Shown piece by piece: positions 1 through 64,000 of a DNA stretch of 64,000 bases (its first letter is position 1; each line of letters starts with the position of its first letter). The notes below the pieces were generated by a model that saw nothing but the letters and a program-made list of their open reading frames with translations, was not told where the DNA came from and did no database searches. The stretch covers positions 2,918,139 through 2,982,138 of the forward strand of contig NZ_CH672413.1 of the NCBI RefSeq assembly GCF_000152705.1. Reading direction: 5' to 3'. The position numbers and the translations under genes are program-made. The stretch comes from Janibacter sp. HTCC2649. GTDB taxonomy: Bacteria; Actinomycetota; Actinomycetes; Actinomycetales; Dermatophilaceae.

Positions 1-1326
1 AGGCAGGTCGAACGGGTCCGTGCTCGAGGGTGGTGTGCCCCAGGAGAGGACGGCTCGGATGCGACCGACCTTGGGCTCCTTGCAGCTGGTTGCGTGCTTG
101 GCCGTCTGCGCCGGCACGCCGACCCAGTAGTTGAGTCCGTCCGCGGGGAGCTTGGCGTAGTCGTGGACGACGACCTTGGCCGTGTCGAGGTAGGTCCAGT
201 CGCAGGTGTTGTCGTAGTCGACCCAGAACGCGACGTACTCGACCGAGCCCGCGCTGCACGGCGGTCCGGAGAACCCGGACGACTGCTTGATCTGCAGCGT
301 CGAGACGAGCAGGTCACGGTTGTAGTCCAGTCCGAGACAGTTGATCTGCTCGTATGCCGTGTCGCCCTTGTCGTTGTTGAACGCACCGACGATCTCGGTC
401 AGGTCGATCTTGAGGGAGCTCAGCTCGTCCGACTGTGCGAGCAGGAAGGACTGGTCCTGGAAGCCGACCTTCTGGGCCGCCGCGAGCATCGGTGTCGCGA
501 AGCGGTGGGCCGGAACCTTGTCGGCTCGCGCCACCTTTGCCGCGGCGGCGATCGAGAACGGCGCCGGGTCGGGCTCCGGGATCGGCAGGGGCAGGACGGT
601 CTCCCACCAGTCCGGGATCTTCTTGAGGTCGATGTCGAAGTCCTCGATGAAGTCGTGGAAGATCCGGCGGGTCGGCCGCAGCTGGATGTGTCGGTCGAGG
701 GCGTTGCCCCAGATCGGGTTCCAGTTGGGCTGGCCGGCGGGCGGCTGCAGCTGCCAGGACAGGATCGCGCGGACGAGTGGCAGCACCGGACTCGTGCACC
801 GACGCCGCTTCTGGTCGTTGAGCGGGAAGGCGACCGTGTAGATCAGCGGCTTCGTCCTGTCCTTGTGGCAGTCGACGGAATCGGGGACGTCGTGGGCCTT
901 GAACGAGCCCAGCCCGACGTCCTCCCATGTCGCTCCGTCGTCGTAGGACAGGTAGAACCGGACCCACTCCGTGCTGCCCGGGCTGCACAGGTCGCCGCCG
1001 TAACCGTTGGCGCGCTTGACCTGGATGGTGGCTTCGAGGACGTCCGTGTCCGGGTTGAAGCCGACACACGACACCTCCTCGAAGATGGTGTCGTGGACGA
1101 TCTCGAGCTGTGCCGCGAACTTCGTGTCCTTGAGGTTGCCGAAGTGGTTCGGGTTCTGGGCAAGGAGCTGGTGCAGCTCGCTGCGCAGCCGCAAGGCTCG
1201 CTCGACGTTCCTGTCGTCAGGCATGGTGCCCCTCCAGTTCCAGCGGAGGCGGTCGATGCTGACCATCGAGATGGAGTTCCCCCAGCTGTCATCCATGAGG
1301 AGGGCGACGGCTTGCCGGAGATACAT
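1..1326 (-). CDS. Conserved hypothetical protein with an internal duplication (3' end cut by window)
   Basis: An open frame of 442 codons runs off the left edge on the minus strand. I do not recognise the family. It holds two copies of one motif block: an N-terminal copy around residues 72-120 (EEVSCVGF, then GDLCSPGS, then WVRFYLSYD) and a C-terminal copy (EQINCLGL, then GPPCSAGS, then YVAFWVDYD). Each copy has two matching cysteines and ends in an 'R-A-(I/V)-L-S-W' segment. The two halves are joined by a region with KKIPDWWETVLP and a cluster of prolines. The protein looks soluble, with no signal peptide or membrane span. ATG at 1326 is chosen because AGGA lies upstream and DDSWGNSISMV looks like real protein. 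In-frame ATGs at 1296, 1266 and 1224 are alternatives. It diverges from the DUF1345 gene. Confidence 0.75.
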   Translation of the reverse strand, partial: MYLRQAVALLMDDSWGNSISMVSIDRLRWNWRGTMPDDRNVERALRLRSELHQLLAQNPNHFGNLKDTKFAAQLEIVHDTIFEEVSCVGFNPDTDVLEATIQVKRANGYGGDLCSPGSTEWVRFYLSYDDGATWEDVGLGSFKAHDVPDSVDCHKDRTKPLIYTVAFPLNDQKRRRCTSPVLPLVRAILSWQLQPPAGQPNWNPIWGNALDRHIQLRPTRRIFHDFIEDFDIDLKKIPDWWETVLPLPIPEPDPAPFSIAAAAKVARADKVPAHRFATPMLAAAQKVGFQDQSFLLAQSDELSSLKIDLTEIVGAFNNDKGDTAYEQINCLGLDYNRDLLVSTLQIKQSSGFSGPPCSAGSVEYVAFWVDYDNTCDWTYLDTAKVVVHDYAKLPADGLNYWVGVPAQTAKHATSCKEPKVGRIRAVLSWGTPPSSTDPFDLP

Positions 1327-1379
1327 CTCGTCGCGCGTCCTGAGGAGACTGGCCGAGCTCCGCGAGTAGCGTCACCGGC

Positions 1380-2009
1380 GTGGACCGGATCACGTGGCGA
1401 CTCCTCATCGGTGTGCTCGTCGGCATCCCGCTCGGCCTGCTCGTCCCTCTCGGCGGCGGCGATGACCCGCTCATCCGCGTCCTGGCCTGCTACGCCCTCA
1501 GTGGGATCGCCTTCGTGGGGCCGCTCGGCTACACGATCCTCACCGAGGACCCGGCCCACACGCGCTCGCGGATGGAGGGCGGCGACGGCGAGCGCCGGCT
1601 CAGCGACGTCGCCGTCGTGGTCGTCGGACTGGCCAGCCTGCTCGGCGTCGCCCTGCTCCTCGTCGGCAGCGGGTCCAACGGTGACGCCAAGGTGGCCGCG
1701 GCGATCGTCGGGCTCGGCAGTGTTGCCGTCGGGTGGCTCTGCGTGCAGTCGATCTACACGGTGCGCTACGCCCGCATCTACTACGCGACGGACAAGCCGC
1801 CGATCGACTTCAACGACGACGAGGATCCGGGGCTGTCGGACTTCGCCTACTTCTCGATCAACCTCGGCATGACCTACCAGGTCTCGGACACCGATGTCCG
1901 GACGCGCTCACTGCGCAAGGTGATCCTTGCCCACACGATGCTGTCCTACCTCTACGGAACGGTCGTCATCGCGACCACGGTCAACCTCGTCGCCGGCTTC
2001 ACGACCTGA
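1380..2009 (+). CDS. DUF1345 family integral membrane protein
   Basis: This 209-residue protein has about five hydrophobic spans (roughly residues 7-26, 35-52, 76-97, 105-126 and 184-207). The C-terminal block DFAYFSINLGMTYQVSDTDV, followed by LRKVILAHTMLSYLYGTVV, is the DUF1345 signature, and the length is normal for the family. No reaction is known for it. The GTG start at 1380 follows the divergent gene by about 50 bases, so the two probably share a promoter region. The next gene begins 32 bases downstream and has its own -10 element. Confidence 0.85.
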   Translation: MDRITWRLLIGVLVGIPLGLLVPLGGGDDPLIRVLACYALSGIAFVGPLGYTILTEDPAHTRSRMEGGDGERRLSDVAVVVVGLASLLGVALLLVGSGSNGDAKVAAAIVGLGSVAVGWLCVQSIYTVRYARIYYATDKPPIDFNDDEDPGLSDFAYFSINLGMTYQVSDTDVRTRSLRKVILAHTMLSYLYGTVVIATTVNLVAGFTT

Positions 2010-2041
2010 GCGCCCTTGACGCGGCTGGCTACGATCAAGAG

Positions 2042-2581
2042 GTGACCACCACCCTCGTCCTCACCGTCATCGGCGACGACCGCGCCGGACTCGTCAAGGC
2101 CCTCGCCGACGTCATCGAGAGCGGTGGCGGCAACTGGGAGCGCAGCCACCTCAGCGAGCTCGCCGGCAAGTTCGCCGGCATCGTCACCGTGACCGTCCCC
2201 GAAGATCGCGCGGACGCCCTGCGAGACGCCCTCGCCCCCCTCGACGGACTGCTCGCCGTGGCGGTCCACGACACCGCCGCGGCTGGCTCCGACGCCGAGC
2301 CACGGGAGGCACGCCAGGAGTTGCGCATCGACCTCCTCGGCAACGACCGTCCCGGCATCGTCGGTGCAGTCTCCGGCGTCCTCGCGAAGCACGACCTCAG
2401 CGTTGTCGAGCTCCAGAGCTCGACCCGGGACGCACCGATGGCGGGTGGGCGCCTCTTCGAGGCCACGGCCCTCGTCACCGTCCCTGCCGGTGCCGACGTC
2501 GCCGCCCTCCAGGCTGACCTCGAGGAGCTCGCGACCGAGATCATGGTCGACGTCGCCGTCTCGCCGGACCCCGCGAACTGA
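2042..2581 (+). CDS. Double ACT-domain protein, GcvR-like regulator
   Basis: The 179-residue protein consists of two ACT domains. The first begins LVLTVIGDDRAGLVKALADVI and the second LRIDLLGNDRPGIVGAVSGVL, each with the G-x-D-(R)-x-G-(I/L)-V turn typical of small-molecule-binding ACT domains. It has no DNA-binding or catalytic domain. The arrangement matches the GcvR family, which acts on a partner protein in glycine-cleavage regulation in enterobacteria. That role is unproven in actinomycetes. GTG at 2042 is preceded by TACGAT, six bases and no Shine-Dalgarno sequence, so the message is probably leaderless. The frame stays open upstream, but upstream codons overlap the DUF1345 gene. Confidence 0.8.
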   Translation: MTTTLVLTVIGDDRAGLVKALADVIESGGGNWERSHLSELAGKFAGIVTVTVPEDRADALRDALAPLDGLLAVAVHDTAAAGSDAEPREARQELRIDLLGNDRPGIVGAVSGVLAKHDLSVVELQSSTRDAPMAGGRLFEATALVTVPAGADVAALQADLEELATEIMVDVAVSPDPAN

Positions 2582-2780
2582 CCCTCTGCATCAGCCCGGG
2601 CCGAACGCGAGGTGGCCCCCGAATGATCCACTGTGACCACGCGATCTGATCCGGCGGCAGTGGCTCGTCGTGACTGGAGACGGGGCTGAGTCGACGGGTA
2701 TACCTTCCAATCAATGTGCGCGACGCGACGCCACCCCCGACGCCTCTCCGGGCTGCGCACCATGGTGATCTGGAGCGCCC

Positions 2781-3458
2781 ATGAAACTGTTGCACCTGGT
2801 GGCCTCGCCCCGCGGCGAGCAGTCGAACACGATGAAGATCTCGCAGTCGTTCCTCGACGGCCTCACGGCGAGTCATCCTGACGTCGAGGTCGAGACGGTC
2901 GACCTCTACCACCACGACCTGCCGGCTGTCGCCGGCCTCAACATCGAGGCGAAGTACACGCTCATGATGGGTCAGCCCATCAGTCGCGACCACGCCGAGT
3001 CCTGGTCCCACATCGAGCGCGCCATCGCGCAGTTCCTGGCGGCCGACGCCTACCTCGTGACGTCACCGATGTGGAACTTCACCATCCCCTACGTCCTCAA
3101 GTACTACATCGACTGCATCGTCCAGCCGGGCTACGTCTTCCGCTACGACGAGATGGGTCGACCGGTGCCTCTGGTGCACGGCAAGAAGATGCTCTGTGTG
3201 ACCTCACGCGGTGGGGACTACTCACCGGGTTCGCCGTTCCACGCCTATGACTTCCAGGAGCCCTACCTCCGGGCGATCTTCGGGTTCATCGGCATCACCG
3301 ACGTCGACTTCGTCAACGCCCAGCCCATGGACATCACCCCCGACCTGCGGGAGATAGCGACTGTCAAGGCCTCCCAGCAGGCCGCCGCCCTCGCGGCGGA
3401 TCCGGGCTGGGGCGACCTCACCGCCGATCGTCTGGGGCGCGTGCCCGAAAACGCCTGA
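2781..3458 (+). CDS. azoR: FMN-dependent NADH-azoreductase / quinone reductase
   Basis: This is a flavodoxin-fold protein of 225 residues, close to the family norm. It opens with MKLLHLVASPRGEQSNTM, the phosphate-binding loop for FMN. It also has the signature SPMWNFTIPYVLKYYID near residues 94-110 and SRGGDYS near residue 142, as in AzoR/AcpD. The enzyme reduces quinones and azo compounds in two-electron steps with NAD(P)H and is cytoplasmic. It is a single gene. A possible -10 (TATACC) lies about 80 bases upstream, and a strong hairpin terminator follows. The 199 bases before it hold no other gene I can support. Confidence 0.9.
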   Translation: MKLLHLVASPRGEQSNTMKISQSFLDGLTASHPDVEVETVDLYHHDLPAVAGLNIEAKYTLMMGQPISRDHAESWSHIERAIAQFLAADAYLVTSPMWNFTIPYVLKYYIDCIVQPGYVFRYDEMGRPVPLVHGKKMLCVTSRGGDYSPGSPFHAYDFQEPYLRAIFGFIGITDVDFVNAQPMDITPDLREIATVKASQQAAALAADPGWGDLTADRLGRVPENA

Positions 3459-3480
3459 CCGAGAACTGCAGGACCACAGA

Positions 3481-3520
3481 CGAAGGCCCCCCGACCACAA
3501 GGGTCAGGGGGCCTTCGTTT
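3481..3520. terminator. Bidirectional intrinsic terminator
   Basis: A 16-base arm starting CGAAGGCCCCC pairs with a 17-base arm ending GGGGGCCTTCG around an ACAA loop, with one mismatch, and TTT follows. It sits between the convergent azoR and cold-shock genes, so it can serve both. Confidence 0.85.
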
Positions 3521-3550
3521 GAGATCAGATGTCTCGAAGGTGGTGAAGGG

Positions 3551-3754
3551 TCAGATGCCCTTGACCTTCTCAGCCTGCGGGCCCTTGGGGCCCTGCGTGA
3601 CGTCGAACTCGACCTTCTGGCCTTCCTGGAGCTCGCGGTAGCCGCCGCTCTCGATGGCCGAGTAGTGAACGAAGACGTCAGCGCCGCCGCCGTCCTGCTC
3701 GATGAAGCCGAAGCCCTTTTCGCTGTTGAACCACTTCACGGTGCCGGTTGCCAC
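3551..3754 (-). CDS. Cold-shock protein, CspA family
   Basis: The protein is 67 residues when started at GTG 3754. That start gives the canonical N-terminus (V/M)[17 protein letters not shown], with AAGG placed about nine bases upstream. It carries both RNA-binding motifs of the OB fold, KGFGFI (RNP1) and DVFVHY (RNP2), and ends AEKVKGI. Cold-shock proteins bind single-stranded RNA and DNA and melt secondary structure. The gene stands alone with about 270 bases of upstream non-coding DNA, which agrees with the long structured leaders usual for csp genes. Confidence 0.95.
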
Positions 3755-4021
3755 TTGGTGTTGCCTTTTCTGTAGTGCGAGTACTCCCGTGTGGAGCACT
3801 CATGCTGCCGATGCTCACACCCGTAGGACCCACGCGAACCTTCGCGTAACTACTCGGTCGTGTCGGCCACGCGGACGTGGACTGGAAAGGCAACAGTGAT
3901 GACGGTAGCAGTCTTCGTGCCCCGTGGCCTATTGAGCGTGCGGATGCCTGACACGACTTCTCACCGGCCGGACGAGGACCGCCGGCCGGTGACGGTCAGT
4001 AGCCTGCGGCATACATGGCTC
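3755..4021. other. Intergenic region with two inverted repeats between csp and arsR
   Basis: I see no convincing gene here. The csp-proximal part would be the csp leader. It contains a hairpin, ACGCGAA-CC-TTCGCGT (3832-3847). Further on, TCACCGGCCGG (3961-3971) is perfectly repeated in inverse orientation at 3982-3992 around ten bases, a possible terminator or small-RNA stem. A short open frame from ATG 3900 on the plus strand has a passable ribosome site, but its composition is not convincing as protein. Confidence 0.45.
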
Positions 4022-4056
4022 TTGACTTATATAAGTTTGGACGCAACTATTGGCGC
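4022..4056 (+). promoter_or_regulatory. Leaderless promoter with an embedded palindrome for arsR
   Basis: TTGACT (4022-4027), 17 bases, AACTAT (4045-4050), then six bases to ATG 4057. The palindrome ACTTATATAAGT (4025-4036) overlaps the -35 and the spacer and is the likely ArsR operator, giving autorepression. Confidence 0.65.
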
Positions 4057-4422
4057 ATGCACGCGCTCGACGTCCTCGGAGACCCGGTCCGCCGGCGCAT
4101 CCTCGAGCTCCTCGTCGCTGGCGAGGCCAGCGCCGGCACCGTCGGAGCCACGATCGGCGATGAGTTCGGCATCAGTCAGCCGGCAGTGTCGCAACATCTG
4201 AAAGTGTTGCGGGACAACGGTTTTGCGACAGTTCGACCCGAAGGAACAAAGCGCCTGTATGCCGTTGACTCACGTGGGCCGAGCGAGGCTCGTGAGTGGT
4301 TGTCGGCCTTCGAGCGCTTCTGGCTCCCCAGGCTGGCGGCCCTCGACACCGAGCTCGCCCGGGGACGACGCCAGCGCCGTCTCACCAACACGACCCCCAA
4401 GAACACGAAGAAGGAGACCTGA
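4057..4422 (+). CDS. ArsR-family winged-helix transcriptional regulator
   Basis: The 121-residue protein opens MHALDVLGDPVRRRILELL, the usual start of an ArsR repressor. Its recognition-helix segment, SQPAVSQHLKVLRDNGFATV, lies near residues 43-62 and is followed by the wing GTKRLYAVD. No metal-binding cysteine motif is visible, so the effector is not evidently a metal. ATG 4057 is preferred over the in-frame ATG at 4015 because the -35 and -10 lie between them. It runs straight into the SRPBCC gene with a two-base gap, a pairing common in actinomycetes in which the regulator controls the SRPBCC partner. Confidence 0.88.
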   Translation: MHALDVLGDPVRRRILELLVAGEASAGTVGATIGDEFGISQPAVSQHLKVLRDNGFATVRPEGTKRLYAVDSRGPSEAREWLSAFERFWLPRLAALDTELARGRRQRRLTNTTPKNTKKET

Positions 4423-4424
4423 CC

Positions 4425-5084
4425 ATGGTCGATGTCCTGTCCCAGCTCGGAGCCGTCACCCGCGAGCTCCGGATCAATGACGTGGATGGCGAGAGGTTCC
4501 ATGTCCAGTCCTTGGAGCAGTTCTACTTCTCCACGATCGACGACGTGTGGGACGCGGTGACGAGTCCGGAGCGGATCCAGCGCTGGTTCCTGCCCGTCTC
4601 CGGTGACTTCCGTGTGGGTGGGCGCTACCAGTTCGAGGGTCAGGCCGGAGGCGAGGTGCTCGAGTGCGCGCCACCGGTCGGTGCCCAGGCCGAAGCGGCC
4701 AAGGTCTTCGTGACGTGGGAGTTCGGTGGGGGAGTCACCTGGCTGGCGGTTCGCCTCACGGCCGAGGGTGACGGCACCAGGCTCCGGCTCGAGCACGTGG
4801 CCAAGGCGTCGGAGGTGCCGGCCGAGATGTGGGAGGCGTTCGGGCCGGGAGCGACGGGCGTCGGCTGGGACGGCGGACTGCTCGGGCTCTCGCTCCACCT
4901 CGGTGCCGTCGAGGGTTCACTCGCGCCGAGCGAGGCGGAGGCCTGGGCCGCGACCGACGAGGGTCGACAGTTCTATCGCGGTGCCGCTGACGCGTGGGGT
5001 GCGGCGCACGAGGCGTCCGGCGCGGACGCGGCCGTGGCAGCGAAGGCAGCCGACGCGACCTACGGGTTCTACACCGGCACCTGA
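4425..5084 (+). CDS. SRPBCC-fold protein, AHSA1-like
   Basis: This 219-residue protein contains the START/AHSA1 fold: FYFSTIDDVWDAVTSPERIQRWF, then GDFRVGGRYQF, then TWLAVRLTAEGDGTRLRLEHV near residue 110. Family members bind hydrophobic ligands, but the ligand here is unknown. It has about 80 more residues at the C-terminus than a minimal AHSA1 domain. AAGGAG lies ten bases before the ATG. It is co-transcribed with the ArsR gene, and a long inverted repeat follows it. Confidence 0.85.
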   Translation: MVDVLSQLGAVTRELRINDVDGERFHVQSLEQFYFSTIDDVWDAVTSPERIQRWFLPVSGDFRVGGRYQFEGQAGGEVLECAPPVGAQAEAAKVFVTWEFGGGVTWLAVRLTAEGDGTRLRLEHVAKASEVPAEMWEAFGPGATGVGWDGGLLGLSLHLGAVEGSLAPSEAEAWAATDEGRQFYRGAADAWGAAHEASGADAAVAAKAADATYGFYTGT

Positions 5085-5098
5085 CTCCCACCTGAACC

Positions 5099-5171
5099 CG
5101 ACTTCGTGCCCCGCACGGACACGAAACGGAGGCCTGCGGCCGACGACGTGTCCGTGCGGGGCACGAAGTCG
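5099..5171 (+). terminator. 25-bp perfect inverted repeat, probable terminator
   Basis: Positions 5099-5123 (beginning CGACTTCGTGCCCC) are exactly complementary to 5147-5171 around a 23-base loop. No U-tract follows. It lies between the SRPBCC gene and the FGE gene on the same strand, so it most likely isolates the two. Confidence 0.6.
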
Positions 5172-5242
5172 GCGTCGTGAGTGACCAGATCTGGGCAACC
5201 CGCGGCTGGTCGGCGTCGGCGGGGCGGGTCACACTGACTGAC

Positions 5243-6178
5243 GTGACTCGCAGCGCTGTCCTCACCGAGCTCGTCGACCTGCCCGGCGGGCCGCTGCGCA
5301 TGGGCTCGGACGAGCACTATCTCGAGGAGGCCCCGGCGCGTGACATGGTCGTGGCGCCGTTCGCGATGGAGCGGCATCCGGTCACCAACGCGCAGTTCGC
5401 GGCGTTCGTGGCCGACACCGGCTACGTCACCGTCGCCGAGCAGGCGCTGGACCCGGAGGCCTATCCCGGAGCCGACCCCTCCCTGCTCGTCCCCGGTGGT
5501 CTCGTCTTCACCCCCACGCCCGGACCCGTCCCGCTCGACCGTTGGGACCAGTGGTGGCGGTGGGTGCCGGGTGCGTCGTGGCGTCACCCGCGCGGGCCGG
5601 GCAGTGACGTGTCCGATGACGACGACCACCCTGTCGTGATGGTTGCCTACGACGACACGTTGGCGTATGCCGCGTGGGCCGGTCGGCGTCTGCCGACCGA
5701 GCCCGAGTTCGAGTTCGCCGCAGGGGCGTTCGCGTCGACGGAGTTCGCGTGGGGTGACGAGCTGTCACCTGGCGGTGAGCTCATGGCGAACACGTGGCAG
5801 GGGCAGTTCCCCTGGCGCAACACCGGGGCCAACGGCTGGGTCGGCACCTCTCCGGTCGGGAGCTTCCCGGCCAACCAGTGGGGACTCGTCGACCTCATCG
5901 GCAACGTGTGGGAGTGGACGAGCACCTACTACGTCACGAACGCCGAGGATCGCGTCCGGGCCGAGGAGATCGACGAGACCTCGTGCTGTGCGCCCCGGAT
6001 CCGCGACCTGTCGGTCGCCCCCGGCGAGCTGCATCCGCGACGGGTGCTCAAGGGTGGTTCACACCTGTGCGCCCCGGAGTACTGCCGCCGCTACCGACCT
6101 GCCGCACGCTCCGGGCAGTCAGTGGACTCGGCGACGAGTCACGTGGGGTTCCGGTTGGTGGCGGCGGCGAGCAGCTGA
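5243..6178 (+). CDS. Formylglycine-generating enzyme (SUMF1/FGE type)
   Basis: The protein is 311 residues from GTG 5243. It has the FGE-sulfatase fold: LPGGPLRMGSD at the start, HPVTNAQFAAFV, RLPTEPEFEFAA, then GNVWEW and GFRLV. Unlike many SUMF1-domain proteins it keeps the catalytic cysteine pair, C276 and C281, in LCAPEYCRRYRPAAR, matching the C-x4-C of human FGE. It should therefore oxidise the cysteine of a C-x-P-x-R motif in sulfatases to formylglycine in the cytoplasm. No sulfatase is encoded in this window. GTG 5177 is also in frame but sits only six bases after the inverted repeat, so 5243 is preferred. The gene overlaps the convergent GntR gene by 40 bases. Confidence 0.85.
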   Translation: MTRSAVLTELVDLPGGPLRMGSDEHYLEEAPARDMVVAPFAMERHPVTNAQFAAFVADTGYVTVAEQALDPEAYPGADPSLLVPGGLVFTPTPGPVPLDRWDQWWRWVPGASWRHPRGPGSDVSDDDDHPVVMVAYDDTLAYAAWAGRRLPTEPEFEFAAGAFASTEFAWGDELSPGGELMANTWQGQFPWRNTGANGWVGTSPVGSFPANQWGLVDLIGNVWEWTSTYYVTNAEDRVRAEEIDETSCCAPRIRDLSVAPGELHPRRVLKGGSHLCAPEYCRRYRPAARSGQSVDSATSHVGFRLVAAASS

Positions 6179-6846
6179 GTCTCGGCGGCCACGAGGTAGT
6201 CGTCGAGCTCGGCGAGGGCGGCCTCGGTGTCGCCGGCCTCGATGAGGTCGAGCAGGCGGACGTTGCGCGCCAGGAAGGGCTCGTGCAGCGCCTTCCGGTC
6301 GGGCAGGCGAAGGAAGGCGAGGCGCAGCTCGGCGAGCAGCCCCTCGAACATCGAGGACAGGTGGACGCTGTCGCTCGCGCCGACGAGGAGTCGGTGGAAG
6401 TCGATGTCAGCGGTGCCGACACCTTCCCAGTCGCCGGCGTCGGCGGCGGCGGTGCCTCGGGTGACGACGTCGCGCAGGGCGCTCACCTGATCGGGTCCGG
6501 TGATGCCCCGGACACCGATCGGCTCGACGAGTCGTCGCGTCCGATACATCTCGCGTATGCCGTCCGGTCCGACCGTGCGCACGAACACCCCTCTGTGGAG
6601 GGCGTGTTCGACGAGCCGCTCGTGAGCCAGGAGCCGGAACGCCTCACGCACCGTGTTGCGTGAGACCTCGAGGGCGGCGGCGAGGTGTTCCTCGCGCAGC
6701 TGGGCCCCGGGGAGGATTCGGCCCTCGGAGATCTGCCCGCGCAGCACCCCCGCGACGGCCTCGGCCGTGCTGGCGCGCCGGGGGAGCGAGGGCAGGGCCG
6801 CGAGGTCCGCATCGGTGCGGTGGGCGCGGTCTGGGGCGGGCGGCAT
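6139..6846 (-). CDS. GntR/FCD-family transcriptional regulator of the pxp operon
   Basis: The 235-residue protein has an N-terminal winged helix (STAEAVAGVLRGQISEGRILPG, then EVSRNTVREAFRLLAHE near residues 60-77). A C-terminal FCD ligand-binding domain follows, with D-x3-H ligands visible in TADIDFHRLLVGASDS and a later R-N-x-R segment. FCD regulators bind organic acids. It diverges from the transporter gene across a palindrome, so it probably senses 5-oxoproline or a related acid and represses the operon. That effector is inference. The start is ATG 6846. Confidence 0.88.
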   Translation of the reverse strand: MPPAPDRAHRTDADLAALPSLPRRASTAEAVAGVLRGQISEGRILPGAQLREEHLAAALEVSRNTVREAFRLLAHERLVEHALHRGVFVRTVGPDGIREMYRTRRLVEPIGVRGITGPDQVSALRDVVTRGTAAADAGDWEGVGTADIDFHRLLVGASDSVHLSSMFEGLLAELRLAFLRLPDRKALHEPFLARNVRLLDLIEAGDTEAALAELDDYLVAAETQLLAAATNRNPT

Positions 6847-6891
6847 ACGCAGAGCATAGGCACCCCTCGCAAAGTTCGTCCCCCAAACCTC

Positions 6892-6921
6892 TTGTTGAAT
6901 TGCTCAACAATCCGCTACGTT
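6892..6921. promoter_or_regulatory. Palindromic operator and promoter between gntR and the MHS transporter
   Basis: TTGTTGA (6892-6898), five bases, TCAACAA (6904-6910) form a perfect dyad. TTGTTG with TACGTT (6916-6921) at 18-base spacing could be the -35/-10 of the transporter operon, so a bound regulator would block polymerase. Confidence 0.6.
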
Positions 6922-6972
6922 CGACGGAACCCGCCGACACCGCTGTCGGTCCTCGGACGTCAGGAGCACCCC

Positions 6973-8361
6973 GTGAGCAACACGCTCGAGAGCTTTGGTT
7001 CACCGCCGGCCCCCAAGGTGTCGTCGGTCCGCCGCGTCATCGCGGCCAGCCTCGTCGGCACGTCACTGGAGTGGTACGACTTCTTCATCTACGGCACCGC
7101 CGCGGCGCTCGTGTTCAACAAGCTCTTCTTCCCCGACTTCGACCCGCTCGTCGGAACGCTCCTCGCGTTCGCAACGTTTGCGGTCGGCTTCATCTCCCGC
7201 CCCCTCGGCGGCATCATCTTCGGCCACTACGGCGACAAGCTCGGCCGCAAGAACGTCCTCGTCGTCACCCTCCTGCTCATGGGCCTGGCGACGTTCGCGA
7301 TCGGCCTCCTCCCGACCTACGGCACCATCGGCGCCTGGGCACCGGCGCTCCTCGTCATCCTGCGCTTCCTGCAGGGCCTCGGCCTCGGCGGCGAGTGGGG
7401 CGGTGCCGTCCTCATGACCCTCGAGAGCGGCGACCCGAAGCGACGCGGGCTCAACGCCAGCTGGCCCCAGGTCGGTGTCCCCGTCGGGCTGCTCCTCGCC
7501 AACGGCATCCTCTCCCTCATGGGTGGCGCGACCTCGGAGTCGGCCTTCCTCTCGTGGGGTTGGCGGATCCCGTTCCTGCTCAGCGGTCTGCTCGTCATCG
7601 TCGGCCTCGTCATCCGGCTGACCATCGCGGAGAGCCCTCTCTTTGCCGAGACCGAGAAGGCGGGCGACAAGACGAAGATGCCCATCGTCGAGGTCTTCCG
7701 GCGCTACCCCAAGCAGGTCGCGCTCGCCATCGGCGCCCGCGTCGGGGTGGATGTCGCCTTCTACACGTTCGTCCTCTTCATCACGACCTACGTCACGACC
7801 TACCTCGACCTGCCCAAGAGCTATGCCCTCAACGCTGTGCTCATCGCGGCCGCGTGCCAGGTCGTCTTCATCCCCCTCTTCGGTCACCTGTCCGACGTCC
7901 ACGGACGTCGACCGGTCTACCTCTTCGGCGCGATCGCCGCGGCCGTGTGGGTGTTCGTCTTCTTCAAGCTCCTCGACACCGGCAACCTGGCGCTCATCAT
8001 CCTGGCTGCGGTCGTCGCGCTGTTCTTCCACGCCGCGATGTACGGACCCCAGGCCGCGTTCATCAGCGAGATGTTCCCGACGCGGGTGCGCTACACCGGG
8101 GCGTCGATGGGCTACCAGCTCGCCGGCATCGTCGGCGGCGCGCTGGCCCCGATCATCTCGACCTGGCTGCTCGACACCTACGACAGCTCGCTGGCCGTGT
8201 GCGCCTACGTCGTCGGGATGCTCGCCATCACCGTCATCTGCGTCCTCCTCGCGCCGGAGACCTCGAAGGCCGACCTCAACGACGACCCGGCAGAGCTGGC
8301 CGAGCCGACCCCGCCAGACGTGCCGACGGGCAAGGGGCGGCACGCTGCGAGGCACGCATGA
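6973..8361 (+). CDS. MHS-family MFS transporter, probable 5-oxoproline or organic-acid importer
   Basis: The 462-residue protein has twelve predicted membrane spans and the metabolite:H+ symporter signatures: SLVGTSLEWYDFFIYGTAAAL near residue 27, GHYGDKLGRKNVL between spans 2 and 3, RFLQGLGLGGEWGGAV in span 4, and GWRIPFLLSG. Proline/betaine and citrate symporters belong to this group. Its stop overlaps the pxpA start (ATGA), so its substrate is very likely linked to 5-oxoproline catabolism. The start is GTG 6973, after AGGAG. Confidence 0.88.
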   Translation: MSNTLESFGSPPAPKVSSVRRVIAASLVGTSLEWYDFFIYGTAAALVFNKLFFPDFDPLVGTLLAFATFAVGFISRPLGGIIFGHYGDKLGRKNVLVVTLLLMGLATFAIGLLPTYGTIGAWAPALLVILRFLQGLGLGGEWGGAVLMTLESGDPKRRGLNASWPQVGVPVGLLLANGILSLMGGATSESAFLSWGWRIPFLLSGLLVIVGLVIRLTIAESPLFAETEKAGDKTKMPIVEVFRRYPKQVALAIGARVGVDVAFYTFVLFITTYVTTYLDLPKSYALNAVLIAAACQVVFIPLFGHLSDVHGRRPVYLFGAIAAAVWVFVFFKLLDTGNLALIILAAVVALFFHAAMYGPQAAFISEMFPTRVRYTGASMGYQLAGIVGGALAPIISTWLLDTYDSSLAVCAYVVGMLAITVICVLLAPETSKADLNDDPAELAEPTPPDVPTGKGRHAARHA

Positions 8362-9131
8362 GTGCAGTCGTCGACCTCAACAGCGACCTCGGCGAGGGCT
8401 TCGGACGGTGGACCCTCGGTGACGACGAGGCCATGCTCGGGCTCGTCACCAGCGCCAACGTCGCGTGCGGCTTCCACGCCGGTGACCCGAGCATCCTGCG
8501 CAGGGTCTGCGCGCAGGCGGCCGAGCGAGGCGTGGCCATCGGCGCCCAGGTCGGCTACCGCGACCTCGCCGGGTTCGGGCGACGGCACATCGACGTCGAC
8601 CCGGCCGAGCTCGTCAACGAGGTCATCTATCAGCTCGGTGCCCTCGACGGCATCGCGCGCGTCGAGGGCAGTCGGGTCACCTACGTCAAACCGCACGGCG
8701 CGCTCTACAACGACGCGGCGAGCAACCCGGTGACGGCTGCTGCCGTGGCGGAGGCCATCGCTCTGTATGACGGCTCGCTCCCACTCGTGGGGCTGGCCGG
8801 CTCCGAGCTGCTCGTCGCCGCCGAGAACGCCGCGCTCGTCGGGGTGGCCGAGGCGTTCGCGGACCGGGCCTACACGGCGAAAGGGTTGCTCGTGTCGCGT
8901 CGCGAGGAAGGCGCGGTCCTGCACGATCCCGCCACCATCGCCGCGCGGTGCGTGCGCCTCGCGACCGAGGGCACCATCGAAGCCATTGACGGCTCGACCG
9001 TTTCGGTTGCGGCACAGTCGATCTGCGTTCACGGAGACACCGAGGGTGCCGTCGCGATCGCCATCGCGGTCCGGGAGGCGCTCGAGGGCTCCGGTGTCGC
9101 GATCCAACCCTTCACGTCACCCCTGTCATGA
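8358..9131 (+). CDS. pxpA: 5-oxoprolinase subunit A
   Basis: This LamB/YcsF-family protein of 257 residues begins VVDLNSDLGEGFGRW, has ANVACGFHAGDPSILRR near residue 33, and YVKPHGALYND with SICVHGDT further on. With PxpB and PxpC it hydrolyses 5-oxoproline (pyroglutamate) to glutamate with ATP, clearing the cyclic product that forms from glutamine and glutamate. Translation is coupled to both neighbours by ATGA overlaps. Confidence 0.95.
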   Translation: MSAVVDLNSDLGEGFGRWTLGDDEAMLGLVTSANVACGFHAGDPSILRRVCAQAAERGVAIGAQVGYRDLAGFGRRHIDVDPAELVNEVIYQLGALDGIARVEGSRVTYVKPHGALYNDAASNPVTAAAVAEAIALYDGSLPLVGLAGSELLVAAENAALVGVAEAFADRAYTAKGLLVSRREEGAVLHDPATIAARCVRLATEGTIEAIDGSTVSVAAQSICVHGDTEGAVAIAIAVREALEGSGVAIQPFTSPLS

Positions 9132-9745
9132 GGCGGATGCTGCCCGCGGGCCACAACGGCCTCCTCGTCGAGTGCGATGACCTCGCCGACGTCATGTCCC
9201 TGCACCGAGCCGTCGAGGCATCGCGCCCCACCGGCGTCATCGACCTCGTGCCGGCAGCACGCACCCTGCTGCTCACCTTCGACGACACCACCACTCGCAG
9301 CGACCTCACCGCAGCCGTCGCGAACGTCGGGACGGCCGAGGCGATCGCGCCCCTGGACCGGCCAGAGGTGGTCATTCCGGTGACCTACGACGGAGGTGAC
9401 CTCGCAGAGGTCGCCGAGCTGACCGGCATACCCGTCGACGAAGTCGTTCGACGTCACCAGGCCGCGGACCACATCGTCGCCTTCACGGGCTTTGCCCCCG
9501 GGTTCGCCTACATCGCCGGCGGCGACTCGGCCCTGAACGTCCCTCGCCGGCCGACCCCTCGCACCCGGGTCCCCGCCGGATCGGTCTCTCTCGCAGGCGA
9601 ATTCACCGGAATCTATCCTCGTGAGGGTCCTGGCGGATGGCAGCTCATCGGCCGCACGGATGCGGTCCTGTGGGACCTGCGACGCGAGACGCCGGCCCTG
9701 CTCACACCGGGCACCCGGGTGCGGTTCAGCGAGGTCGGCTCATGA
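9128..9745 (+). CDS. pxpB: 5-oxoprolinase subunit B (KipI-like, allophanate hydrolase subunit 1 fold)
   Basis: The 205-residue protein contains the family blocks VVRRHQAADHIVAFTGFAPG and PRTRVPAGSVSLAG near its middle, then GPGGWQLIGRTD near the end. It is the partner of PxpC in the ATP-dependent half of 5-oxoproline hydrolysis. It starts at ATG 9128 inside the pxpA stop and overlaps pxpC by four bases. Confidence 0.95.
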   Translation: MRRMLPAGHNGLLVECDDLADVMSLHRAVEASRPTGVIDLVPAARTLLLTFDDTTTRSDLTAAVANVGTAEAIAPLDRPEVVIPVTYDGGDLAEVAELTGIPVDEVVRRHQAADHIVAFTGFAPGFAYIAGGDSALNVPRRPTPRTRVPAGSVSLAGEFTGIYPREGPGGWQLIGRTDAVLWDLRRETPALLTPGTRVRFSEVGS

Positions 9746-10599
9746 TCGAGGTGCTGCGCTCCGGACCCCTCACGACGATCCAGGACCTCGGGCGACCGGG
9801 CTACGCGCACCTGGGCGTGGGGCGCTCGGGCGCGGTTGACCGGCCCAGCCTGAGGCTCGCCAACCGCCTCGTCGGCAACCTCGAGGATGCCGCAGGTCTG
9901 GAGCTCACGTTTGGTGGACTCGCCCTGCGCGCAACGGAATCCATCACCGTCGCCCTCACGGGCGCGCCCTGCGAGGCGATGGCAGGCGGTCGCGGTCGGG
10001 ACCTGTTCGCGCCGCTCGCCCTGGCCGCTGGGGACATCCTGGAGATCGGTATGCCGTCTCGCGGGGTCCGCACCTATCTCGCCGTCCGCGGCGGCATCGA
10101 CTGCGAGCCAGTGCTCGGTTCACGATCCACGGACCTGCTCTCGCACCTCGGCCCCGACCGACTGCGTGACGGTGATGAGCTGTCCATCGGGCGCCCCAAC
10201 GGCGACGCACCGGGCGTCGACGTGGCTCCTGTGCGCCGGCTGCCCGACGAGCCGGTGCTGCGGGTGGTGCCGGGCCCACGTGCCGACTGGTTCGCGCCCG
10301 ACGCGTTGACCGTGCTCGGTCACACGCGCTACGAGGTGACGTCGTCGTCGGACCGCGTCGGGGTGCGGCTCGATGGTCCGCCCCTGGAGCGAGCCCGCAC
10401 CGACGAGCTCCCCTCCGAGGGCATGGTCGAGGGCGCGGTGCAGGTGCCTCCCGACGGTCATCCGGTGATCTTCCTCGCCGACCACCCCGTGACGGGTGGC
10501 TATCCGGTCATCGCCGTCGTCCACCCGGAGGACGTCGCCGCGGCGGCCCAGCTGCGACCCGGTCAGCCGGTTCGCTTCGAGTGCGTTCGCCTGGGGTGA
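9742..10599 (+). CDS. pxpC: 5-oxoprolinase subunit C (biotin-dependent carboxyltransferase-like)
   Basis: The 285-residue protein has the AHS2 domain: TTIQDLGRPGYAHLGVGRSGAVD at residues 11-33, LTFGGLALRA, then SSDRVGVRLDGP and GYPVIAVVHPEDV near the C-terminus. It forms the second half of the PxpBC complex. It is the last gene of the operon. About 70 bases without a clear terminator follow before the UbiA gene. Confidence 0.95.
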   Translation: MIEVLRSGPLTTIQDLGRPGYAHLGVGRSGAVDRPSLRLANRLVGNLEDAAGLELTFGGLALRATESITVALTGAPCEAMAGGRGRDLFAPLALAAGDILEIGMPSRGVRTYLAVRGGIDCEPVLGSRSTDLLSHLGPDRLRDGDELSIGRPNGDAPGVDVAPVRRLPDEPVLRVVPGPRADWFAPDALTVLGHTRYEVTSSSDRVGVRLDGPPLERARTDELPSEGMVEGAVQVPPDGHPVIFLADHPVTGGYPVIAVVHPEDVAAAAQLRPGQPVRFECVRLG

Positions 10600-10671
10600 G
10601 GCGAAGGTCTGTCGCTGCGCCTATGTTGAGGCCATGACCTGCAACTTCGCCCCGCCCCAGGCTTCGGCGTG

Positions 10672-11505
10672 ATGGGGCGACCTGGCGACGCGCAGACATC
10701 GACCACGTCCCGGCTCACGGGGCTGGCGCGGTCCTGTCACCCCGGTCCGTCCGCGGCGGTCACGGCGTTGTCGGTCGCGTTCGCGATCTCCGCGGGACTC
10801 ACGACCGCCCGCATCGTTCTGGTGGCTCTGGCCGTGCTGGCCGGGCAGCTGTCGATCGGCTGGGCCAACGACCTCATCGACGTCGACCGGGACCGTGTCG
10901 TCGGACGGTTCGACAAGCCGCTGGCGCGCGGCGACGTGTCCCTCGAGACGGCCCGGGTGGCATGCGGTCTCGCGTTGCTGGCCACCGTCGCGCTCTCCCT
11001 CGCCTGCGGCCTCGTCGCGGGCCTGATCCACCTGGGTTGCGTGGCCGCTGGCTGGTCCTACAACCTCGGGGTCAAGGCGACCGTCCTCTCGTGGGCTCCG
11101 TATGCCGTGGCGTTCGCCGGGCTGCCGGTCTTCATCGCGCTCGCCGCTCCGGGCGCCGACGCACCAGCGTGGTGGGTGCCCACGGCGGGTGCCCTGCTCG
11201 GCGTGGGTGCCCACCTGCTCAACGTCCTGCCCGACCTGGCCGACGACGAGGCCACCGATGTCCGTGGCCTGGCCCACCGACTGGGTCACCGCTTCGCGTC
11301 GGTGCTCGCGGTGGTCTGCCTCGTGGCCGCGAGCGTGCTGCTCGCTGTCGGTGCGCGCGACGAGTCCCTGATGACGTCGGCCGTGGTGCTCGTCGTGGTC
11401 GCACTCCTCGCGGTCCTCGCCCTCCGCGGGCGCGGCAAGGTCCCCTTCCGTGCCGCCATCGGGATCGCCCTGGCCGACGTCATCCTCCTGGTGGTCTCCG
11501 GATGA
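10672..11505 (+). CDS. UbiA-family membrane prenyltransferase
   Basis: This 277-residue polytopic protein has about eight membrane spans. The first Asp-rich motif, NDLIDVDRDRVVGRFDKPLARG, starts at residue 66 and the second, PDLADDEATDVRG, near residue 187. UbiA enzymes transfer a polyprenyl group from its diphosphate to an aromatic or polyol acceptor at the membrane. Motif spacing fits the actinobacterial UbiA/MenA group. It is the first gene of a six-gene coupled operon, and its stop overlaps the next start (ATGA). In this context the acceptor is probably the product of the type III polyketide synthase two genes downstream. GTG 10669 directly precedes the chosen ATG. Confidence 0.88.
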   Translation: MGRPGDAQTSTTSRLTGLARSCHPGPSAAVTALSVAFAISAGLTTARIVLVALAVLAGQLSIGWANDLIDVDRDRVVGRFDKPLARGDVSLETARVACGLALLATVALSLACGLVAGLIHLGCVAAGWSYNLGVKATVLSWAPYAVAFAGLPVFIALAAPGADAPAWWVPTAGALLGVGAHLLNVLPDLADDEATDVRGLAHRLGHRFASVLAVVCLVAASVLLAVGARDESLMTSAVVLVVVALLAVLALRGRGKVPFRAAIGIALADVILLVVSG

Positions 11506-12686
11506 GCGACTCGACGGCCGGGGTCTGGGATGTCGCGATCGTCGGTGCGGGTCCGGCCGGCGCCGCCGCGGCACTCGCCGCACTCTCTGAGCGGCCGACA
11601 GCGAGGGTGCTGCTCCTCGACCGCGACGACTTCCCCCGGGACAAGAGCTGCGGGGACGGCATCGCACCGCACGTCCTGGACGTGCTCGAGCCGTTGGGCG
11701 CCGCCGACGTCGTCGACGGGTGGGAGCCACTCCAGGAGCTGGAGCTCTCCCGCGGGGTCAACGTGGTCCGGGGGCGGATGGCCCGGCCCGTCCACGTCAT
11801 TCCGCGTGAGGTCTTCGATGCCCGGCTCGTCGAGCGGGCTGTCGCCGCGGGCGCCTGCCTGGTGAGACATCGAGTTCGCAAGGTCCAGGTCGAGGGGGCG
11901 GTCGTCGTCCTCGATGGTGAGGTCAGGGCGCGCACGGTCATCGGCGCCGACGGAGCCCAGTCCGCGGTGCGTGCTGCGCTCTCCGCGCCGACCCGGGGTC
12001 GGGTGGCCCTGGCCATCCGCGGCTACGCCCCCACCCCGCCCGAACGCGCGGGCAGCCAGGTCATCCGCTATGGCCTGGGTCCTTCCCAGCCGTCCTACGC
12101 CTGGGCCTTCGACCGGGGCGACGGCCTGTCCAACGTCGGCTATGGCGAACTGGTCGGCGACGACCGGGCACTCACCCGGCAGCTGCTGCTGGACCGTCTC
12201 GAGGAGCTGCTGCCCGGCACCGTCGAGCACGGCACCCGTTGGCGCGCCCACCACCTGCCCCTGTCCGGTCGCGGGTGGAGGCGAGAGCAGCCCGACGGGC
12301 CCGTCCTCTTCGCGGGTGATGCCGCAGGCCTGATCAACCCCATGACGGGCGAGGGCATCTACTACGCGGTCGCCACCGGCGCGCTGGCCGGTGCCACTGC
12401 CGTGACCGCGACGTTCGGCAGTGGACGGGACAGCGCGGGCGCGCAGTACCGAGCCACGGTGCGCGCGCTCCTCAACCGTCACCTCCAGCACACCTGGGTC
12501 GCTGCCGGCCTGACCACGCGACCAGCCGTCGTCGACGCCGGCATCACGGGAGCCCGGCGGAACCATCGCACCTTCGACGACCTCGTCGAGCTCGGGCTGG
12601 GTGACGGCCGGCTCACCCCGCGCCTGGTCGCATCGCTCGCCACGTCCCTGGCACGCAACCAACTCATCCGAACCGGAGGTCGATGA
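11502..12686 (+). CDS. Geranylgeranyl-reductase-family FAD oxidoreductase
   Basis: The 394-residue flavoprotein has a Rossmann GxGxxG (VAIVGAGPAGAAAAL) near residue 14. It continues with RDDFPRDKSCGDGIAPHVLD, typical of geranylgeranyl reductases, and the FAD motif GPVLFAGDAAGLINPMTGEGI near residue 267. Members saturate prenyl chains of lipids and quinones. Next to UbiA and IPP isomerase it probably reduces the prenyl side chain, though an oxidation of the aromatic part cannot be excluded. An ATGA overlap links it to the UbiA gene, and one base separates its stop from the PKS start. Confidence 0.85.
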   Translation: MSDSTAGVWDVAIVGAGPAGAAAALAALSERPTARVLLLDRDDFPRDKSCGDGIAPHVLDVLEPLGAADVVDGWEPLQELELSRGVNVVRGRMARPVHVIPREVFDARLVERAVAAGACLVRHRVRKVQVEGAVVVLDGEVRARTVIGADGAQSAVRAALSAPTRGRVALAIRGYAPTPPERAGSQVIRYGLGPSQPSYAWAFDRGDGLSNVGYGELVGDDRALTRQLLLDRLEELLPGTVEHGTRWRAHHLPLSGRGWRREQPDGPVLFAGDAAGLINPMTGEGIYYAVATGALAGATAVTATFGSGRDSAGAQYRATVRALLNRHLQHTWVAAGLTTRPAVVDAGITGARRNHRTFDDLVELGLGDGRLTPRLVASLATSLARNQLIRTGGR

Positions 12687-12687
12687 C

Positions 12688-13758
12688 GTGGAGATCCTCG
12701 CGGTCAGGGGCGCACTGGCGCCACACCGCTACACCCAGGCCGAGATCACGGACACTTTCGCCGGCGTCATCGCCCGCGGCGGCGTCGACGAGAAGGTGCT
12801 GCGTCGGCTCCACGGCAATGCCGGGGTGGAGCACCGCAACCTCGTGATCCCCATCGAGGACTACGCCGGGCTGGAGGACTTCGGTCAGGCCAACGACCTC
12901 TTCATCGAGCACGCCACTGCCCTCGGCGCCCAGGCCCTCGAGGACACGCTCAAGGCCGCCAACCTGACCCCCAGTGACGTCGACGAGCTGATCTGCGCCA
13001 CGGTCACCGGCCTGGCGATCCCCTCGCTCGACGCCCGCATCGTCTCCGCGCTGGGTCTGCGCCCGGACGTGCGACGGGTGCCTCTGGTCGGGCTCGGCTG
13101 CGTCGCCGGCGCCGCCGGGGTGGCCCGCCTGCACGACTACCTCGGCGACCGGCCAGACCGGGTCGCGGCCCTCGTCACCGTCGAGCTCTGCTCCCTGACC
13201 GTGCAGCGCGACGACACCTCCGTGCCCAACCTCGTCGCGAGCGGGCTGTTCGGCGACGGGGCTGCCGCGGTGGTCGCCCGCGGCGGCACCGGACACGGTG
13301 GTCCCGTCGAGGTGCTCGACAGCCGCAGCCGGCTCTACCCCGACTCCGAACGGACCATGGGCTTCGACGTCAGCCACCGAGGACTGCGCATCGTGCTCGA
13401 CGCCCAGGTGCCGACGATCGTCCGGCGATACATCCGTGACGACGTCGACGCGTTCCTGGCCGACCACGGTCTCAGTCGTGCCGACATCGGCTGGTGGGTC
13501 TGCCACCCGGGTGGCCCCAAGGTCATCGACGCCGTCATCGACGCGCTGGAGCTCACCGAACACGACCTCGCGCTGACCCGCGCATCCCTGGCGCGCATCG
13601 GGAACCTCTCGTCGGCGTCGGTCCTGCACGTCCTCGAGGACACGCTGCGCGAGCGGCCCCCAGAACCCGGCACCCACGGTGTGATGCTGGCGATGGGTCC
13701 GGGCTTCTGCTCCGAGATCGTCCTGCTGCGGGCCACCGACCCGGACCCGCAACCGTGA
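12688..13758 (+). CDS. Type III polyketide synthase (alkylresorcinol/alkylpyrone-synthase-like)
   Basis: The 356-residue thiolase-fold enzyme keeps the full chalcone-synthase triad: C138 in GLGCVAGAAG, H273 in CHPGGPK, and N306 in GNLSSAS. The C-terminal GPGFCSEIVLL loop is present. Such enzymes extend an acyl-CoA starter with malonyl-CoA and cyclise the chain to resorcinols, pyrones or naphthols. The neighbouring ICMT-like methyltransferase and flavoprotein mirror the SrsA-SrsB-SrsC set of Streptomyces phenolic lipids. GTG 12688 has GGAGG eight bases upstream. Chain length and starter cannot be read from sequence by eye. Confidence 0.9.
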   Translation: MEILAVRGALAPHRYTQAEITDTFAGVIARGGVDEKVLRRLHGNAGVEHRNLVIPIEDYAGLEDFGQANDLFIEHATALGAQALEDTLKAANLTPSDVDELICATVTGLAIPSLDARIVSALGLRPDVRRVPLVGLGCVAGAAGVARLHDYLGDRPDRVAALVTVELCSLTVQRDDTSVPNLVASGLFGDGAAAVVARGGTGHGGPVEVLDSRSRLYPDSERTMGFDVSHRGLRIVLDAQVPTIVRRYIRDDVDAFLADHGLSRADIGWWVCHPGGPKVIDAVIDALELTEHDLALTRASLARIGNLSSASVLHVLEDTLRERPPEPGTHGVMLAMGPGFCSEIVLLRATDPDPQP

Positions 13759-14315
13759 TGGACGGCGCCGCGCTCACCGGTCTCACCGGCTTCGTCATCG
13801 TGGTCGCGCTGGTCGCCGTCGAGCGGCTGGCCGAGCTCGTGGTGTCCCAGCGCAACGCGTCCTGGAGCTTCGCCCGCGGCGGCATCGAGACCGGCCGGGA
13901 GCACTACCCGTTCATGGTCGTCCTCCACACCGGCTTCCTCGCCGCGATGCTGGTCGAGGCCTTCGTGCGCCGGCCCGAGGTCCCCGCTGCCCTGGCCTGG
14001 TCGATGCTCGCGCTCGTCGTCGCTTCCCAGGTGCTGCGCTGGTGGTGCATCACCGTCCTGGGGCAGCGGTGGAACACCCGGGTCATCGTCGTGCCGGGGC
14101 TCGCCCCTGTGCGTTCTGGCCCCTACCGCTTCCTCTCCCATCCCAACTACGTCGCCGTCGTGGTCGAGGGCGCCGCCCTGCCGCTCGTGCACGCGTCGTG
14201 GATCACGGCCGTCACGTTCACCGTCCTCAATGCCGCCCTGCTGAGGGAGCGGTTGCGCGTGGAGAACGCCGCACTGGCGGCGCTGCCGACGGCGAAGGTG
14301 CCGGACGATGCGTGA
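13758..14315 (+). CDS. ICMT/PEMT-like membrane methyltransferase
   Basis: This 185-residue membrane protein of the isoprenylcysteine carboxyl methyltransferase family has about four spans and the C-terminal SAM-binding block GPYRFLSHPNYVAVVVEG near residues 117-134, followed by RLRVENAAL. In SrsB-like systems a protein of this type O-methylates an alkylresorcinol, so a phenolic hydroxyl is the likeliest target here. The start codon overlaps the PKS stop (TGATG), and its own end overlaps the next gene by eight bases. Confidence 0.85.
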   Translation: MDGAALTGLTGFVIVVALVAVERLAELVVSQRNASWSFARGGIETGREHYPFMVVLHTGFLAAMLVEAFVRRPEVPAALAWSMLALVVASQVLRWWCITVLGQRWNTRVIVVPGLAPVRSGPYRFLSHPNYVAVVVEGAALPLVHASWITAVTFTVLNAALLRERLRVENAALAALPTAKVPDDA

Positions 14316-15330
14316 TCTCATCGTGGCCGGTGGCGGACCGGTCGGGCTGTCCACTGCCCTGTATGCCGTCCGTGCCGGTCTCGATGTCGGCGTGCGTGAG
14401 CCTCGGGTCGGTGTCGTCGACAAGGCCTGCGGAGAAGGACTCATGCCGGGTGCCGTCGCGGCCCTGCGCGACCTCGACGTGGACCTCGACGGACACCCGA
14501 TCACCGGCATCCGCTACGTCGACGGGACCCGGAGTGCCCAGGCACGGTTCCGGTACGGGCAGGGCCTCGGGGTCCGACGCACGGTCCTGCACGATGCCCT
14601 CACGCGCCGGGCCGAGGCCGTCGGCATCGTTCCCGAACAGCGCCCGGTGCGTGAGGTCCTCGAACGCGGCGACCACCTGCTCGTCGACGGCGAGCCGACC
14701 CGCTACCTCATCGCGGCTGACGGGCTGCACTCTCCGGTGCGGCGGCTGCTCGACCTCTCCGGCACGCCTTCGCGCCGCCGCCGCTACGGCCAGCGGGCCC
14801 ACGTCGAGATGGAGCCGTGGACGTCCTGCGTCGAGGTGCACTGGTCCTCCATCGGCGAGGCCTACGTCACCCCGGTCGCCGCTCGCGAGGTGGGCATCGC
14901 CGTCCTCACCACCGAACGGCGGTCCTGGGACGACCTGCTCACGCACTTCCCGCTGCTCGTGGGTCGGCTCGAGGGCAGGCCGCACTCGCGCCCGCTCGGC
15001 GCCGGTCCGCTCCGCCAGCGCAGCCGCCAGCGCGTGCGGGGACGCGTGCTCCTGGTCGGCGACGCGTCGGGCTATGTCGACGCGCTCACCGGCGAGGGCA
15101 TCGCCCTCGGGTTGGCGCAGGCAAAGGCCGCCGTCGAGGCCGTGGCCGGCAACCGACCCGCGGACTACGCCCGGGACTGGCGACGTCTCGGCTGGCGCCA
15201 CGACCTGCTCACGCACGGCCTCGTCTCCGCAACCAGCCTCTCGCCGGTCCGTCACCGCATCGTCCACGCCGCTGCGGTCCTGCCCGGTGTCTTCGATGCC
15301 GCGGTCAACCAGCTCGCGAGGCCGGCGTGA
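14308..15330 (+). CDS. FAD-dependent monooxygenase (SrsC-like)
   Basis: The 340-residue flavoprotein has GGGPVGLSTALYAVRAGLDV at residues 8-27, KACGEGLMPGAV, YLIAADGLHSPVR near residue 132, and VLLVGDASGYVDALTGEGI near residue 248. These mark a group A aromatic hydroxylase or dehydrogenase. By analogy with SrsC it may hydroxylate a methylated resorcinol to a hydroquinone. It is shorter than PHBH-type hydroxylases (about 390 residues). It lies within the coupled operon and shares GTGA with the idi start. Confidence 0.8.
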   Translation: MRDLIVAGGGPVGLSTALYAVRAGLDVGVREPRVGVVDKACGEGLMPGAVAALRDLDVDLDGHPITGIRYVDGTRSAQARFRYGQGLGVRRTVLHDALTRRAEAVGIVPEQRPVREVLERGDHLLVDGEPTRYLIAADGLHSPVRRLLDLSGTPSRRRRYGQRAHVEMEPWTSCVEVHWSSIGEAYVTPVAAREVGIAVLTTERRSWDDLLTHFPLLVGRLEGRPHSRPLGAGPLRQRSRQRVRGRVLLVGDASGYVDALTGEGIALGLAQAKAAVEAVAGNRPADYARDWRRLGWRHDLLTHGLVSATSLSPVRHRIVHAAAVLPGVFDAAVNQLARPA

Positions 15331-15887
15331 CCGCCGGGCGCGATGAGCTCGTGGTCCTGCTCGGCGACGACGGACGGCCGATCGGGACCGCCCCCAAGGC
15401 GACGGTGCACCACAGCGAGACGCCGCTGCACCTGGCCTTCTCGTGCTACGTGTTCGACCCCGCCGGTCGCTTCCTCCTCACCCGCCGGGCCCTGACCAAG
15501 AAGACGTGGCCGGGGGTGTGGACCAACAGCTGTTGTGGACATCCCGGCCCGGGCGAGCCGGTCGAGGAGGCCGTGCAGCGGCGGGTGAGGCAAGAACTCG
15601 GAACCGAGCTGACCGGCATACGCCTGGTTCTTCCCGACTTCCGCTACCGCGCCATCATGGACGACGGCACGGTCGAGAACGAACTCTGTCCGGTGTATGC
15701 CGCGACCTGTCCTGATCCCCGCGCGCTCGTCCTCGACCCGGCCGAGGTGGCCGAGGTGGAGTGGGTGGACTGGGCTGCCTTCCGCCGCGACGTCCTGGTC
15801 TCCGGCCGCGACGTGAGCCCGTGGTGCGGTCTGCAGGTGGCCGCCCTGGACGAGGATCCGCGCTCCACCGAGGACGGCGTGGCGTGA
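15327..15887 (+). CDS. idi: Isopentenyl-diphosphate delta-isomerase, type 1
   Basis: The 186-residue Nudix enzyme has the catalytic cysteine C70 in NSCCGHP, the acidic ENELCPVY segment near residue 117, and the Nudix-like box GEPVEEAVQRRVRQELG. It converts IPP to DMAPP. Its location as the last gene of the UbiA/PKS operon indicates that the pathway needs a prenyl diphosphate made on demand. The start is GTG 15327 inside the previous stop. It converges on the DUF1989 gene with a seven-base gap. Confidence 0.95.
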   Translation: MTAGRDELVVLLGDDGRPIGTAPKATVHHSETPLHLAFSCYVFDPAGRFLLTRRALTKKTWPGVWTNSCCGHPGPGEPVEEAVQRRVRQELGTELTGIRLVLPDFRYRAIMDDGTVENELCPVYAATCPDPRALVLDPAEVAEVEWVDWAAFRRDVLVSGRDVSPWCGLQVAALDEDPRSTEDGVA

Positions 15888-15894
15888 GCGCCGG

Positions 15895-16509
15895 TCAGCC
15901 CTTGCGCACCACGGAGTAGTCGATCGGCTTGCAGGTCCCACCGTTCGACTTCTCCGCCGAGCAGGCCGTGATGGCAACGTGCAGGTCCATCTCGGCCCGG
16001 ACCGAGAACCGGTCACCCGCGACACTCTGCGGTGCGTCGATGTGGAGCTCGCCCGACTCGTCGGCCCAGACGTTCATGAAGGTGTTGAAGGTCGTGCCGA
16101 TGCGGTCCGGGTCGACGCCGTGGGGAGCGAGCGCCTCGACGAGGTTCGCGAAGCAGCTCGGGTGCGGTGCCCCGCCGAAGTCGGGATAGAGGATGTCGAA
16201 CGTCTGCTGGCTGCACGGCGTCAGCAGGAAGTCGTGGCTGCGGCAGGTGTCCTCGACGATCGTCAGCATCGGCCGGCTGCGGTTGCTCCACAAGCGTCGT
16301 CCCGTCGTGAACCTCACCGTGTTCTCGAAGTCGATCGAGCGCCCCGACGACAACACCTCGGCGACGTCGTCGGTGCTGACACAGAAGAGATCGCTCACCT
16401 GCACGCCCGTCGGGTCCACGACCGTGAGGACGTCGCCGGGGGCGAGGTGCACGTAGGCACCGGTCTGTGGGGCGATCCGGGTCGTGTCCACGGTGGGTGC
16501 TGAGCTCAT
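15895..16509 (-). CDS. DUF1989 (urea carboxylase-associated) family protein
   Basis: The 204-residue protein has the DUF1989 core: GAYVHLAPGDVLTVVDPTGVQVSD, SIDFENTVRFT, CRSHDFLLTPCSQQTF and FMNVWADESGELHIDAP. Conserved cysteines and histidines suggest a metal site, and the reaction is unknown. Family members accompany urea carboxylase and guanidine or amine metabolism. ATG 16509 has AGGAG eight bases upstream and overlaps the stop of the upstream gntA-like gene (ATGA), so the two are translated together. Confidence 0.85.
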   Translation of the reverse strand: MSSAPTVDTTRIAPQTGAYVHLAPGDVLTVVDPTGVQVSDLFCVSTDDVAEVLSSGRSIDFENTVRFTTGRRLWSNRSRPMLTIVEDTCRSHDFLLTPCSQQTFDILYPDFGGAPHPSCFANLVEALAPHGVDPDRIGTTFNTFMNVWADESGELHIDAPQSVAGDRFSVRAEMDLHVAITACSAEKSNGGTCKPIDYSVVRKG

Positions 16510-17219
16510 GAGTTCTCCTGTCGGTGGCGAGCCAGCGGCGTCGCCGAGGCCTGCTCCAGAGGAGCCTGCCACTCCGCAGACACGGCCCGACCGGAGTACT
16601 GCCGTGCCTCCGAGATCACACCGTGGTCGGCAACCATGGGATTGACCGAACCCTGGAGGTGGAGGTCTCGTCCGCGGATGAGGTCACGCATCCGGTCGTA
16701 GCGTCCCGAGGCCTTCAGCTCCTCGAACTGCGAGTGGAGGTTGAAGACGAGCACGGGCCAGGGCGTCCGTCGGGCGTCGCGGGAGGCGTGCGGGTGCAGC
16801 CCGATGACGAAATAGGCGACGCCGCCGACGCTGAAGGAGAAGTCGACGTCCGCGGGATCGTCGGACACCTCCGAGTTCCACGGGGTGTCGTCGAAGTCGT
16901 GCAGGTGCTGCAGGGTGGTCCAGAGCCGGTCCTCGAAGGTGAACTCCGTGAGGGGCGGCTCACCCCCGAAGGCGGCGATGAGGGAGGTGAAGCCCTGGCT
17001 CGGATCCGCTTCCTCACCGAAGTCGCGCAAGGCCCGGTAGACGTCGAAACTGCTGCTCGCGCTGCCGAGACGCCCGGTCGTCACGACGTGCGCCCGTTCC
17101 CGGCTGAAGACGGCGCGGGCTCCGAGGCAGGGGTACTCGGGGTCGAGCACCCACGGCGCGAGCTGGGCCAGGACGTCGTCCTCGGTCGGGACGGTTGACG
17201 GGTTCTTCGTCTGCTTCAT
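16506..17219 (-). CDS. YqcI/YcgG family heme-dependent N-hydroxylase (GntA-like)
   Basis: The 237-residue protein shows the YqcI/YcgG blocks YPCLGARAVF, FTFEDRLWTTLQHLHDFD and YFVIGLHPHASRDARR near residue 145. The last carries a His expected to coordinate heme. Characterised homologues include GntA, which N-hydroxylates an arginine-derived guanidine in guanitoxin synthesis. The substrate here is unknown, and there are no other guanitoxin genes nearby. ATG 17219 follows AGGAGG. A 6-bp stem (GGCTGA/TCAGCC) sits just before that ribosome site and could regulate translation. Confidence 0.82.
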   Translation of the reverse strand: MKQTKNPSTVPTEDDVLAQLAPWVLDPEYPCLGARAVFSRERAHVVTTGRLGSASSSFDVYRALRDFGEEADPSQGFTSLIAAFGGEPPLTEFTFEDRLWTTLQHLHDFDDTPWNSEVSDDPADVDFSFSVGGVAYFVIGLHPHASRDARRTPWPVLVFNLHSQFEELKASGRYDRMRDLIRGRDLHLQGSVNPMVADHGVISEARQYSGRAVSAEWQAPLEQASATPLARHRQENS

Positions 17220-17221
17220 CA

Positions 17222-17317
17222 CAGGGGCCTCCTAGGCTGATTGGCCTTCAGCCTCTCCGGATCCCCTGGGTCCCCGGTACCCCCTTTGGGGTGAGCCGGT
17301 GGGGTGGCCCCCGAACC
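17222..17317 (-). promoter_or_regulatory. Structured leader upstream of the gntA-like gene
   Basis: Read on the minus strand, the leader contains ACCCC-AAA-GGGGT and then GGCTGA-AGGCCAA-TCAGCC ending one base before the AGGAGG ribosome site. It does not match the guanidine-I riboswitch consensus as far as I can tell. It may be an attenuator, or simply a GC-rich leader. Confidence 0.3.
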
Positions 17318-17329
17318 TACGGTCAAGTC

Positions 17330-17872
17330 ATGACCGCATACAGCACTGCCGTTCGAGCCCTCCACCTCGTGACCAACTCAGCCTGGTTCGGTGGCTCACT
17401 CATGGGGGCCGTGGGACTCAACCCCGCCTCCCACGAGGGCGACACCGCCAAGGAGCGCTCAGAAATCGCGGATGCAGGCTGGACGAAATGGGGTCCGGTC
17501 CAGGGAGCCGCCATCGGCGGGCACCTCCTCAGCGGCCTGGCGATCGTGGCTGACAACCGTCGACGAACTCTCACCCACCCGCCGACCACTGCCGCTGTGG
17601 TGCTCAAGACCACCCTGACGGGAGCCGCGCTCGCAGCCAGTGGAGCGGCATACCTGTATGGCGCGAAGCTCGGCGACGCGGCTGAGCAGGCCCAGCACGA
17701 TGTCGGCGCACGACGCCGGGCGCAGGAGCTGTCGCAGCGCATGAGGTGGTTGCAGTGGGCCACCCCCATGACCACCGGAGCCCTGCTGGTGCTCGACGCC
17801 TACCTCGGAGAACAGCAGCGCGGTGTCGCCGGGCTGCTCGACCGCCCGACGTCCCTGCTGCACCGCACGTGA
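17330..17872 (+). CDS. Conserved membrane protein of unknown function
   Basis: The 180-residue protein has hydrophobic spans near residues 8-30, 58-75, 87-105 and 138-155, separated by short charged loops, and WFGGSLMGAVGLNPAS near the start. I do not recognise the family. TACGGT, six bases, then ATG 17330 suggests a leaderless message. The stop overlaps the next start (GTGA), so it is expressed with the following small protein and possibly with the glycosyltransferase operon. Confidence 0.75.
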   Translation: MTAYSTAVRALHLVTNSAWFGGSLMGAVGLNPASHEGDTAKERSEIADAGWTKWGPVQGAAIGGHLLSGLAIVADNRRRTLTHPPTTAAVVLKTTLTGAALAASGAAYLYGAKLGDAAEQAQHDVGARRRAQELSQRMRWLQWATPMTTGALLVLDAYLGEQQRGVAGLLDRPTSLLHRT

Positions 17873-18249
17873 ACCGCCGATTCGAGTTCGCCTTCGCGCC
17901 GGCCTACCGGCTCCCGGCCCTCATCCTCGGCATCCGCCCGCGCACGGCCCACGTGACCGTCACCGCTGACGAGTTGCGGGTGCGCTTCGGGCCGTGGCGT
18001 CTCGTCACTCCTCTCACCAACATCGCCACCACCGAGATCACCGGCAACTTCGGTTGGCTCAAGACGGCCGGGCCACCGCACCTGTCCTTCGCCGACCGAG
18101 GTGTCACGTTCGCGACAAATGGGGAGCGGGCGCTCTGCGTGCGGTTCCTCGAGCCGGTCGCCGGTATCGATCCCACCCGCACCATCAAGCACCCGGGAGC
18201 AACCCTCACTGTCGCGGACCCGGAATCGCTCCAGCGCGCACTGGCCTGA
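17869..18249 (+). CDS. Conserved actinobacterial hypothetical protein
   Basis: This 126-residue soluble protein is rich in beta-strand-like segments: FEFAFAPAYRLPALILGI, TVTADELRVRFGPWRLVTPL, and TNIATTEITGNFGWLKTAGPP. It has a PH-like or jelly-roll feel but no recognised catalytic motif. It is translationally coupled to the upstream membrane protein, and 30 bases separate it from the acyl-CoA dehydrogenase-like gene. Similar unnamed proteins are common in actinomycetes. Confidence 0.72.
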   Translation: MNRRFEFAFAPAYRLPALILGIRPRTAHVTVTADELRVRFGPWRLVTPLTNIATTEITGNFGWLKTAGPPHLSFADRGVTFATNGERALCVRFLEPVAGIDPTRTIKHPGATLTVADPESLQRALA

Positions 18250-18279
18250 GCGCAGACCACTGCCAATGAAGGAACCCAC

Positions 18280-19368
18280 ATGAGCGACACCCACGTCGGC
18301 ACGCATTCGGCCGAGCCCCAGACAGGTCGCTCCTCCGGACCCAGCTTCCTGCGATGGGCCGACCACGACCTCGTGGACGTGGCCCGCTCTGCCGGCCCGG
18401 ACATCGACGCGGCCGTCACCCTTGCCCGCACCCTCGGCCCCACGAGCGAGACCCTCGGACGGTCCACGTGGACCTACCTGCAGACCTTGGGTTCCCTCGG
18501 AGCCGGAGATCTCACGGTTGCGCGGGTCCTGGAACCGCACCTGGACGCGCTCGCGATCCTCGACCAGGCAGCCCACCGAGATCGTGGAGTCGATGGCAGC
18601 TGGCCCAGCGCCACTGCGCCACGAGGGAGCACGTGGGGCGTGTATGCCGCCCACGCTCCCGGAGCGCATCTCGACGCCCATGCCGTCGGTGGCGAGTGGA
18701 TGCTGTCCGGGGTCAAACCATGGTGTTCCCTCGCCGGCCGACTCACACACGCCCTCATCACCGCGCACATCGACCGGTCGCGCCGGCAGCTCTTCGCCGT
18801 GGACCTGGCGCACCCGGGAGTGCGAGTCAGCGACGACCCCTGGGTGTCGCGTGGCCTGGCCGCCGTGCGCAGCACAGCCCTCGAGCTCGACGCCGTCCCT
18901 GCCACACCCGTGGGTCCGCCCGGGTGGTACCTCGAGCGCCCCGGCTTCTCCTGGGGCGGCGTGGGAGTGGCCGCCGTCTGGTTCGGCGGCGCCTGTGCGC
19001 TGGCTCAGAGCGTCCTCGAGGCCGCGCGTCGTCGCGATCCGGACCAGCTCGCCCTGCTCCACGTCGGTCGCCTCGATCTGGCCCTGCAGGGCGCGGAGCT
19101 CGCCCTGCGTGCGGCCGCGGACCTCATCGACTCGGGTGAGGCGACCGGTGCCGTCGGTGAGCTGGTGGCTGCTCGCACCCGAGCCACCGTTGCCGGGGCG
19201 ACCGAACTCGCCCTCGCGCAGACGGCGCGCGCCCTGGGACCGGGGCCGCTGACCAGCGACGAGGAGCACGCGCGACGTGTCGCCGACCTGACCGTCTACG
19301 TCCGGCAGCATCACGGCGAACGTGACGTGGCCCGGCTCGGATCCCTGCTGGTGGGGCGAACGCCATGA
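18280..19368 (+). CDS. Acyl-CoA dehydrogenase-like protein of the PIG-L/NodS operon
   Basis: The 362-residue protein has the acyl-CoA dehydrogenase architecture: an all-alpha N-terminal part, a middle beta domain with LDAHAVGGEWMLSGVKPWCSLAG near residue 132, and a C-terminal helical bundle with GGACALAQSVLEAARRR. It is somewhat shorter than typical family members (about 380-400), and I cannot place the catalytic glutamate with confidence. It may therefore act on a thioester or carrier-bound substrate, or on a non-acyl substrate. GAAGGA lies before ATG 18280. An ATGA overlap with the PIG-L gene marks it as part of that pathway. Confidence 0.75.
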   Translation: MSDTHVGTHSAEPQTGRSSGPSFLRWADHDLVDVARSAGPDIDAAVTLARTLGPTSETLGRSTWTYLQTLGSLGAGDLTVARVLEPHLDALAILDQAAHRDRGVDGSWPSATAPRGSTWGVYAAHAPGAHLDAHAVGGEWMLSGVKPWCSLAGRLTHALITAHIDRSRRQLFAVDLAHPGVRVSDDPWVSRGLAAVRSTALELDAVPATPVGPPGWYLERPGFSWGGVGVAAVWFGGACALAQSVLEAARRRDPDQLALLHVGRLDLALQGAELALRAAADLIDSGEATGAVGELVAARTRATVAGATELALAQTARALGPGPLTSDEEHARRVADLTVYVRQHHGERDVARLGSLLVGRTP

Positions 19369-20783
19369 GTCCCAGAGCTGGCACCATCCATCACCCCGAG
19401 GGCGAGCCGCGGTGGGTGCGCGACGAGCGCTGGTCCGCCCTCGCGCGCCCGACCACGGCAGCCCTGCTCGCGGACTACGACCACTTGCTCGTCGTGGCGG
19501 CTCACCCGGACGACGAGTGCCTGGGCGCAGGAGCCTTCATCGCTGATGCTGCCTCCCTCGGCGTCGACGTCACCGTCCTGCTCCTCACCGACGGGGAGGG
19601 CTCGCACCCGCGGTCGCCCACGGTTCGGCCCGCACAGATGGCAGAGCTGCGCCGCGTCGAGGCAGACCGTGCGGCGGCAGTCCTCGCGCCGGTCGCGCGC
19701 ATCGTGCATGCCGGCCTCGCCGACGGCGGGTTGTCGACCTCCCACAGCGACGTGGTCGTCGCGATCCAGGACCTCACCCGTCCGGGGACCCTCGTCATCG
19801 CGCCATGGACCGCTGACGGTCACCCCGACCATGAGGTTGCTGGTCGGGCCGCGGCGGAGGCGGTCGCCTCGACACCGCACGGTCACGACGGCCCGGTCGG
19901 CCTGGCCCACTACTTCGTCTGGCTCTGGCACTGGGGTGACCCGGATGACCTTCCGTGGGCGACCTCTGTCGTGGTGGATGCCACTCTCGAGGGCCTGTCC
20001 AGGAGCGAGCAGGCGCTGGGTGAGCACCGCAGCCAACGACTGCCTCTCTCCTCCGCCCCGGGGGACGAGCAGCTGCTCACCGCACCGGTGCTCGCGCCGT
20101 TCCGCCGGGGGTTCACGACTCTGACGCTCGCTGGCGCGGGCGGACGCGTCGACCCAGCGGCGGCCCGCGAGGCCGAGACGGATTCTCCGGTCGCCGACCA
20201 GGGCGGGACCGTGGGGGAGACCTTCGACGCGATGTTCGCCGACGGGGATGACCCATGGTCCAGCGAGAGCTGGTACGAACGGCGCAAGCGCGACGTCACC
20301 CTGGCCGCGCTGGGCCGCGAGCGCTACGACCGAGTGCTCGACATCGGCTGCTCGACGGGTGCGCTCACCACCGCACTCGCCGGCCGTTCCGGCGCGGTTG
20401 TGGCGGTGGACGCGAGCGCTCGCGCGCTGGACATCGCCCGATGTGGTCGGACCCACGGCATCTCCTGGGTCCAGGGTGTGGCACCCCACGTGCTCCGGGA
20501 CATCGAGGGCACGTTCGACCTCGTCGTGCTCTCGGAGATCGCCTACTTCCTCACGCCGTTCGACCTGTGGCTGACCCTTGGGGCGGTCCTGGCCCGACTC
20601 TCGCCGGGTGGCGAGCTTCTGTTGGTGCACTGGCGCCACCCGACGAAGCACATCCCCTCCGACGGACCGACGGCTCACGCGCAGGTCCGGGCGGTCTGCG
20701 AGCGATGGGCGGCCGCGGCCCTTGTCGAGCCCGACCTTCTGCTCGACGTCTACGTGGTCGACTCCAACACGGTGACGACGTGA
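19365..20783 (+). CDS. Bifunctional PIG-L deacetylase / NodS-like SAM methyltransferase
   Basis: A fusion of 472 residues. The N-terminal PIG-L/LmbE domain carries the zinc motif AHPDDE at residues 46-51 and GHPDHE at 152-157, the signature of GlcNAc N-deacetylases such as MshB and PIG-L. From about residue 288 a class I methyltransferase begins: WYERRKRDVTLAAL, then VLDIGCSTGALTTAL, then LSEIAYFLTPFD near 389 and HWRHPTKH. These resemble NodS, the N-methyltransferase of Nod-factor synthesis. The simplest reading is that the protein deacetylates an N-acetylated sugar and then methylates the product, in the cytoplasm. It is coupled to both neighbours by overlapping codons. Confidence 0.88.
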   Translation: MSPRAGTIHHPEGEPRWVRDERWSALARPTTAALLADYDHLLVVAAHPDDECLGAGAFIADAASLGVDVTVLLLTDGEGSHPRSPTVRPAQMAELRRVEADRAAAVLAPVARIVHAGLADGGLSTSHSDVVVAIQDLTRPGTLVIAPWTADGHPDHEVAGRAAAEAVASTPHGHDGPVGLAHYFVWLWHWGDPDDLPWATSVVVDATLEGLSRSEQALGEHRSQRLPLSSAPGDEQLLTAPVLAPFRRGFTTLTLAGAGGRVDPAAAREAETDSPVADQGGTVGETFDAMFADGDDPWSSESWYERRKRDVTLAALGRERYDRVLDIGCSTGALTTALAGRSGAVVAVDASARALDIARCGRTHGISWVQGVAPHVLRDIEGTFDLVVLSEIAYFLTPFDLWLTLGAVLARLSPGGELLLVHWRHPTKHIPSDGPTAHAQVRAVCERWAAAALVEPDLLLDVYVVDSNTVTT

Positions 20784-21478
20784 TGGGCGCCGTGCACGTC
20801 GTCATCCCCGCTCGCGACGAGGAGCTGCTCCTCCCGCGCTGCCTCGAGAGTGTCGAACAGGCCCGTCGCGCGTTGCGAGCGGCCCGACCTGATCTGCTCG
20901 TCGACGTCACGGTCGTTCTCGACAGGTGTCGTGATCGCACGGCCCTGGTCGTGGATGCAGCCCGGGTGCATCGCCACACGGTCGACTTCGGGATGGTCGG
21001 TGCCACGCGGGACGCCGGAGTCCGCTGGGCGCTGGCATCGAGTGCCCGCAACGGGATCGCCCCCGAAGACCTCTGGATCGCCTGCACCGATGCTGACACG
21101 GTGGTGCCGCCACACTGGCTCACTCGCCAGCTGGAGCTGGCGCAGGACCACGACGCCGTCATCGGCACGGTGGAACCGTTCGGCCTCACGGACACGGCCG
21201 TGCTGGCGCGGTGGCGTGCGCGTCATCACCTCGTCGAGGGTCACCCGCACGTGCATGGGGCAAACCTGGGAGTGCGCGGCAGCACCTATCTCGAGGTTGG
21301 CGGATTCCTGCCCGTGGCACTGGACGAGGACGTCGACCTGGTGCGGCGGATCCGCTCCCACACGAGCCGGTGGGTCGCGACGGACGCTGTACGCGTGGCG
21401 TCCTCCGCGCGACGGGTCAGCCGGTGCCGCGGTGGTTTCGCGGATGCCATCCTCGCCCTCGAGGACGAGGTGGGCTGA
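20783..21478 (+). CDS. Glycosyltransferase family 2 protein
   Basis: The 231-residue GT-A enzyme opens VHVVIPARDEELLLPRCLESV, carries the metal-binding TDADTVVPPHWL near residue 104, HGANLGVRGSTY near residue 156, and the acceptor-side motif LDEDVDLVRRI. It has no membrane span, so it probably works on a soluble or loosely bound acceptor. ATG 20783 lies inside the PIG-L stop, and the next gene follows with no gap. Confidence 0.85.
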   Translation: MGAVHVVIPARDEELLLPRCLESVEQARRALRAARPDLLVDVTVVLDRCRDRTALVVDAARVHRHTVDFGMVGATRDAGVRWALASSARNGIAPEDLWIACTDADTVVPPHWLTRQLELAQDHDAVIGTVEPFGLTDTAVLARWRARHHLVEGHPHVHGANLGVRGSTYLEVGGFLPVALDEDVDLVRRIRSHTSRWVATDAVRVASSARRVSRCRGGFADAILALEDEVG

Positions 21479-22564
21479 GTGCGGATCGCCATGTTCGCGA
21501 CCTCCCGACAACCGATCGTGGAGCCGTATGCCGGTGGGCAGGAGGCGCACACCGCGTCCCTCGTGCGCGGGTTGCGTGGGCTCGGGCACCACGTCCTTCT
21601 GTATGCCACCGAGGGGACCGACTCGTCGCTGGCAGACGAGCTCGTCCCCTATCCGCAGCTGCCGGCGCTCAGTGCGGTCGCCGCGCTCGATCACCAGCTC
21701 CCCGAGCCCGAGTTCCTCCACGACCACGCGGCGATGACGAGCGCGGTCGTCGACCTCCTGGCTCGATCCGACGTCGACATCGTGCACAACCAGAGCCTGC
21801 ACTTCCTGCCGTTGGCCTTCAGCGCAGTGCTCCCCGCACCCTTGGTCACGACCCTGCACACGCCACCCTTCCCGTGGATGGAACTGGGGGTCGCGCTCGC
21901 AGGCGAGCACACGGCATACGCCTGCGTGTCGCGAGCGAACGCTCGGGACTGGACCACGCTCCCGTCGCCGCCACGGGTCATCCTCAACGGTGTCCGGGAC
22001 GACGGTGTCGGCCCCGGCGTGGGCGGTCCCGACCTCGTGTGGATGGGACGACTCACCCCGGAGAAGGGCGCCGACCTCGCGATCCGGGTCGCTCGGCGCG
22101 TCGGTCGCTCGTTGCGTCTGGCCGGTCCCATCAGCGACCGCCCCTGGTTCGAGGACGTCATCGCACCAGAGCTCGACGACACCATCGAGTACGCCGGTCA
22201 CCTGTCGCACGCGGATCTCGCTGCGCTGGTGCGGACCAGCGCTGTCGCTCTGGTCACGCCCCGTTGGGAGGAGCCCTTCGGCCTGGTCGCTGCCGAAGCT
22301 GCCATGTGGGGGACGCCGGTCGTCGCGCTGGCCCGGGGCGGCTTGGGCGAGGTGGTCTCTCCTGACATCGGGGTTCTCGTGGACGCCCGAGGTGACGAGG
22401 AGCAGCAGGTCGCCGGCCTTGCCGACGCCCTGGACGCCGCGTCCGCCCTGCGGCGCGTGGACGTTCGCCGGTGTGCACGTCGCGACCTCGGCGTCGAGCG
22501 CATGGTCGCGGACTACGTCGATCTGTATCGCAACTGTGTTCTCACAAGGGAGGAACGGCCATGA
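21479..22564 (+). CDS. Glycosyltransferase family 4 protein
   Basis: The 361-residue GT-B enzyme begins RIAMFATSRQPIVEPYAGGQE. In the C-terminal half it has WMGRLTPEKGADLAIRVA near residue 189 and EEPFGLVAAEAAMWGTPVVA near residue 263, containing the E-x7-E nucleotide-sugar motif. Retaining transfer from a UDP- or GDP-sugar is expected. The GTG start directly abuts the previous stop, and the end overlaps the next gene (ATGA). Confidence 0.88.
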   Translation: MRIAMFATSRQPIVEPYAGGQEAHTASLVRGLRGLGHHVLLYATEGTDSSLADELVPYPQLPALSAVAALDHQLPEPEFLHDHAAMTSAVVDLLARSDVDIVHNQSLHFLPLAFSAVLPAPLVTTLHTPPFPWMELGVALAGEHTAYACVSRANARDWTTLPSPPRVILNGVRDDGVGPGVGGPDLVWMGRLTPEKGADLAIRVARRVGRSLRLAGPISDRPWFEDVIAPELDDTIEYAGHLSHADLAALVRTSAVALVTPRWEEPFGLVAAEAAMWGTPVVALARGGLGEVVSPDIGVLVDARGDEEQQVAGLADALDAASALRRVDVRRCARRDLGVERMVADYVDLYRNCVLTREERP

Positions 22565-23619
22565 AGGTGGGTTGGTACGTGCATCACCACGGAGCCGGTC
22601 ACCGCACCCGGGCGGCTGTCGTCGGTGCCGAGCTCGTGAACCGTGGCGCCGATGTCACTCTCCTCGGCTCCGACCTCGACCGACAAGGAGCGCACGACAG
22701 ATCCCTGCACACCGTCCTCCTCGCCATGGACGCGCCGCTGGCAGAAGGAGCCACCGAGTCCGACTGCGACGTCACCGTGCGCGGGACCATGCACTGGGCG
22801 CCCCTGTGGCACAACGGCTTTCAGGAGCGCATGACGACGATCGCGCGGTGGATCCAGGTGGAGGAGCCAGATGTCTTCGTCGTTGACGTGTCGTGCGAGG
22901 TCGCGGTCCTGGTGCGTCTCCTGGGCGTCCCCGTGGTGATCGTGGCGCAGCCCGGCGACCGCCGCGACGGTGCGCACTCGGCCGCCCTGGATGCCGCATC
23001 GGCAGTGCTCGCTCCGTGGCCCTCCTGGGCAACGGACCAGCTCTGGCGGCGACCCGAGACGGCGAGTGCGGATCCAAGGATCCACTCCGTGGTGGCCGTC
23101 GGTGGGATCAGTGGTCGCGCGGACCACGGCCCTGCGCCCGACGGCGATCTCTCCTCCCCGGCATCGGGCCGGGAGCGCCCACGCGGCCTCATGCTCACCG
23201 GGTCCGAGGGATTCGATGACCCGGACCTTCCCGCGGTCATCGCCCGAGCGGTCCCCGAAGTCGACTGGACCGTTGCGGGAGCCGGCGTCTGGGTCCCTGA
23301 CGTCCACAAGGAACTGGCCGACTCGGCGATCGTGGTGACCCACGCCGGTCAGAACGCGATCGCCGACGTCGCAGGTTCGCGGACCCCCGCAGTGGTGGTT
23401 CCCCAGAGGCGCCCCTTCGACGAGCAGGCGCACATGGGGAACCTGCTCGGCAGCTCCGGTATGGCTCACGTCGTCGGGGCGGACGACCTCGAGGGCGCCG
23501 ACTGGCGAGAGCTCGTGCACCAGGCACGCGCCGCTGGGGGACAGGGCTGGGAGAAGTGGGGCTGCCACGGCGCCTCGGCACGAGCAGCGTCACTCATCGA
23601 GGTGGTGGCCGGTGGCTGA
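22561..23619 (+). CDS. GT-B glycosyltransferase (MurG/UGT-like)
   Basis: The 352-residue protein starts KVGWYVHHHGAGHRTRA, the glycine/histidine-rich loop of MurG-like enzymes. It has THAGQNAIADVAGSRTPAVVVPQ near residue 261, corresponding to the UDP-sugar-binding half. The central segment FVVDVSCEVAVLVRLLGVPVVIV separates the two Rossmann domains. A strong AGGAGG precedes ATG 22561. Donor and acceptor are unknown. Confidence 0.8.
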   Translation: MKVGWYVHHHGAGHRTRAAVVGAELVNRGADVTLLGSDLDRQGAHDRSLHTVLLAMDAPLAEGATESDCDVTVRGTMHWAPLWHNGFQERMTTIARWIQVEEPDVFVVDVSCEVAVLVRLLGVPVVIVAQPGDRRDGAHSAALDAASAVLAPWPSWATDQLWRRPETASADPRIHSVVAVGGISGRADHGPAPDGDLSSPASGRERPRGLMLTGSEGFDDPDLPAVIARAVPEVDWTVAGAGVWVPDVHKELADSAIVVTHAGQNAIADVAGSRTPAVVVPQRRPFDEQAHMGNLLGSSGMAHVVGADDLEGADWRELVHQARAAGGQGWEKWGCHGASARAASLIEVVAGG

Positions 23620-24478
23620 CTCGACCACCGTGGTGACGATCGTTCATCGACGCCACGACCACCTGCGCCAACAGCGCCGTGGCCTCCGGACGTTCTCACC
23701 CGAGACGTCGCACATCGTGGTCGCGATGGACGACCCCGAGATCGACGACGTGGTTGGTGGCGAGGACGGCACGACCGTGCTCCATGTCGAGGCCGACCCG
23801 CTCGGTCTCCCGCTGTCGCGGGCTCGCAACGTCGGGGTCGAGGCGGCCCTCGCCCGCGGCGCCGAGCTCGTCATCCTGCTCGATGTCGACTGTGTGCCGG
23901 GGCCCCGACTCGTCGCTGGCTACGAGAAGGCATCGTCCTGGGCCCCGGGCACGCTCCTTGCGGGACCCGTCACCTATCTCGGTGAGGGTGTCGACGTCCC
24001 ACTGGACCTGGCGCTGCTCGACCGTCTCCGAGCTCCCCACGAGGTGCGGCCGGACCCTCCCGTCGGGGCGATCGAACGAGGCGGCAACCACGATCTCTTC
24101 TGGTCACTGAGCTGTGCGATGACCCCGTCGACGTGGCGTCTGGTCGGCGGTTTCAGCGAGGAGTACGTCGGCTACGGCGCCGAGGACACCGACTACGGCT
24201 GGTCAGCACGCTCGCGCGGCGTCGACCTCGTGTGGGTGGGTGGTGCCGACGCCTTCCACCAGTTCCACCCCGTCTCGCGCCCGCCCATTGAGCACCTGAC
24301 CGACATCGTGCGCAACGCGACGACCTTCCACCGACGATGGGGGCTCTGGCCCATGCGGGGATGGCTCGAGGAGTTCGCTCGTCAGGACCTCGTGAGGTTC
24401 GACGCGGACTCGCTCGTCCTCCTGCGACCTCCCGTCAACGCCAGGGTTCCAGGACCCTTGCGGCGAGACGTACTGTGA
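23612..24478 (+). CDS. Glycosyltransferase family 2, galactosyltransferase-like
   Basis: The 288-residue GT-A protein has LPLSRARNVGVEAAL near residue 67, the metal motif LLDVDCVPGPRLV near residue 89, and WRLVGGFSEEYVGYGAEDTDYGWSAR near residue 171. That last block recalls the C-terminal substrate-binding block of galactosyltransferase-related enzymes (FxGxxxEDxD). It starts at GTG 23612, eight bases inside the previous gene. It completes a set of four glycosyltransferases. Confidence 0.85.
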   Translation: MADSTTVVTIVHRRHDHLRQQRRGLRTFSPETSHIVVAMDDPEIDDVVGGEDGTTVLHVEADPLGLPLSRARNVGVEAALARGAELVILLDVDCVPGPRLVAGYEKASSWAPGTLLAGPVTYLGEGVDVPLDLALLDRLRAPHEVRPDPPVGAIERGGNHDLFWSLSCAMTPSTWRLVGGFSEEYVGYGAEDTDYGWSARSRGVDLVWVGGADAFHQFHPVSRPPIEHLTDIVRNATTFHRRWGLWPMRGWLEEFARQDLVRFDADSLVLLRPPVNARVPGPLRRDVL

Positions 24479-24483
24479 ACGCC

Positions 24484-25212
24484 ATGAGCGCAGCTCCACG
24501 TCTGACCGCAGTACCGTCCGGCCAGCCCCTCACCCTCGCCGTGGTCAACGACCACGAGCTCATCGTGCGTGGAGTGGCCGCCATGCTCGAGCCGTTCAAG
24601 GACGTCATCCAGGTGGTCGAGCTCGACCTCGACGTGCCGGTGACCCGACCGGTCGACATCGCGCTCTATGACACCTTCACCCGCGCGAACCTCGGTTCGG
24701 ACGACCTGGACGACCTGTGCGAGAACCCGGGCATCGGCCGGGTCGTCCTCTATGCCTGGCAGCTCAACGAGGACCTCGTCGCGTCGGCCCTGCGCCGGGG
24801 CGTCCACGGCGCGCTGCCCAAGTCTCTCGATGGCGAAGCCCTCGTTGCGGCCCTCCTCGCGGTCCACGAGCAGGCGATCGAGGTCATCCCGTTCGTCGAC
24901 GACCCGGACCTGGCAAGCAACTCGTGGCCGGGGCGCGAGTTCGGTCTGACACCTCGGGAGTCCGAGATCATCGCCCTCGTGACCGCTGGTCTCAGCAACT
25001 TGGAGATCGCCGAACGCACCTACCTCAGCATCAACTCGGTGAAGTCCTACATCCGTTCGGCCTACCGCACGATGGACGTGACGAGCCGGAGCAAGGCCGT
25101 CCTCTGGGGCATCGACCACGGGATGGCCACGTCGAGGATGCGGGTGCTCATGCCCAGCGCCCAGGCCGAGGGGCACCGGACTCCGCTGGCCCAGGTCCGA
25201 GAGACCCCGTAA
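24484..25212 (+). CDS. LuxR/NarL-type response regulator
   Basis: The 242-residue protein has an N-terminal receiver-like domain with VVNDHELIVRGVAAML, a candidate phospho-Asp in DIALYDTF and the conserved lysine in GALPKSLDG. The C-terminal LuxR helix-turn-helix is LTPRESEIIALVTAGLSNLEIAERTYLSINSVKSYIRSA in shape, residues about 157-195. One position of the acidic pair is Asn (N-D-H), so phosphorylation may be weak. It begins five bases after the last glycosyltransferase and no kinase is adjacent, so it is probably the operon's own regulator. Confidence 0.85.
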   Translation: MSAAPRLTAVPSGQPLTLAVVNDHELIVRGVAAMLEPFKDVIQVVELDLDVPVTRPVDIALYDTFTRANLGSDDLDDLCENPGIGRVVLYAWQLNEDLVASALRRGVHGALPKSLDGEALVAALLAVHEQAIEVIPFVDDPDLASNSWPGREFGLTPRESEIIALVTAGLSNLEIAERTYLSINSVKSYIRSAYRTMDVTSRSKAVLWGIDHGMATSRMRVLMPSAQAEGHRTPLAQVRETP

Positions 25213-25242
25213 CCGTCACGGACGGGCACCACACAAGCACAA

Positions 25243-25290
25243 CAATGTCCTGCGGAACGCGGCCCAGAGCACGCGTTCCGCAGGACATTG
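25243..25290. terminator. 19-bp perfect inverted repeat between convergent genes
   Basis: CAATGTCCTGCGGAACGCG (25243-25261) is fully complementary to 25272-25290 around ten bases. It separates the LuxR gene from convergent katE and can end transcription from both sides. There is no U-tract. Confidence 0.7.
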
Positions 25291-25305
25291 CCTTGCGCCG
25301 ACGGG

Positions 25306-27423
25306 TCAGGCGGTGAGGTCTCGTTCCCAGTGACGTGGACCGGCAATCCGAGCGACGTATGCCGTGGTGTCCTTCGCGGTGTCGACTGCCAGACAGGCGT
25401 CGTCGAGCTTGCCGGTCAGGCCCGCGGCCGCGACGAGCGCGTCCGTGCCGGAGCCCAGGCCGATGACCTTGAAGTGGGCGAAGGCGTCGGTGAGGAAGTC
25501 CCGGGCGGGCGGCTCGTCGGCCAGGGCCTGCTCGCCCTCGACGCCCGCGAGGACCGCGACGGTGTCATAGAGCACGGAGGGTGCACCGGCGACCGCCTGC
25601 TTCGCCGCGAGCAGTGATCCGTCGGAGAGGGTGGCCCCGCCGACCTTGACCGCGATGACCTCGACCGTGCCACCGGCCTTCTCCACGGCTTTGGTGAGTC
25701 GCTTGACCGCGGTTGCCTTGGCGCCGTCGCCGACGAGGAGCCCGAGCTTGCGGCCCTGGAACGTCTCCTTCGCGTTGCCCAACAGGCTCAGTGCAGGCGA
25801 TGGCTCCGTCTGCACGACCGGCGCGGCGGGCTTGGAAGCCGCGGGAAGCGGCATACCCAGCTTGTCGGCAATCCCCGACGCGAGCGCCTCGTCGACATTG
25901 CGCAGGTTGGCAACCATCCGCTCGCGGATCGCGGGTACCTCGCACTTGCCGAGCTCGAACGCGTAGGACGCGACGATGTGGTCCTGCTCGACCGGTGTCT
26001 GGCTGATCCAGAACTGGCGGGCCTGGCTGTAGTGGTCGGCGAAGGACGCGGCTCGGATGCGGCGGGTCTCGCCCGAGACCTCGGCGGCGAACGGCACCTG
26101 TCCCTCCGGGCCGGCTTCACGCGGACCGCGATCCGCTCCGGTGAACGAGTTCGGCTCGTAGGCCGCGCGCCCGGCCTGTGGAGACGTCTGCATGTGGCCG
26201 TCGCGCTGGAAGTGCGCCACCGGGCACTTCGGTGCGTTGACCGGGAGCTGGCTGAAGTTCGTGCTGCCGAGCCGCTTGAGCTGGGTGTCGAGGTAGGAGA
26301 AGTTGCGGCCCTGGAGCAGGGGGTCGTTGCTGAAGTCGATGCCCGGCGGGACGTTCTGGGTCATGAACGCGACCTGCTCGATCTCGGCAAAAACGTTGTC
26401 CACCAACCGGTTCAGCGTCATCTTGCCGATCGGGCGGACGGGGATGAGCTCCTCGGGGATGAGCTTGGTCGCGTCGAGGACATCGAACTCGAACGAGTCG
26501 GCAAACGCGTCGTCGAAGACCTGGACGCCGAGCTCCCACGCGGGGAGGTCACCGGCCGAGATGGCGTCGAAGAGATCACGCCGGTGGAAGTCGGGGTCGG
26601 CGCCGTTGATCTTCACGGCTTCGTTCCAGACGACCGACTGCATGCCGAGCACCGGCTTCCAGTGGAACTTCACGAACGAGCTCACCCCGGCCGCGTTGAT
26701 GAAGCGGAAGGTGTGGACACCGAAGCCCTCCATCATCCGCAGTGACCGGGGGATCGCGCGATCCGACATCTGCCACAGCGTCATGTGGGTGGACTCGGGC
26801 ATGAGGGAGGCGAAGTCCCAGAAGGTGTCGTGGGCCGACTGGGCCTGCGGGAAGCCGCGATCCGGCTCCTCCTTGACGGAGTGGACGAGGTCGGGGAACT
26901 TCACCGCGTCCTGGATGAAGAAGACGGGCATGTTGTTGCCGACGAGGTCCCAGTTGCCCTCGTCCGTGTAGAACTTCGTCGCGAACCCACGGACATCACG
27001 GGCCAGGTCGGGTGAGCCCAGGTTGCCGGCCACGGTGGAGAAGCGGACGAAGGTCTCGGTCTTCTTGCCCTTGGTGGCGAAGATGCTCGCCCGGGTGATG
27101 TCGGCGAGGGACTCGTAGGCCTCGAAGACGCCGTGCGCGCCGTAGCCGCGGGCGTGGACCACGCGCTCCGGAATGCGCTCGTGGTCGAAGTGGAAGATCT
27201 TCTCGCGGAAGGCATGGTCGGCCATGAGGGTGGGGCCGCGATCGCCCGCGCGCAGCGAGTTGTTGTCGTCCTCGACGGGGGCGCCCTGTGCGGTCGTCAT
27301 CGGCGGGCTGTCACCGCCCGCGCGCTGGTGCAGCTCGCCGCCGTTGCCGATCTCGTCGCGGGGGCTGGCCGAGGTGGCGGTCTTCTTGGTCTTGGCTCGG
27401 GCAGCGGGCTTCTTGGTCGCCAT
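25306..27423 (-). CDS. katE: Large-subunit catalase (clade 2, HPII type)
   Basis: The 705-residue heme catalase has the catalytic His90 in VVHARG, the distal Asn in [11 protein letters not shown], and the proximal heme Tyr near residue 376 in [10 protein letters not shown]. The C-terminal flavodoxin/DJ-1-like domain ([20 protein letters not shown] onward), found only in the large-subunit clade, is complete. The N-terminus is a Lys/Ala-rich tail ([14 protein letters not shown]) that may bind nucleic acid or extend the tetramer. It disproportionates hydrogen peroxide in the cytoplasm. An inverted repeat of CACCACCT lies upstream. Confidence 0.95.
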
Positions 27424-27516
27424 GGTGTGGGTGCGCCTCTCGCGGGTGGGTGCTCGGGAACAACCGCTCCGCGAGTCTGCGTACGTCCCTCGACACTAGG
27501 TCGAGCTGCGGCAGCG

Positions 27517-27547
27517 CACCACCTCCCTTGGGGTGTAGCAGGTGGTG
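27517..27547. promoter_or_regulatory. Inverted repeat CACCACCT-N15-AGGTGGTG between katE and the Nei-like gene
   Basis: The eight-base arms at 27517-27524 and 27540-27547 are perfect. The 206 bases between the divergent genes hold this dyad and a 15-codon open frame (27580-27627), and I see nothing else. A role as operator for katE is a guess. Confidence 0.35.
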
Positions 27548-27629
27548 CCCCTGTCGGTGCGGTGCACCATGCTGGAGTCATGGCGATCCGGAGCGGAACG
27601 AGGGTGACGAGAGCGGACGGGGGCTGAGA

Positions 27630-28523
27630 GTGGCCGAAGGGCATGCCGTCCACGGGATCGCACAGAGGCTGCAACAGTTCGTCGAACAGCCGGTGCGCTC
27701 CAGCTCGCCCAACGGCGAGTTCGACGCCACCGTCTTCGACGGGCGCGTGTTCGCGGACGCTCAGGCGGTCGGCAAACACCTGCTCGTCACCGCCCATGAC
27801 GTCGGGCTCACGGCCCACCTCCACCTCGCGATGGACGGTGCCTTCTCGGTGCGACGGCATCACCGTGCCCTTCACGGGGACTTCCCCCGCACCGAGCCGC
27901 CCGTGCACGGCAATGTCGCGTGGCGACTGCTCTCCGCGACCCACCACGGCGAGCTCACCGACCCTGCCGTCTGCGAGCTCCTCGACGAGGACGGCGTGCT
28001 CGCCCTGCGCGCCCGGCTCGGCCCCGACCCGCTGCGTGACGATGCGGAGCCCGATGTTGCTCGCCGGCGGATCCAGAACTCCCGCAGGCCGATCGGCGCG
28101 CTCATCATCGACCAGAAGGTCATCGCCGGCATCGGTAACGTCTATCGTGCCGAGATCCTCCACCGCGCGAGGCTCGACCCCTTCACTCCCGGCCGCGAGA
28201 TCGACGACGAGACCTTCGGCGCCCTGTGGCAGGACACCGTCGACCTCATGATCCTGGGGCTCGGCGCAGGCTGGATCGTCACCGACGAGGCCCAGATGGC
28301 CGCGGCCCGCGAGGCACTCGTGCGCGGGGAGCGCGTGCCGCGCTGGCCCAAGAGGTATGCCGTCTACGGCCGCGCCGGCACACCGTGCTCCGTGTGTGGG
28401 ACCACCGTTCGAGCCCAGCGGGTCGGCCTGCAACGGCTCTTCTGGTGCCCGGGGTGCCAGGCAGCCGGGCCCACGTCCACCGGGGCCACGTCCGCCGACC
28501 CCGCGACCGTCGGCGAGGGCTGA
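27630..28523 (+). CDS. Fpg/Nei family DNA glycosylase with Ala in place of catalytic Pro2
   Basis: The 297-residue protein has the whole Fpg/Nei layout. AEGHAVHGIAQRL sits at the N-terminus, the catalytic lysine in VGKHLLV near residue 50, a helix-two-turn-helix with DQKVIAGIGNVYRAEILH near residue 152, and a zinc finger CSVCG...CPGCQ near residues 253-274. These enzymes remove oxidised bases and nick abasic sites. Family members start M-P-E-G, and the N-terminal proline is the nucleophile. Here the codon is GCC (Ala), while Glu3 is kept. The start is GTG 27630, two bases after a 15-codon open frame. Confidence 0.85.
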   Translation: MAEGHAVHGIAQRLQQFVEQPVRSSSPNGEFDATVFDGRVFADAQAVGKHLLVTAHDVGLTAHLHLAMDGAFSVRRHHRALHGDFPRTEPPVHGNVAWRLLSATHHGELTDPAVCELLDEDGVLALRARLGPDPLRDDAEPDVARRRIQNSRRPIGALIIDQKVIAGIGNVYRAEILHRARLDPFTPGREIDDETFGALWQDTVDLMILGLGAGWIVTDEAQMAAAREALVRGERVPRWPKRYAVYGRAGTPCSVCGTTVRAQRVGLQRLFWCPGCQAAGPTSTGATSADPATVGEG

Positions 28524-29029
28524 TGGAGGCACTCGAGCTGCTCCTCGACAACGGGATGAGCCAAGCCGTGCGTCTCGAGTGGGAGGCCCTGCGCGCGGCT
28601 GGCCTGCCCAGCCAGGCCAACCACCGGGGCGAAACCAACGCCCCTCACATCACCCTGCTCGCCACTGACGTCCTGCAGGCCACCGACGGCGAGCTGACCT
28701 CCGGGCTGTCCGGTCTGCTGCCCGTCGGCATCCGGCTCGGCCCGGTCGTCACCTTCCCGGGGCGTCGGCTCGTCCTGGCCCGACTCGTCGTCGTGAGCGC
28801 CGACCTGCTCGCGTTCCACGCCGTGGCGGTGCGCGCCAGTGACGCGGAGCCGACCCCGTTCACCCGGCCCGGTGCGTGGACTCCCCACGTGACGTTGGCA
28901 CGCGGTCTGTCGGCGGAGGAAGCAGGTCGGGCACTGTCCCTGTTCGGGCCCGAAGCCGTCGACGGTTCTGCCGTGATCCTGCGTCGGTGGAACTCGGTGA
29001 CACGGCAGGTGAGCCACGTCGTGGGGTGA
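28523..29029 (+). CDS. 2H phosphoesterase / 2'-5' RNA ligase family protein
   Basis: The 168-residue protein has two H-x-T-L motifs, HITLL near residue 42 and HVTLA near residue 123. These form the twin-histidine active site of LigT/2H phosphoesterases, which open 2',3'-cyclic or ligate 2'-5' phosphodiester bonds in RNA. The length is usual for the family. The ATG overlaps the stop of the Nei-like gene (TGATG), so repair and RNA-processing proteins are made together. Confidence 0.82.
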   Translation: MEALELLLDNGMSQAVRLEWEALRAAGLPSQANHRGETNAPHITLLATDVLQATDGELTSGLSGLLPVGIRLGPVVTFPGRRLVLARLVVVSADLLAFHAVAVRASDAEPTPFTRPGAWTPHVTLARGLSAEEAGRALSLFGPEAVDGSAVILRRWNSVTRQVSHVVG

Positions 29030-29116
29030 GCACCCGGCATACTCGGCGGCATTCCCGCAGGTCAGCGGTCTGTGCGTGGCCTAGGGTGGTGGGACGCCTA
29101 CCTGGAGGAGGACCTC

Positions 29117-29563
29117 GTGGTCCACATCGTCCGAGAGTTCGAGGTGCCCTGTCCGCAGGACGCCGCCGTCGCCTACCTGGCCGACTTCGCCCACGCCGTC
29201 GAGTGGGATCCAGGGACGGTTTCGTGCGTCCGCAACGGTGACCCCTCGGAGCCTGCCCTGCCGGGTGCGACGTGGACGAACACGAGCAAGGTGCTCGGCC
29301 GTGAGACCGAGCTGCAGTACACCTTGGTGACGCTCCAGCCGGATCACGTCGTCCTCGAAGGCAGCAACAACACTGCCGACTCGACCGACGACATCCGCGT
29401 CACCTCCCTCGATGGGGGCCGCAGCCGGATCCGCTACGAGGCGACCATCACCTTCAAGGCTGTGGCCCGGCTGGCCGACCCGCTCATGGGTCTCGTCTTC
29501 CGCAAGATCGCCGACGACACAGTGCGCGACATGACGGCCGCGCTCACGCGCGTCGGCCATTGA
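29117..29563 (+). CDS. SRPBCC family protein (polyketide-cyclase-like)
   Basis: The 148-residue protein has the START-like fold: HIVREFEVPCPQDAAVAYLADFAHAVEWDPGTV at the front, then GRSRIRYEATITFKAVARLADPLMG and a long C-terminal helix. The ligand is unknown. GTG 29117 is chosen because GGAGGAGG lies five bases upstream, and GTG 29072 is a weaker in-frame alternative. The next gene begins within its stop codon. Confidence 0.82.
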   Translation: MVHIVREFEVPCPQDAAVAYLADFAHAVEWDPGTVSCVRNGDPSEPALPGATWTNTSKVLGRETELQYTLVTLQPDHVVLEGSNNTADSTDDIRVTSLDGGRSRIRYEATITFKAVARLADPLMGLVFRKIADDTVRDMTAALTRVGH

Positions 29564-30027
29564 CCACCGGGTCCGACGCGTCGATCGCAGCGCAGGCCGC
29601 CATGCTGGGCGCCGAGGACTTCGTGCTCCTCACGACGTTCCGGCGCAACGGTGAGGGCGTGCCGACCGCGGTATGGGTCTCCCCGCTCGCCGATCAGGCG
29701 CGGGTCGGCTTCTACACGACGATGGGGACCGGCAAGACCAAGAGGCTGCGACACACCCCTCGCGTGACCGTGCAGCCGTGCAGCCGGACCGGCACCCCGA
29801 CTCCGGGGACGGAGCCGGTGGAGGCGACGGCGCAGATGGTGCAGTCCGGGCGGGACTTCGACGAGGTCCAGGCCGCCATCCGCGCGAAGTACGGCTGGCA
29901 GTGCACCCTCTTCGCCGTCATCGGGGGCCTGGCCGTCCGACGCAAGGGCCTGACCTACCGCGACACCGTCGTGCTCATCACCCCCGCTCCCCACAACTCC
30001 GAGAGAGAAGAGGCCCACGATGGCTGA
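29560..30027 (+). CDS. Flavin/F420 split-barrel oxidoreductase (PPOX class)
   Basis: The 155-residue protein has the pyridoxamine-phosphate-oxidase-like barrel: EDFVLLTTFRRNGEGVPTAVWVSPL, then GKTKRLRHTPRVTVQPCSRTG and AKYGWQC. It is a paralogue of the protein at 38013, which shares LTTFRRNG, GKTKRL and AKYGW. PPOX-class members of this size in actinomycetes often use F420, though F420 use is inference. The TTG start at 29560 overlaps the SRPBCC stop (TTGA), suggesting re-initiation. ATG 29602 is the alternative. Confidence 0.78.
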   Translation: MTTGSDASIAAQAAMLGAEDFVLLTTFRRNGEGVPTAVWVSPLADQARVGFYTTMGTGKTKRLRHTPRVTVQPCSRTGTPTPGTEPVEATAQMVQSGRDFDEVQAAIRAKYGWQCTLFAVIGGLAVRRKGLTYRDTVVLITPAPHNSEREEAHDG

Positions 30028-30508
30028 CCACGATCCCAGGGACCTGACCGCCGAGATCATGAAGGAGACCCGGATCGCGACGCTGACCTACGTCGACGAC
30101 GCCGGCCGCCTCGTGTCGACCCCGATGGGGACGCAGGACTTCGAGGACCCGAGCACGGTGTGGTTCATCACCGAGCTCGACACGGACAAGGTGGCAGCCA
30201 TTCGACAGCGGCCCAACGTCAACGTCGCCTACGCCAGTGACAAGGGCTGGGTCTCGCTGGCCGGGACTGCGGTCGTGAGTGAGGACCGGGCCAAGCTCGA
30301 GGAGCTCTGGGATCCGTCGGTGTCAGCGTTCATGAAGGGCGATGCCCAGGACCCCAACAACGGGCTCCTCGAAGTCACGGCCGACACCGCCGAGTTCTGG
30401 GAGTCACCCGGCAAGGCTGCGTTCCTCGTCCAGCTCGTCAAGGGGGTCCTCACGGACAACAAGGCGGCCGACGAGGACGACGACAGCAGCGGAGTCGTCC
30501 AGCTCTGA
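30020..30508 (+). CDS. Pyridoxamine 5'-phosphate oxidase family, general stress protein 26-like
   Basis: The 162-residue protein has the split-barrel segments IATLTYVDDAGRLVSTPMG and VWFITELDTDKVAAIRQRPNVNVAYA, then WVSLAGTAVV, as in GSP26-type flavin-binding proteins. A helix with ELWDPSVSAFM and an acidic tail (ADEDDDSS) follow. It overlaps the preceding PPOX gene by eight bases. It converges on an SRPBCC gene ten bases away with no terminator visible. Confidence 0.85.
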   Translation: MADHDPRDLTAEIMKETRIATLTYVDDAGRLVSTPMGTQDFEDPSTVWFITELDTDKVAAIRQRPNVNVAYASDKGWVSLAGTAVVSEDRAKLEELWDPSVSAFMKGDAQDPNNGLLEVTADTAEFWESPGKAAFLVQLVKGVLTDNKAADEDDDSSGVVQL

Positions 30509-30518
30509 GCGCCTCGCC

Positions 30519-31040
30519 CTAGGCCAGGACCCGGCGGTAGTGCTCCACGAAGGCCGGGTAGTAGTCGTCGAAGTCGATGAGGCCGAGGTCCTCGCCGTTC
30601 TCGGCGGCGACCATGCGGTCGAGGTAGTAGTCCCATCCCGGTCCGACGCTCTCCGCGAGGACGCTGTCACCCACCTCCTGCGCGAACGTCAGCGTCGTCA
30701 CCCCGTCGGCTTCGGCCAGGTCGATCTCCCAGCGCCACTCGAGTGCGTGGTCGTCCGGTCGCGCCGAGCGCATCACGACGCGTCGGGGCGCGTCGCACTC
30801 GTCGATGTGGATTGTCTCGGCGGGAGCGTCCGCGGCTTCCGCGGTCATGTAGAACGTCACGGCGCCGGTCGTCGGGTCGCCGTTCCAGTGACCGATCCAG
30901 CGCACGAGCCGGTCGGATTCCGTCACCGCCGCCCAGACATCCGCGATGGGTGCGCGGAAGGTGCGTTCGAAGACGAGGTATGCCGTCCCCTCCCGTTCCT
31001 GCACTCGGCCGGTCGCCTTGGGGGTGGGTGTCGTCGTCAT
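30519..31040 (-). CDS. SRPBCC/AHSA1-like protein paired with an ArsR regulator
   Basis: The 173-residue protein has YLVFERTFRAPIADVWAAVTESDRLVRWIG and GVTTLTFAQEVGD, the AHSA1-type hydrophobic-ligand fold, and ends in a helix with WDYYLDRMVAAENG. It overlaps the upstream ArsR gene by four bases (ATGA). This is the second ArsR/SRPBCC cassette in the window, after 4057-5084. The partner ligand is unknown. Confidence 0.85.
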   Translation of the reverse strand: MTTTPTPKATGRVQEREGTAYLVFERTFRAPIADVWAAVTESDRLVRWIGHWNGDPTTGAVTFYMTAEAADAPAETIHIDECDAPRRVVMRSARPDDHALEWRWEIDLAEADGVTTLTFAQEVGDSVLAESVGPGWDYYLDRMVAAENGEDLGLIDFDDYYPAFVEHYRRVLA

Positions 31041-31441
31041 GCCGTCTCCTCGGTCTGTGGCTGCGTGCTGCTGGTCTGCGGTGTGGCTGTCTGAGTCGGG
31101 GCGGGCTTGCTGGTGCGTTCGCGGACGGTCCGGCGGACCTCGAGGTCGAGACCGTCGAGCACGGACTCGGCGAAGCGGGGCGTGGGCGGGACGGCGGACA
31201 GGGTGGCCAGGAGCTCGGCCACGGGAGCGAGTCCGCCGCGCTCGAGTCGGTAGTGACGCTCGCGCCCGATGTCGTCAGCCGCCACGAGCCCGGCCTCACC
31301 GAGCACGCGCAGGTGGCGACTGATGGCCGGCCGGCTGATGGAGTGCTCGCCCGCCAGGTCGACGACCCGGGCCGGGCCGTTGGCCAGCCGGCGCACGAGG
31401 TCCCGGCGAACCGGGTCCGAGAGTGCGGCGAAAGCGTCCAT
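31037..31441 (-). CDS. ArsR-family transcriptional regulator
   Basis: The 134-residue protein opens MDAFAALSDPVRRDLVRRL. Its recognition helix lies in ISRPAISRHLRVLGEAGLV near residues 35-53, and the wing is GRERHYRL. A Pro/Thr/Gln-rich C-terminal tail follows. ATG 31441 is chosen over 31468 because a promoter with a perfect dyad ends just before it. It heads the operon with the SRPBCC gene. Confidence 0.88.
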   Translation of the reverse strand: MDAFAALSDPVRRDLVRRLANGPARVVDLAGEHSISRPAISRHLRVLGEAGLVAADDIGRERHYRLERGGLAPVAELLATLSAVPPTPRFAESVLDGLDLEVRRTVRERTSKPAPTQTATPQTSSTQPQTEETA

Positions 31442-31476
31442 GGTTATTGGTAACGCCTCAGTTACCAATAAGTCAA
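31442..31476 (-). promoter_or_regulatory. Leaderless promoter with 11-bp dyad operator for the second arsR
   Basis: On the minus strand: TTGACT, 17 bases, TTACCA, six bases, ATG. TTATTGGTAAC (31444-31454) and GTTACCAATAA (31461-31471) form a perfect dyad with a six-base centre covering spacer and -10. The geometry equals that of the first arsR promoter. Confidence 0.7.
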
Positions 31477-31577
31477 GGAAAGAAAGTTGGGAACGTGTGT
31501 CGAAAACGGTGGGGGCCGTCCGGCATACAGGTCAGAAGGCACCACACCGGGGCCTCGCAAACGAAGGAGTGGTCGTC

Positions 31578-32117
31578 ATGGGTTCCATCACCAGCAGCCT
31601 GTTCATCTCTCTCGACGGCGTCATCGAGTCGCCCGACAAGTGGCACTTCCCGTACTTCAACGACGAGATGGGCGCGGTCGTCGGCGAGCAGATGGGCAAG
31701 GCCGACGCCACGCTCCTCGGCCGCCAGACGTACGACGAGTTCGCGAGCTACTGGCCGTCCGCCGACCCGGCCGACCCATTCACGCAGGCGATGAACGGCG
31801 GGCGCAAGTACGTCGTCTCGAGCACCCTCGAGAGCGCCGACTGGGAGAACTCCAGCGTCGTGAACGGTGATGTGGCGGCCGAGCTGACCACGCTCAAGGC
31901 CGACCACAACCTCGGCACCACGGGCAGTGCCACGCTGGTCCGGTGGATGCTCGAGCAGGGTCTCGTCGACGAGCTGCACCTGCTCGTCCACCCCATCGTC
32001 GTCGGCTCCGGCAAGAAGCTCTTTGCCGACGGGGCGAGCGTGCCCCTGAGCCTCGTCTCGTCCACTACCTTCAGCACCGGGGTGCTGCACTTGGTCTACG
32101 CCCCCGCGCAGGCCTGA
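31578..32117 (+). CDS. Dihydrofolate reductase family protein (RibD C-terminal-like)
   Basis: The 179-residue protein has SLFISLDGVIESPDKWHFPYFNDEM at its start, DATLLGRQTYDEFASYWP near residue 44, and LVDELHLLVHPIVVGSGKKLFADG near residue 128. These mark the bacterial RibD_C group rather than true folate enzymes. An NADPH-dependent reduction is likely and the substrate is unknown. AAGGAG precedes ATG 31578. The tandem repeat array starts nine bases after its stop. Confidence 0.85.
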   Translation: MGSITSSLFISLDGVIESPDKWHFPYFNDEMGAVVGEQMGKADATLLGRQTYDEFASYWPSADPADPFTQAMNGGRKYVVSSTLESADWENSSVVNGDVAAELTTLKADHNLGTTGSATLVRWMLEQGLVDELHLLVHPIVVGSGKKLFADGASVPLSLVSSTTFSTGVLHLVYAPAQA

Positions 32118-32126
32118 CCCGAGAAT

Positions 32127-32179
32127 CACTGACCCACGAAGCACTGACCCACGAAGCACTGACCCACGAAGCACTGACC
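32127..32179 (+). repeat. 15-bp tandem repeat, three and a half copies
   Basis: CACTGACCCACGAAG occurs exactly at 32127, 32142 and 32157, followed by a partial CACTGACC to 32179. It lies between the dihydrofolate-reductase-like and DGPF genes, 23 bases before the DGPF start. Each copy contains a TGA. Confidence 0.95.
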
Positions 32180-32202
32180 GAAAACCACCGAGGAGAACCG
32201 CA

Positions 32203-32559
32203 ATGCGCTACATGGTCATGCACTACCAGACCCAGGCCAACGAGGACGGCGTCATGCCCTCGCCCGAGGAGCAGGTCGCGATCGGTGAATACATGCGCGA
32301 GGCGCAGCTGTCCGGCGTCCTGCTCGGCGGCGAGGGTGTCCACAGCAGCAGCAAGGGCGCCCGCGTCGAGGTGACCGACGGCTCCGTCCGCGTCATCGAC
32401 GGACCCTTCGCCGAGGCCAAAGAACTCATCGCCGGCTTCGCGATCCTCGACGTGTCCTCGCTCGAGGAGGCCATCGAGCACGCTCGCAAGTTCGCGCTCG
32501 TCGTCGGCACCCACCGCGTCGACGTCCGCCAGGTCGTCGAGTACTCCGACCTCGCCTGA
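32203..32559 (+). CDS. DGPF-domain protein of the YciI family
   Basis: The 118-residue protein contains MRYMVMHYQTQANEDG at the start and the name-giving IDGPFAEAKELIAGFAILDV near residue 66, with a C-terminal helix-strand. YciI-like proteins are small alpha/beta barrels, and their role with ECF42 sigma factors is not settled. AGGAG lies before ATG 32203. The sigma-factor gene follows after nine bases, as is usual for this pair. Confidence 0.92.
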   Translation: MRYMVMHYQTQANEDGVMPSPEEQVAIGEYMREAQLSGVLLGGEGVHSSSKGARVEVTDGSVRVIDGPFAEAKELIAGFAILDVSSLEEAIEHARKFALVVGTHRVDVRQVVEYSDLA

Positions 32560-32568
32560 GCGTCTGAC

Positions 32569-33831
32569 ATGAGCACCGCAGCCGTCGACTCGACCATCGC
32601 CACCCTGTGGCGGGTCGAGTCGCCGCGGCTCATTGCTCGCCTGGGCCGGCTCGTCGGCGACCTCGACACCGCCGAGGAGCTGGCCCAGGACACGTTCGCC
32701 GCAGCCGTCGAGAAGTGGCGAGCGGACGGCATACCCGACAATCCGGCGGCGTGGCTGACGACGACGTCGCGCTACCTCGCCATCGACCGAATTCGCCGTC
32801 GGGACACCGGTCGTGACAAGTTGCGGACCGTCGCCGCGACCACTGCGGAGACGACCGAGCTGGACGTGGACCGCATCGTCGACGGCGATCTGGCGGATGA
32901 CCTTCTTGGCCTGATCTTCATGTCGTGCCACCCGTTGCTCGCCCCTGATGCCCGGTCGGCACTGGTGCTCAAACTCGTCTGCGGCCTCACGACGGCCGAG
33001 GTGGCTCGGGCCTTCCTCACGCCGGAATCGACTGTCGCACAACGGATTGTGCGCGCCAAGCGGACTCTGGCTGCGGCAAACATCCGCTTCGAACTGCCCG
33101 GAGAAGGTGAGCGACCCAAGCGTCTCGATGCCGTCCGCGAGGTCGTCTATCTCGTCTTCAACGAGGGGTATGCCGCGTCGTCCGGTGATGCTTGGGTGCG
33201 CACCGATCTGTGCCACGAAGCGTTGCGGTTGGGGCGGATGCTCGTGGCGCTCACCCCGAAGGATCCCGAGTCGCTCGGGCTGCTCGCGCTCATGGAGATC
33301 CAGACGTCGCGACTCGCGGCTCGAGTCGGCGCGGACGGCGAGGCAGTGCTGCTGCTCGACCAGGATCGTTCGCGCTGGGACCGGTTGCTCATCCGCCGCG
33401 GGTTGGAGCTGATCGACCGGATCGATGCCCTGCGTGGGACGGCCGGGCCCTATGCGCTCCAGGCGGCGATCGCGGCGTGCCACGCGCGTGCTGCGACAGC
33501 GGAGGAGACCGACTGGGTGCGTATTGCTGCTCTCTATGACGGGCTGGTGCAGGTCGTGCCCTCGCCTGTCGTCGAGCTCAACCGGGCGGTGGCGGTGGGG
33601 CGGGCGTTCGGTGCCGAGGCGGGGCTCGAGATCATCGCACCGCTGCGGAGTCTGCCGGCGCTGGAGAGCTATCACCTGCTGCCCGCTGTCGCTGGCGATC
33701 TCGAATGCACGGCCGGGCTGCACGAGCAGGCGCGCGAGGACTTCCTGCGCGCTGCGTCACTGGCAGGCAACGCCCAGGACAGGGCGACGATGCAGCAACG
33801 CGCCGCAGAATGCGCAGTCCACTCGACCTGA
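32569..33831 (+). CDS. ECF42-type RNA polymerase sigma factor with C-terminal extension
   Basis: The 420-residue protein has sigma region 2 (IARLGRLVGDLDTAEELAQDTFAAAVEKW and AAWLTTTSRYLAIDRIRRR). Region 4 follows (LVLKLVCGLTTAEVARAFLTPESTVAQRIVRAKRTL), then a helical repeat domain of about 220 residues including LDAVREVVYLVFNEGYAAS and VELNRAVAVG, the ECF42 hallmark. No anti-sigma gene is adjacent. The C-terminal domain is thought to regulate this group, together with the DGPF partner encoded just upstream. Confidence 0.93.
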   Translation: MSTAAVDSTIATLWRVESPRLIARLGRLVGDLDTAEELAQDTFAAAVEKWRADGIPDNPAAWLTTTSRYLAIDRIRRRDTGRDKLRTVAATTAETTELDVDRIVDGDLADDLLGLIFMSCHPLLAPDARSALVLKLVCGLTTAEVARAFLTPESTVAQRIVRAKRTLAAANIRFELPGEGERPKRLDAVREVVYLVFNEGYAASSGDAWVRTDLCHEALRLGRMLVALTPKDPESLGLLALMEIQTSRLAARVGADGEAVLLLDQDRSRWDRLLIRRGLELIDRIDALRGTAGPYALQAAIAACHARAATAEETDWVRIAALYDGLVQVVPSPVVELNRAVAVGRAFGAEAGLEIIAPLRSLPALESYHLLPAVAGDLECTAGLHEQAREDFLRAASLAGNAQDRATMQQRAAECAVHST

Positions 33832-33849
33832 ATGTGTGAACCTTGCGCC

Positions 33850-34833
33850 ATGACTGAGGTGGGGGAAATGACGCAGGTGGGGAACACGAGCGAGGCGGGG
33901 CAGCCGGGGAAGTCGGGGGCGTCTGTCGGGGCGGACCGTTGGCGGGTGCTGCCCGGGTGGGCAGTGTTCGTCGCGAGCGGGGTGGCGTTCTGGGTGGTGG
34001 GCTACCTGCCCTGGATCGTCGAGGGGATGCACGTGGAGGTCTCATCCGCGTGGCCCCGATTCGACACCCTCAAGGGGCCCGTGGTTGGACTGCCGTTCGG
34101 TGAGTACGCCTTCCAGGCACTGCTCGTCGGCGGTGTCATCGGCGGCGCGGCGGCACTTGCCGTGTCACGGTTGGCGTCGCCGGGTGTGAGGTTCCCACGG
34201 GCCATCGCCTCGACCGGGGCCGTCATCGCGCTGGTGGCGGCGCTGGGCCAGACCCTCGTCACTGTCAGGCCGGCACTCGTGGACACGGACGAGGCCCGTC
34301 TCCTCATCGGCGCGTTGATCCTCACTTCGCTCGGCTCGGGGCTCTTGGGAGTCGTGGTCGGTGCCGGTGTCGCCCGAGCGAAGGGGTGGCCGTGGCTCCT
34401 TGGCGGGGCCATGGTCGCGTCGCTCCTGGGGCCCTGGCTCGTGGACGTGATTGCGCGCAATCCTGCCGATGACCCGCAGTGGCTGATGCGCATCGCTAGG
34501 TGGCACCCCTGGGTCGGCGGTATCGCCCTCGGTGTCGTCCTCGCGGTCTTCGGCTACCGTCCTGCCGCGCGACTTGTCGGCTGGCTGGTCGCGCTCGCCA
34601 TCGCGTGGGTCCTGCCCTCGGCCCTGACGGCCATGTCGTACGTGACCTACTACGGCAAGCAGGGCACCTTGAGCCGCGACCGGATCCTTGAGGTCGCCGA
34701 TGCCGGCCGGGATGTCTTCGTGCAGTCGCTCCAGCCGAGCAACCACCACATCGGGCCGCTCGTCCTGGCCGTGGTCATCGGAATCGCTGGCGCGACGTCG
34801 AAGCTCAGGGGAGCCACCGACCTTCCCGCATGA
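33850..34833 (+). CDS. Multi-span membrane protein of unknown function
   Basis: The 327-residue protein has a Gly/Ser-rich N-terminal tail and about eight hydrophobic spans, including WAVFVASGVAFWVVGYLPWI and ALLVGGVIGGAAALAVS, and an extracytoplasmic-looking loop with YGKQGTLSRDRILEVADAGRDVF before the last span. I do not recognise the family. ATG 33832, in frame, directly follows the sigma-factor stop, but MCEPCA looks unnatural as a start, so ATG 33850 is preferred. It overlaps the convergent gene by 29 bases. Confidence 0.72.
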   Translation: MTEVGEMTQVGNTSEAGQPGKSGASVGADRWRVLPGWAVFVASGVAFWVVGYLPWIVEGMHVEVSSAWPRFDTLKGPVVGLPFGEYAFQALLVGGVIGGAAALAVSRLASPGVRFPRAIASTGAVIALVAALGQTLVTVRPALVDTDEARLLIGALILTSLGSGLLGVVVGAGVARAKGWPWLLGGAMVASLLGPWLVDVIARNPADDPQWLMRIARWHPWVGGIALGVVLAVFGYRPAARLVGWLVALAIAWVLPSALTAMSYVTYYGKQGTLSRDRILEVADAGRDVFVQSLQPSNHHIGPLVLAVVIGIAGATSKLRGATDLPA

Positions 34834-35260
34834 GCATGCGGTCGACGAGTTCGGGGTACTCACGCCAGGCCTGGATCGTCACCGGAGTCACGACGTATGC
34901 CGCATGGTCCGGACCCGCTTCGCGCGGGTCCCAACCGGTGCGGGCGGCATACGCCTCCCAGCGTGCCGAGGGCACGGACGACAGTGGCACCTCGACGACG
35001 GTGGCATCGACCATGATCACGTCGCGCAGCTCGCCGAGCGAGAGGCGAACGAGTCCGCTGGCGCGCATGTTGCGTCCCGCGGGGGTGCTGCGACCGGTCG
35101 CGAGGAGCAGGTCGCGGCCATCCCAGTCGAAAGAGAGTGGGACGAGCCCCGGCGCGCCGCCGTCGGGGTGCGCGGTCGCGACCCAGAGATCGATGTCGCT
35201 CTCGAGGTGGTGGCGGGTGTCGGCGAGGCGCACATCGCGGGGTCGGGGAGCTGCGTCCAT
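34805..35260 (-). CDS. Pyridoxamine 5'-phosphate oxidase family protein
   Basis: The 151-residue protein has the split barrel strands DLWVATAHPDGGAPGLVPLSFDWDG and LLLATGRSTPAGRNMRASGLVRLSLG, then DVIMVDATVVEV, and a C-terminal VTPVTIQAWREYPEL. It resembles F420/FMN-binding PPOX proteins that recognise mycothiol or deazaflavin cofactors, and the cofactor is undecided. It is a single gene on the minus strand whose 3' end overlaps the membrane-protein gene. Confidence 0.82.
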   Translation of the reverse strand: MDAAPRPRDVRLADTRHHLESDIDLWVATAHPDGGAPGLVPLSFDWDGRDLLLATGRSTPAGRNMRASGLVRLSLGELRDVIMVDATVVEVPLSSVPSARWEAYAARTGWDPREAGPDHAAYVVTPVTIQAWREYPELVDRMLMREGRWLP

Positions 35261-35419
35261 GGCTCACATCCTGCCCTGTCAGCGGCTCGCGAAGGCATTG
35301 TCGGCGGTCGTTGTTAGCGTGGTTTCGGTCGGGGTTGCGCCTCGGTCAGGTGTGGGGTGCCTTCGCGTGAATTCGACTGTGGCAGTGGCGAATTCAGCCC
35401 AGAGCGTAGCCGCAAACAC

Positions 35420-35449
35420 TTGACAGTCGAACGTGAGTTCTAGGACAAT
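35420..35449 (+). promoter_or_regulatory. Canonical housekeeping promoter for the DUF222/HNH gene
   Basis: TTGACA (35420-35425), 18 bases, GACAAT (35444-35449), then seven bases including GGGGG to ATG 35457. It is the most consensus-like -35 in the window. Confidence 0.6.
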
Positions 35450-35456
35450 TGGGGGC

Positions 35457-37124
35457 ATGGACGAGACACCCGGAACCGACATTGCGCGACTGCGCGCAGC
35501 GTTGGAGGGTGCCCGTGACGCGTTGGTTTCGGACGGCTCGGGGGCGGGTCCGTTGGGGGATGTGTTGACCCGGCTGAGCGGCCCGGAGCTGGCGGAGTTC
35601 ATGCGTCTGGCCGATGAGGTCAAAGCACGTGCGGGGGCCGCGCAGGTGCGCGTCACCGCGGAGGCGGCGCATCGGGGTGAGTTCACGTCCGCTCGTCGCG
35701 GGGAGGGGTCGGTGCATGCCTGGGTGCGTGAGCATGCGCCGTCGTTGTGTCAGGACGGGGCGGGTCAGGTCGCGCAGTTGGCGCAGGATGTGGCGTGTTC
35801 GGTGCCGGGCGGGTTGTGGTCGACGGCGGGTCCTGGGGCGGGGGCGTACGCGGACCCGGAGAAGCCTGAAGGGATTGTGTGGGCACGGGTGCTCACCGGC
35901 GAGGTGGGGGCGAAGCTGGCGCTCAAGGTGTTGCGGGAGGCTGCCCGGTTGGGGGAGATGTTGGAGCCGGAGGCGGTGCCCACGGTCGCGAAGGCGATGT
36001 GCGACTTCGGGGTGGCCTGGGGTGCGGGCGAAGTGCCGAAGCTGCGTCATGAGCTGATTGCCCGGTTCGGGCGTGAAGGGGAGTTCGATGACGTGCAGGA
36101 CCGGTTGCGGTCCGGGGCGTACCTGTCCAGTCCTCGTATCCAGGATGGGGATGTCACGGCGTACGAGTTGGCTTTGACTCCGGAGCAGGCGGCGATGTTG
36201 GAGGCCGCGATCGGGCCCCTGTCCAAGCCCGTACCCAACGATGAAACAGGTGAGAAGGATCTTCGCCCGGCGGGGCAGCGTCGTGCGGAGGCATTGGCTG
36301 CGGTGTGTGGGCGGGTCGCGGGGGAAGACGCTGCGGCGCAGGATTCACCGGGTGGTGCGGGCACGACGGTGCACGTGAACATTGACTTCGATGACCTCCT
36401 GGCCCACTTCCCCGACCACGAAGACACTGACACTGCGCCTGACCTCGACCGTGAAACTGAGGGTTCCGGGTGTGGACGGGTGATGGTGTCGCGGGCTCAG
36501 GCCACGATGCTGGCCCCGGCGGTCGTGCGCCAGCTCGCGTGCGACGCCGACATCATCCCGGTCGTGTTCGGCTCGAACGGGGAGTTGCTCGACCTGGGGC
36601 GGGCCGTGCGGTTGTTCGCGAAGAAGCAACGCCGGGCGCTGTGGCACCGGGACAAGACGTGTACGTACCCGGGCTGTGACATGCCCGCGGGGTGGGTCAA
36701 GATTCATCACCTCATCCACTGGGTCGATGGTGGGGATTCCGACCTGGCCAACGCGGCCCTGCTCTGTCAACGCCACCACACCCACGTCCACGACAAGCGC
36801 TTCATCGCGACCGTGCACCCACCCGATGAACACGGCCGATCCGTGACGTGGGACCTCAGCCCGGGCTCGTACGACCGGGACCTCCCGGCCCGCCTCAATC
36901 AGATCCGGCGGGAGCGCGCGAAGCAACGTGCCACCGCGGAGCGGGGGGCGGCCGAACGCGCCCGCCTCGACACCGGACCCCCCGATCCCTGGGCCAACGA
37001 GCCACCGGATGACCTCCTCATCCAGTGGGCTGACGAGTTCCTCGCCGAACAGCAGGCCGCTGAAGCCTGGGCGGCGCAGAACGATCACTGGGACGATATT
37101 CGCGAGTTCGACCTCACCGCGTGA
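35457..37124 (+). CDS. DUF222 and HNH endonuclease domain protein (13E12-like)
   Basis: The 555-residue protein has an N-terminal DUF222 helical domain, with LTPEQAAMLEAAI near residue 241. Its C-terminal HNH nuclease motif is CTYPGCDMPAGWVKIHHLIHWVDGGDSD near residues 402-430, completed by LLCQRHHTHVHD. A mixed-charge helix rich in Arg and Ala follows, with RARLDTGPPDPW, then an acidic tail. These proteins are multicopy in many actinobacteria and related to the mycobacterial REP13E12 repeat. Their DNA target is not known. The G-C content at codon third positions dips slightly (ttg, gtg and gcg runs), hinting at a different history from its neighbours. Confidence 0.88.
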   Translation: MDETPGTDIARLRAALEGARDALVSDGSGAGPLGDVLTRLSGPELAEFMRLADEVKARAGAAQVRVTAEAAHRGEFTSARRGEGSVHAWVREHAPSLCQDGAGQVAQLAQDVACSVPGGLWSTAGPGAGAYADPEKPEGIVWARVLTGEVGAKLALKVLREAARLGEMLEPEAVPTVAKAMCDFGVAWGAGEVPKLRHELIARFGREGEFDDVQDRLRSGAYLSSPRIQDGDVTAYELALTPEQAAMLEAAIGPLSKPVPNDETGEKDLRPAGQRRAEALAAVCGRVAGEDAAAQDSPGGAGTTVHVNIDFDDLLAHFPDHEDTDTAPDLDRETEGSGCGRVMVSRAQATMLAPAVVRQLACDADIIPVVFGSNGELLDLGRAVRLFAKKQRRALWHRDKTCTYPGCDMPAGWVKIHHLIHWVDGGDSDLANAALLCQRHHTHVHDKRFIATVHPPDEHGRSVTWDLSPGSYDRDLPARLNQIRRERAKQRATAERGAAERARLDTGPPDPWANEPPDDLLIQWADEFLAEQQAAEAWAAQNDHWDDIREFDLTA

Positions 37125-37201
37125 GCAGGCATGGCCGCCTGCCTGGGTGAGGTGAGCCCGTACCCCGCTCGTGCACTGGCGTGAGGCCCTAGTCTCACGC
37201 C

Positions 37202-37579
37202 ATGACCACCGTCGCGTTCGTCCTCGCCGGCATCGCAGCTCTCATCCACGTCTACATCTTCCGACTCGAGTCGCTCGCCTGGACCGACCCCAAAACGCGG
37301 GCCGCGTTCGGCACCACAGCGGAGACCGCCGAGGTGACCAAGCCACTGGCCTACAACCAGGGCTTCTACAACCTCTTCCTCGCAGTCATCGCCGTCATCG
37401 GCATCGTCCTTGCTGCCGGTGACTCGGACAGTGCAGGCAAGGCGCTCATCTATGCGGCGTGCGGCTCCATGGTCGCCGCCGCCCTCGTCCTCGTGACGAG
37501 CGATGGCAGCAAGTTGCGCGCCGCTCTCATCCAGGGCCTGGCGCCGGTCCTTGCGGTCATCGCCCTCCTCCTCAGTTGA
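37202..37579 (+). CDS. DUF1304 family membrane protein
   Basis: The 125-residue protein has four spans: VAFVLAGIAALIHVYIF, FYNLFLAVIAVIGIVLAA, ALIYAACGSMVAAALVLV and a C-terminal ALIQGLAPVLAVIALLL. KPLAYNQGFYNLFLA is the DUF1304 signature. The function is unknown. TAGTCT followed by six bases and ATG 37202 suggests a leaderless message. Confidence 0.88.
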   Translation: MTTVAFVLAGIAALIHVYIFRLESLAWTDPKTRAAFGTTAETAEVTKPLAYNQGFYNLFLAVIAVIGIVLAAGDSDSAGKALIYAACGSMVAAALVLVTSDGSKLRAALIQGLAPVLAVIALLLS

Positions 37580-37623
37580 TCAGTTGATCTGTTCAACGGT
37601 GGGGGCGGAGTAGCGTCACTGGC

Positions 37624-37992
37624 ATGGCAGCACCCGCAACCTTTTCCGAGTCCGATGACCTCGACCCGGCGGTCCCCCCGTCCGGTCCGGGATGCGTCGA
37701 ATGCACTGCGGCACAGGGATGGTGGGTGCACCTGCGCCGCTGCACCGCCTGCGGGCACGTCGGCTGCTGCGACTCCTCACCCGCCCAGCACGCGAGCAAA
37801 CACGCTCGCGAGAGCGGCCACCAGATCATCGCGAGCTACGAGCCCGGTGAGGTCTGGTTCTGGAACTACAGCACCGAGGAGATGGGGCGGGGCCCGGCAC
37901 TGGCCGAACCATCCGCCCACCCCGAGGACCAGCCGACGCCCGGCCCCGAAGGTTCAGTCCCCGACAACTGGCGCCATCTCATCCACCCCTGA
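37624..37992 (+). CDS. UBP-type zinc-finger protein
   Basis: The 122-residue protein contains a complete ZnF_UBP domain: GCVECTAAQGWWVHLRRCTACGHVGCCDSSPAQHASKHARESGHQI in outline, residues about 23-68, with the Cys and His ligands intact. The segment VWFWNYSTEEM follows. In eukaryotes this domain binds free ubiquitin C-termini. Bacterial versions occur in actinomycetes, where the ligand is unknown. TAGCGT lies seven bases before ATG 37624 with no ribosome site, so the gene is probably leaderless. Confidence 0.9.
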   Translation: MAAPATFSESDDLDPAVPPSGPGCVECTAAQGWWVHLRRCTACGHVGCCDSSPAQHASKHARESGHQIIASYEPGEVWFWNYSTEEMGRGPALAEPSAHPEDQPTPGPEGSVPDNWRHLIHP

Positions 37993-38012
37993 GCGGACGG
38001 CATACCCAACGC

Positions 38013-38426
38013 ATGAATGACGCAACGAGGCTGCTCGGCGAGCAGCAGTATGTCGAGCTGACCACGTTCCGCCGCAACGGAACTCCCGTCGCGACGCCGG
38101 TGTGGATCGCACCCGACGGTGACGACCTGCTCATCGTCACCGTGGACGACACCGGCAAGACCAAGCGCCTCGCACACACCGCGCGCGTCGAACTGCGCCC
38201 GTGCGACATGCGCGGCCGGGTGGACACAGACGCTCCGCGGTATGCCGCCCGCGCGCGAGTTGAGCGTGGCGAAGCAGCGGTGGCCCGGGTGAAGAAGGCT
38301 GTGGGTGCGAAGTACGGCTGGTGGTATCGCGCGCTGACCCTCTTCGAACCGGTCCTCGATCGGCTGCCCGGGCGCAAGGTCCGGGCAGCGATCATCGTCA
38401 CCGACGTGGAGCTGCTCGAGTCCTGA
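38013..38426 (+). CDS. PPOX-class F420-dependent oxidoreductase-like protein
   Basis: The 137-residue split-barrel protein has YVELTTFRRNGTPVATPVWIAPDGDD, GKTKRLAHTARVELRPCDMRG, and VGAKYGWWYRALTLFEPV. It is a paralogue of the protein at 29560. The GKTKRL and KYGWW blocks mark the F420-binding Rv2074/Rv1155-like branch, but cofactor use is inferred. Its end overlaps the convergent SRPBCC gene by 29 bases. Confidence 0.85.
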   Translation: MNDATRLLGEQQYVELTTFRRNGTPVATPVWIAPDGDDLLIVTVDDTGKTKRLAHTARVELRPCDMRGRVDTDAPRYAARARVERGEAAVARVKKAVGAKYGWWYRALTLFEPVLDRLPGRKVRAAIIVTDVELLES

Positions 38427-38883
38427 GCTCCTTCTCGATCGAGCGTCCGAAGCCTGAGCCCATCGCTGCGAGGACGCCCTGCATCGTCGCCTGGATCGCT
38501 GGCTTGGCAAGGCGCGGGAACGGCAGGTCCACGGTGACGGTCAGCTCGATCCGCAGGTGGGTCGACCCCTTGCCCGCGTCCGTGAGGTCGTAGCGGCCGT
38601 CGGTCCCGGCGCGCTCCGAACCCTTGCTCGGTGGTGCGTGGGTGAAGGTGATCGTCGACTTCGGGTCGTGGGTCATGGCCTCGGTGAAGCCGATCTCGAA
38701 CGACTGCCCCAGCACCGGGATGTTGACGAGCTGCCAGTGCCAGAGGTCGCCCTTGGCCGTGATGGACCGGACCATCGGCGTCAGCCGGGCAATGGCCTCC
38801 GGGTCGGTGAGGACGTCCCAGACGAGTTCACGCGGATGCCCCACGGTGGCCTCGGACGTCTTGGTCGCGGAGAAGGTCGCCAC
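38398..38883 (-). CDS. SRPBCC family protein at the end of the radical SAM operon
   Basis: The 161-residue protein has ATVGHPRELVWDVLTDPEAIARLTPMV near its start, then LTVTVDLPFPRLAKPAIQATMQGVLAAMGSGF, the SRPBCC fold with a long C-terminal helix. Members carry lipids or polyketides. The GTG start at 38883 lies two bases after the stop of the upstream membrane-protein gene, so it is co-translated. Its place in a putative lipid operon is suggestive of a hydrophobic ligand, but that is inference. Confidence 0.82.
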   Translation of the reverse strand: MATFSATKTSEATVGHPRELVWDVLTDPEAIARLTPMVRSITAKGDLWHWQLVNIPVLGQSFEIGFTEAMTHDPKSTITFTHAPPSKGSERAGTDGRYDLTDAGKGSTHLRIELTVTVDLPFPRLAKPAIQATMQGVLAAMGSGFGRSIEKELRTRAAPRR

Positions 38884-38885
38884 GG

Positions 38886-39299
38886 TCAGTACCCCGAGGA
38901 CCCATTGATGATCGACACGCACGCGCCGCCGAGGACGAAGCTCCCGATGGCCAGGCCGATCATGAGGCCGACGCCCCACGGTCGGGTGCTCTTGCCGAAG
39001 AGGAGGGGAACGCCCAGCAGCGTCGGGATGACGGTCACGAGGAAGACCTTGAGCTCGATGGGGATCTCGAGATTGACGAGGGCGAAGGCCAGGATCGGCG
39101 CACAGATCGAGACGACCCCGCCGATGAGGAACCCGAAGAGGGTCTTGGCCCACGACGGCAACCCGGACGCAGCCGGTGGTCGGCCGTAGGGGTTGGGCGG
39201 GCCGTAGGGCGGAGGCGGCCCCTGCGGCGGCGGCCCCTGCGGAGGTGGACCTTGCGGGGGTGGACCCTGTGGGGGTGGGCCCGGTGGCGGCTGGGTCAT
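38886..39299 (-). CDS. Small membrane protein with PPPQG repeats
   Basis: The 137-residue protein has a proline-rich cytoplasmic N-terminus (about five copies of GPPPQ, then YGPPNPYGRPP) followed by three or four membrane spans (LFGFLIGGVVSICAPILAFAL, FLVTVIPTLLGVPLLF, VGLMIGLAIGSFVLGG). Pro/Gly/Gln-rich tails on small membrane proteins are common in actinomycetes and often serve as interaction modules. The repeated codons give an imperfect DNA repeat near 39200-39290. ATGA overlap couples it to the upstream gene. Confidence 0.82.
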   Translation of the reverse strand: MTQPPPGPPPQGPPPQGPPPQGPPPQGPPPPYGPPNPYGRPPAASGLPSWAKTLFGFLIGGVVSICAPILAFALVNLEIPIELKVFLVTVIPTLLGVPLLFGKSTRPWGVGLMIGLAIGSFVLGGACVSIINGSSGY

Positions 39300-39601
39300 G
39301 TGAGCTCCCATGGTCCGAATCCGATGACGAGGGCGGCTGCCCCCAGGATGCCGAGCAGGCCGAGGTAGGCCAGGACGATGCGGGTGTCGCCGAGCAGGCA
39401 CTTCGACTTCAGCAGCCCGGCCCGTCGAGCCTTGCTGTAGCCGACGACTCCGAGCCCGGCGAAGAAGACGAGGGCGATCGGCCCGAGAAGCCAGCCGAGG
39501 AGGGCGATCGTCGCGAAGATGCACAGCCGCAACGGATCGAAGACTTCTGGCTCGGCAACAGGGAGAGCCGGATCCGTGGGGACGATGCGCGGGTCAGTCA
39601 C
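39296..39601 (-). CDS. Conserved two-span membrane protein
   Basis: The 101-residue protein has a proline-rich start (RIVPTDPALPVAEPEVFDPL), a first span (CIFATIALLGWLLGPIALVFFAGLGVVGY), the basic loop SKARRAGLLKSKCLLGDTR and a second span (VLAYLGLLGILGAAALVIG). The loop sequence is one I associate with unnamed actinomycete membrane proteins. GTG 39601 overlaps the radical SAM stop (GTGA), and its own stop overlaps the next ATG. Confidence 0.75.
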   Translation of the reverse strand: MTDPRIVPTDPALPVAEPEVFDPLRLCIFATIALLGWLLGPIALVFFAGLGVVGYSKARRAGLLKSKCLLGDTRIVLAYLGLLGILGAAALVIGFGPWELT

Positions 39602-41169
39602 GATGGCCGTCCGGTTGCTGTGGAGATCCGGGTGCGGGACAACGGTGCCCACGCCTGAACTGCGCAGAACGGAGCGCACTGGTGGGCGTCGGTCTCGGCG
39701 TTGACGGTCGCGACGTGGACGCAGCACTGGGTGAGCCGCTCCTCGATCATCGTGTTCATGTCCATGAACGGCTTCACGGTCACGCGGAGCACTCGTTCGC
39801 CGAGCATCGTCCGTAGTCGCTCGTGCTGGCCCGGCAGCTTCGAGGACGCCAGGGTCGCGAGGGTGCCGATGCCGATGTCGCAATTGGCGCAGATGTCCTT
39901 CCAGATCGAGGCCATCGACGGGTGCGACAGGGACGACTGCTCGCTCAGCAGGTCGAGCAGCGAGCCCTTGACGATGGCCTTCATCGTCGCGGGGATGGTG
40001 TCGTCGGCGATGCGGTTGGCGAGCAGGTCGGGCTCGAGGTCGAGCCATTCCTTGAGGCGGTCGTGCCCGATGAGGCTCGTGAGTGACTTCCACGATCCGG
40101 AGTCGTCCTTGAGCATGTAGCCGACCGAGCAGCAGTGCGGGTGGCTGCAGGGGAGCGCGGTGAGGTCACGCCACGTCACCTGGCCCGCCGTCTGGCCCTC
40201 GAGCCGGGCGAGCACCCCGGTGTGGGTCAGACGGTTGAGCGGGTCGACCCCCGAGCCGCGGCCACTGCCGAAGACGGGCTGGATCGTCACACCGCCGACA
40301 TAGGGCGTGTCGAGGGCCCGCTTGATGACGTAGCCGATCTCGTCGTCGTTGACCCCGAGCGATGCCGTCATCGTCAACGTGGTGAAAACCCCTGCGGCAG
40401 AGAGGCGTTCGATCGCTCGCTCCTTGAAGCGTCGGATGTCCGCGCCACGGTGGGCGATCGAGGCCTCTGCGGACTCCCCGTCGTACTGGAGGTAGACCTC
40501 GACGCGCTCCCGGTGCCGCCGCAGCAGTGCCACGAGTTCGTCGTCCTGCGCGACCCGCAACCCGTTGGTGTTGATGAGGATCCGCACGATGGGTCGCGCG
40601 ATGACCGCTTCGAGCAGCTCCTCGAGCTGCGGATACAGCATCGGCTCACCGCCCGACAGCATGAGCACGTCGATCCGGCCGTTCTCTCGCGAGAGCCGGG
40701 TGTCGATCGACGCGAGCACCTGCTCCAGCGGCGCAACCGACGCCAGGGCCGGTGAGGACTCGGCAAAGCAGGTCGGGCACTTGAGGTTGCAGTGGTCGAG
40801 CAGGTCCTCCAGGAGGATGCAGGTGTGCTGGGTCTGCATCTGCGGCAGCCCGTCCTCGTAGGCGCTCGGCACCGGTTTGAAGTTGCCCGTCAGGTCCGGC
40901 TGGTGGACCTTGGTGGGGGCCGTCCACTGCTCGAGGTAGCTCAGGATCTCGGGTGACTCGTCATAGAGCGTGCGGACCAATCCGTGGTCGGGACAGCCGC
41001 GCTCGAGCCAGACCCGGTCGTCGCGCACCGCGAGCCAGCCACTGAGTCGCCGGACCTCAGCCAGGGGCCGGTCGGGCTGCTCCTCGTGACACAACGGGCA
41101 GAACGCGTTGACGTAACGGTGCACGCGATAGTCGCGCAACGGCATACCCGCTCCTCGTTCTGCACTCAT
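39598..41169 (-). CDS. Radical SAM enzyme resembling archaeal tetraether lipid synthase (Tes/MJ0619 group)
   Basis: The 523-residue protein has the radical SAM cluster C127-x3-C131-x2-C134 in CNLKCPTC and the SAM motif LSGGEP near residue 175. It adds two further cysteine-rich regions: an N-terminal finger with C24, C27, C59 and H62 (CPLC...CPDHG), and a C-terminal set C482, C483, C498 and C502 (CCVH...CAPFC) preceded by VKPFMDMNT. A CSHPHCC segment lies in between. These extra clusters match the Tes family, which joins lipid chain ends through unactivated carbons. Substrate identity is inference. It overlaps the Lgt-like gene by four bases. Confidence 0.85.
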   Translation of the reverse strand: MSAERGAGMPLRDYRVHRYVNAFCPLCHEEQPDRPLAEVRRLSGWLAVRDDRVWLERGCPDHGLVRTLYDESPEILSYLEQWTAPTKVHQPDLTGNFKPVPSAYEDGLPQMQTQHTCILLEDLLDHCNLKCPTCFAESSPALASVAPLEQVLASIDTRLSRENGRIDVLMLSGGEPMLYPQLEELLEAVIARPIVRILINTNGLRVAQDDELVALLRRHRERVEVYLQYDGESAEASIAHRGADIRRFKERAIERLSAAGVFTTLTMTASLGVNDDEIGYVIKRALDTPYVGGVTIQPVFGSGRGSGVDPLNRLTHTGVLARLEGQTAGQVTWRDLTALPCSHPHCCSVGYMLKDDSGSWKSLTSLIGHDRLKEWLDLEPDLLANRIADDTIPATMKAIVKGSLLDLLSEQSSLSHPSMASIWKDICANCDIGIGTLATLASSKLPGQHERLRTMLGERVLRVTVKPFMDMNTMIEERLTQCCVHVATVNAETDAHQCAPFCAVQAWAPLSRTRISTATGRPS

Positions 41170-41948
41170 GCGTTCACCTCCGTGAGTTGTCGTTCGGGTG
41201 TCGGGGCGTAGGCGCCGGAGCGCCAGCGCCAGGCAATGCGGGCCAGGAGGAGCGGCACGGTCACCGCGAGGAAGAGCTGCGGCCGGGTCAGCCCCCACCA
41301 CGCGACCTCGTTGCCGCGCACGAACTCGACGAGAAAACGGAAGACGCCGTATGCCGCGACGAACCAGACGAACGTCTCTCCCGGTGGGAGGTCGCGATGA
41401 CGCAGCCAGAACCACAGCACCGTGAACGCCGCCAGATGGAACGCGATCTCGTAGACGAACGAGGGGTGCAGCGGCACTCCCGCAACACTGCCCGTGGCCG
41501 CCGCCTCGGTCGGGTCGAGGGTGATTCCCCACCCACCACCGGTGGGCGTGCCCGGCTTCTCGGTGAGCAGACAGCCGATGCGACCGACGGCCATGCCGAG
41601 GGCCACCGCGGGAGCGAAGAGGTCGCCGGTGCGCAGCCGGTAGCCGGTGAGTCGCTTGGCGATGTGGACTCCGAGCCACGCACCGACGAGTCCGCCGAGG
41701 ATGGATCGGTTGCCATAGAGCCACTGCTCGGCCAGCGACGCGTTGTCCCGGAGGTCGATGTGCTGGAGCCACGTGCCCAGTCGCATGAAGAGGGCCCCGC
41801 CCGTCACGGCACCCAGGACGACGTGGAGGAGTCGCTCGTCCGACTGACCTCGCCGGCGTGCTTCCACGAAGAACACCACGGCGGCCGCCAGGACACCAAG
41901 ACCCACGAACAGCTCGTGGGTCGGGATCGGGCCGATGTGTGGGATCAC
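41166..41948 (-). CDS. Lgt-fold membrane transferase (diverged prolipoprotein diacylglyceryl transferase)
   Basis: The 260-residue polytopic protein has the Lgt landmarks GNRSILGGLVGAW near residue 79, GRIGCLLTE at 122-130, HPSFVYE at 161-167 and RFLVEFVRGNE at 204-214. Canonical Lgt moves diacylglycerol from phosphatidylglycerol to a lipoprotein cysteine. Here the Asn of the usual RIGNF segment is Cys125-126 in context (GRIGC), so the reaction may differ. It heads a five-gene operon with the Tes-like radical SAM enzyme. The start is GTG 41948. It diverges from the phospholipase C gene across 190 bases. Confidence 0.82.
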   Translation of the reverse strand: MIPHIGPIPTHELFVGLGVLAAAVVFFVEARRRGQSDERLLHVVLGAVTGGALFMRLGTWLQHIDLRDNASLAEQWLYGNRSILGGLVGAWLGVHIAKRLTGYRLRTGDLFAPAVALGMAVGRIGCLLTEKPGTPTGGGWGITLDPTEAAATGSVAGVPLHPSFVYEIAFHLAAFTVLWFWLRHRDLPPGETFVWFVAAYGVFRFLVEFVRGNEVAWWGLTRPQLFLAVTVPLLLARIAWRWRSGAYAPTPERQLTEVNA

Positions 41949-42138
41949 CCGTTCACCCTCTCACCAGCGCTGCTGCATCGCTCGTCATTCGGGACACGGC
42001 GAGTACGCGTACCCAGACGATGACGCAGACGACGACGCAGACGATCTGTTCGCCGGGACGTCACTTCGAGCACCCATGGATTTCGCCCGCGGCCGACACG
42101 GTGGAGCCGTTCTGACGACTCGACGAGGAGAACCCCGA
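41949..42138. other. Divergent intergenic region with GACGCAGACGA repeats
   Basis: This stretch separates the Lgt-like operon from phospholipase C. It contains repeated GACGCAGACGA units (about 42018-42046) and a ribosome site, GAGGAGAA, at its right end. No clear palindrome is visible. Confidence 0.4.
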
Positions 42139-44163
42139 ATGGTCAACATCGACCGCCGCCGCTTCCTGCAGCTCGCCGGTGGCGCCACCGCCCTGACGAT
42201 GCTCGACCAGAGCATTGCCCGCGCCGCCAGCATCCCGGCCAACCGCACGACGGGTTCGCTCAAGGACGTCGAGCACATCGTCGTGCTCATGCAGGAGAAC
42301 CGGAGCTTCGAGCACTACCTCGGCACGTTGCGCGGAGTTCGTGGCTTCGGCGACCCGCACCCGGTGATCCTCCCGAGCGGCAAGAACGTCTGGCACCAGA
42401 GCGACGGCGTGCGCGACGTCCTCCCGTTCCACCCCACCGTCGACGATCTCGGCGGGGCGTTCCTCGAGGGCCTGGCGCACAGCTGGACCGACGGGCAACA
42501 GGCCATCAACAAGGGTCACTACAACCAGTGGGTTCCGGCCAAGGGCACGACGACGATGGCCTACCTCGAGCGCCAGGACGCGGCCTTCCACTTCGCGCTC
42601 GCCGACGCGTTCACGGTGTGCGACGCCTACCACTGCTCGTTTATCGGCAACACCGACCCGAACCGCTACTACCTGTGGAGCGGATGGACGGGCAACGACG
42701 GCAAGGGCGGCGGGCCGGTCCTCTACAACGACGAGCTCGGCTATGACTGGACGACCTACCCGGAGCGGCTCGAGGCGGCCGGCGTGAGCTGGAAGGTCTA
42801 TCAGGATGAGGGCACCGGTCTCGACGCCGCGGGTTCGTGGGGCTGGACCTCGGACGCCTACATCGGCAACTACGGCGACAACTCGCTCCTCTACTTCAAC
42901 TCCTACCGCGACGCCGAGGCCGGCGACCCCCTCTTCGAGAAGGCCCGACGGGGCACGAAGGCCCGCGACGGCGAGGGCTACTTCACGCAGCTCCAGGCCG
43001 ACGTCACCGCCGACACGCTCCCCTCGGTCTCGTGGATCGCTGCGCCCGAGGCCTTCTCCGAGCACTCGAACTGGCCGACCAACTACGGCGCCTGGTACAT
43101 CTCGCAGGTCCTCGACACCCTCACCTCGAACCCCGACGTGTGGAGCAGGACCGCGCTGGTCATCACCTACGACGAGAACGACGGCTTCTTCGACCACGTC
43201 GTCCCACCGCACGCCAACAACCCGCAGATCCCGGGCGCCTCGACCGTCCCGACCGACCACGAGTTCTACGCGGGCACCCACGGCGACGGCGCCTATGGCC
43301 TGGCTCCCCGCGTTCCCACCTTCGTCGTCTCGCCGTGGAGTACCGGCGGGTGGGTCTGCTCCGAGGTCTTCGACCACACCTCCGTCATCCGCCTCATGGA
43401 GGCGCGCTTCGGCGTCGAGGAGCCCAACATCACGCCCTGGCGCCGCGCCGTCTGTGGCGACCTCACCTCGGCCTTCGACTTCTCCAGGACCGCGGTCGAG
43501 GTCCCGGAGCTCCCGAACACGTCGGCCTGGGCGCCCAAGGACAGGAAGCGTCACCCGAGCTACCAACCGGTGCCGCCCGCGAGCGGCGAGCTCCCGTCGC
43601 AGGAGTCGGGCACCCGTCCGTCGCGGGCCATCGACTACCGGCTCGAGGTCGTCGAGACCACCGTCGCCGGGCGCGTCAGCATCGAGGTCACGAACCACGG
43701 CTCCCTCGGAGCCCACCTCCAGGCCCGGCTCATCGCTCCGGCCGGACAGCCGCACAGCTACACGATCGGCGCGGGCGACCGCCTCTCGGCGCAGTGGCCG
43801 GTCACCGGCGGCTACGACGTCCAGGTCCACGGACCGCACGGTTTCTTCCGCCGGTATGCCGGCCAGGCCGACCGCGCGGACGTCACCGCCCGCTTCTCCG
43901 CCCAGGTGGCGAAGGGCACGGTGCGTCTCGCGATGGACGCACCTCGCGGGGTCGAGCTCGTCGTCACCGATGCGTATGCCGGCGACGCACCCGTCAAGGG
44001 CGGGCGCGGCAAGGGTCGTGGTCACGTCTCGGTCGACACGGCCGAGACCGGTGGGTGGTACGACCTGACCGTCACCGCAGTGGGGACGACGTGGTCACGC
44101 ACCTTCGCCGGCCACGTCGACAACGGCAAGCCGTCGCTGAGTGACCCTGCCCTGGGGAAGTGA
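42139..44163 (+). CDS. Tat-exported phosphocholine-specific phospholipase C
   Basis: The 674-residue protein begins with a twin-arginine signal, NIDRRRFLQLAGGATALTML. It then has the phosphoesterase family blocks ENRSFEHYLGTLRGVRGF near residue 54, GNTDPNRYYLWSG near residue 171, and TYDENDGFFDHVVPPH near residue 344. Two C-terminal beta domains follow (from about residue 490), as in the non-haemolytic PLC group. It cleaves phosphatidylcholine or sphingomyelin outside the membrane, releasing the phospho-headgroup and diacylglycerol. GAGGAG precedes ATG 42139. The diverging operon is lipid-related, which may or may not be functional linkage. Confidence 0.9.
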   Translation: MVNIDRRRFLQLAGGATALTMLDQSIARAASIPANRTTGSLKDVEHIVVLMQENRSFEHYLGTLRGVRGFGDPHPVILPSGKNVWHQSDGVRDVLPFHPTVDDLGGAFLEGLAHSWTDGQQAINKGHYNQWVPAKGTTTMAYLERQDAAFHFALADAFTVCDAYHCSFIGNTDPNRYYLWSGWTGNDGKGGGPVLYNDELGYDWTTYPERLEAAGVSWKVYQDEGTGLDAAGSWGWTSDAYIGNYGDNSLLYFNSYRDAEAGDPLFEKARRGTKARDGEGYFTQLQADVTADTLPSVSWIAAPEAFSEHSNWPTNYGAWYISQVLDTLTSNPDVWSRTALVITYDENDGFFDHVVPPHANNPQIPGASTVPTDHEFYAGTHGDGAYGLAPRVPTFVVSPWSTGGWVCSEVFDHTSVIRLMEARFGVEEPNITPWRRAVCGDLTSAFDFSRTAVEVPELPNTSAWAPKDRKRHPSYQPVPPASGELPSQESGTRPSRAIDYRLEVVETTVAGRVSIEVTNHGSLGAHLQARLIAPAGQPHSYTIGAGDRLSAQWPVTGGYDVQVHGPHGFFRRYAGQADRADVTARFSAQVAKGTVRLAMDAPRGVELVVTDAYAGDAPVKGGRGKGRGHVSVDTAETGGWYDLTVTAVGTTWSRTFAGHVDNGKPSLSDPALGK

Positions 44164-44289
44164 TCGACGAGCGTCTCCTCGAAAGGTGAGCGCGCGGCAT
44201 ACCCCCTGGCTCGGCTTCGCCGAAACGAGCCGTCAAGGTTGCGTCAAGAAGAGCGAAACCTGCCGGAAATCGCCCTACCGTGGTCCATC

Positions 44290-46239
44290 GTGACGACACC
44301 TCTGACTCCCGGGCCGGTCAAGAAATGGCTCCTCGAGGTGGAGGACGCAGACCCGGGCGGTTACTACGAGGGTGAGCGCGAGGCGGTCAAGAAGGAACAC
44401 GTCCAGCCCTGGTGGCGGGTCATGTGCCTCACGGGTGTCGACTACTTCTCGACCCTGGGCTACCAGCCGGGCATCGCAGCGCTCGCGGCCGGCGCCCTCG
44501 CACCCGTCGCAACCCTCGTCCTGGTGCTCGTGACGCTCTTCGCAGCCCTGCCGATGTATCGACGCGTCGCCGTCGAGAGCCCGCACGGGGACGGCAGCCT
44601 GTCGATGCTGCAACGGCTCCTGTCCTACTGGCCGAGCAAGCTTCTCGTCCTGTCGCTCCTCGGCTTCGTCGCCACCGGCTTCATCGTGACGATCACGCTG
44701 TCGGGTGCGGACGCTGCGGCCCACCTCACCGAGAACCCGTTCCTCAAGGACGCGCTCCACGGCAAGGAGGTGCTGATCACCCTGATCCTCATCGCCCTGC
44801 TGGCCGCCGTGTTCCTCAAGGGGTTCAGCGAGGCGATCGGGGTGGCCGTCGTTCTCGTCGTGGCGTATCTGGGCCTGAGCACCGTCGTCCTCGTGCGCGG
44901 AGTCTTCGAGGTCCTCCAGCACCCGACCGCCTTCGGTGACTGGACCGACAGCATGACCGCGACCCACTCGATGCCCTTCGGGATCATCGGTGCCTCCCTC
45001 CTCGTCTTCCCCGCTCTGGCCCTGGGCCTGTCCGGGTTCGAGACCGGCGTCGTCGTCATGCCGCTCGTCAAGGGCGACCCGACCGACACCCACGAGGCGC
45101 CCCTCGGGCGGATCCGCAACGCCAAGAAGCTCCTGACCTCGGCGGCGCTCATCATGAGCGTCCTGCTCGTCGGCTCGTCCCTCGTGACGACCCTGCTCAT
45201 CCCCGCCGAGTCATTCCAGCCGGGGGGCGAGGCCAACGGTCGCGCCCTGGCCTACCTCGCCCACGACCTGTTCGGCGACGGGTTCGGCACGGCCTACGAC
45301 GCCGCGACGATCGGGATCCTGTGGTTCGCCGGTGCGAGTGCCATGGCCGGGCTGCTCAACATCGTCCCGCGCTACCTGCCGAAGTACGGCATGGCGCCGG
45401 ACTGGGCGAACTCGACACGGCCCCTCGTCCTCGTGCTCTCCTTCATCGCCGCGATCGTCACCATCGCGTTCAAGGCCGACGTCGACAAGCAGGCCGGTGC
45501 CTACGCCACCGGGGTCCTGGCCCTGATGACGTCGGCAGCCATCGCGGTCTTCCTCACCGAGCTGCGGCGCGGGCATCGCGGGCCCGCGGGCTTCTTTGCC
45601 GTGGTGAGCGCGATCTTCGTCTACACGTTCGTCGTGACGATCCTCGAACGCCCCGAGGGCCTGATCATCGCGCTCCTCTTCATCGCGATGATCCTCACGG
45701 TGTCCGTGGCATCACGCATCTCGCGCAGCACCGAGCTCCGGGTGCGGGACGTCGTCTACGACGACGGTGCGACGGCCCTGATCACCCGGACGAGCGACGG
45801 GAAGAACCCGCTCCGCTTCATCGCCAACAAGCTGGACGCCGGCGATGGCGCCGAGTACGACGGGAAGTCACTCGAGGTCCGCGTCGACAACCACCTCAAG
45901 GGCTGGCAGAAGGCGCTGTTCATCGAGGTCGAGATCACCGACGCGAGCGACTTCGACTCACCGGTCTCCGTCCGGGCGGTCAAGGTCGGGCAGCACGAGA
46001 TCCTGCGGGCGACGGGTACCTCCGTGCCCAACGTCCTCGCTGCGGTGTTCCTCGACATCCGCGACCGCACGGGCATCCCGCCGCACGGCTACTTCGAGTG
46101 GAGCGACCGGGCCCCCGGCGCGAACGTGCTGCGCTTCCTGCTCGCCGGTGAGGGCGATGTTCCGCCGCTCACGCACGAGATCCTGCGTCGCGCGGAACCG
46201 GATGAGGCACGCCGACCCAAGGTCCACGTCGGCGGCTGA
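44290..46239 (+). CDS. APC-superfamily permease with C-terminal cytoplasmic domain
   Basis: The 649-residue protein has a hydrophilic N-terminus followed by [28 protein letters not shown] and about twelve membrane spans up to residue 490. A soluble domain of about 150 residues follows, with [17 protein letters not shown] and [12 protein letters not shown]. This form resembles bacterial APC transporters for amino acids or potassium. The substrate is unassigned. GTG 44290 is taken as start because it gives the usual [11 protein letters not shown] lead-in, and the frame is open back to 44239. An inverted repeat terminator follows. Confidence 0.82.
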
Positions 46240-46262
46240 CCCCCGCGGCTGGCCACATTCGT

Positions 46263-46304
46263 CCAATAGGGCACGAATGGCGGTGACCAAACGTGCCCTA
46301 TTGG
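46263..46304. terminator. 13-bp perfect inverted repeat between convergent genes
   Basis: CCAATAGGGCACG (46263-46275) pairs with CGTGCCCTATTGG (46292-46304) across 16 bases. It lies between the permease and the LuxR gene and probably ends both transcripts. Confidence 0.7.
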
Positions 46305-46321
46305 GCGATTGTGGTCGGTGC

Positions 46322-49240
46322 TCAGGGGACGAGGCCTCGGTCTCGGGCGATCGCAGCAGCCTGCGTGCGTGAGGCCGCGCCCAGCTTGGCCAGGATCCGC
46401 GACACGTGGACGCTCGCCGTCTTCGTCGAGATGAACAGCTGCTGCCCGACCTGACCGTTGCTCAGGCCGCGCGCGACGAGCTCAAGGACCTCCTGCTCAC
46501 GACGCGTCAGGTGGTCGGGCGAGGCGGCGGTCGCCGCGGAGGGTGCGGTGAGATCGTCGAGCTCGGCGAGGAGGGGGGCTGCGCCGAGACGGGTGGCGAC
46601 CGCACGCGCCAGTTCGGCCTCGTGTCGTGACCCCGCTGCATCACCGGATGCCCTGAGGGCTGCGGCGAGGCGGGCTCGCGAGCGCGCTGTCTCGTAGACG
46701 TGGCCGTAGCGCTCGAACGCCGCCACCGACTCCTGCCACGCCTGCACCATGGCCTCGGTGGTCGGCGGTTCCACGTCGTTGGTGCGCCACTGCAACCGCA
46801 GCAGCTCCGCTCGCAGTCGGAGGTCCCACGCCCATGTCTCGGTGTTGGTCTCTTCGATCTGCTCCGTCGTGGGTTCGCGCACCCCCTTCTGCGGCTCCGC
46901 GACGATGTTGTGGACCTTGCTGGTCATCGCATCGAGGTCAGTGTTGGCGCGGCCGAGCAGCGTGCGGTCCAGGGTCGGTGCATGCGTCCCCACCTGTCCG
47001 GCGACGAGTGCGGCCAGGCGGACGACGGCGTGGAACCGTCCCCAGGTCCGGTCGAGGAAGTCGACCGCGTCCTCGGTGATGTCGAGTGCCCGGGCGACGT
47101 CGCCATGGTTGCCGTAGTGCTCGACCGCGGGCATGACGAGCAGCACCGTGGCCAGTCCGTCGACGTGCCACCAGTCCCGGATGGCGGTGACCTCGGACTC
47201 GTTGATCGGCTCACCGCGGCTGGCGCGCACGAGCATCGCTGAGGCGTCGAAGAAGGCCCGACCCGGTTGCGCCAGAACGGAGTCCTTGACGACGAGCCGT
47301 CGCTGCGCTCCGTCCCAGTCACCGATCTCGTATGCCGTGAGCCCACCGATGAGTCTCGACTCCATCGCCCAGGGGGCCCAGTCGAGGTGCATCTCGCGCG
47401 CCAGTGCAGCGCCCCGGTCGTAGGCCGCGAGCGCCTGGTCGAGACGACCCCGGCGGTGGTGCATGGTCGCGGCCTGGTGGTGGAGGCGGATCCGCAGCGG
47501 GTCGGGCCGGTCACCGAGGTCCTTGAGCAGCTGGGTGATGTGCACCTCGAGGGCATCGAGGTCGTCGTGGATCTCGATGACGCGGGACAGGACCGTTCGG
47601 ACCTCGGTGAGCGCGGTCGGCAGGTCGAGGCGCTCGGCGAGAGCGACGGCCCCCTCGCCCAGGGCCGACGCCTCGGTGTAGTGGCGGGTGTCGACGAGCT
47701 GCTGCAGGTGCGCGGTGAGGACGAAGAGTCGAACCTCGCTGTCCTCGTCCGGGACGATCGCCATGGCTTCGGCCGTCATGCCGGGCCCGGTGTCGGCGAA
47801 GGTGAGGTCGATGAGGCGGAGGCGGTTGGCGCACGTCGCGAGCAGGCGCGCCCGGATCGCAGGCGTCTGCCCGGGTCCGGGGTGCTCGATGCGGTCCCGG
47901 AGCAGCTGCACCGAGCGGACGATGTCGCCCGCGGTGAGGGCCGCTTCGGAGGCCTCGAGGCTCACCTGGTCGCGGTCCTCGGAGTCCTCGGGCAACCATC
48001 CCAGGGCATGTTCGAGGTGCTGCAGCGCGTTGACCGGTCCGCCCATGGACAGGGCGGAACGGGCTGCCTCCCGAGCCGCGCGAACGGCCGTGGTGAGGTC
48101 GCCGGCGGCGGCGGCGTGGCGAGCCAGCTCGGACGCGCGGCCGAGCGTGGGATCGGAAGCCAGCGCACCGGCATACGCACGGTGGAGGCGAAGCCTCTCT
48201 CCCGGAAGGAGGTCGTCGGTGATCGTCTCGCCGAGCAGGGCGTGGCGGAAGGCGTAGGCCGGTGGCCAGCGGGCCTCGATGACGTGGTGCTCGACGGCGT
48301 TGGCGACGGCGGCCTCGAGCTCGGCCTCGGGGAGCCCGGTCACCTGTTGGAGGAGGTCGTGGCCGACGGTGCGGCCGGCGATCGCCATCGTCCGGACGAC
48401 CTGTTGGGCTGGGCCGTTGAGCTGCTCGACCCGCGCCCCGAGGACTCGCCCCAGGCCACCCGTCATCGGCCGACCCGAGACGGCGCTCGCGGTGAGCTCC
48501 TCGGCGAAGAACGGGTTGCCCTCGGCCCGACGAGCGATCTCGCCGACGGTGCGGTCCGGGATGGGCGCCGCGGTCGAACCCTCGCTCGCGCTGACGATCT
48601 CGCGAATGGCGGTGTCGTCCAACGGTTGCAGGTCGTGGCGCTCGACGCCTGCGATGCGCGCCCACACGGCGAGGGTCTCGTGGAGCGGGTGGCGGCGGTG
48701 GAGGTCATCGGAGCGGTAGGTGATGACGAGCGCGACGGGCGAGGCGAACCCTCGCGTCAGCAGCAGTGTCATGAGGTCGCGCGACGACGGGTCGGCCCAG
48801 TGTGCGTCCTCGATGATGACGAGCAGCGGGGCGATCTCGCCGACGGCGGTCAGGAGGGCGTGGACGCTCTCGGCTACCTGGCCGGGGGAGTGGGTTGCGC
48901 CGGCGTCGCGTCGACCGGGCAGGAGCACGGCGAGGGCGGGTCGCGTGGCGACGACCTGGTCGATGGCCTCGGGCGCGAGGATCTCGAGGCGGGCGAGGAG
49001 CTCGGTGAAGGGGAGGTAGGCGACGCCGCTGCCGGACTGCCCCACGCAATGCCCCCAGGCGACGTTCCAGTGCGCGGCCTCGGCGTCGGCGCCCACCCGG
49101 GCGAGCAGGCTCGACTTCCCGATCCCCGCGTCCCCGGACACGACGATGCCGACCCCACGAGGAGCGTCGAGGTCCATGATCTCGGCGATCCGGGAGAGGT
49201 CGGCATCACGTCCGACGAGCTCGCGGGCGGGGAAGGTCAT
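46322..49240 (-). CDS. Large AAA-type LuxR transcriptional regulator (LAL/MalT-like)
   Basis: The 972-residue protein has ELVGRDADLSRIAEIM, a Walker A loop GDAGIGKSSLL near residue 37, and Walker B LLVIIEDAHWADPSS near residue 140. A long tetratricopeptide-like helical middle follows. The C-terminal LuxR HTH (LTRREQEVLELVARGLSNGQVGQQLFISTKTASVHVSRIL, about residues 910-950) completes it. Such ATP-dependent regulators respond to sugars or secondary-metabolite signals. ATG 49240 is preferred over GTG 49300 because it gives the usual short lead to the ATPase domain. No ribosome site is visible, so a leaderless message is possible. Confidence 0.9.
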   Translation of the reverse strand: MTFPARELVGRDADLSRIAEIMDLDAPRGVGIVVSGDAGIGKSSLLARVGADAEAAHWNVAWGHCVGQSGSGVAYLPFTELLARLEILAPEAIDQVVATRPALAVLLPGRRDAGATHSPGQVAESVHALLTAVGEIAPLLVIIEDAHWADPSSRDLMTLLLTRGFASPVALVITYRSDDLHRRHPLHETLAVWARIAGVERHDLQPLDDTAIREIVSASEGSTAAPIPDRTVGEIARRAEGNPFFAEELTASAVSGRPMTGGLGRVLGARVEQLNGPAQQVVRTMAIAGRTVGHDLLQQVTGLPEAELEAAVANAVEHHVIEARWPPAYAFRHALLGETITDDLLPGERLRLHRAYAGALASDPTLGRASELARHAAAAGDLTTAVRAAREAARSALSMGGPVNALQHLEHALGWLPEDSEDRDQVSLEASEAALTAGDIVRSVQLLRDRIEHPGPGQTPAIRARLLATCANRLRLIDLTFADTGPGMTAEAMAIVPDEDSEVRLFVLTAHLQQLVDTRHYTEASALGEGAVALAERLDLPTALTEVRTVLSRVIEIHDDLDALEVHITQLLKDLGDRPDPLRIRLHHQAATMHHRRGRLDQALAAYDRGAALAREMHLDWAPWAMESRLIGGLTAYEIGDWDGAQRRLVVKDSVLAQPGRAFFDASAMLVRASRGEPINESEVTAIRDWWHVDGLATVLLVMPAVEHYGNHGDVARALDITEDAVDFLDRTWGRFHAVVRLAALVAGQVGTHAPTLDRTLLGRANTDLDAMTSKVHNIVAEPQKGVREPTTEQIEETNTETWAWDLRLRAELLRLQWRTNDVEPPTTEAMVQAWQESVAAFERYGHVYETARSRARLAAALRASGDAAGSRHEAELARAVATRLGAAPLLAELDDLTAPSAATAASPDHLTRREQEVLELVARGLSNGQVGQQLFISTKTASVHVSRILAKLGAASRTQAAAIARDRGLVP

Positions 49241-49305
49241 GAGTCGAAGTATTGACGACTCGAGGCCTTCCCGTGGCGCGGGCTCCACTGCGATGGACAC
49301 CCGAC

Positions 49306-49458
49306 TCAGCGGGCGTTGCGTGCGGCCTGGACGCGAGCCCGGACCCTGCGGATGACGTGGAGCGAGGATCCGGGGCGCTCGTGCGTCTGCGTGAACTGTC
49401 CGTAGCGAGCGAGCATCTCGGCGTGGACGGCTTCGGGGGTGATGAACGAGGGGTTCAT
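49306..49458 (-). CDS. Small basic protein of unknown function (50 residues)
   Basis: From ATG 49458 the frame encodes 50 residues: NPSFITPEAVHAEMLARYGQ, then HERPGSSLHVIRRVRARVQAARNAR, an amphipathic basic C-terminus. GGAAGG lies six bases upstream, and a -35 TTGACC and a palindrome precede it, so it looks like a real gene. No family is recognised. A regulatory or membrane-surface role cannot be told apart. Confidence 0.6.
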   Translation of the reverse strand: MNPSFITPEAVHAEMLARYGQFTQTHERPGSSLHVIRRVRARVQAARNAR

Positions 49459-49485
49459 GGTGTGCCTTCCGACTGGTGCTGTGGT

Positions 49486-49509
49486 TGTCGGCTCGTGCCG
49501 ACAGGTCAA
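49486..49509 (-). promoter_or_regulatory. Promoter palindrome upstream of the 50-residue protein
   Basis: TGTCGGC-TCGT-GCCGACA (49486-49503) follows directly after TTGACC (minus strand, 49509-49504), so a repressor bound there would occlude the promoter spacer. Confidence 0.45.
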
Positions 49510-49611
49510 CAGTCGTCGGGTGAGGTAGCGGGCCACATCGGTCAGGTGCCGTATTTCGTGCCTGGCGGCTACCTCAGGCGGTCGCCTCTGCCTACCTCAG
49601 GTGTGGGCACC

Positions 49612-49644
49612 CAGTTCCGAACCGTGGTGAACAGTTCCGAACCG
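49612..49644 (+). promoter_or_regulatory. Paired direct repeat CAGTTCCGAACCG, 20-base period
   Basis: Two exact 13-base copies start 20 bases apart, that is about two helical turns, as in many response-regulator sites. They lie 120 bases before the TasA-like gene. The two-component regulator at 53185 is a candidate binder, by inference. Confidence 0.55.
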
Positions 49645-49763
49645 GGGAGATCCGGGGGATCTCGTGTGGACGTCCTGTGGAACGCCGCCTCATAGCGTTT
49701 TCAACAACAACCACGGCCCATCGGCAACGCAGCGGATGGCCCCACACTCCAGGAGCAACAGAC

Positions 49764-50300
49764 ATGAGCGTCACTCGTACCCAGAAGGTTCTCGTCCCTC
49801 TCGCCACGCTGCTCGTGGCCGGCGCCATCGCCGTGGGCTCGGGTGCCACGTTCAGCTCGACCACGGGCAACACCATCAGCGCCGTGACCTCGGGTTCGCT
49901 CGAGCACACGAACTCCAAGAATGGTGCGGCGATCTTCAACCTCACCAACGTCAAGCCGGGCGACACCCTCAACGGCACCCTGACGATCAAGAACACGGGC
50001 TCCCTCCCGGCCGCGTTCGGCCTGACCGAGACCACCTCGTCCAACGCGTTCGGTGATGGCCTCCTCAAGCTCGTCGTCACCAACGTCACGACCGGCGCGC
50101 AGGTCTACTCGGGCAACTTTGGTGGCCTCGTCGACGGCGCCAAGACCAGCCTCGGCGAGATCGCCCCGGCCGCGACCAACGAGTTCCGCTTCACCGTCAC
50201 GCTCGACCAGGACGCCACCAACACCGAGCAGGGCAAGACCGCCAGCGCCGTCTACGCCTGGGACTCCGTGCAGCTGGCCGGCACCACCACCAACCAGTGA
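49764..50300 (+). CDS. TasA/CalY-like secreted protein with SipW-type signal
   Basis: The 178-residue protein begins with RTQKVLVPLATLLVAGAIAVGSGATFSSTTGN-type leader (residues 5-36), the SipW-dependent signal. An immunoglobulin-like beta domain follows with NVKPGDTLNGTLTIKNTGSLPAAFGL and FRFTVTLDQDATNTEQGKTASAVYAW. It resembles TasA and CalY, which build extracellular fibres in bacilli. Actinomycete relatives are largely unstudied. AGGAG precedes ATG 49764. Its stop overlaps the signal-peptidase start (GTGA), so enzyme and substrate are made together. Confidence 0.85.
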   Translation: MSVTRTQKVLVPLATLLVAGAIAVGSGATFSSTTGNTISAVTSGSLEHTNSKNGAAIFNLTNVKPGDTLNGTLTIKNTGSLPAAFGLTETTSSNAFGDGLLKLVVTNVTTGAQVYSGNFGGLVDGAKTSLGEIAPAATNEFRFTVTLDQDATNTEQGKTASAVYAWDSVQLAGTTTNQ

Positions 50301-50875
50301 CCATCGTGCGGCGGGTGTTGCGGCTGACCAGCAGCGTGCTCCTGCTCGTCGTCACGGTCGGGTGCGCGGCATACATCGTTCCGGGTCTGCTCGGCTACGA
50401 GCGCTACGTCATCACCGGCGGTTCGATGACGGGGTCCATCGACAAGGGATCGATCGCCTTCGAGAAGGCGGTGCCCGTCGCGGATCTCGCCGTGGGTGAC
50501 GTCATCACCTACCTGCCGCCACCGGACAGTGGCGTCAGCACCTTGGTCACGCACCGCATCATCGCGATCGGCCCGGGTGCCGGGGGGACGTCGATCCTGC
50601 ACACGCAGGGCGACGCCAACCCGGACCCGGACCCGTGGGTGTTCAGCCTCACCTCGGGCACCCAGCCGGTCGTCGAGCACGCCGTGCCCTGGGTCGGTTA
50701 TGTCTTCGTCGGTCTGGCCGATCCGCAGGTGCGTTTGCTCGTCGTCGGCATCCCGGCCGGCCTCATCGCACTCATCGCTCTGCGGGACCTCGTGATGGCG
50801 CTGCGCCCACGTCGTAGCAAACCGGGGAAGTCCTGGGGCACTTCTGTGGAACAACAGCAGCCCGCCGCTCTCTAG
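50297..50875 (+). CDS. SipW-type signal peptidase I
   Basis: The 192-residue membrane protease has an N-terminal span, the catalytic Ser43 in GGSMTGSIDKGS, and His86 in VTHRIIAI, where ordinary bacterial enzymes have lysine. This Ser/His form is the endoplasmic-reticulum/SipW type. It has a second span at the C-terminus (LLVVGIPAGLIALIAL), as SipW does. It should process the TasA-like protein upstream and the Ig-repeat protein downstream. Confidence 0.92.
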   Translation: MTIVRRVLRLTSSVLLLVVTVGCAAYIVPGLLGYERYVITGGSMTGSIDKGSIAFEKAVPVADLAVGDVITYLPPPDSGVSTLVTHRIIAIGPGAGGTSILHTQGDANPDPDPWVFSLTSGTQPVVEHAVPWVGYVFVGLADPQVRLLVVGIPAGLIALIALRDLVMALRPRRSKPGKSWGTSVEQQQPAAL

Positions 50876-50961
50876 CGTTGGGACCACGGCGAACGACCCG
50901 CTGACCCGCGCCCGCGCAAGCACCCGTCGACTCAGCCACAGACACCGAGGAGGAGGACCAC

Positions 50962-52770
50962 ATGAGGAACTTTCGCTCCCTGCAGCTCCTCTCGCTGGTC
51001 CTCCTCCTCGGCATGCTGGGCTTCGCCTTCCCGACCTTCTCCTCGGCCTCCTTCACCGCGCGCACCCAGGCCACCGGCTCCGTGAGCGCGGCCGCCGACT
51101 GGACGCCGCCCAGCGTCGCGGTCGTGAGTCCCGGCAGCACGGTCAAGGACATCCCCACGATCAACGTGACGGCGACCGACGGCGAGTCGGCCATCGCCTC
51201 GGTCACGCTCGAGCAGCTCCCCCCGGGCGGCAGCGACTGGACGGTCGTCTGCACCGACACCGTCGCGCCCTACGCCTGTGCCTGGGACACCCGCGCTCTC
51301 GTCGACGGGGTGCACTCACTGCGCGCCCGCGCGAGCGACTCGGCCGGCTACGAGTCGACCTCTGAGGTTGTGCGCACGACCGTGGCCAACAAGCTCTTCG
51401 TCGTCCTGGCCTCGCCGGGCGACGCCGTGCGCGGCACTGTCCCGCTCACCACCACCGTCTACAACGCCGGGTCGCTCACCCACACCGTGCGGCTCGAGTA
51501 CGCCGCCACCGGCACCACGAGCTGGAAGACCATCTGCACCGGCCTCACCAGCCCCTACGCCTGCAGCTGGAACACCGCGAGCATCGTCGCCGGCGAGTAC
51601 GACCTGCGCGCCGTGCTCACCGCCGGTGCCACGACGACCCTGTCCGCCGTGGTCGACGCCGTCATGGTCGACAACATCAGCCCCACGGTGACCATGCTCG
51701 ACCCGGGCACTCCGCTCAGTGGCAACAAGACCTTCACGGCGACGGCATCCGACGCGAACTCAGGTGTCAGCCAGGTCGTCATCCAGTCGTCCCTCAATGG
51801 CGGCACGTGGACCCAGCTGTGCACCATCACCCAGGAGCCCTGGAGCTGCCGGGTCGCCACGTCATCGCTGCCCGACGGCGCCTACTCCTTCCGCGCCGTC
51901 GCCACTGATGCTGCCGGCAACAGCACCGTCTCGGTCCCCACGGGCACTCGCTCGGTCGACAACACCATCGCGTCGATCACGGTCGACGCGCCCGCCTCGT
52001 TGACCGGCACGGTCAGCGTCGGAGCCACCGCGAGCTCGACCGCGGGGGTGGCCTCGGTCCGGATCCAGTCGGCACCCACGGGGACGAGCACGTGGACCGA
52101 CCTCTGCACCGACACCTCGGCCCCCTACGCCTGCACCTGGAACACCACGGCGGTCGTCGACGGCCTCTATGACCTTCGCGCAGTCATGACCGATGCGGTC
52201 GGTGCCACCACGACCTCACCCGTCGTCAGCGCGCAGCGGGTGGACAACGCGCCCCTGCGAGGTGTCGACGTCCAGAGCGCCAACGGTGGCTCGGCGATCG
52301 GCCGGGTCGAGGCCGGTGACACCGTGACCTTCACCTACAGCGGCCAGATCGACCTCACCAAGGTCGTCGCCGGATGGACCGGCGCGAGCAAGGCCGTCAC
52401 CGTGAGGCTGCGCGACGGGAGCCTGCTGTCCAAGACCGCCACCGACGACACCCTCGACGTCCTCTCCGGCACGACCGCGGTGAACCTCGGCTCCCTCAAC
52501 CTGCGCCAGGACTACGCGAAGACGGGGCGCACGGTGCAGTTCAACGCCACGATGACGGCAGCGACGGTCACGACGAGCGGCGGTGTCATGCGGTCCACGG
52601 TGACCCTTCGCCTCGGGACGTTCTCGTCGGGGTCGAGCAGCTACCTGCGCACCGTCAGCTCTGTGGCGGCCATGATCTGGTCTCCGTCGGCCGCCGTGAC
52701 GGACCTCCAAGGGCGGGCCTGCTCCATCGCTTCGGTCACCGAGACCGGCACGTCCGACAGGGACTTCTGA
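50962..52770 (+). CDS. Cell-surface protein with four Ig-like repeats and SipW-type leader
   Basis: The 602-residue protein begins with LLSLVLLLGMLGFAFPTFSS followed by ASFTARTQATGSVSAAADW, a SipW-type signal. Four related domains follow, near residues 82, 176, 272 and 366, each with a C-T...(Y/W)-x-C-x-W pattern that suggests a disulphide (for example CTDTVAPYACAW) and an end like DGVYDLRA(V). The last 150 residues have a different fold with VTFTYSGQIDLTKVVAGW. The repeats resemble bacterial Big domains. GAGGAGGAGG precedes ATG 50962. Confidence 0.85.
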   Translation: MRNFRSLQLLSLVLLLGMLGFAFPTFSSASFTARTQATGSVSAAADWTPPSVAVVSPGSTVKDIPTINVTATDGESAIASVTLEQLPPGGSDWTVVCTDTVAPYACAWDTRALVDGVHSLRARASDSAGYESTSEVVRTTVANKLFVVLASPGDAVRGTVPLTTTVYNAGSLTHTVRLEYAATGTTSWKTICTGLTSPYACSWNTASIVAGEYDLRAVLTAGATTTLSAVVDAVMVDNISPTVTMLDPGTPLSGNKTFTATASDANSGVSQVVIQSSLNGGTWTQLCTITQEPWSCRVATSSLPDGAYSFRAVATDAAGNSTVSVPTGTRSVDNTIASITVDAPASLTGTVSVGATASSTAGVASVRIQSAPTGTSTWTDLCTDTSAPYACTWNTTAVVDGLYDLRAVMTDAVGATTTSPVVSAQRVDNAPLRGVDVQSANGGSAIGRVEAGDTVTFTYSGQIDLTKVVAGWTGASKAVTVRLRDGSLLSKTATDDTLDVLSGTTAVNLGSLNLRQDYAKTGRTVQFNATMTAATVTTSGGVMRSTVTLRLGTFSSGSSSYLRTVSSVAAMIWSPSAAVTDLQGRACSIASVTETGTSDRDF

Positions 52771-53135
52771 TGCCGCGCACGCGAACGCGTGCCTCGCGGT
52801 GGGCCGCCGTCGCGACCTGGCTCCTCGCCCTGGTGCTTCTCGGCCAGGCCCTTCGCGCGGAGTCGACCGGCGCGATCGTTCTGGAGGGCTCTGTTGCCGC
52901 TGCGGCTGCTCTCGGCGCGACGAAGATGTGGATCCACAACTGCTTCGAGTCGCATCTCGTCGTGGTGCTGGCCGTGGGCGCGACCCTGATCGGCTCCGTT
53001 CTCAGTCTGACCCTGGGTATGCCGGGTGGTCCCGTCACGCCGCTGACGCCCTTCCACGTGGTCGTCCTTGCGCTCGGAATCGCCATCGGGACACTGCTGT
53101 TCGCCGACGCGCGGGCTCGTCGCCCGAGCGGGTGA
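52770..53135 (+). CDS. Small three-span membrane protein of the SipW operon
   Basis: The 121-residue protein has a basic N-terminus (PRTRTRASR) and hydrophobic spans near residues 12-28, 36-50, 64-83 and 95-112. I do not recognise the family. ATG 52770 overlaps the previous stop (TGATG), so it is co-expressed with the Ig-repeat protein and may anchor or export it. Confidence 0.7.
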   Translation: MPRTRTRASRWAAVATWLLALVLLGQALRAESTGAIVLEGSVAAAAALGATKMWIHNCFESHLVVVLAVGATLIGSVLSLTLGMPGGPVTPLTPFHVVVLALGIAIGTLLFADARARRPSG

Positions 53136-53184
53136 GGACCCCTCGCCGCGCCAAGTCGGGCAACTCTCCGTACGCTGTGTGCAC

Positions 53185-53925
53185 ATGGTCGCCCACGTGC
53201 TCCTTGTCGAGGACGACGACAAGATTGCCGCTCCCTTGGTCCGAACTCTCGAACGTGAGGGCTATCAGGTCGAGCGGCTCGCCGAGGGCCTCCCTGCCCT
53301 GGAGCGACTGTCGACCGGTTCGGTCGACCTGCTCCTGCTCGACCTCGGACTGCCGGACGTCGATGGACTCGACGTGTGCCGTCGGGCTCGTGAGGAGGGG
53401 TTCACGGGCGGCATCATCATCCTGACCGCGCGCGACGGTGAACTCGATCGGGTCGTCGGCCTGGATGTGGGTGCCGATGACTACCTCGCCAAACCGTTCG
53501 GCCTGTCCGAGCTCCTCGCCCGAGCCCGGGCACTGCTTCGGCGCAGTGCCATCCGGGCAGGAGCCGGCACTGGAACGGTCCCGGGTTCAGCCGCCCGGCC
53601 GGCCCCCGCTGAGGTGCCGGCCGAGGTGACCAACGACCTCCGGGTCGACGTCCAGGCCCGGCGCATCTGGGTCGGTGGCACAGAGGTGGCAGCGACGTCG
53701 AAGGAGTTCGACGTCCTTGCCCTGCTCGATGCCACCCGTGGTGCCGTGGTCAGCCGCGATCGGCTGATCAGCGAGGTGTGGGACGAGAACTGGTACGGCT
53801 CGACGAAGACCCTGGACGCCACCATCGGGCGCCTGCGACAGAAGCTCGACGAGGCCGATGCGCCGGCTCAGGTCACCACCGTGCGCGGCGTGGGCTTCCG
53901 CCTCGAGGACGCGACCCATGCGTGA
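53185..53925 (+). CDS. OmpR/PhoB-type response regulator
   Basis: The 246-residue protein has the receiver acidic pair in LVEDDDK, phospho-acceptor D53 in LLDLGLPD, and K103 in LAKPFG. A winged-helix DNA-binding domain ends it (EFDVLALLDATRGAVVSRDRLISEVW, then TLDATIGRLRQKL). An Ala/Pro-rich linker of about 30 residues joins them. It overlaps its histidine kinase gene by eight bases. TACGCT lies just before the start, and ATG 53185 has no ribosome site. Confidence 0.92.
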   Translation: MVAHVLLVEDDDKIAAPLVRTLEREGYQVERLAEGLPALERLSTGSVDLLLLDLGLPDVDGLDVCRRAREEGFTGGIIILTARDGELDRVVGLDVGADDYLAKPFGLSELLARARALLRRSAIRAGAGTGTVPGSAARPAPAEVPAEVTNDLRVDVQARRIWVGGTEVAATSKEFDVLALLDATRGAVVSRDRLISEVWDENWYGSTKTLDATIGRLRQKLDEADAPAQVTTVRGVGFRLEDATHA

Positions 53926-55258
53926 TCGGCTCGTTGCCGCACTGGTCGGGATGACCATCACGATGATCGCGCTCTACGGCGTCCCGCGCGCCTATCAGCT
54001 CGCGGATCTCGTCACCACCCAGGAGAACGCGAAGATCACGCGGTCGGCGAACCTGCTCACCGTCGTGATCACCGAACGCAACAGCGCTGCGGCGCCCGTG
54101 ACCTCCGACTTCCTCGCGGGCCTGCTCAACACCGGCGAGAGCATCGAGTACGTCGCCGCCGACGCGTCGGTCGTGCGCGCAGGAGCACCGGCGACGGGCG
54201 AGGACGACATCGTCCAGAGGAGGTCACTGCCCGGAGGCGGCACGGTGACGATCACCCGGTCGGGCGACGTGGTCGATGAGCGCGTCTCCAAGGCCCTGCT
54301 GCCCCTGATCCTCATCGGTCTGGGCCTTGTCGCGGTGGCCGCCTGCATCGGGTACGTGCTTGCCCGACGCCTTGCACGACCCTTCGGTGAGCTGGCCGAA
54401 GCCGCCGATCACCTCGGTCGGGGGCGGTTCGACGTGGAGCTCCCGCACTATGCGATTCCCGAGGCCGAGCGGATCGGTGCGGCGTTGCGGCGGGCGTCGG
54501 CAAAGCTCGACGGCCTCGTGGAGCGCGAGCGCGAGTTCGCCGCCAACGTGTCCCACCAGCTGCGCACTCCCGTCACCTCGCTGCGGTTGACCCTCGAGGA
54601 CCTCTCGATGTGGCCCGAGACGCCTGCGTCCGTCGCCTCCGAGCTCACCAGCAGCATGTCGGAGCTCGACCGGTTGAACGCCGCGATCACCGAGATCCTC
54701 GAGCTCTCGCGGGGCCAGCGACTGGGCGACGCGGTCGACGTCGACCTGTCCGAACTCGTCGGCGACACCGTCGACCGCTGGAAGCAGCAGTACGCGGACT
54801 CCGGTCGGGTGCTCGTCCACGACCCGACGGAGCCGGTCCTCGCTCACGTGGTGCCTGGTCCCGTCGTCCAGGTCATCGACGTGCTGCTCGAGAACGCGCG
54901 CGCCCACGGCACGGGACGTGTCGTCGCCGGAGCCCGCGAACGCGGTCGCTACCTCCACGTGATTGTCGCGGACGAGGGTCTGCGCACCGTCGGCGACGAG
55001 GTCTTCCAGCGCGGCACGGGCGATCGGGACAGTGACGGGCACGGGTTGGGTCTGACGATCGCCTCCCAGCTGGCCACCTCGCTGGACGGGTACCTCGTGC
55101 TGGCCGAGGCGGCCACGACGACGTTCGTGCTCATCCTCCCTGCGCCCGGAGTCCATGACGTCATCCTCGGGACGGTCCCGCACGTGACCGTCGACGTCGC
55201 CCGCGATGGGACAGCCGACGTGACACCTGATGTGGCCGCCCGGCAGAGTGGCCCCTGA
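53918..55258 (+). CDS. Sensor histidine kinase
   Basis: The 446-residue kinase has an N-terminal span, an extracytoplasmic sensor of about 100 residues, a second span at 126-149 and a HAMP-like linker. The H-box ANVSHQLRTPVTSLRL carries H213. The ATP-binding domain shows VIDVLLENARAHG and GHGLGLTIAS. A C-terminal tail of about 40 residues (HVTVDVARDGTADVTPDVA) is unusual. It partners the response regulator upstream. Signal and target are unknown, but proximity suggests control of the SipW gene set. Confidence 0.92.
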   Translation: MRDRLVAALVGMTITMIALYGVPRAYQLADLVTTQENAKITRSANLLTVVITERNSAAAPVTSDFLAGLLNTGESIEYVAADASVVRAGAPATGEDDIVQRRSLPGGGTVTITRSGDVVDERVSKALLPLILIGLGLVAVAACIGYVLARRLARPFGELAEAADHLGRGRFDVELPHYAIPEAERIGAALRRASAKLDGLVEREREFAANVSHQLRTPVTSLRLTLEDLSMWPETPASVASELTSSMSELDRLNAAITEILELSRGQRLGDAVDVDLSELVGDTVDRWKQQYADSGRVLVHDPTEPVLAHVVPGPVVQVIDVLLENARAHGTGRVVAGARERGRYLHVIVADEGLRTVGDEVFQRGTGDRDSDGHGLGLTIASQLATSLDGYLVLAEAATTTFVLILPAPGVHDVILGTVPHVTVDVARDGTADVTPDVAARQSGP

Positions 55259-55809
55259 TGGCTCGGATCCTGCTGCTCCACTCGGCTCTCGGCCTGCGAC
55301 CCGCAGTGTCGGACTTCGCCGAGCGCCTGCGCGATCGGGGGCACCAGGTCGAGGCACCCGACTTCTACGAGGGGCACGTCTTCGATGACGAGGCCGAGGG
55401 CATCGCCCACCGTGACGCCCACCCCGAGTACTTCGACCACGTCCGCGCCCTCGCCGCCGACCTGCCGCCCGACACCGCCTTCGCGGGATTCTCCCTGGGC
55501 TCGTGGTTCGCGCAACGACTCGCGGCCAAGCGACCCGAGGCGCAGGCGGCGATCCTCCTGCACTCGGCAGGGGCTCCCCGTGGTGACTGGTCGGGCGTGC
55601 CGGTGCAGGTGCACCGCTACGCCGTGGATCCGTGGATCGAACCCGCCGAGGTGATGGCGCTCGGCGAGGCCGTCACGGCCAGCGGGGCAGCCTTCGAGGA
55701 CCACGTCACACCCGGCCGCGGCCACCTCTTCACGGACCTCGACGGCTCCGACGCCGACGCGATGGCCACGGCCGTGACCCTCGACCGGATCGACCTCTTC
55801 CTCCGCTGA
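55258..55809 (+). CDS. Dienelactone hydrolase family protein
   Basis: The 183-residue alpha/beta hydrolase has RILLLHSALGLRPAVSDFAERL at the start. The nucleophile elbow is GFSLGS with Ser where true dienelactone hydrolases carry Cys, and a C-terminal GRGHLFTD supplies the His. The substrate is unknown. Its ATG overlaps the kinase stop, so it may be co-transcribed with the two-component system. Confidence 0.82.
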   Translation: MARILLLHSALGLRPAVSDFAERLRDRGHQVEAPDFYEGHVFDDEAEGIAHRDAHPEYFDHVRALAADLPPDTAFAGFSLGSWFAQRLAAKRPEAQAAILLHSAGAPRGDWSGVPVQVHRYAVDPWIEPAEVMALGEAVTASGAAFEDHVTPGRGHLFTDLDGSDADAMATAVTLDRIDLFLR

Positions 55810-55835
55810 GCTGACTGTCGGGACAGACTGGGGCC

Positions 55836-56402
55836 ATGTCCACCCCCCTCAAGATCGCCGTCGTCATCGCTTCCTCACGCCCCGAACGGTCCGGTCCAAC
55901 TGTCGCTGCGTGGGTCATGGCCGGGACCCGCAACCGCAAGGACGCGTCGTACGACCTCGTGGACCTCGCCGCGCAGGACCTGCCCAACCTCGACGAGCCG
56001 GAGCCGGCGAGCTCGGGCAACTACACCCAGGCGCACACCCAGGCCTGGGCCAGGAAGGTCGCGGGCTACGACGCGTTCGTCTTCGTCACGCCGGAGTACA
56101 ACCACGGCATCCCCGGCCAGCTCAAGAACGCCCTCGACTTCGTCTATGCCGAGTGGAACGACAAGGTCGCGGGCATCGTCTGCTACGGCAGCAGCGGCGG
56201 CTTTCGCGCTGCCGAACAGCTCAAGCTGACTCTCAACGAGCTGCAGGTCGCCGTGGTCCGCGCGCAGGTGGAGCTCTCCACGTTCGACGACATGGACCCG
56301 TCGGGCGCGATGACGCCGCGCGACTACCAGCCGGCCAAACGCAAGGCGATGCTCACCGCTGTCGAGCGCTGGGCAGGGGCGCTGCGGACGCTGCGAGACT
56401 GA
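55836..56402 (+). CDS. NADPH-dependent FMN reductase family protein
   Basis: The 188-residue flavodoxin-fold protein has IASSRPERSGPTVAAWV (FMN phosphate loop), PEYNHGIPGQLKNALDF near residue 87 and YGSSGGFRAAEQLKL near residue 120, the WrbA/YhdA-like reductase signature. It could supply reduced flavin to the neighbouring LLM-type monooxygenase encoded four bases downstream. There is no strong ribosome site, and CAGACT lies six bases before the ATG. Confidence 0.9.
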   Translation: MSTPLKIAVVIASSRPERSGPTVAAWVMAGTRNRKDASYDLVDLAAQDLPNLDEPEPASSGNYTQAHTQAWARKVAGYDAFVFVTPEYNHGIPGQLKNALDFVYAEWNDKVAGIVCYGSSGGFRAAEQLKLTLNELQVAVVRAQVELSTFDDMDPSGAMTPRDYQPAKRKAMLTAVERWAGALRTLRD

Positions 56403-56406
56403 CCTC

Positions 56407-57891
56407 ATGCCCGACTACGGCCTCGACCTGGAGTTCGGCATCTTCCCGAGCCCTGATGCGACTCGGCACCACGAGATCCTTGAGCTCGCGCAGCTCGCCG
56501 ACGTGCTCGGGCTCGATCACGTCAGCATCCAGGACCACCCCTACCAGGCGGCGCACCTCGACACGTGGACCCTGCTGTGCGCGATCGGCGCCCGCACGAG
56601 CCAGATCCGGCTCTCCACCAACGTCGCGAACCTGCCGTTGCGTCCGCCGGTCGTGCTCGCCAAGGCGGCCGCGAGTCTCGACGTCCTCACGGGTGGGCGG
56701 GTCGAGCTGGGGCTCGGTGCCGGCGCCTTCTGGGACGGGATCGAGGCGGCCGGTGGTGGGCGCAAGTCGCCCAAGGAGGCGGTCGATGCCCTCGTCGAGG
56801 CGATCACGATCATCCGGTCCTTCTGGGCGGGGGAGCCGGGGCGGTTCGAGGGCGAGCACTACTCGACGCGCGGCCTCAGGCCCGGGCCGGCGCCGGCGCA
56901 CGACATCCCCATCTGGCTCGGCGCCTACAAGCCACGGATGATCCGGATCACCGGCCAGCTCGCGAACGGCTGGGTCCCGTCGATGGGCTATGCCGATCCG
57001 CCTGCGCTGCCCGACCTCAACGCCCGGCTCGACGAGGCCGCGGTCGCCGCGGGACGCGCCCCCCAGGACATCCGTCGGATCTACAACATCTTCGGCCAGT
57101 TCGGCACCGGGTCCGGGCTCTTGCGAGGCACGCCCCAGGACTGGGCCGAGCAGCTCACCGACCTCGCCGTGGGCATCGGGATGAGCACCTTCATCGTCGG
57201 CGCGGACGACCCCGACTTCCTTCGGCGCTTCGCTGCCGAGGTCGTGCCGCTCACGCGTGAGCTGGTCGCCGCCGAGCGCGAGGGTGGCGCGTCCAAGGGG
57301 GTGGGGTCCGAGGCGCCGGAGGCCACGTCGCCGCAGGCTGAGGCCGCGCGTGAATCGGTTGCGACACAGGCCAGTTCGGCCTTCACCGCCGCGCAGCTGG
57401 CCATCCCGGCGCACCTCGTCGAGGTCCACGACTACCTGCGCTCCGAGCTCGACCAGGTGCGCGACATCGTCCGTCAGGTGCGCGAGGGTCACACGAGCGT
57501 CGGCCAGGCCCGCTCCGTCATCAACACGATGACGATGCGCCAGAACAACTGGACACTCGGCGCCTACTGCGAGTCCTACTGCCGGATCGTCACGGGTCAC
57601 CACACCAACGAGGACCGCGGCATGTTCCCGCACCTCCTGCGCGCGGATCCTTCGCTGGAGCCGGTGGTCACCAAACTGGAGGATGACCACGCGGTGATTG
57701 CCGGCCTGCTCGACGCCCTCGACCGTGCGCTCGTGGGGCTCGTCGCCGAACCCGGCTACGGCTCCGAGGGTCAACGTGCCCTCGACGCCTTGTCGGACGC
57801 CCTCGACCAGCTCACCGAATCGCTCCTGACCCACCTGTCCTACGAAGAGGAGGCCCTCCATGACCCGCTCGCCATCCACGGATTCGGCTGA
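56407..57891 (+). CDS. Luciferase-like (LLM) oxidoreductase fused to a hemerythrin domain
   Basis: The 494-residue protein is a fusion. Residues 1 to about 310 form an LLM flavin-dependent TIM barrel (FGIFPSPDATRHHEILELAQLADVLGLDHVSIQDHPY and LDVLTGGRVELGLGAGAFWDGIEA). After an Ala/Glu-rich linker, residues about 335-490 form a hemerythrin bundle with HHTNED, LEDDHAVI and HLSYEEE as iron ligands. The barrel should use FMN or F420 with O2 or a reduced flavin. The diiron bundle may sense or store O2. FMN reductase is encoded just upstream. Confidence 0.88.
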   Translation: MPDYGLDLEFGIFPSPDATRHHEILELAQLADVLGLDHVSIQDHPYQAAHLDTWTLLCAIGARTSQIRLSTNVANLPLRPPVVLAKAAASLDVLTGGRVELGLGAGAFWDGIEAAGGGRKSPKEAVDALVEAITIIRSFWAGEPGRFEGEHYSTRGLRPGPAPAHDIPIWLGAYKPRMIRITGQLANGWVPSMGYADPPALPDLNARLDEAAVAAGRAPQDIRRIYNIFGQFGTGSGLLRGTPQDWAEQLTDLAVGIGMSTFIVGADDPDFLRRFAAEVVPLTRELVAAEREGGASKGVGSEAPEATSPQAEAARESVATQASSAFTAAQLAIPAHLVEVHDYLRSELDQVRDIVRQVREGHTSVGQARSVINTMTMRQNNWTLGAYCESYCRIVTGHHTNEDRGMFPHLLRADPSLEPVVTKLEDDHAVIAGLLDALDRALVGLVAEPGYGSEGQRALDALSDALDQLTESLLTHLSYEEEALHDPLAIHGFG

Positions 57892-58564
57892 CCCGAGCCC
57901 TGCCGACGCAGCCGACGTCCCAGGCATCCCGCTCGACGCCGTCGAGTTCTATCGCGAGCTCGAGGAGTCGAACTCACGCGAGTGGTGGGCCGCCAACAAG
58001 CTCCGGTATGCCGTGAGCGTCCAGGAGCCGTTGGCTCACCTTGGCGACGTGCTCACCGAGGAGTTCGGCGAGCCCAAGATGTTCCGGCCCAACCGCGACG
58101 TGCGCTTCAGCAAGGACAAGTCGCCCTACAAGACCCACCAGGGCCTCTTCGTCCCCACGTTGTCGGCCATGGGCTGGTACGTCCAGGTCGGTGCCGATGG
58201 GTTGCGCACCGCTGGCGGCTTCTATGCCTCGCAGTCAGACCAGGTGGCTCGCTACCGTGCCAGCGTCCAGAACGATGTGGCCGGTCAGCAGTTGGTGGAC
58301 CTGGTGGACACGTTGTTGGACAGCGGTTTTGACATCGGAGGTGACCTGCTCGCGACGCGGCCACGCGGCATACCGGCAGATCATCCGCGACTCGAGCTGC
58401 TCCGCCACCGGACCCTCACCGCGGCACGGGACCACGGCACCCCGGACTGGTTCGAGTCCGACGAGGTCGTCGAGCGGGTGCGCGAGGACTGGGTCGCCAT
58501 GCGGCCGCTCATCGAGTGGTGCGAGCAGTACGTCGGGGCGAGCGAGAAGCCCGGACGGTTCTGA
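57860..58564 (+). CDS. DUF2461 family protein
   Basis: The 234-residue protein has the DUF2461 blocks AVEFYRELEESNSREWWAANKLRY, FRPNRDVRFSKDKSPYKTHQGLFV near residue 76 and GGFYASQSDQVARYRASV. The function is unknown. It overlaps the LLM/hemerythrin gene by 32 bases and the next gene by one. Confidence 0.88.
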   Translation: MTRSPSTDSADPSPADAADVPGIPLDAVEFYRELEESNSREWWAANKLRYAVSVQEPLAHLGDVLTEEFGEPKMFRPNRDVRFSKDKSPYKTHQGLFVPTLSAMGWYVQVGADGLRTAGGFYASQSDQVARYRASVQNDVAGQQLVDLVDTLLDSGFDIGGDLLATRPRGIPADHPRLELLRHRTLTAARDHGTPDWFESDEVVERVREDWVAMRPLIEWCEQYVGASEKPGRF

Positions 58565-58977
58565 TGGCCCCGCGCGGCGCGCCCCGGAAGGCTCGAGCCA
58601 GTGACGTCGACGAGATCGCCGCGTCGCTGCCCGAAGCCGAGCTCGGGATCTCGTGGGGTGACCGGCCGACGTGGAAGGTGCGTGGCAAGGGATTCCTCAT
58701 CTACCGGATGCCGCACAAGACCGCCGTCGATCCCGTGACCGGGGAGATGTGGGATGACCTCCTCGTCGTCATCACCCCCGACATGGGCGCCAAGCAGGCC
58801 CTCGTCGAGGCGGACAACCCGTTCTTCGACATCGACCACTTCCGCAACCACAACGGGGTGCTCGTGCGGCTGTCGCGGCTTGGTGAGATCGGGCGGGACG
58901 AGCTCGTCGAGATCATCACCGACGCCTGGGCCTCGCGTGCTCCGAAGAAACTCGTCCGCGAGCACCTCGGCGACTGA
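58564..58977 (+). CDS. MmcQ/YjbR family DNA-binding-like protein
   Basis: The 137-residue protein contains ASDVDEIAASLPEAELGISWGDRPTWKVRGKGFLIY and KKLVREHLGD at its end, typical of the CyaY-like MmcQ/YjbR fold. Double-stranded DNA binding has been proposed for the fold. The start is ATG 58564, overlapping the DUF2461 stop. Confidence 0.85.
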   Translation: MAPRGAPRKARASDVDEIAASLPEAELGISWGDRPTWKVRGKGFLIYRMPHKTAVDPVTGEMWDDLLVVITPDMGAKQALVEADNPFFDIDHFRNHNGVLVRLSRLGEIGRDELVEIITDAWASRAPKKLVREHLGD

Positions 58978-58989
58978 CACACTGCCGAC

Positions 58990-59394
58990 ATGAGCGGCGA
59001 CGGAACCAAGGAGTCCCCCTGGGAGCTGACGACGGCACCGGGGACGTCGGCCTACACGATGTATCGCGATGAGGCCGGTGACCCGCCCGCACTCGTGTGC
59101 CAGGTCGGGTCGACGACCCTCACGTACCACCTCAGCGCCATCGAGGACCTCCACGCGATGCTCAGGGAGCGCGGCGACTGGGTCGACCTCGGTGCGGCCG
59201 ACGAGAAGAAGGATGCCAAGGACGGGACCGTCGAGGCATGGGGCCGGGCGCAGGACAACCCGGTGGGCGGTTGGTACGGCCTGCGCAAGGGCTACCGAGG
59301 TCGCTTCGGGATGTACGTCCCGCCGTTGCTCGAGGAGCTCGGACTCATCGAGCTCGAGCACCACCCCCGCAACAACCGCGCCCGCGCCCTCTGA
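58990..59394 (+). CDS. Conserved hypothetical protein
   Basis: The 134-residue soluble protein has KESPWELTTAPGTSAYTMYRDE and TYHLSAIEDLHAMLRERGDWVDLGAADE, then WYGLRKGYRGRFGMYVPPLLEELGL. I recognise the pattern as common in actinomycetes but cannot name a function. CACACT lies six bases before ATG 58990 with no ribosome site, so it may be leaderless. Confidence 0.78.
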   Translation: MSGDGTKESPWELTTAPGTSAYTMYRDEAGDPPALVCQVGSTTLTYHLSAIEDLHAMLRERGDWVDLGAADEKKDAKDGTVEAWGRAQDNPVGGWYGLRKGYRGRFGMYVPPLLEELGLIELEHHPRNNRARAL

Positions 59395-59411
59395 GGGTCC
59401 GGCGAACGTGC

Positions 59412-60281
59412 TTACGCGGGGGGTGCGCCGATCGAGGTGCGGACTGAGAAGAGCTCGGGGAAGAAGGTGAGCTCGAGCGCGCGCTGCAGGAAGCCGACCC
59501 CGCTCGATCCGCCCGTCCCGGTCTTCATGCCGATGACGCGCTGCACCGTCTTGAGGTGCCGGAAGCGCCACAGCTGGAAGTTGTCCTCGAGGTCGACGAG
59601 CTCCTCGCACGCCTCGTAGATGTCCCAGTGGTTCTCGGCGTCCTCGTAGATGCCGGTGAACACCTGGACGAGCTCGGCGTTCGGGACGTGCGCGATGCTC
59701 ACGTCACGGTTCAGGATCTCCTGCGGCACGGCATACCCACGTCGTGCCAGGTAGCGCAGGAACTCGTCATAGATGCTCGGGGCCTCGAGGAGCTGCTCGA
59801 GGATCGCGTGCGCCGCGGGGTCGGCCTCGTGGACCTTGAGCATCCCGCGGTGCTTGTTGCCGAGCATGAACTCGACGGCGCGGTACTGCCACGACTGGAA
59901 GCCCGACGCGTGACCGAGGAAGCCGCGGAACTGGCTGTACTCGGTCGGGGTCAGCGTCGCGAGGACGGACCACTGGTCGGTGAGGGTGCGCTGGATGTGC
60001 TTGACGCGGGCGATGCGCTTGAGGGCCATGCGCATCTCGTCGTGCGCGAGCAGGTCTGCGGCAGAACGGAGCTCGTGCAGGACGAGCTTGAGCCACAGCT
60101 CCGACGTCTGGTGCTGGATGATGAAGAGCAGCTCGTCGTGGTGCTCCGGGTTGCTCGCCGGGTGCTGGGCGCTCAGGAGCTCGTCGAGCGAGAGATATGA
60201 GCCGTAGCTCATCTCCTTGGCGAAGTCCGTGTGGATCCCCGCCTCGATCGGCCGGGTGTTGCCCTTCGAGGTCTCAGTCAC
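59412..60281 (-). CDS. kynA: Tryptophan 2,3-dioxygenase
   Basis: The 289-residue heme enzyme has [15 protein letters not shown] near residue 28, [42 protein letters not shown] and the C-terminal [27 protein letters not shown], containing the axial heme His and substrate loop. It opens the indole ring of L-tryptophan to N-formylkynurenine. No kynureninase gene is present here. GTG 60281 lies seven bases after TACTGT on the minus strand, with no ribosome site, so the message looks leaderless. Confidence 0.95.
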
Positions 60282-60301
60282 GTCAGCAACAGTACGGCCA
60301 C

Positions 60302-61498
60302 TCAGACGCGGCGGAAGAGGGCGGCGAGGGCCTGGCCACCGCCGATGCACATCGTCACGACGCCGGTCTCGAGGTCGCGGCGGTGCAGGTCCTTGGCCAC
60401 GCGCAGCGACAGGATCGCGCCCGTCGCGCCGACGGGGTGACCGAGGGCGATCGCCCCGCCGTAGGGGTTGACCTTGTCGGGGTTGAGCTTGGCGTCGCGC
60501 ACCACGGCGACGGCCTGGGACGCGAACGCCTCGTTGACCTCGAAGGTGTCGATGTCGTCGGGGCTCAGGCCGGTCTGGGCAAAGAGTTTCTCGAGCGCGA
60601 TGACCGGGGCGTAGCCCATGAGCTCGGGCTCCATCGCGCCCGTCGTGACGGCCTCGAGGGTGACGAGACCTGTGAGGCCGCGGTCGGCGGCGACGGACTC
60701 CCGGGCCAGGACGACCGCAGCCGCACCGTCGTTGATGCCGGACGCGTTGCCGGCCGTGACCGTGCCGTTCTTGTCGAACGCGGGGCGCAGGCCCGCAAGG
60801 ATCTCCAGCGTCGTCTCGGGCTTGGGGTGCTCGTCCTCAGTGGCGGTGAACGGCTTGCGTCCGCCCACCTCGACCGGCGTGATCTCCTGCGCAAACGCCG
60901 CGCGACCGGCCTCGCTCGCGGCCAGCTGCTGGCTCCGGAGCGCGAACTCGTCCTGCTGCTCGCGGCTCACGCCATAGCGCTTGGCGACGTTCTCGGCGGT
61001 GACGCCCATGCCGATGTCGTGGAACGGGTCGGTCAGCATCATCATCGTGCCGTCGACGAGCTCACGGTTCCCGAGGCGATAGCCCGCGCGGGCACCGAAG
61101 TCGTAGAACGGCATACGCGACATCGACTCGTCACCACCGGCGAGCGCGAAATCGACCCCACCCCACCGCATCTGCATCGCGGCCGACCAGATCGCCTGCA
61201 GTCCAGAACCGCACAGACGATTGACCGTGTATGCCGGTGCCGACTTTGGAAGTCCGGCTGCCAGTGCCACTCGGCGGGCGTTGTAGGCATCGGGTCCGAC
61301 CTGGCCGATGCAGCCCATGACGACCTCGTCGATGTCCTCGGGCGCGACGCCGGAGCGGACCAGGGCCTCGCGAGCGGCGGTCGCGCCGAGCTCGTGGGCG
61401 GGCACGTCCTTGAACATCCCACCGAAGCTGCCGATCGGGGTGCGGGCGCCCTCGAGCAGGACGATCTTCTCTGCGTTGCCTGAGCTGCCTGAAGTCAT
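60302..61498 (-). CDS. Acetyl-CoA C-acyltransferase (thiolase)
   Basis: The 398-residue thiolase has the acyl-accepting Cys96 in [22 protein letters not shown] near residue 331, the GHPVGATG histidine motif, and the second Cys in [13 protein letters not shown]. Both degradative and biosynthetic thiolases show these. It lies 20 bases upstream of kynA on the same strand, but kynA appears to have its own promoter. Confidence 0.93.
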
Positions 61499-61569
61499 TC
61501 CCTCATCGTAGGAACCTCATGGCGGACGGGACAGGGCGCCGGGGTGTGACCTGTGCTGGACTTCAGTCC

Positions 61570-62238
61570 ATGGAGCACACTGCGGTTGTCCTCGTCGCCC
61601 ACGGCACCCGTGACGAGCGTGGCGCCGAGACGGTGCGGCGGCTCGCCCGGCGGGTGGCGGAGTCGCTGCCCACCCAGGAGGTGACCCTCGCCTACGTCGA
61701 CGTGCAGGAGCCCCTTGTCGGCGAGCTGCTCGATGACGTCATGACCCGCCACGCGTCCGTGGTCGTGGTGCCCCTGCTCCTCAGCCGAGGCTTCCACGTC
61801 GATGTCGACATCGCCAACGCCGTGGCGGAGCACCGCGGATCACGTGCCGTGGCGCCGCTCGGCCCCGACCCGTTGCTTGCGGCGCTCATGGTCGAGCACC
61901 TGCGGGCGAGCAACGTGGCCCCCGGTACGCACGTCGTCATGGCAGCGGCCGGGTCCAGCCGGGCCGTGGCTGCCGAGGACGTCGAGACGGCAGCCGACCA
62001 GCTGGCGACCGAGTGGGGTGGCCCCGTCACGGTCGCGTATGCCGCGGGCACCCAGCCGTCCGTGCCCGACGCCGTCGCATCCGCTCGAGCTGCCGGCGCC
62101 TCCACGGTCGCGATCGCGTCCTACCTGTTGGCCGAGGGCTTCTTCCACGACCGGCTGTCGGACGCCGGCGCCGACATCGTGACGCCACCCCTCGGGGACG
62201 ACGACGCGGTGGTCGCCGTCATCCTCAGTCGTTGGTGA
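61570..62238 (+). CDS. CbiX/SirB-like sirohydrochlorin chelatase family protein
   Basis: The 222-residue protein has AVVLVAHGTRDERGAETVRRLARRV at the N-terminus with the metal-binding His, YVDVQEPLVGELLDDV, and VVVVPLLLSRGFHVDVDI. A second, degenerate copy of the fold occupies the C-terminal half, with LAEGFFHDRLSDAGAD. Family members insert Co, Fe or Ni into sirohydrochlorin. The metal is not evident. ATG 61519 is in frame, but 61570 gives the canonical start. It overlaps the GNAT gene by 14 bases. Confidence 0.85.
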   Translation: MEHTAVVLVAHGTRDERGAETVRRLARRVAESLPTQEVTLAYVDVQEPLVGELLDDVMTRHASVVVVPLLLSRGFHVDVDIANAVAEHRGSRAVAPLGPDPLLAALMVEHLRASNVAPGTHVVMAAAGSSRAVAAEDVETAADQLATEWGGPVTVAYAAGTQPSVPDAVASARAAGASTVAIASYLLAEGFFHDRLSDAGADIVTPPLGDDDAVVAVILSRW

Positions 62239-63313
62239 TGTCGCGGTGCCAGGACTCGGTCTTGTATGCCGTGACCCACCCGAGCGAGACATAGAGGCCA
62301 TCCGCTCCGGTGGGGGAGTCGTCGTCGACCTCGAGCCCGACGCGGTTGTTGCCGCGCTCCGCCGCATCACGAATCACCGTGTGCAGCAACGCCTTTGCAA
62401 CACCCCGACCACGAGCCAGCCGGTGCACCCCGATGTAGTCGACGTAGGTGCCGAAAGCACCCGACGCATCCGGAGGAACGACGGTCGCCACGAGAGCCCC
62501 GCCGGGCACCAGCTCTCCATCGACCTCGATCTCCGCGATCCACCAGTGGTCCCACCGGTGGCCCGGGTCCTCGCGCAGGCGCGACAGGAACTCGGGGAAG
62601 GACTCGCGATAGCTGTTGAAGTGGTCGGTGAACGACTCCTCGAGCATGCGGTGCACGGTCTGGAGGTCGGCGGCAACCGGGAGGCCGGTGTCGTGCTTGG
62701 CGACCTGGCGGATCGTCACACCCTCACGGACGGCGGGGAGGACGCCGTCCTCGGCCTCCTTCGGCGTCACGGGTCGTGACATCTGCAGCCAAGTGCGGGT
62801 CTGGCGGTAGCCAGCGGCCGCGAGCCATCGCCGCTGGCGCTGGTCGTCGGCATACGCACCGGAGTCGAGTTGGGTGCCGGGCAGCTCACGACCGGAGGCG
62901 ATGACGCGTCCGGCTTCCTCAGCCCACGTGAACAACGCCGCCGCGAGGGCGTCCGCGTCACTGTCAGCAATGCCCTCGACGGCCACCGTCACCTCGACGA
63001 GGGTGCGGCCACCTGCCCGGTCGTGGGTCGTTGCCCAACCGAGGACCGACCCCTCGGCGTCGGTCACCAACGACTGGTGGCGGGTCCAGGACCCCTTGCC
63101 GGCGACGTTGCTCTCGATGACATCGGTGTCGACCGAACCCGAGCCCTTGGCCATCTGCTGATGCGCCTCGGACAACGACACCAGGGCGTCCACGTCCTCA
63201 CGGGTGGGAACGCGCACGACCCAGCCGGACGGCATACCCGACAGGTCCGGCAGGCCAGATTGGGCCGGCGGAATCTCTGTCTCGGACAACGGATCTGGCG
63301 TCGGTGACGTCAT
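62225..63313 (-). CDS. Double-GNAT acetyltransferase family protein
   Basis: The 362-residue protein has two GNAT folds. The C-terminal one carries the CoA loop [26 protein letters not shown] near residue 297 and [15 protein letters not shown]. The N-terminal one is degenerate. This layout resembles mycothiol synthase MshD, but the substrate here is unassigned. It overlaps the upstream HAD gene by four bases (ATGA). Confidence 0.85.
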
Positions 63314-64000
63314 GCGATGGGTCCTCCGGACTGGACGATCGGGACAAGGTCGGCGATCGAGTCCACCACGGCGGTGGGTCGATACGGAAACAGCTCGACC
63401 TGGTCCGGGCGCGTCGAACCGGTGAGGACGAGCACGGTCCGGAGCCCTGCCTCGAGCCCGGACACGACGTCTGTGTCCATGCGATCCCCGATCATCGCGG
63501 TGGTCTCGGAGTGGGCGTCGAGCCGGTTGAGGGCGCTGCGCATCATGAGCGGGTTGGGCTTGCCGACGTAGTAGGGCTGACGACCCGTGGCAGCAGTGAT
63601 GAGCGCGGCGACAGAGCCGGTCGCGGGGAGGATCCCCTCGGGCGACGGGCCGCTCACGTCGGGGTTGGTCGCGATGAAGCGAGCGCCCTTGTCGATGAGC
63701 CGGATGGCCTGGGTGATCTGCTCGAACGAGTAGGTGCGCGTCTCGCCGAGGACGACGTAGTCGGGTTTGCGGCTCGTGAGGATGTAGCCGACGTCGTGCA
63801 GTGCGGTGGTGAGACCGGCTTCGCCGACGACGTAGGCCGTGCCGCTCGGTCGCTGGTCGGCGAGGAACTGCGCCGTCGCCATGGCCGAGGTCCAGATGGA
63901 GTCCTCGGGCACGTCGATGCCACTGGCGAGCAGGCGGGCCCGCAGATCGCGTGCCGTGTAGATCGAGTTGTTGGTGAGGACGAGGAAGGGACGGCCCGCG
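63310..64000 (-). CDS. HAD-IIA hydrolase, NagD-like (5' end cut by window)
   Basis: The frame enters from the right edge, so the N-terminus with motif I is missing. FLVLTNNS near the edge is HAD motif II. The cap domain contains [16 protein letters not shown] and [18 protein letters not shown], then GKPNPLMM (motif III lysine) and [16 protein letters not shown] (motif IV). The protein resembles NagD and 4-nitrophenylphosphatase-type sugar phosphatases. It is coupled to the GNAT gene. Confidence 0.9.

Follow-up and report, generated by a model that had tools for sequence, protein, structure and literature searches.

An operon of seven genes in Janibacter sp. HTCC2649 carries a conserved gene set that consists of two separable units, a core of four enzyme activities (ACAD, PIG-L, methyltransferase and GT2a) and a block of three glycosyltransferases (GT4, MurG-like and GT2b), often apart in the genome. 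We give about even chances to the reading that the operon encodes one soluble two-module glycoside pathway, whose product would be a small protective glycoside made under stress. The window, i.e., the whole stretch of DNA analysed, is 64,000 nucleotides long. No description of the pathway was found in the literature searched, in which subscription papers were mostly out of reach, and we know of no product assigned to it.

Operon organization and predicted enzymes

The features of the region are collected in Table 1. The preliminary description had claimed a seven-gene operon with nearly all junctions overlapping and named its protein families, and both the reading frames and the Pfam matches confirmed this, the MurG-like protein being a weak match (22.9 bits for the GT28 C-terminal domain, cut-off 22) and GT2b reaching GT7C only below the threshold (21.3 against 23). 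From the ACAD gene through GT2b the successive junctions overlap by 4, 1, 0 (abutting), 4 and 8 bases, and the GT2b/LuxR junction is a 1-base overlap or a 5-base gap according to whether GTG 24478 or ATG 24484 is chosen as the regulator start. Pieces of the operon frames aligned with same-genus regions at 52-85% identity and with plasmid regions of other phyla at about 26-47%, so that their coding reality is beyond doubt.

Table 1. Features of the operon and its immediate neighbours in the window.
Feature	Position	Strand	Basis
ACAD-fold flavoprotein, core enzyme 1	18280..19368	+	Pfam, profile searches
PIG-L de-N-acetylase and NodS-like SAM methyltransferase fusion, core enzymes 2 and 3	19365..20783	+	Pfam, curated equivalog models, motif counts
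GT2a glycosyltransferase, core enzyme 4	20783..21478	+	Pfam, profile searches
GT4 glycosyltransferase, three-GT block	21479..22564	+	Pfam, locus comparison
MurG/UGT-like GT-B glycosyltransferase, three-GT block	22561..23619	+	Pfam, profile searches
GT2b, GT7C/chondroitin-synthase-like glycosyltransferase, three-GT block	23612..24478	+	Pfam, profile searches
LuxR/NarL-type regulator, likely for the cluster	24484..25212	+	Pfam; similar frames at other loci
Long KatE-type catalase, neighbouring gene in convergent orientation, linked to the cluster	25306..27423	-	Pfam Catalase, Catalase-rel, Catalase_C
Small 126-codon frame, accompanying the cluster in same-genus genomes	17869..18249	+	Locus comparison

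LuxR-like frames were found in 15/125 loci, the window counted; the frame families labelled components 0, 1 and 3 look like high-GC shadow frames of core genes and were excluded by judgement. A search of all comparison loci with the 126-codon frame returned only its own or same-genus sequences, located 5' of the ACAD gene in L048, L049 and L050 and between GT2a and GT4 in L051, with no match in L052 and none in Pfam. Some 4.5 kb upstream of the cluster there is a type III PKS gene. Among the Pfam matches of the seven proteins there is no flippase, polymerase, priming transferase or lipid carrier, as had been noted earlier for all of these except the priming transferase, and a capsule or exopolysaccharide locus was rejected on the absence of the first three. 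An anti-phage defence system was likewise discarded, the methyltransferase half giving the only PADLOC match (mad2, 5e-16) and the six other proteins none at 1e-5.

The proposed deacetylase-methyltransferase fusion was borne out as a single frame in which both domains score above their Pfam cut-offs (PIG-L, 4.2e-25, 89.2 bits against 28.2; NodS, 1.1e-9, 38.9 against 24), with a further match to Methyltransf_25 at 8.4e-12. In the PIG-L metal motif (HPDDE/HxDH) the residues H, D, D, H and H are kept in 91/91 sequences and the third D in 90/91, and the glycines of the glycine-rich SAM motif of the methyltransferase are kept in 118/118. With both motifs intact, the protein is predicted to combine a deacetylase with a NodS-like methyltransferase. 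Of the 92 loci where both domains occur, the window included, 45 encode them in a single open frame. The host genome holds 7 further PIG-L loci besides the operon fusion. Matches to the fusion protein occur in 86 plasmid records; eight regions of these and one A. baumannii region were annotated, and the stress genes seen there stand without a control.

The pairing of de-N-acetylation with a NodS-family methyltransferase recalls the tailoring of Nod factors by NodB and NodS; the cluster differs by its ACAD enzyme and its glycosyltransferases, up to four in number. Membership in that system was rejected, since the NodS equivalog model scored 41.3 bits against a cut-off of 300 and neither NodA nor NodC occurs among the family matches of the seven proteins. 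In mycothiol and bacillithiol synthesis a glycosyltransferase (MshA, BshA) acts first and a PIG-L deacetylase (MshB, BshB) follows. The mycothiol parallel drawn in the preliminary description stands for this glycosyltransferase/PIG-L pairing only; the methyltransferase fused onto PIG-L sets the cluster apart, and the equivalog scores exclude membership both in mycothiol (MshB, 25.9 against 224.35; MshA, 39.7 against 462.5) and in bacillithiol synthesis (BshB1, 60.5 against 182.5; BshA, 32.8 against 273.7).

The ACAD protein matched Pfam in the middle domain alone and below the cut-off (31.2 bits against 33.3), and is thus a divergent family member. In a profile search against PDB sequences its best match was DszC (3.8e-28), with weaker matches to DnmZ and nitrososynthase, a likeness to the DszC-type and amino-sugar N-oxygenases of the ACAD fold. 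As acyl-CoA dehydrogenases scored nearly as well (3.4e-24), these matches point to the fold and leave the reaction type unsettled. The expected site of the C-terminal catalytic glutamate of acyl-CoA dehydrogenases, given by the YEGT motif and its spacing, is occupied by P, H, S, Y or A in 35/35 rows on an ungapped count from an RD anchor, but three residues later there is an acidic residue in 31/35; L150, a row with undetermined residues, was left out of the profile.

Distribution of the core and the three-glycosyltransferase block

The named loci are the best 80 of 509 relatives, and the denominator of 80 still counts loci with the methyltransferase alone (L072, L074-L076) and loci cut by a contig end (L051, L060, L073). 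Within 4 kb of the methyltransferase we found the ACAD gene in 75/80 of these loci, GT2a in 68/80, PIG-L in 59/80 and all three in 54/80; the complete core occurs in six phyla. PIG-L was not near the methyltransferase in 21 of the same best 80, and a whole search for 11 of these 21 returned a strong PIG-L elsewhere in 5, only a weak one in 4 and none in 2. A CE4-type frame was present in 8 loci lacking a PIG-L match (Pfam was run on one, and one is annotated as CE4). In Rubrobacter-type loci the CE4 deacetylase frame stands in the place of PIG-L, a replacement that supports a de-N-acetylation step; CE4 is the deacetylase family of NodB, and this stand-in again recalls Nod factor tailoring.

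The three-glycosyltransferase block usually travels whole. Among 236 class genomes, the MurG-like protein and GT2b scored above threshold in an identical set of 29, and in all 29 the two are adjacent (coordinates compared by eye). In four regions, three from Lewinellaceae and one from Methylobacterium (L169, L170, L178 and L165), GT2b occurs with neither the MurG-like protein nor GT4, and plasmid records with GT2b number 40 against 31 with the MurG-like protein. The full set of seven catalytic domains is clustered in 9/80 named loci (best 80 of 509), every one from Pedobacter or Mucilaginibacter, and also in 11/29 relative regions, in Novosphingobium L045 and in the window. Such clusters occur in Actinomycetota, in Bacteroidota (Pedobacter) and on a Novosphingobium plasmid, and their gene orders differ.

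Core and block co-occurred in 18 class genomes against 5.0 expected and, counted by genus, in 14/100 against 4.5 expected (in one of these 14 genera the two units come from different genomes), the genome lists having been entered by hand from profile-search listings. The two units lie within 10 kb of each other, judged by eye, in only 4 of the 18 class genomes that have both. The preliminary description had proposed an undescribed conserved pathway and looked to gene order in relatives for its confirmation: the gene set is conserved and apparently undescribed, it is not one indivisible set, and its units are often scattered yet found together in genomes above chance.

Catalase linkage and the Acinetobacter operon

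A link to stress, through a catalase neighbour and co-expression in Acinetobacter, goes beyond the preliminary description. In the window's relatives a catalase gene lies within 10 kb of the cluster in 11/25 genomes and 6/19 genera, the 25 being those of 27 genomes with a match that remained after the partial matches G014 and G021 were left out. Among the named loci (best 80 of 509) a catalase is as near in only 4/80, two of them weak.

The Acinetobacter baumannii genes ACICU_02432-02435 encode a GT, a SAM-MT, an LmbE protein and an ACAD protein, the order also found by profile in A. baumannii L047, which differs from the window in having no three-GT block in its 24-kb region and separate PIG-L and methyltransferase frames. 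In the expression table available to us this four-gene operon is down 31-62 fold in two mutants, together with catalase (22-31 fold), otsA (27-50 fold) and otsB (12-35 fold) (PMC5660220, Table 2). The contrast there is between colistin-dependent mutants and their parents, with lpxC disruption reported in one (PMC5660220), and the fall of the operon with catalase and otsAB sits within a broad mutant response. That table and a gene-map passage, the parts of PMC5660220 and PMC6240043 on which we rely, name the set without a function, and the portions seen of PMC7660261, PMC12029717, PMC7784981, PMC4694148 and PMC5445863 do not name it.

Promoter searches gave 10 EcfG-like sites against 8.5 expected in 17 alphaproteobacterial loci (including one with the block alone), none just 5' of the core, and SigB/F-like sites in 5/41 actinobacterial loci against roughly 3-4 from site density, none near the window cluster. 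Both results count against a simple sigma-factor story.

Proposed pathway and competing readings

In the scheme that we infer for the acceptor, the sugars, the order of steps, the N-methylation, the ACAD chemistry, the protective role and the product, GT2a, or another of the four glycosyltransferases, would transfer an N-acetylated amino sugar to a small acceptor. After deacetylation by PIG-L, the NodS-like domain fused to it would methylate the position thus exposed, most probably the nitrogen; the ACAD-fold flavoprotein may oxidise or oxygenate the product, to which GT4, the MurG-like enzyme and GT2b may add as many as three further sugars, as an extension or a cap. The resulting small protective glycoside would be formed in desiccation, oxidative or stationary-phase stress, alongside KatE catalase and trehalose. 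Since the genes are kept together over great distances, with their order reshuffled and an apparently unrelated deacetylase swapped in, the pathway probably makes something useful, and a protective sugar product is possible because the pathway reappears in bacteria that are only remotely related, in many cases next to genes of stress defence. Were the product a stress protectant, it would represent a further widespread small-molecule defence beside trehalose and the low-molecular-weight thiols. We regard as unlikely the more specific proposal that the seven domains act as a single pathway to a stress protectant of a new class, namely an amino-sugar oligosaccharide that is N-methylated, perhaps also N-oxygenated, and is produced with KatE and trehalose against drying or peroxide; if true, trehalose or mycothiol would have here a counterpart that has gone unrecognised.

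The distances between core and block bear on a different reading, to which we assign a smaller but appreciable chance, namely that the two units are independent pathways, the core leading to a modified amino-sugar compound and the block to another glycoside, clustered as stress genes on shared islands. The rarity of genomes with both units within 10 kb favours it, as do the lack of GT2b in 21/35 named core genomes without a local copy and the occurrence of the block without the core in plasmid regions of about 14-19 kb each from Rhodococcus, Arthrobacter, Salinimonas, Sulfitobacter, Paracoccus, Pontibrevibacter and Sphingomonas, although Sulfitobacter and Paracoccus do have plasmid records that match the fusion protein. 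Against independence, the units co-occur at genome level though mostly unlinked, and core and block enzymes are mixed in Pedobacter and in Methylobacterium. In 3/4 Methylobacterium genomes GT4, GT2a, the MurG-like protein, PIG-L and GT2b share one locus and the ACAD and methyltransferase genes another, a split that cuts across the core/block division and argues for one pathway.

A soluble cytosolic protectant also has to be weighed against a glycolipid or short oligosaccharide that is secreted or displayed at the surface after leaving by general exporters, which appears improbable to us. MFS transporter genes do lie near the core in L041 and L042, and an MFS-type and an ABC-ATPase-type frame family occur in 5/125 and 19/125 loci (Pfam run on one member of each); these transporters belong to general families and are inconstant, and the seven proteins include no lipid carrier, flippase or priming transferase. 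Finally, DnmZ and nitrososynthase, ACAD-fold amino-sugar oxygenases of antibiotic pathways, together with the type III PKS gene would fit a specialised antibiotic-like glycoside cluster with a coincidental catalase link, a reading we hold to be quite unlikely, as the core has no scaffold enzyme and the ACAD relatives span seven named phyla. In the ACAD tree, whose bootstrap is not fully settled and from which rows below 200 bits or 75% model cover were excluded, these relatives group mostly by phylum.

Organization of the cluster and predicted chemistry

The seven frames that the preliminary description had placed in one operon (18280-25212) were all present there, each junction abutting or overlapping, the one possible exception being a 5-base gap ahead of the regulator gene. 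Family searches identified an acyl-CoA-dehydrogenase-fold flavoprotein (ACAD), a fusion of a PIG-L deacetylase with a NodS-like methyltransferase, the glycosyltransferases GT2a, GT4, MurG-like and GT2b, and a LuxR regulator; without the regulator, six proteins provide seven catalytic domains. The window ACAD is divergent and scored below the Pfam cut-off. Hereafter, ACAD, PIG-L, methyltransferase and GT2a are referred to as the core and the other three glycosyltransferases as the block. A convergent gene 3' of the cluster encodes a catalase of 705 residues, carrying the C-terminal domain typical of long catalases.

The cluster is a real, widespread pathway built from known enzyme families and, as far as the literature searches go, undescribed. 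Its product is most likely a small, modified glycoside of an amino sugar that has a role in stress; the acceptor, the sugar identities, the methylation site and the oxidation step are each what we infer.

Coordinates of the features discussed
Feature	Locus	Coordinates	Strand
LamB/YcsF and carboxyltransferase A/B domains; beyond them DUF1989 and YqcI/YcgG genes	window	6660-10599 and 15895-17222	
FAD-binding-3, type III polyketide synthase-like, ICMT-type methyltransferase, second FAD-binding-3 and NUDIX frame, consecutive	window	10962-15887	
Small same-genus protein	window	17869-18249	
Core	window	18280-21478	+
PIG-L/methyltransferase fusion	window	19365-20783	+
Block	window	21479-24478	+
ACAD-annotated frame, Deinococcus wulumuqiensis	L043	2427-4799	
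Homologue of the small protein	L051	2726-3100	
Catalase match, Marisediminicola	L176	5728	

Of 91 PIG-L sequences, 90 or 91 retained each metal-binding residue, and all 118 methyltransferases had the glycines of the SAM motif. The two domains were fused in one frame in 45/92 loci, in Actinomycetota and Bacteroidota. Eight Rubrobacter/Solirubrobacter-type loci without a PIG-L match contained a CE4 polysaccharide-deacetylase-like frame, identified by Pfam in one and by annotation in another, and lying immediately 5' of ACAD in both; whole-genome searches of three of the eight genomes found no strong PIG-L. Since two unrelated deacetylase folds occupy one slot, deacetylation appears to be the required chemistry. 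In L093, L128 and L141 no substitute for PIG-L was seen.

The ACAD profile matched best the monooxygenase DszC (3.8e-28), followed by acyl-CoA dehydrogenases (3.4e-24), with amino-sugar oxygenases ranking lower. Rubrobacter-type clusters contain an additional pyridine-nucleotide-dependent FAD reductase-like frame (Pfam in L086, annotation in L044), which would be what a two-component oxygenase needs. By an ungapped count, the position where true dehydrogenases carry their C-terminal base appears to lack it; a conserved acidic residue stands three positions later, so that dehydrogenation is also a possible activity. The ACAD-annotated frame of D. wulumuqiensis spans about 790 residues, its N-terminal part resembling a glycoside-hydrolase fold by eye, and a TnpB gene separates it from PIG-L.

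In L051 the gene for the homologue of the small protein separates GT2a from GT4 within the operon, which suggests that this protein is part of the pathway. Further upstream in the window, the polyketide synthase-like row is possibly an alkylresorcinol or prenylated polyketide cluster, and the LamB/YcsF and carboxyltransferase domains are presumably 5-oxoprolinase-type.

Occurrence in close relatives and across phyla

The fusion protein was matched (E <= 1e-20) in 27 of 58 genomes, its own included; only 5/8 other genomes of the genus gave a match, so the gene is accessory. Among 29 relative regions, 21 held the complete core and 11 the seven domains side by side, while the block within 10 kb was whole in 12 and wholly absent in 17; shortfalls include contig-cut loci and four methyltransferase-only loci. 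The block occurred on either flank of the core, and both orientations were seen.

Contigs of named genomes were scanned with a four-sequence methyltransferase alignment, yielding at least 509 relatives. In the best 80 of these, ACAD lay within 4 kb of the methyltransferase in 75, GT2a in 68, PIG-L in 59 and all three in 54; the seven domains occurred together in nine, every one Pedobacter or Mucilaginibacter, and GT4 alone in two more, one contig-cut and the other by weak matches. Eight plasmid regions, picked from 86 records matching the fusion protein, extended the range to Pandoraea, Acinetobacter, Bradyrhizobium, Kitasatospora, Deinococcus, Rubrobacter, Nostoc and Novosphingobium, the last with a contiguous order of catalase, GT4, GT2a, MurG-like, ACAD, PIG-L, methyltransferase and GT2b. 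The full core was found in Actinomycetota, Bacteroidota, Pseudomonadota, Thermomicrobiota, Cyanobacteriota and Vulcanimicrobiota, and an incomplete one in Acidobacteriota (without PIG-L) and Deinococcus (without GT2a in the region examined). The ACAD tree (104 rows) clustered largely by phylum, with Pandoraea and Acinetobacter nested in an otherwise actinobacterial clade, suggesting an old family with some transfer.

One pathway or two

Among 236 genomes of the window's class (thresholds 1e-30 and 1e-40), the methyltransferase family occurred in 41 and GT2b in 29, the MurG-like enzyme being present in the same 29 and adjacent to GT2b in all of them. Methyltransferase and GT2b were both present in 18 genomes, where chance predicts 5.0 (hypergeometric 5e-9), and in 14 genera, where it predicts 4.5 (8e-8), p values that are too small because the genomes are related; outside the window's family, 13 genomes were shared, of 36 and 24 respectively. 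The two genes lay within 10 kb in only 4 of the 18. In 35 named genomes that have the core but no block beside it, GT2b was located elsewhere in 14 and not found in 21, two positive controls being matched. The strongest argument for a single pathway is the re-partition of domains in four Methylobacterium genomes, where PIG-L is missing at the core locus and present elsewhere: in three it is joined by GT4, GT2a, MurG-like and GT2b, with ACAD and methyltransferase at the first locus, and in the fourth it stands beside GT2b and a second methyltransferase.

A single pathway is weakened by the regions read of seven plasmids, where core genes were not found alongside the block, some having a HAD-annotated partner, and by three Lewinellaceae regions where GT2b lacks its partners. 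On Sulfitobacter, Paracoccus, Pontibrevibacter and Sphingomonas plasmids (L078-L081), a HAD-hydrolase-annotated protein of about 660-710 residues, also scoring weakly with the GT4 profile, precedes the MurG-like/GT2b pair, an arrangement that possibly represents a second pathway. The Paracoccus plasmid carries treZ, treY and glgX downstream of the pair.

Association with stress functions

Of 25 genomes, 11 had a catalase no more than 10 kb from the core, as did 6 of 19 genera; if the chance of this is assumed to be 0.8% in any one genome, p is 3e-17 and 7e-9, respectively. No catalase was matched in 5 of the 25. All 11 near-core catalases were open frames of at least 705 codons, and some catalases of similar size in other genomes were not near the core. 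Against the stress link, only 4 of the 80 named loci (best 80 of at least 509) had a catalase match within 10 kb, weak in two cases, and a search for a common stress promoter found none. Catalase also neighbours the block alone, as it lies near a separate GT2b/MurG-like locus in Marisediminicola and likewise on a Salinimonas plasmid (L082). LigD, Ku, otsAB, CsbD or treYZ were nearby in some plasmid regions, which were picked and had no control set.

Profile matches placed the four core genes consecutively in A. baumannii (L047), equated with ACICU_02432-02435 through gene order and product names, not sequence. In a published table, this operon was down 31-62 fold in two colistin-dependent mutants, with catalase ACICU_01426 and otsAB falling too (PMC5660220). 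The gene blsA (BLUF) is reported to lie near the core in A. baumannii (PMC6240043). A BLUF blue-light sensor gene is annotated near the core in Bradyrhizobium (L041). Light control of the core is possible. The group 2 glycosyltransferase MSMEG_1097 of M. smegmatis is reported to be about 5 units lower in a sigF mutant and among the changed genes of a spray-drying study (PMC4694148, PMC5445863).
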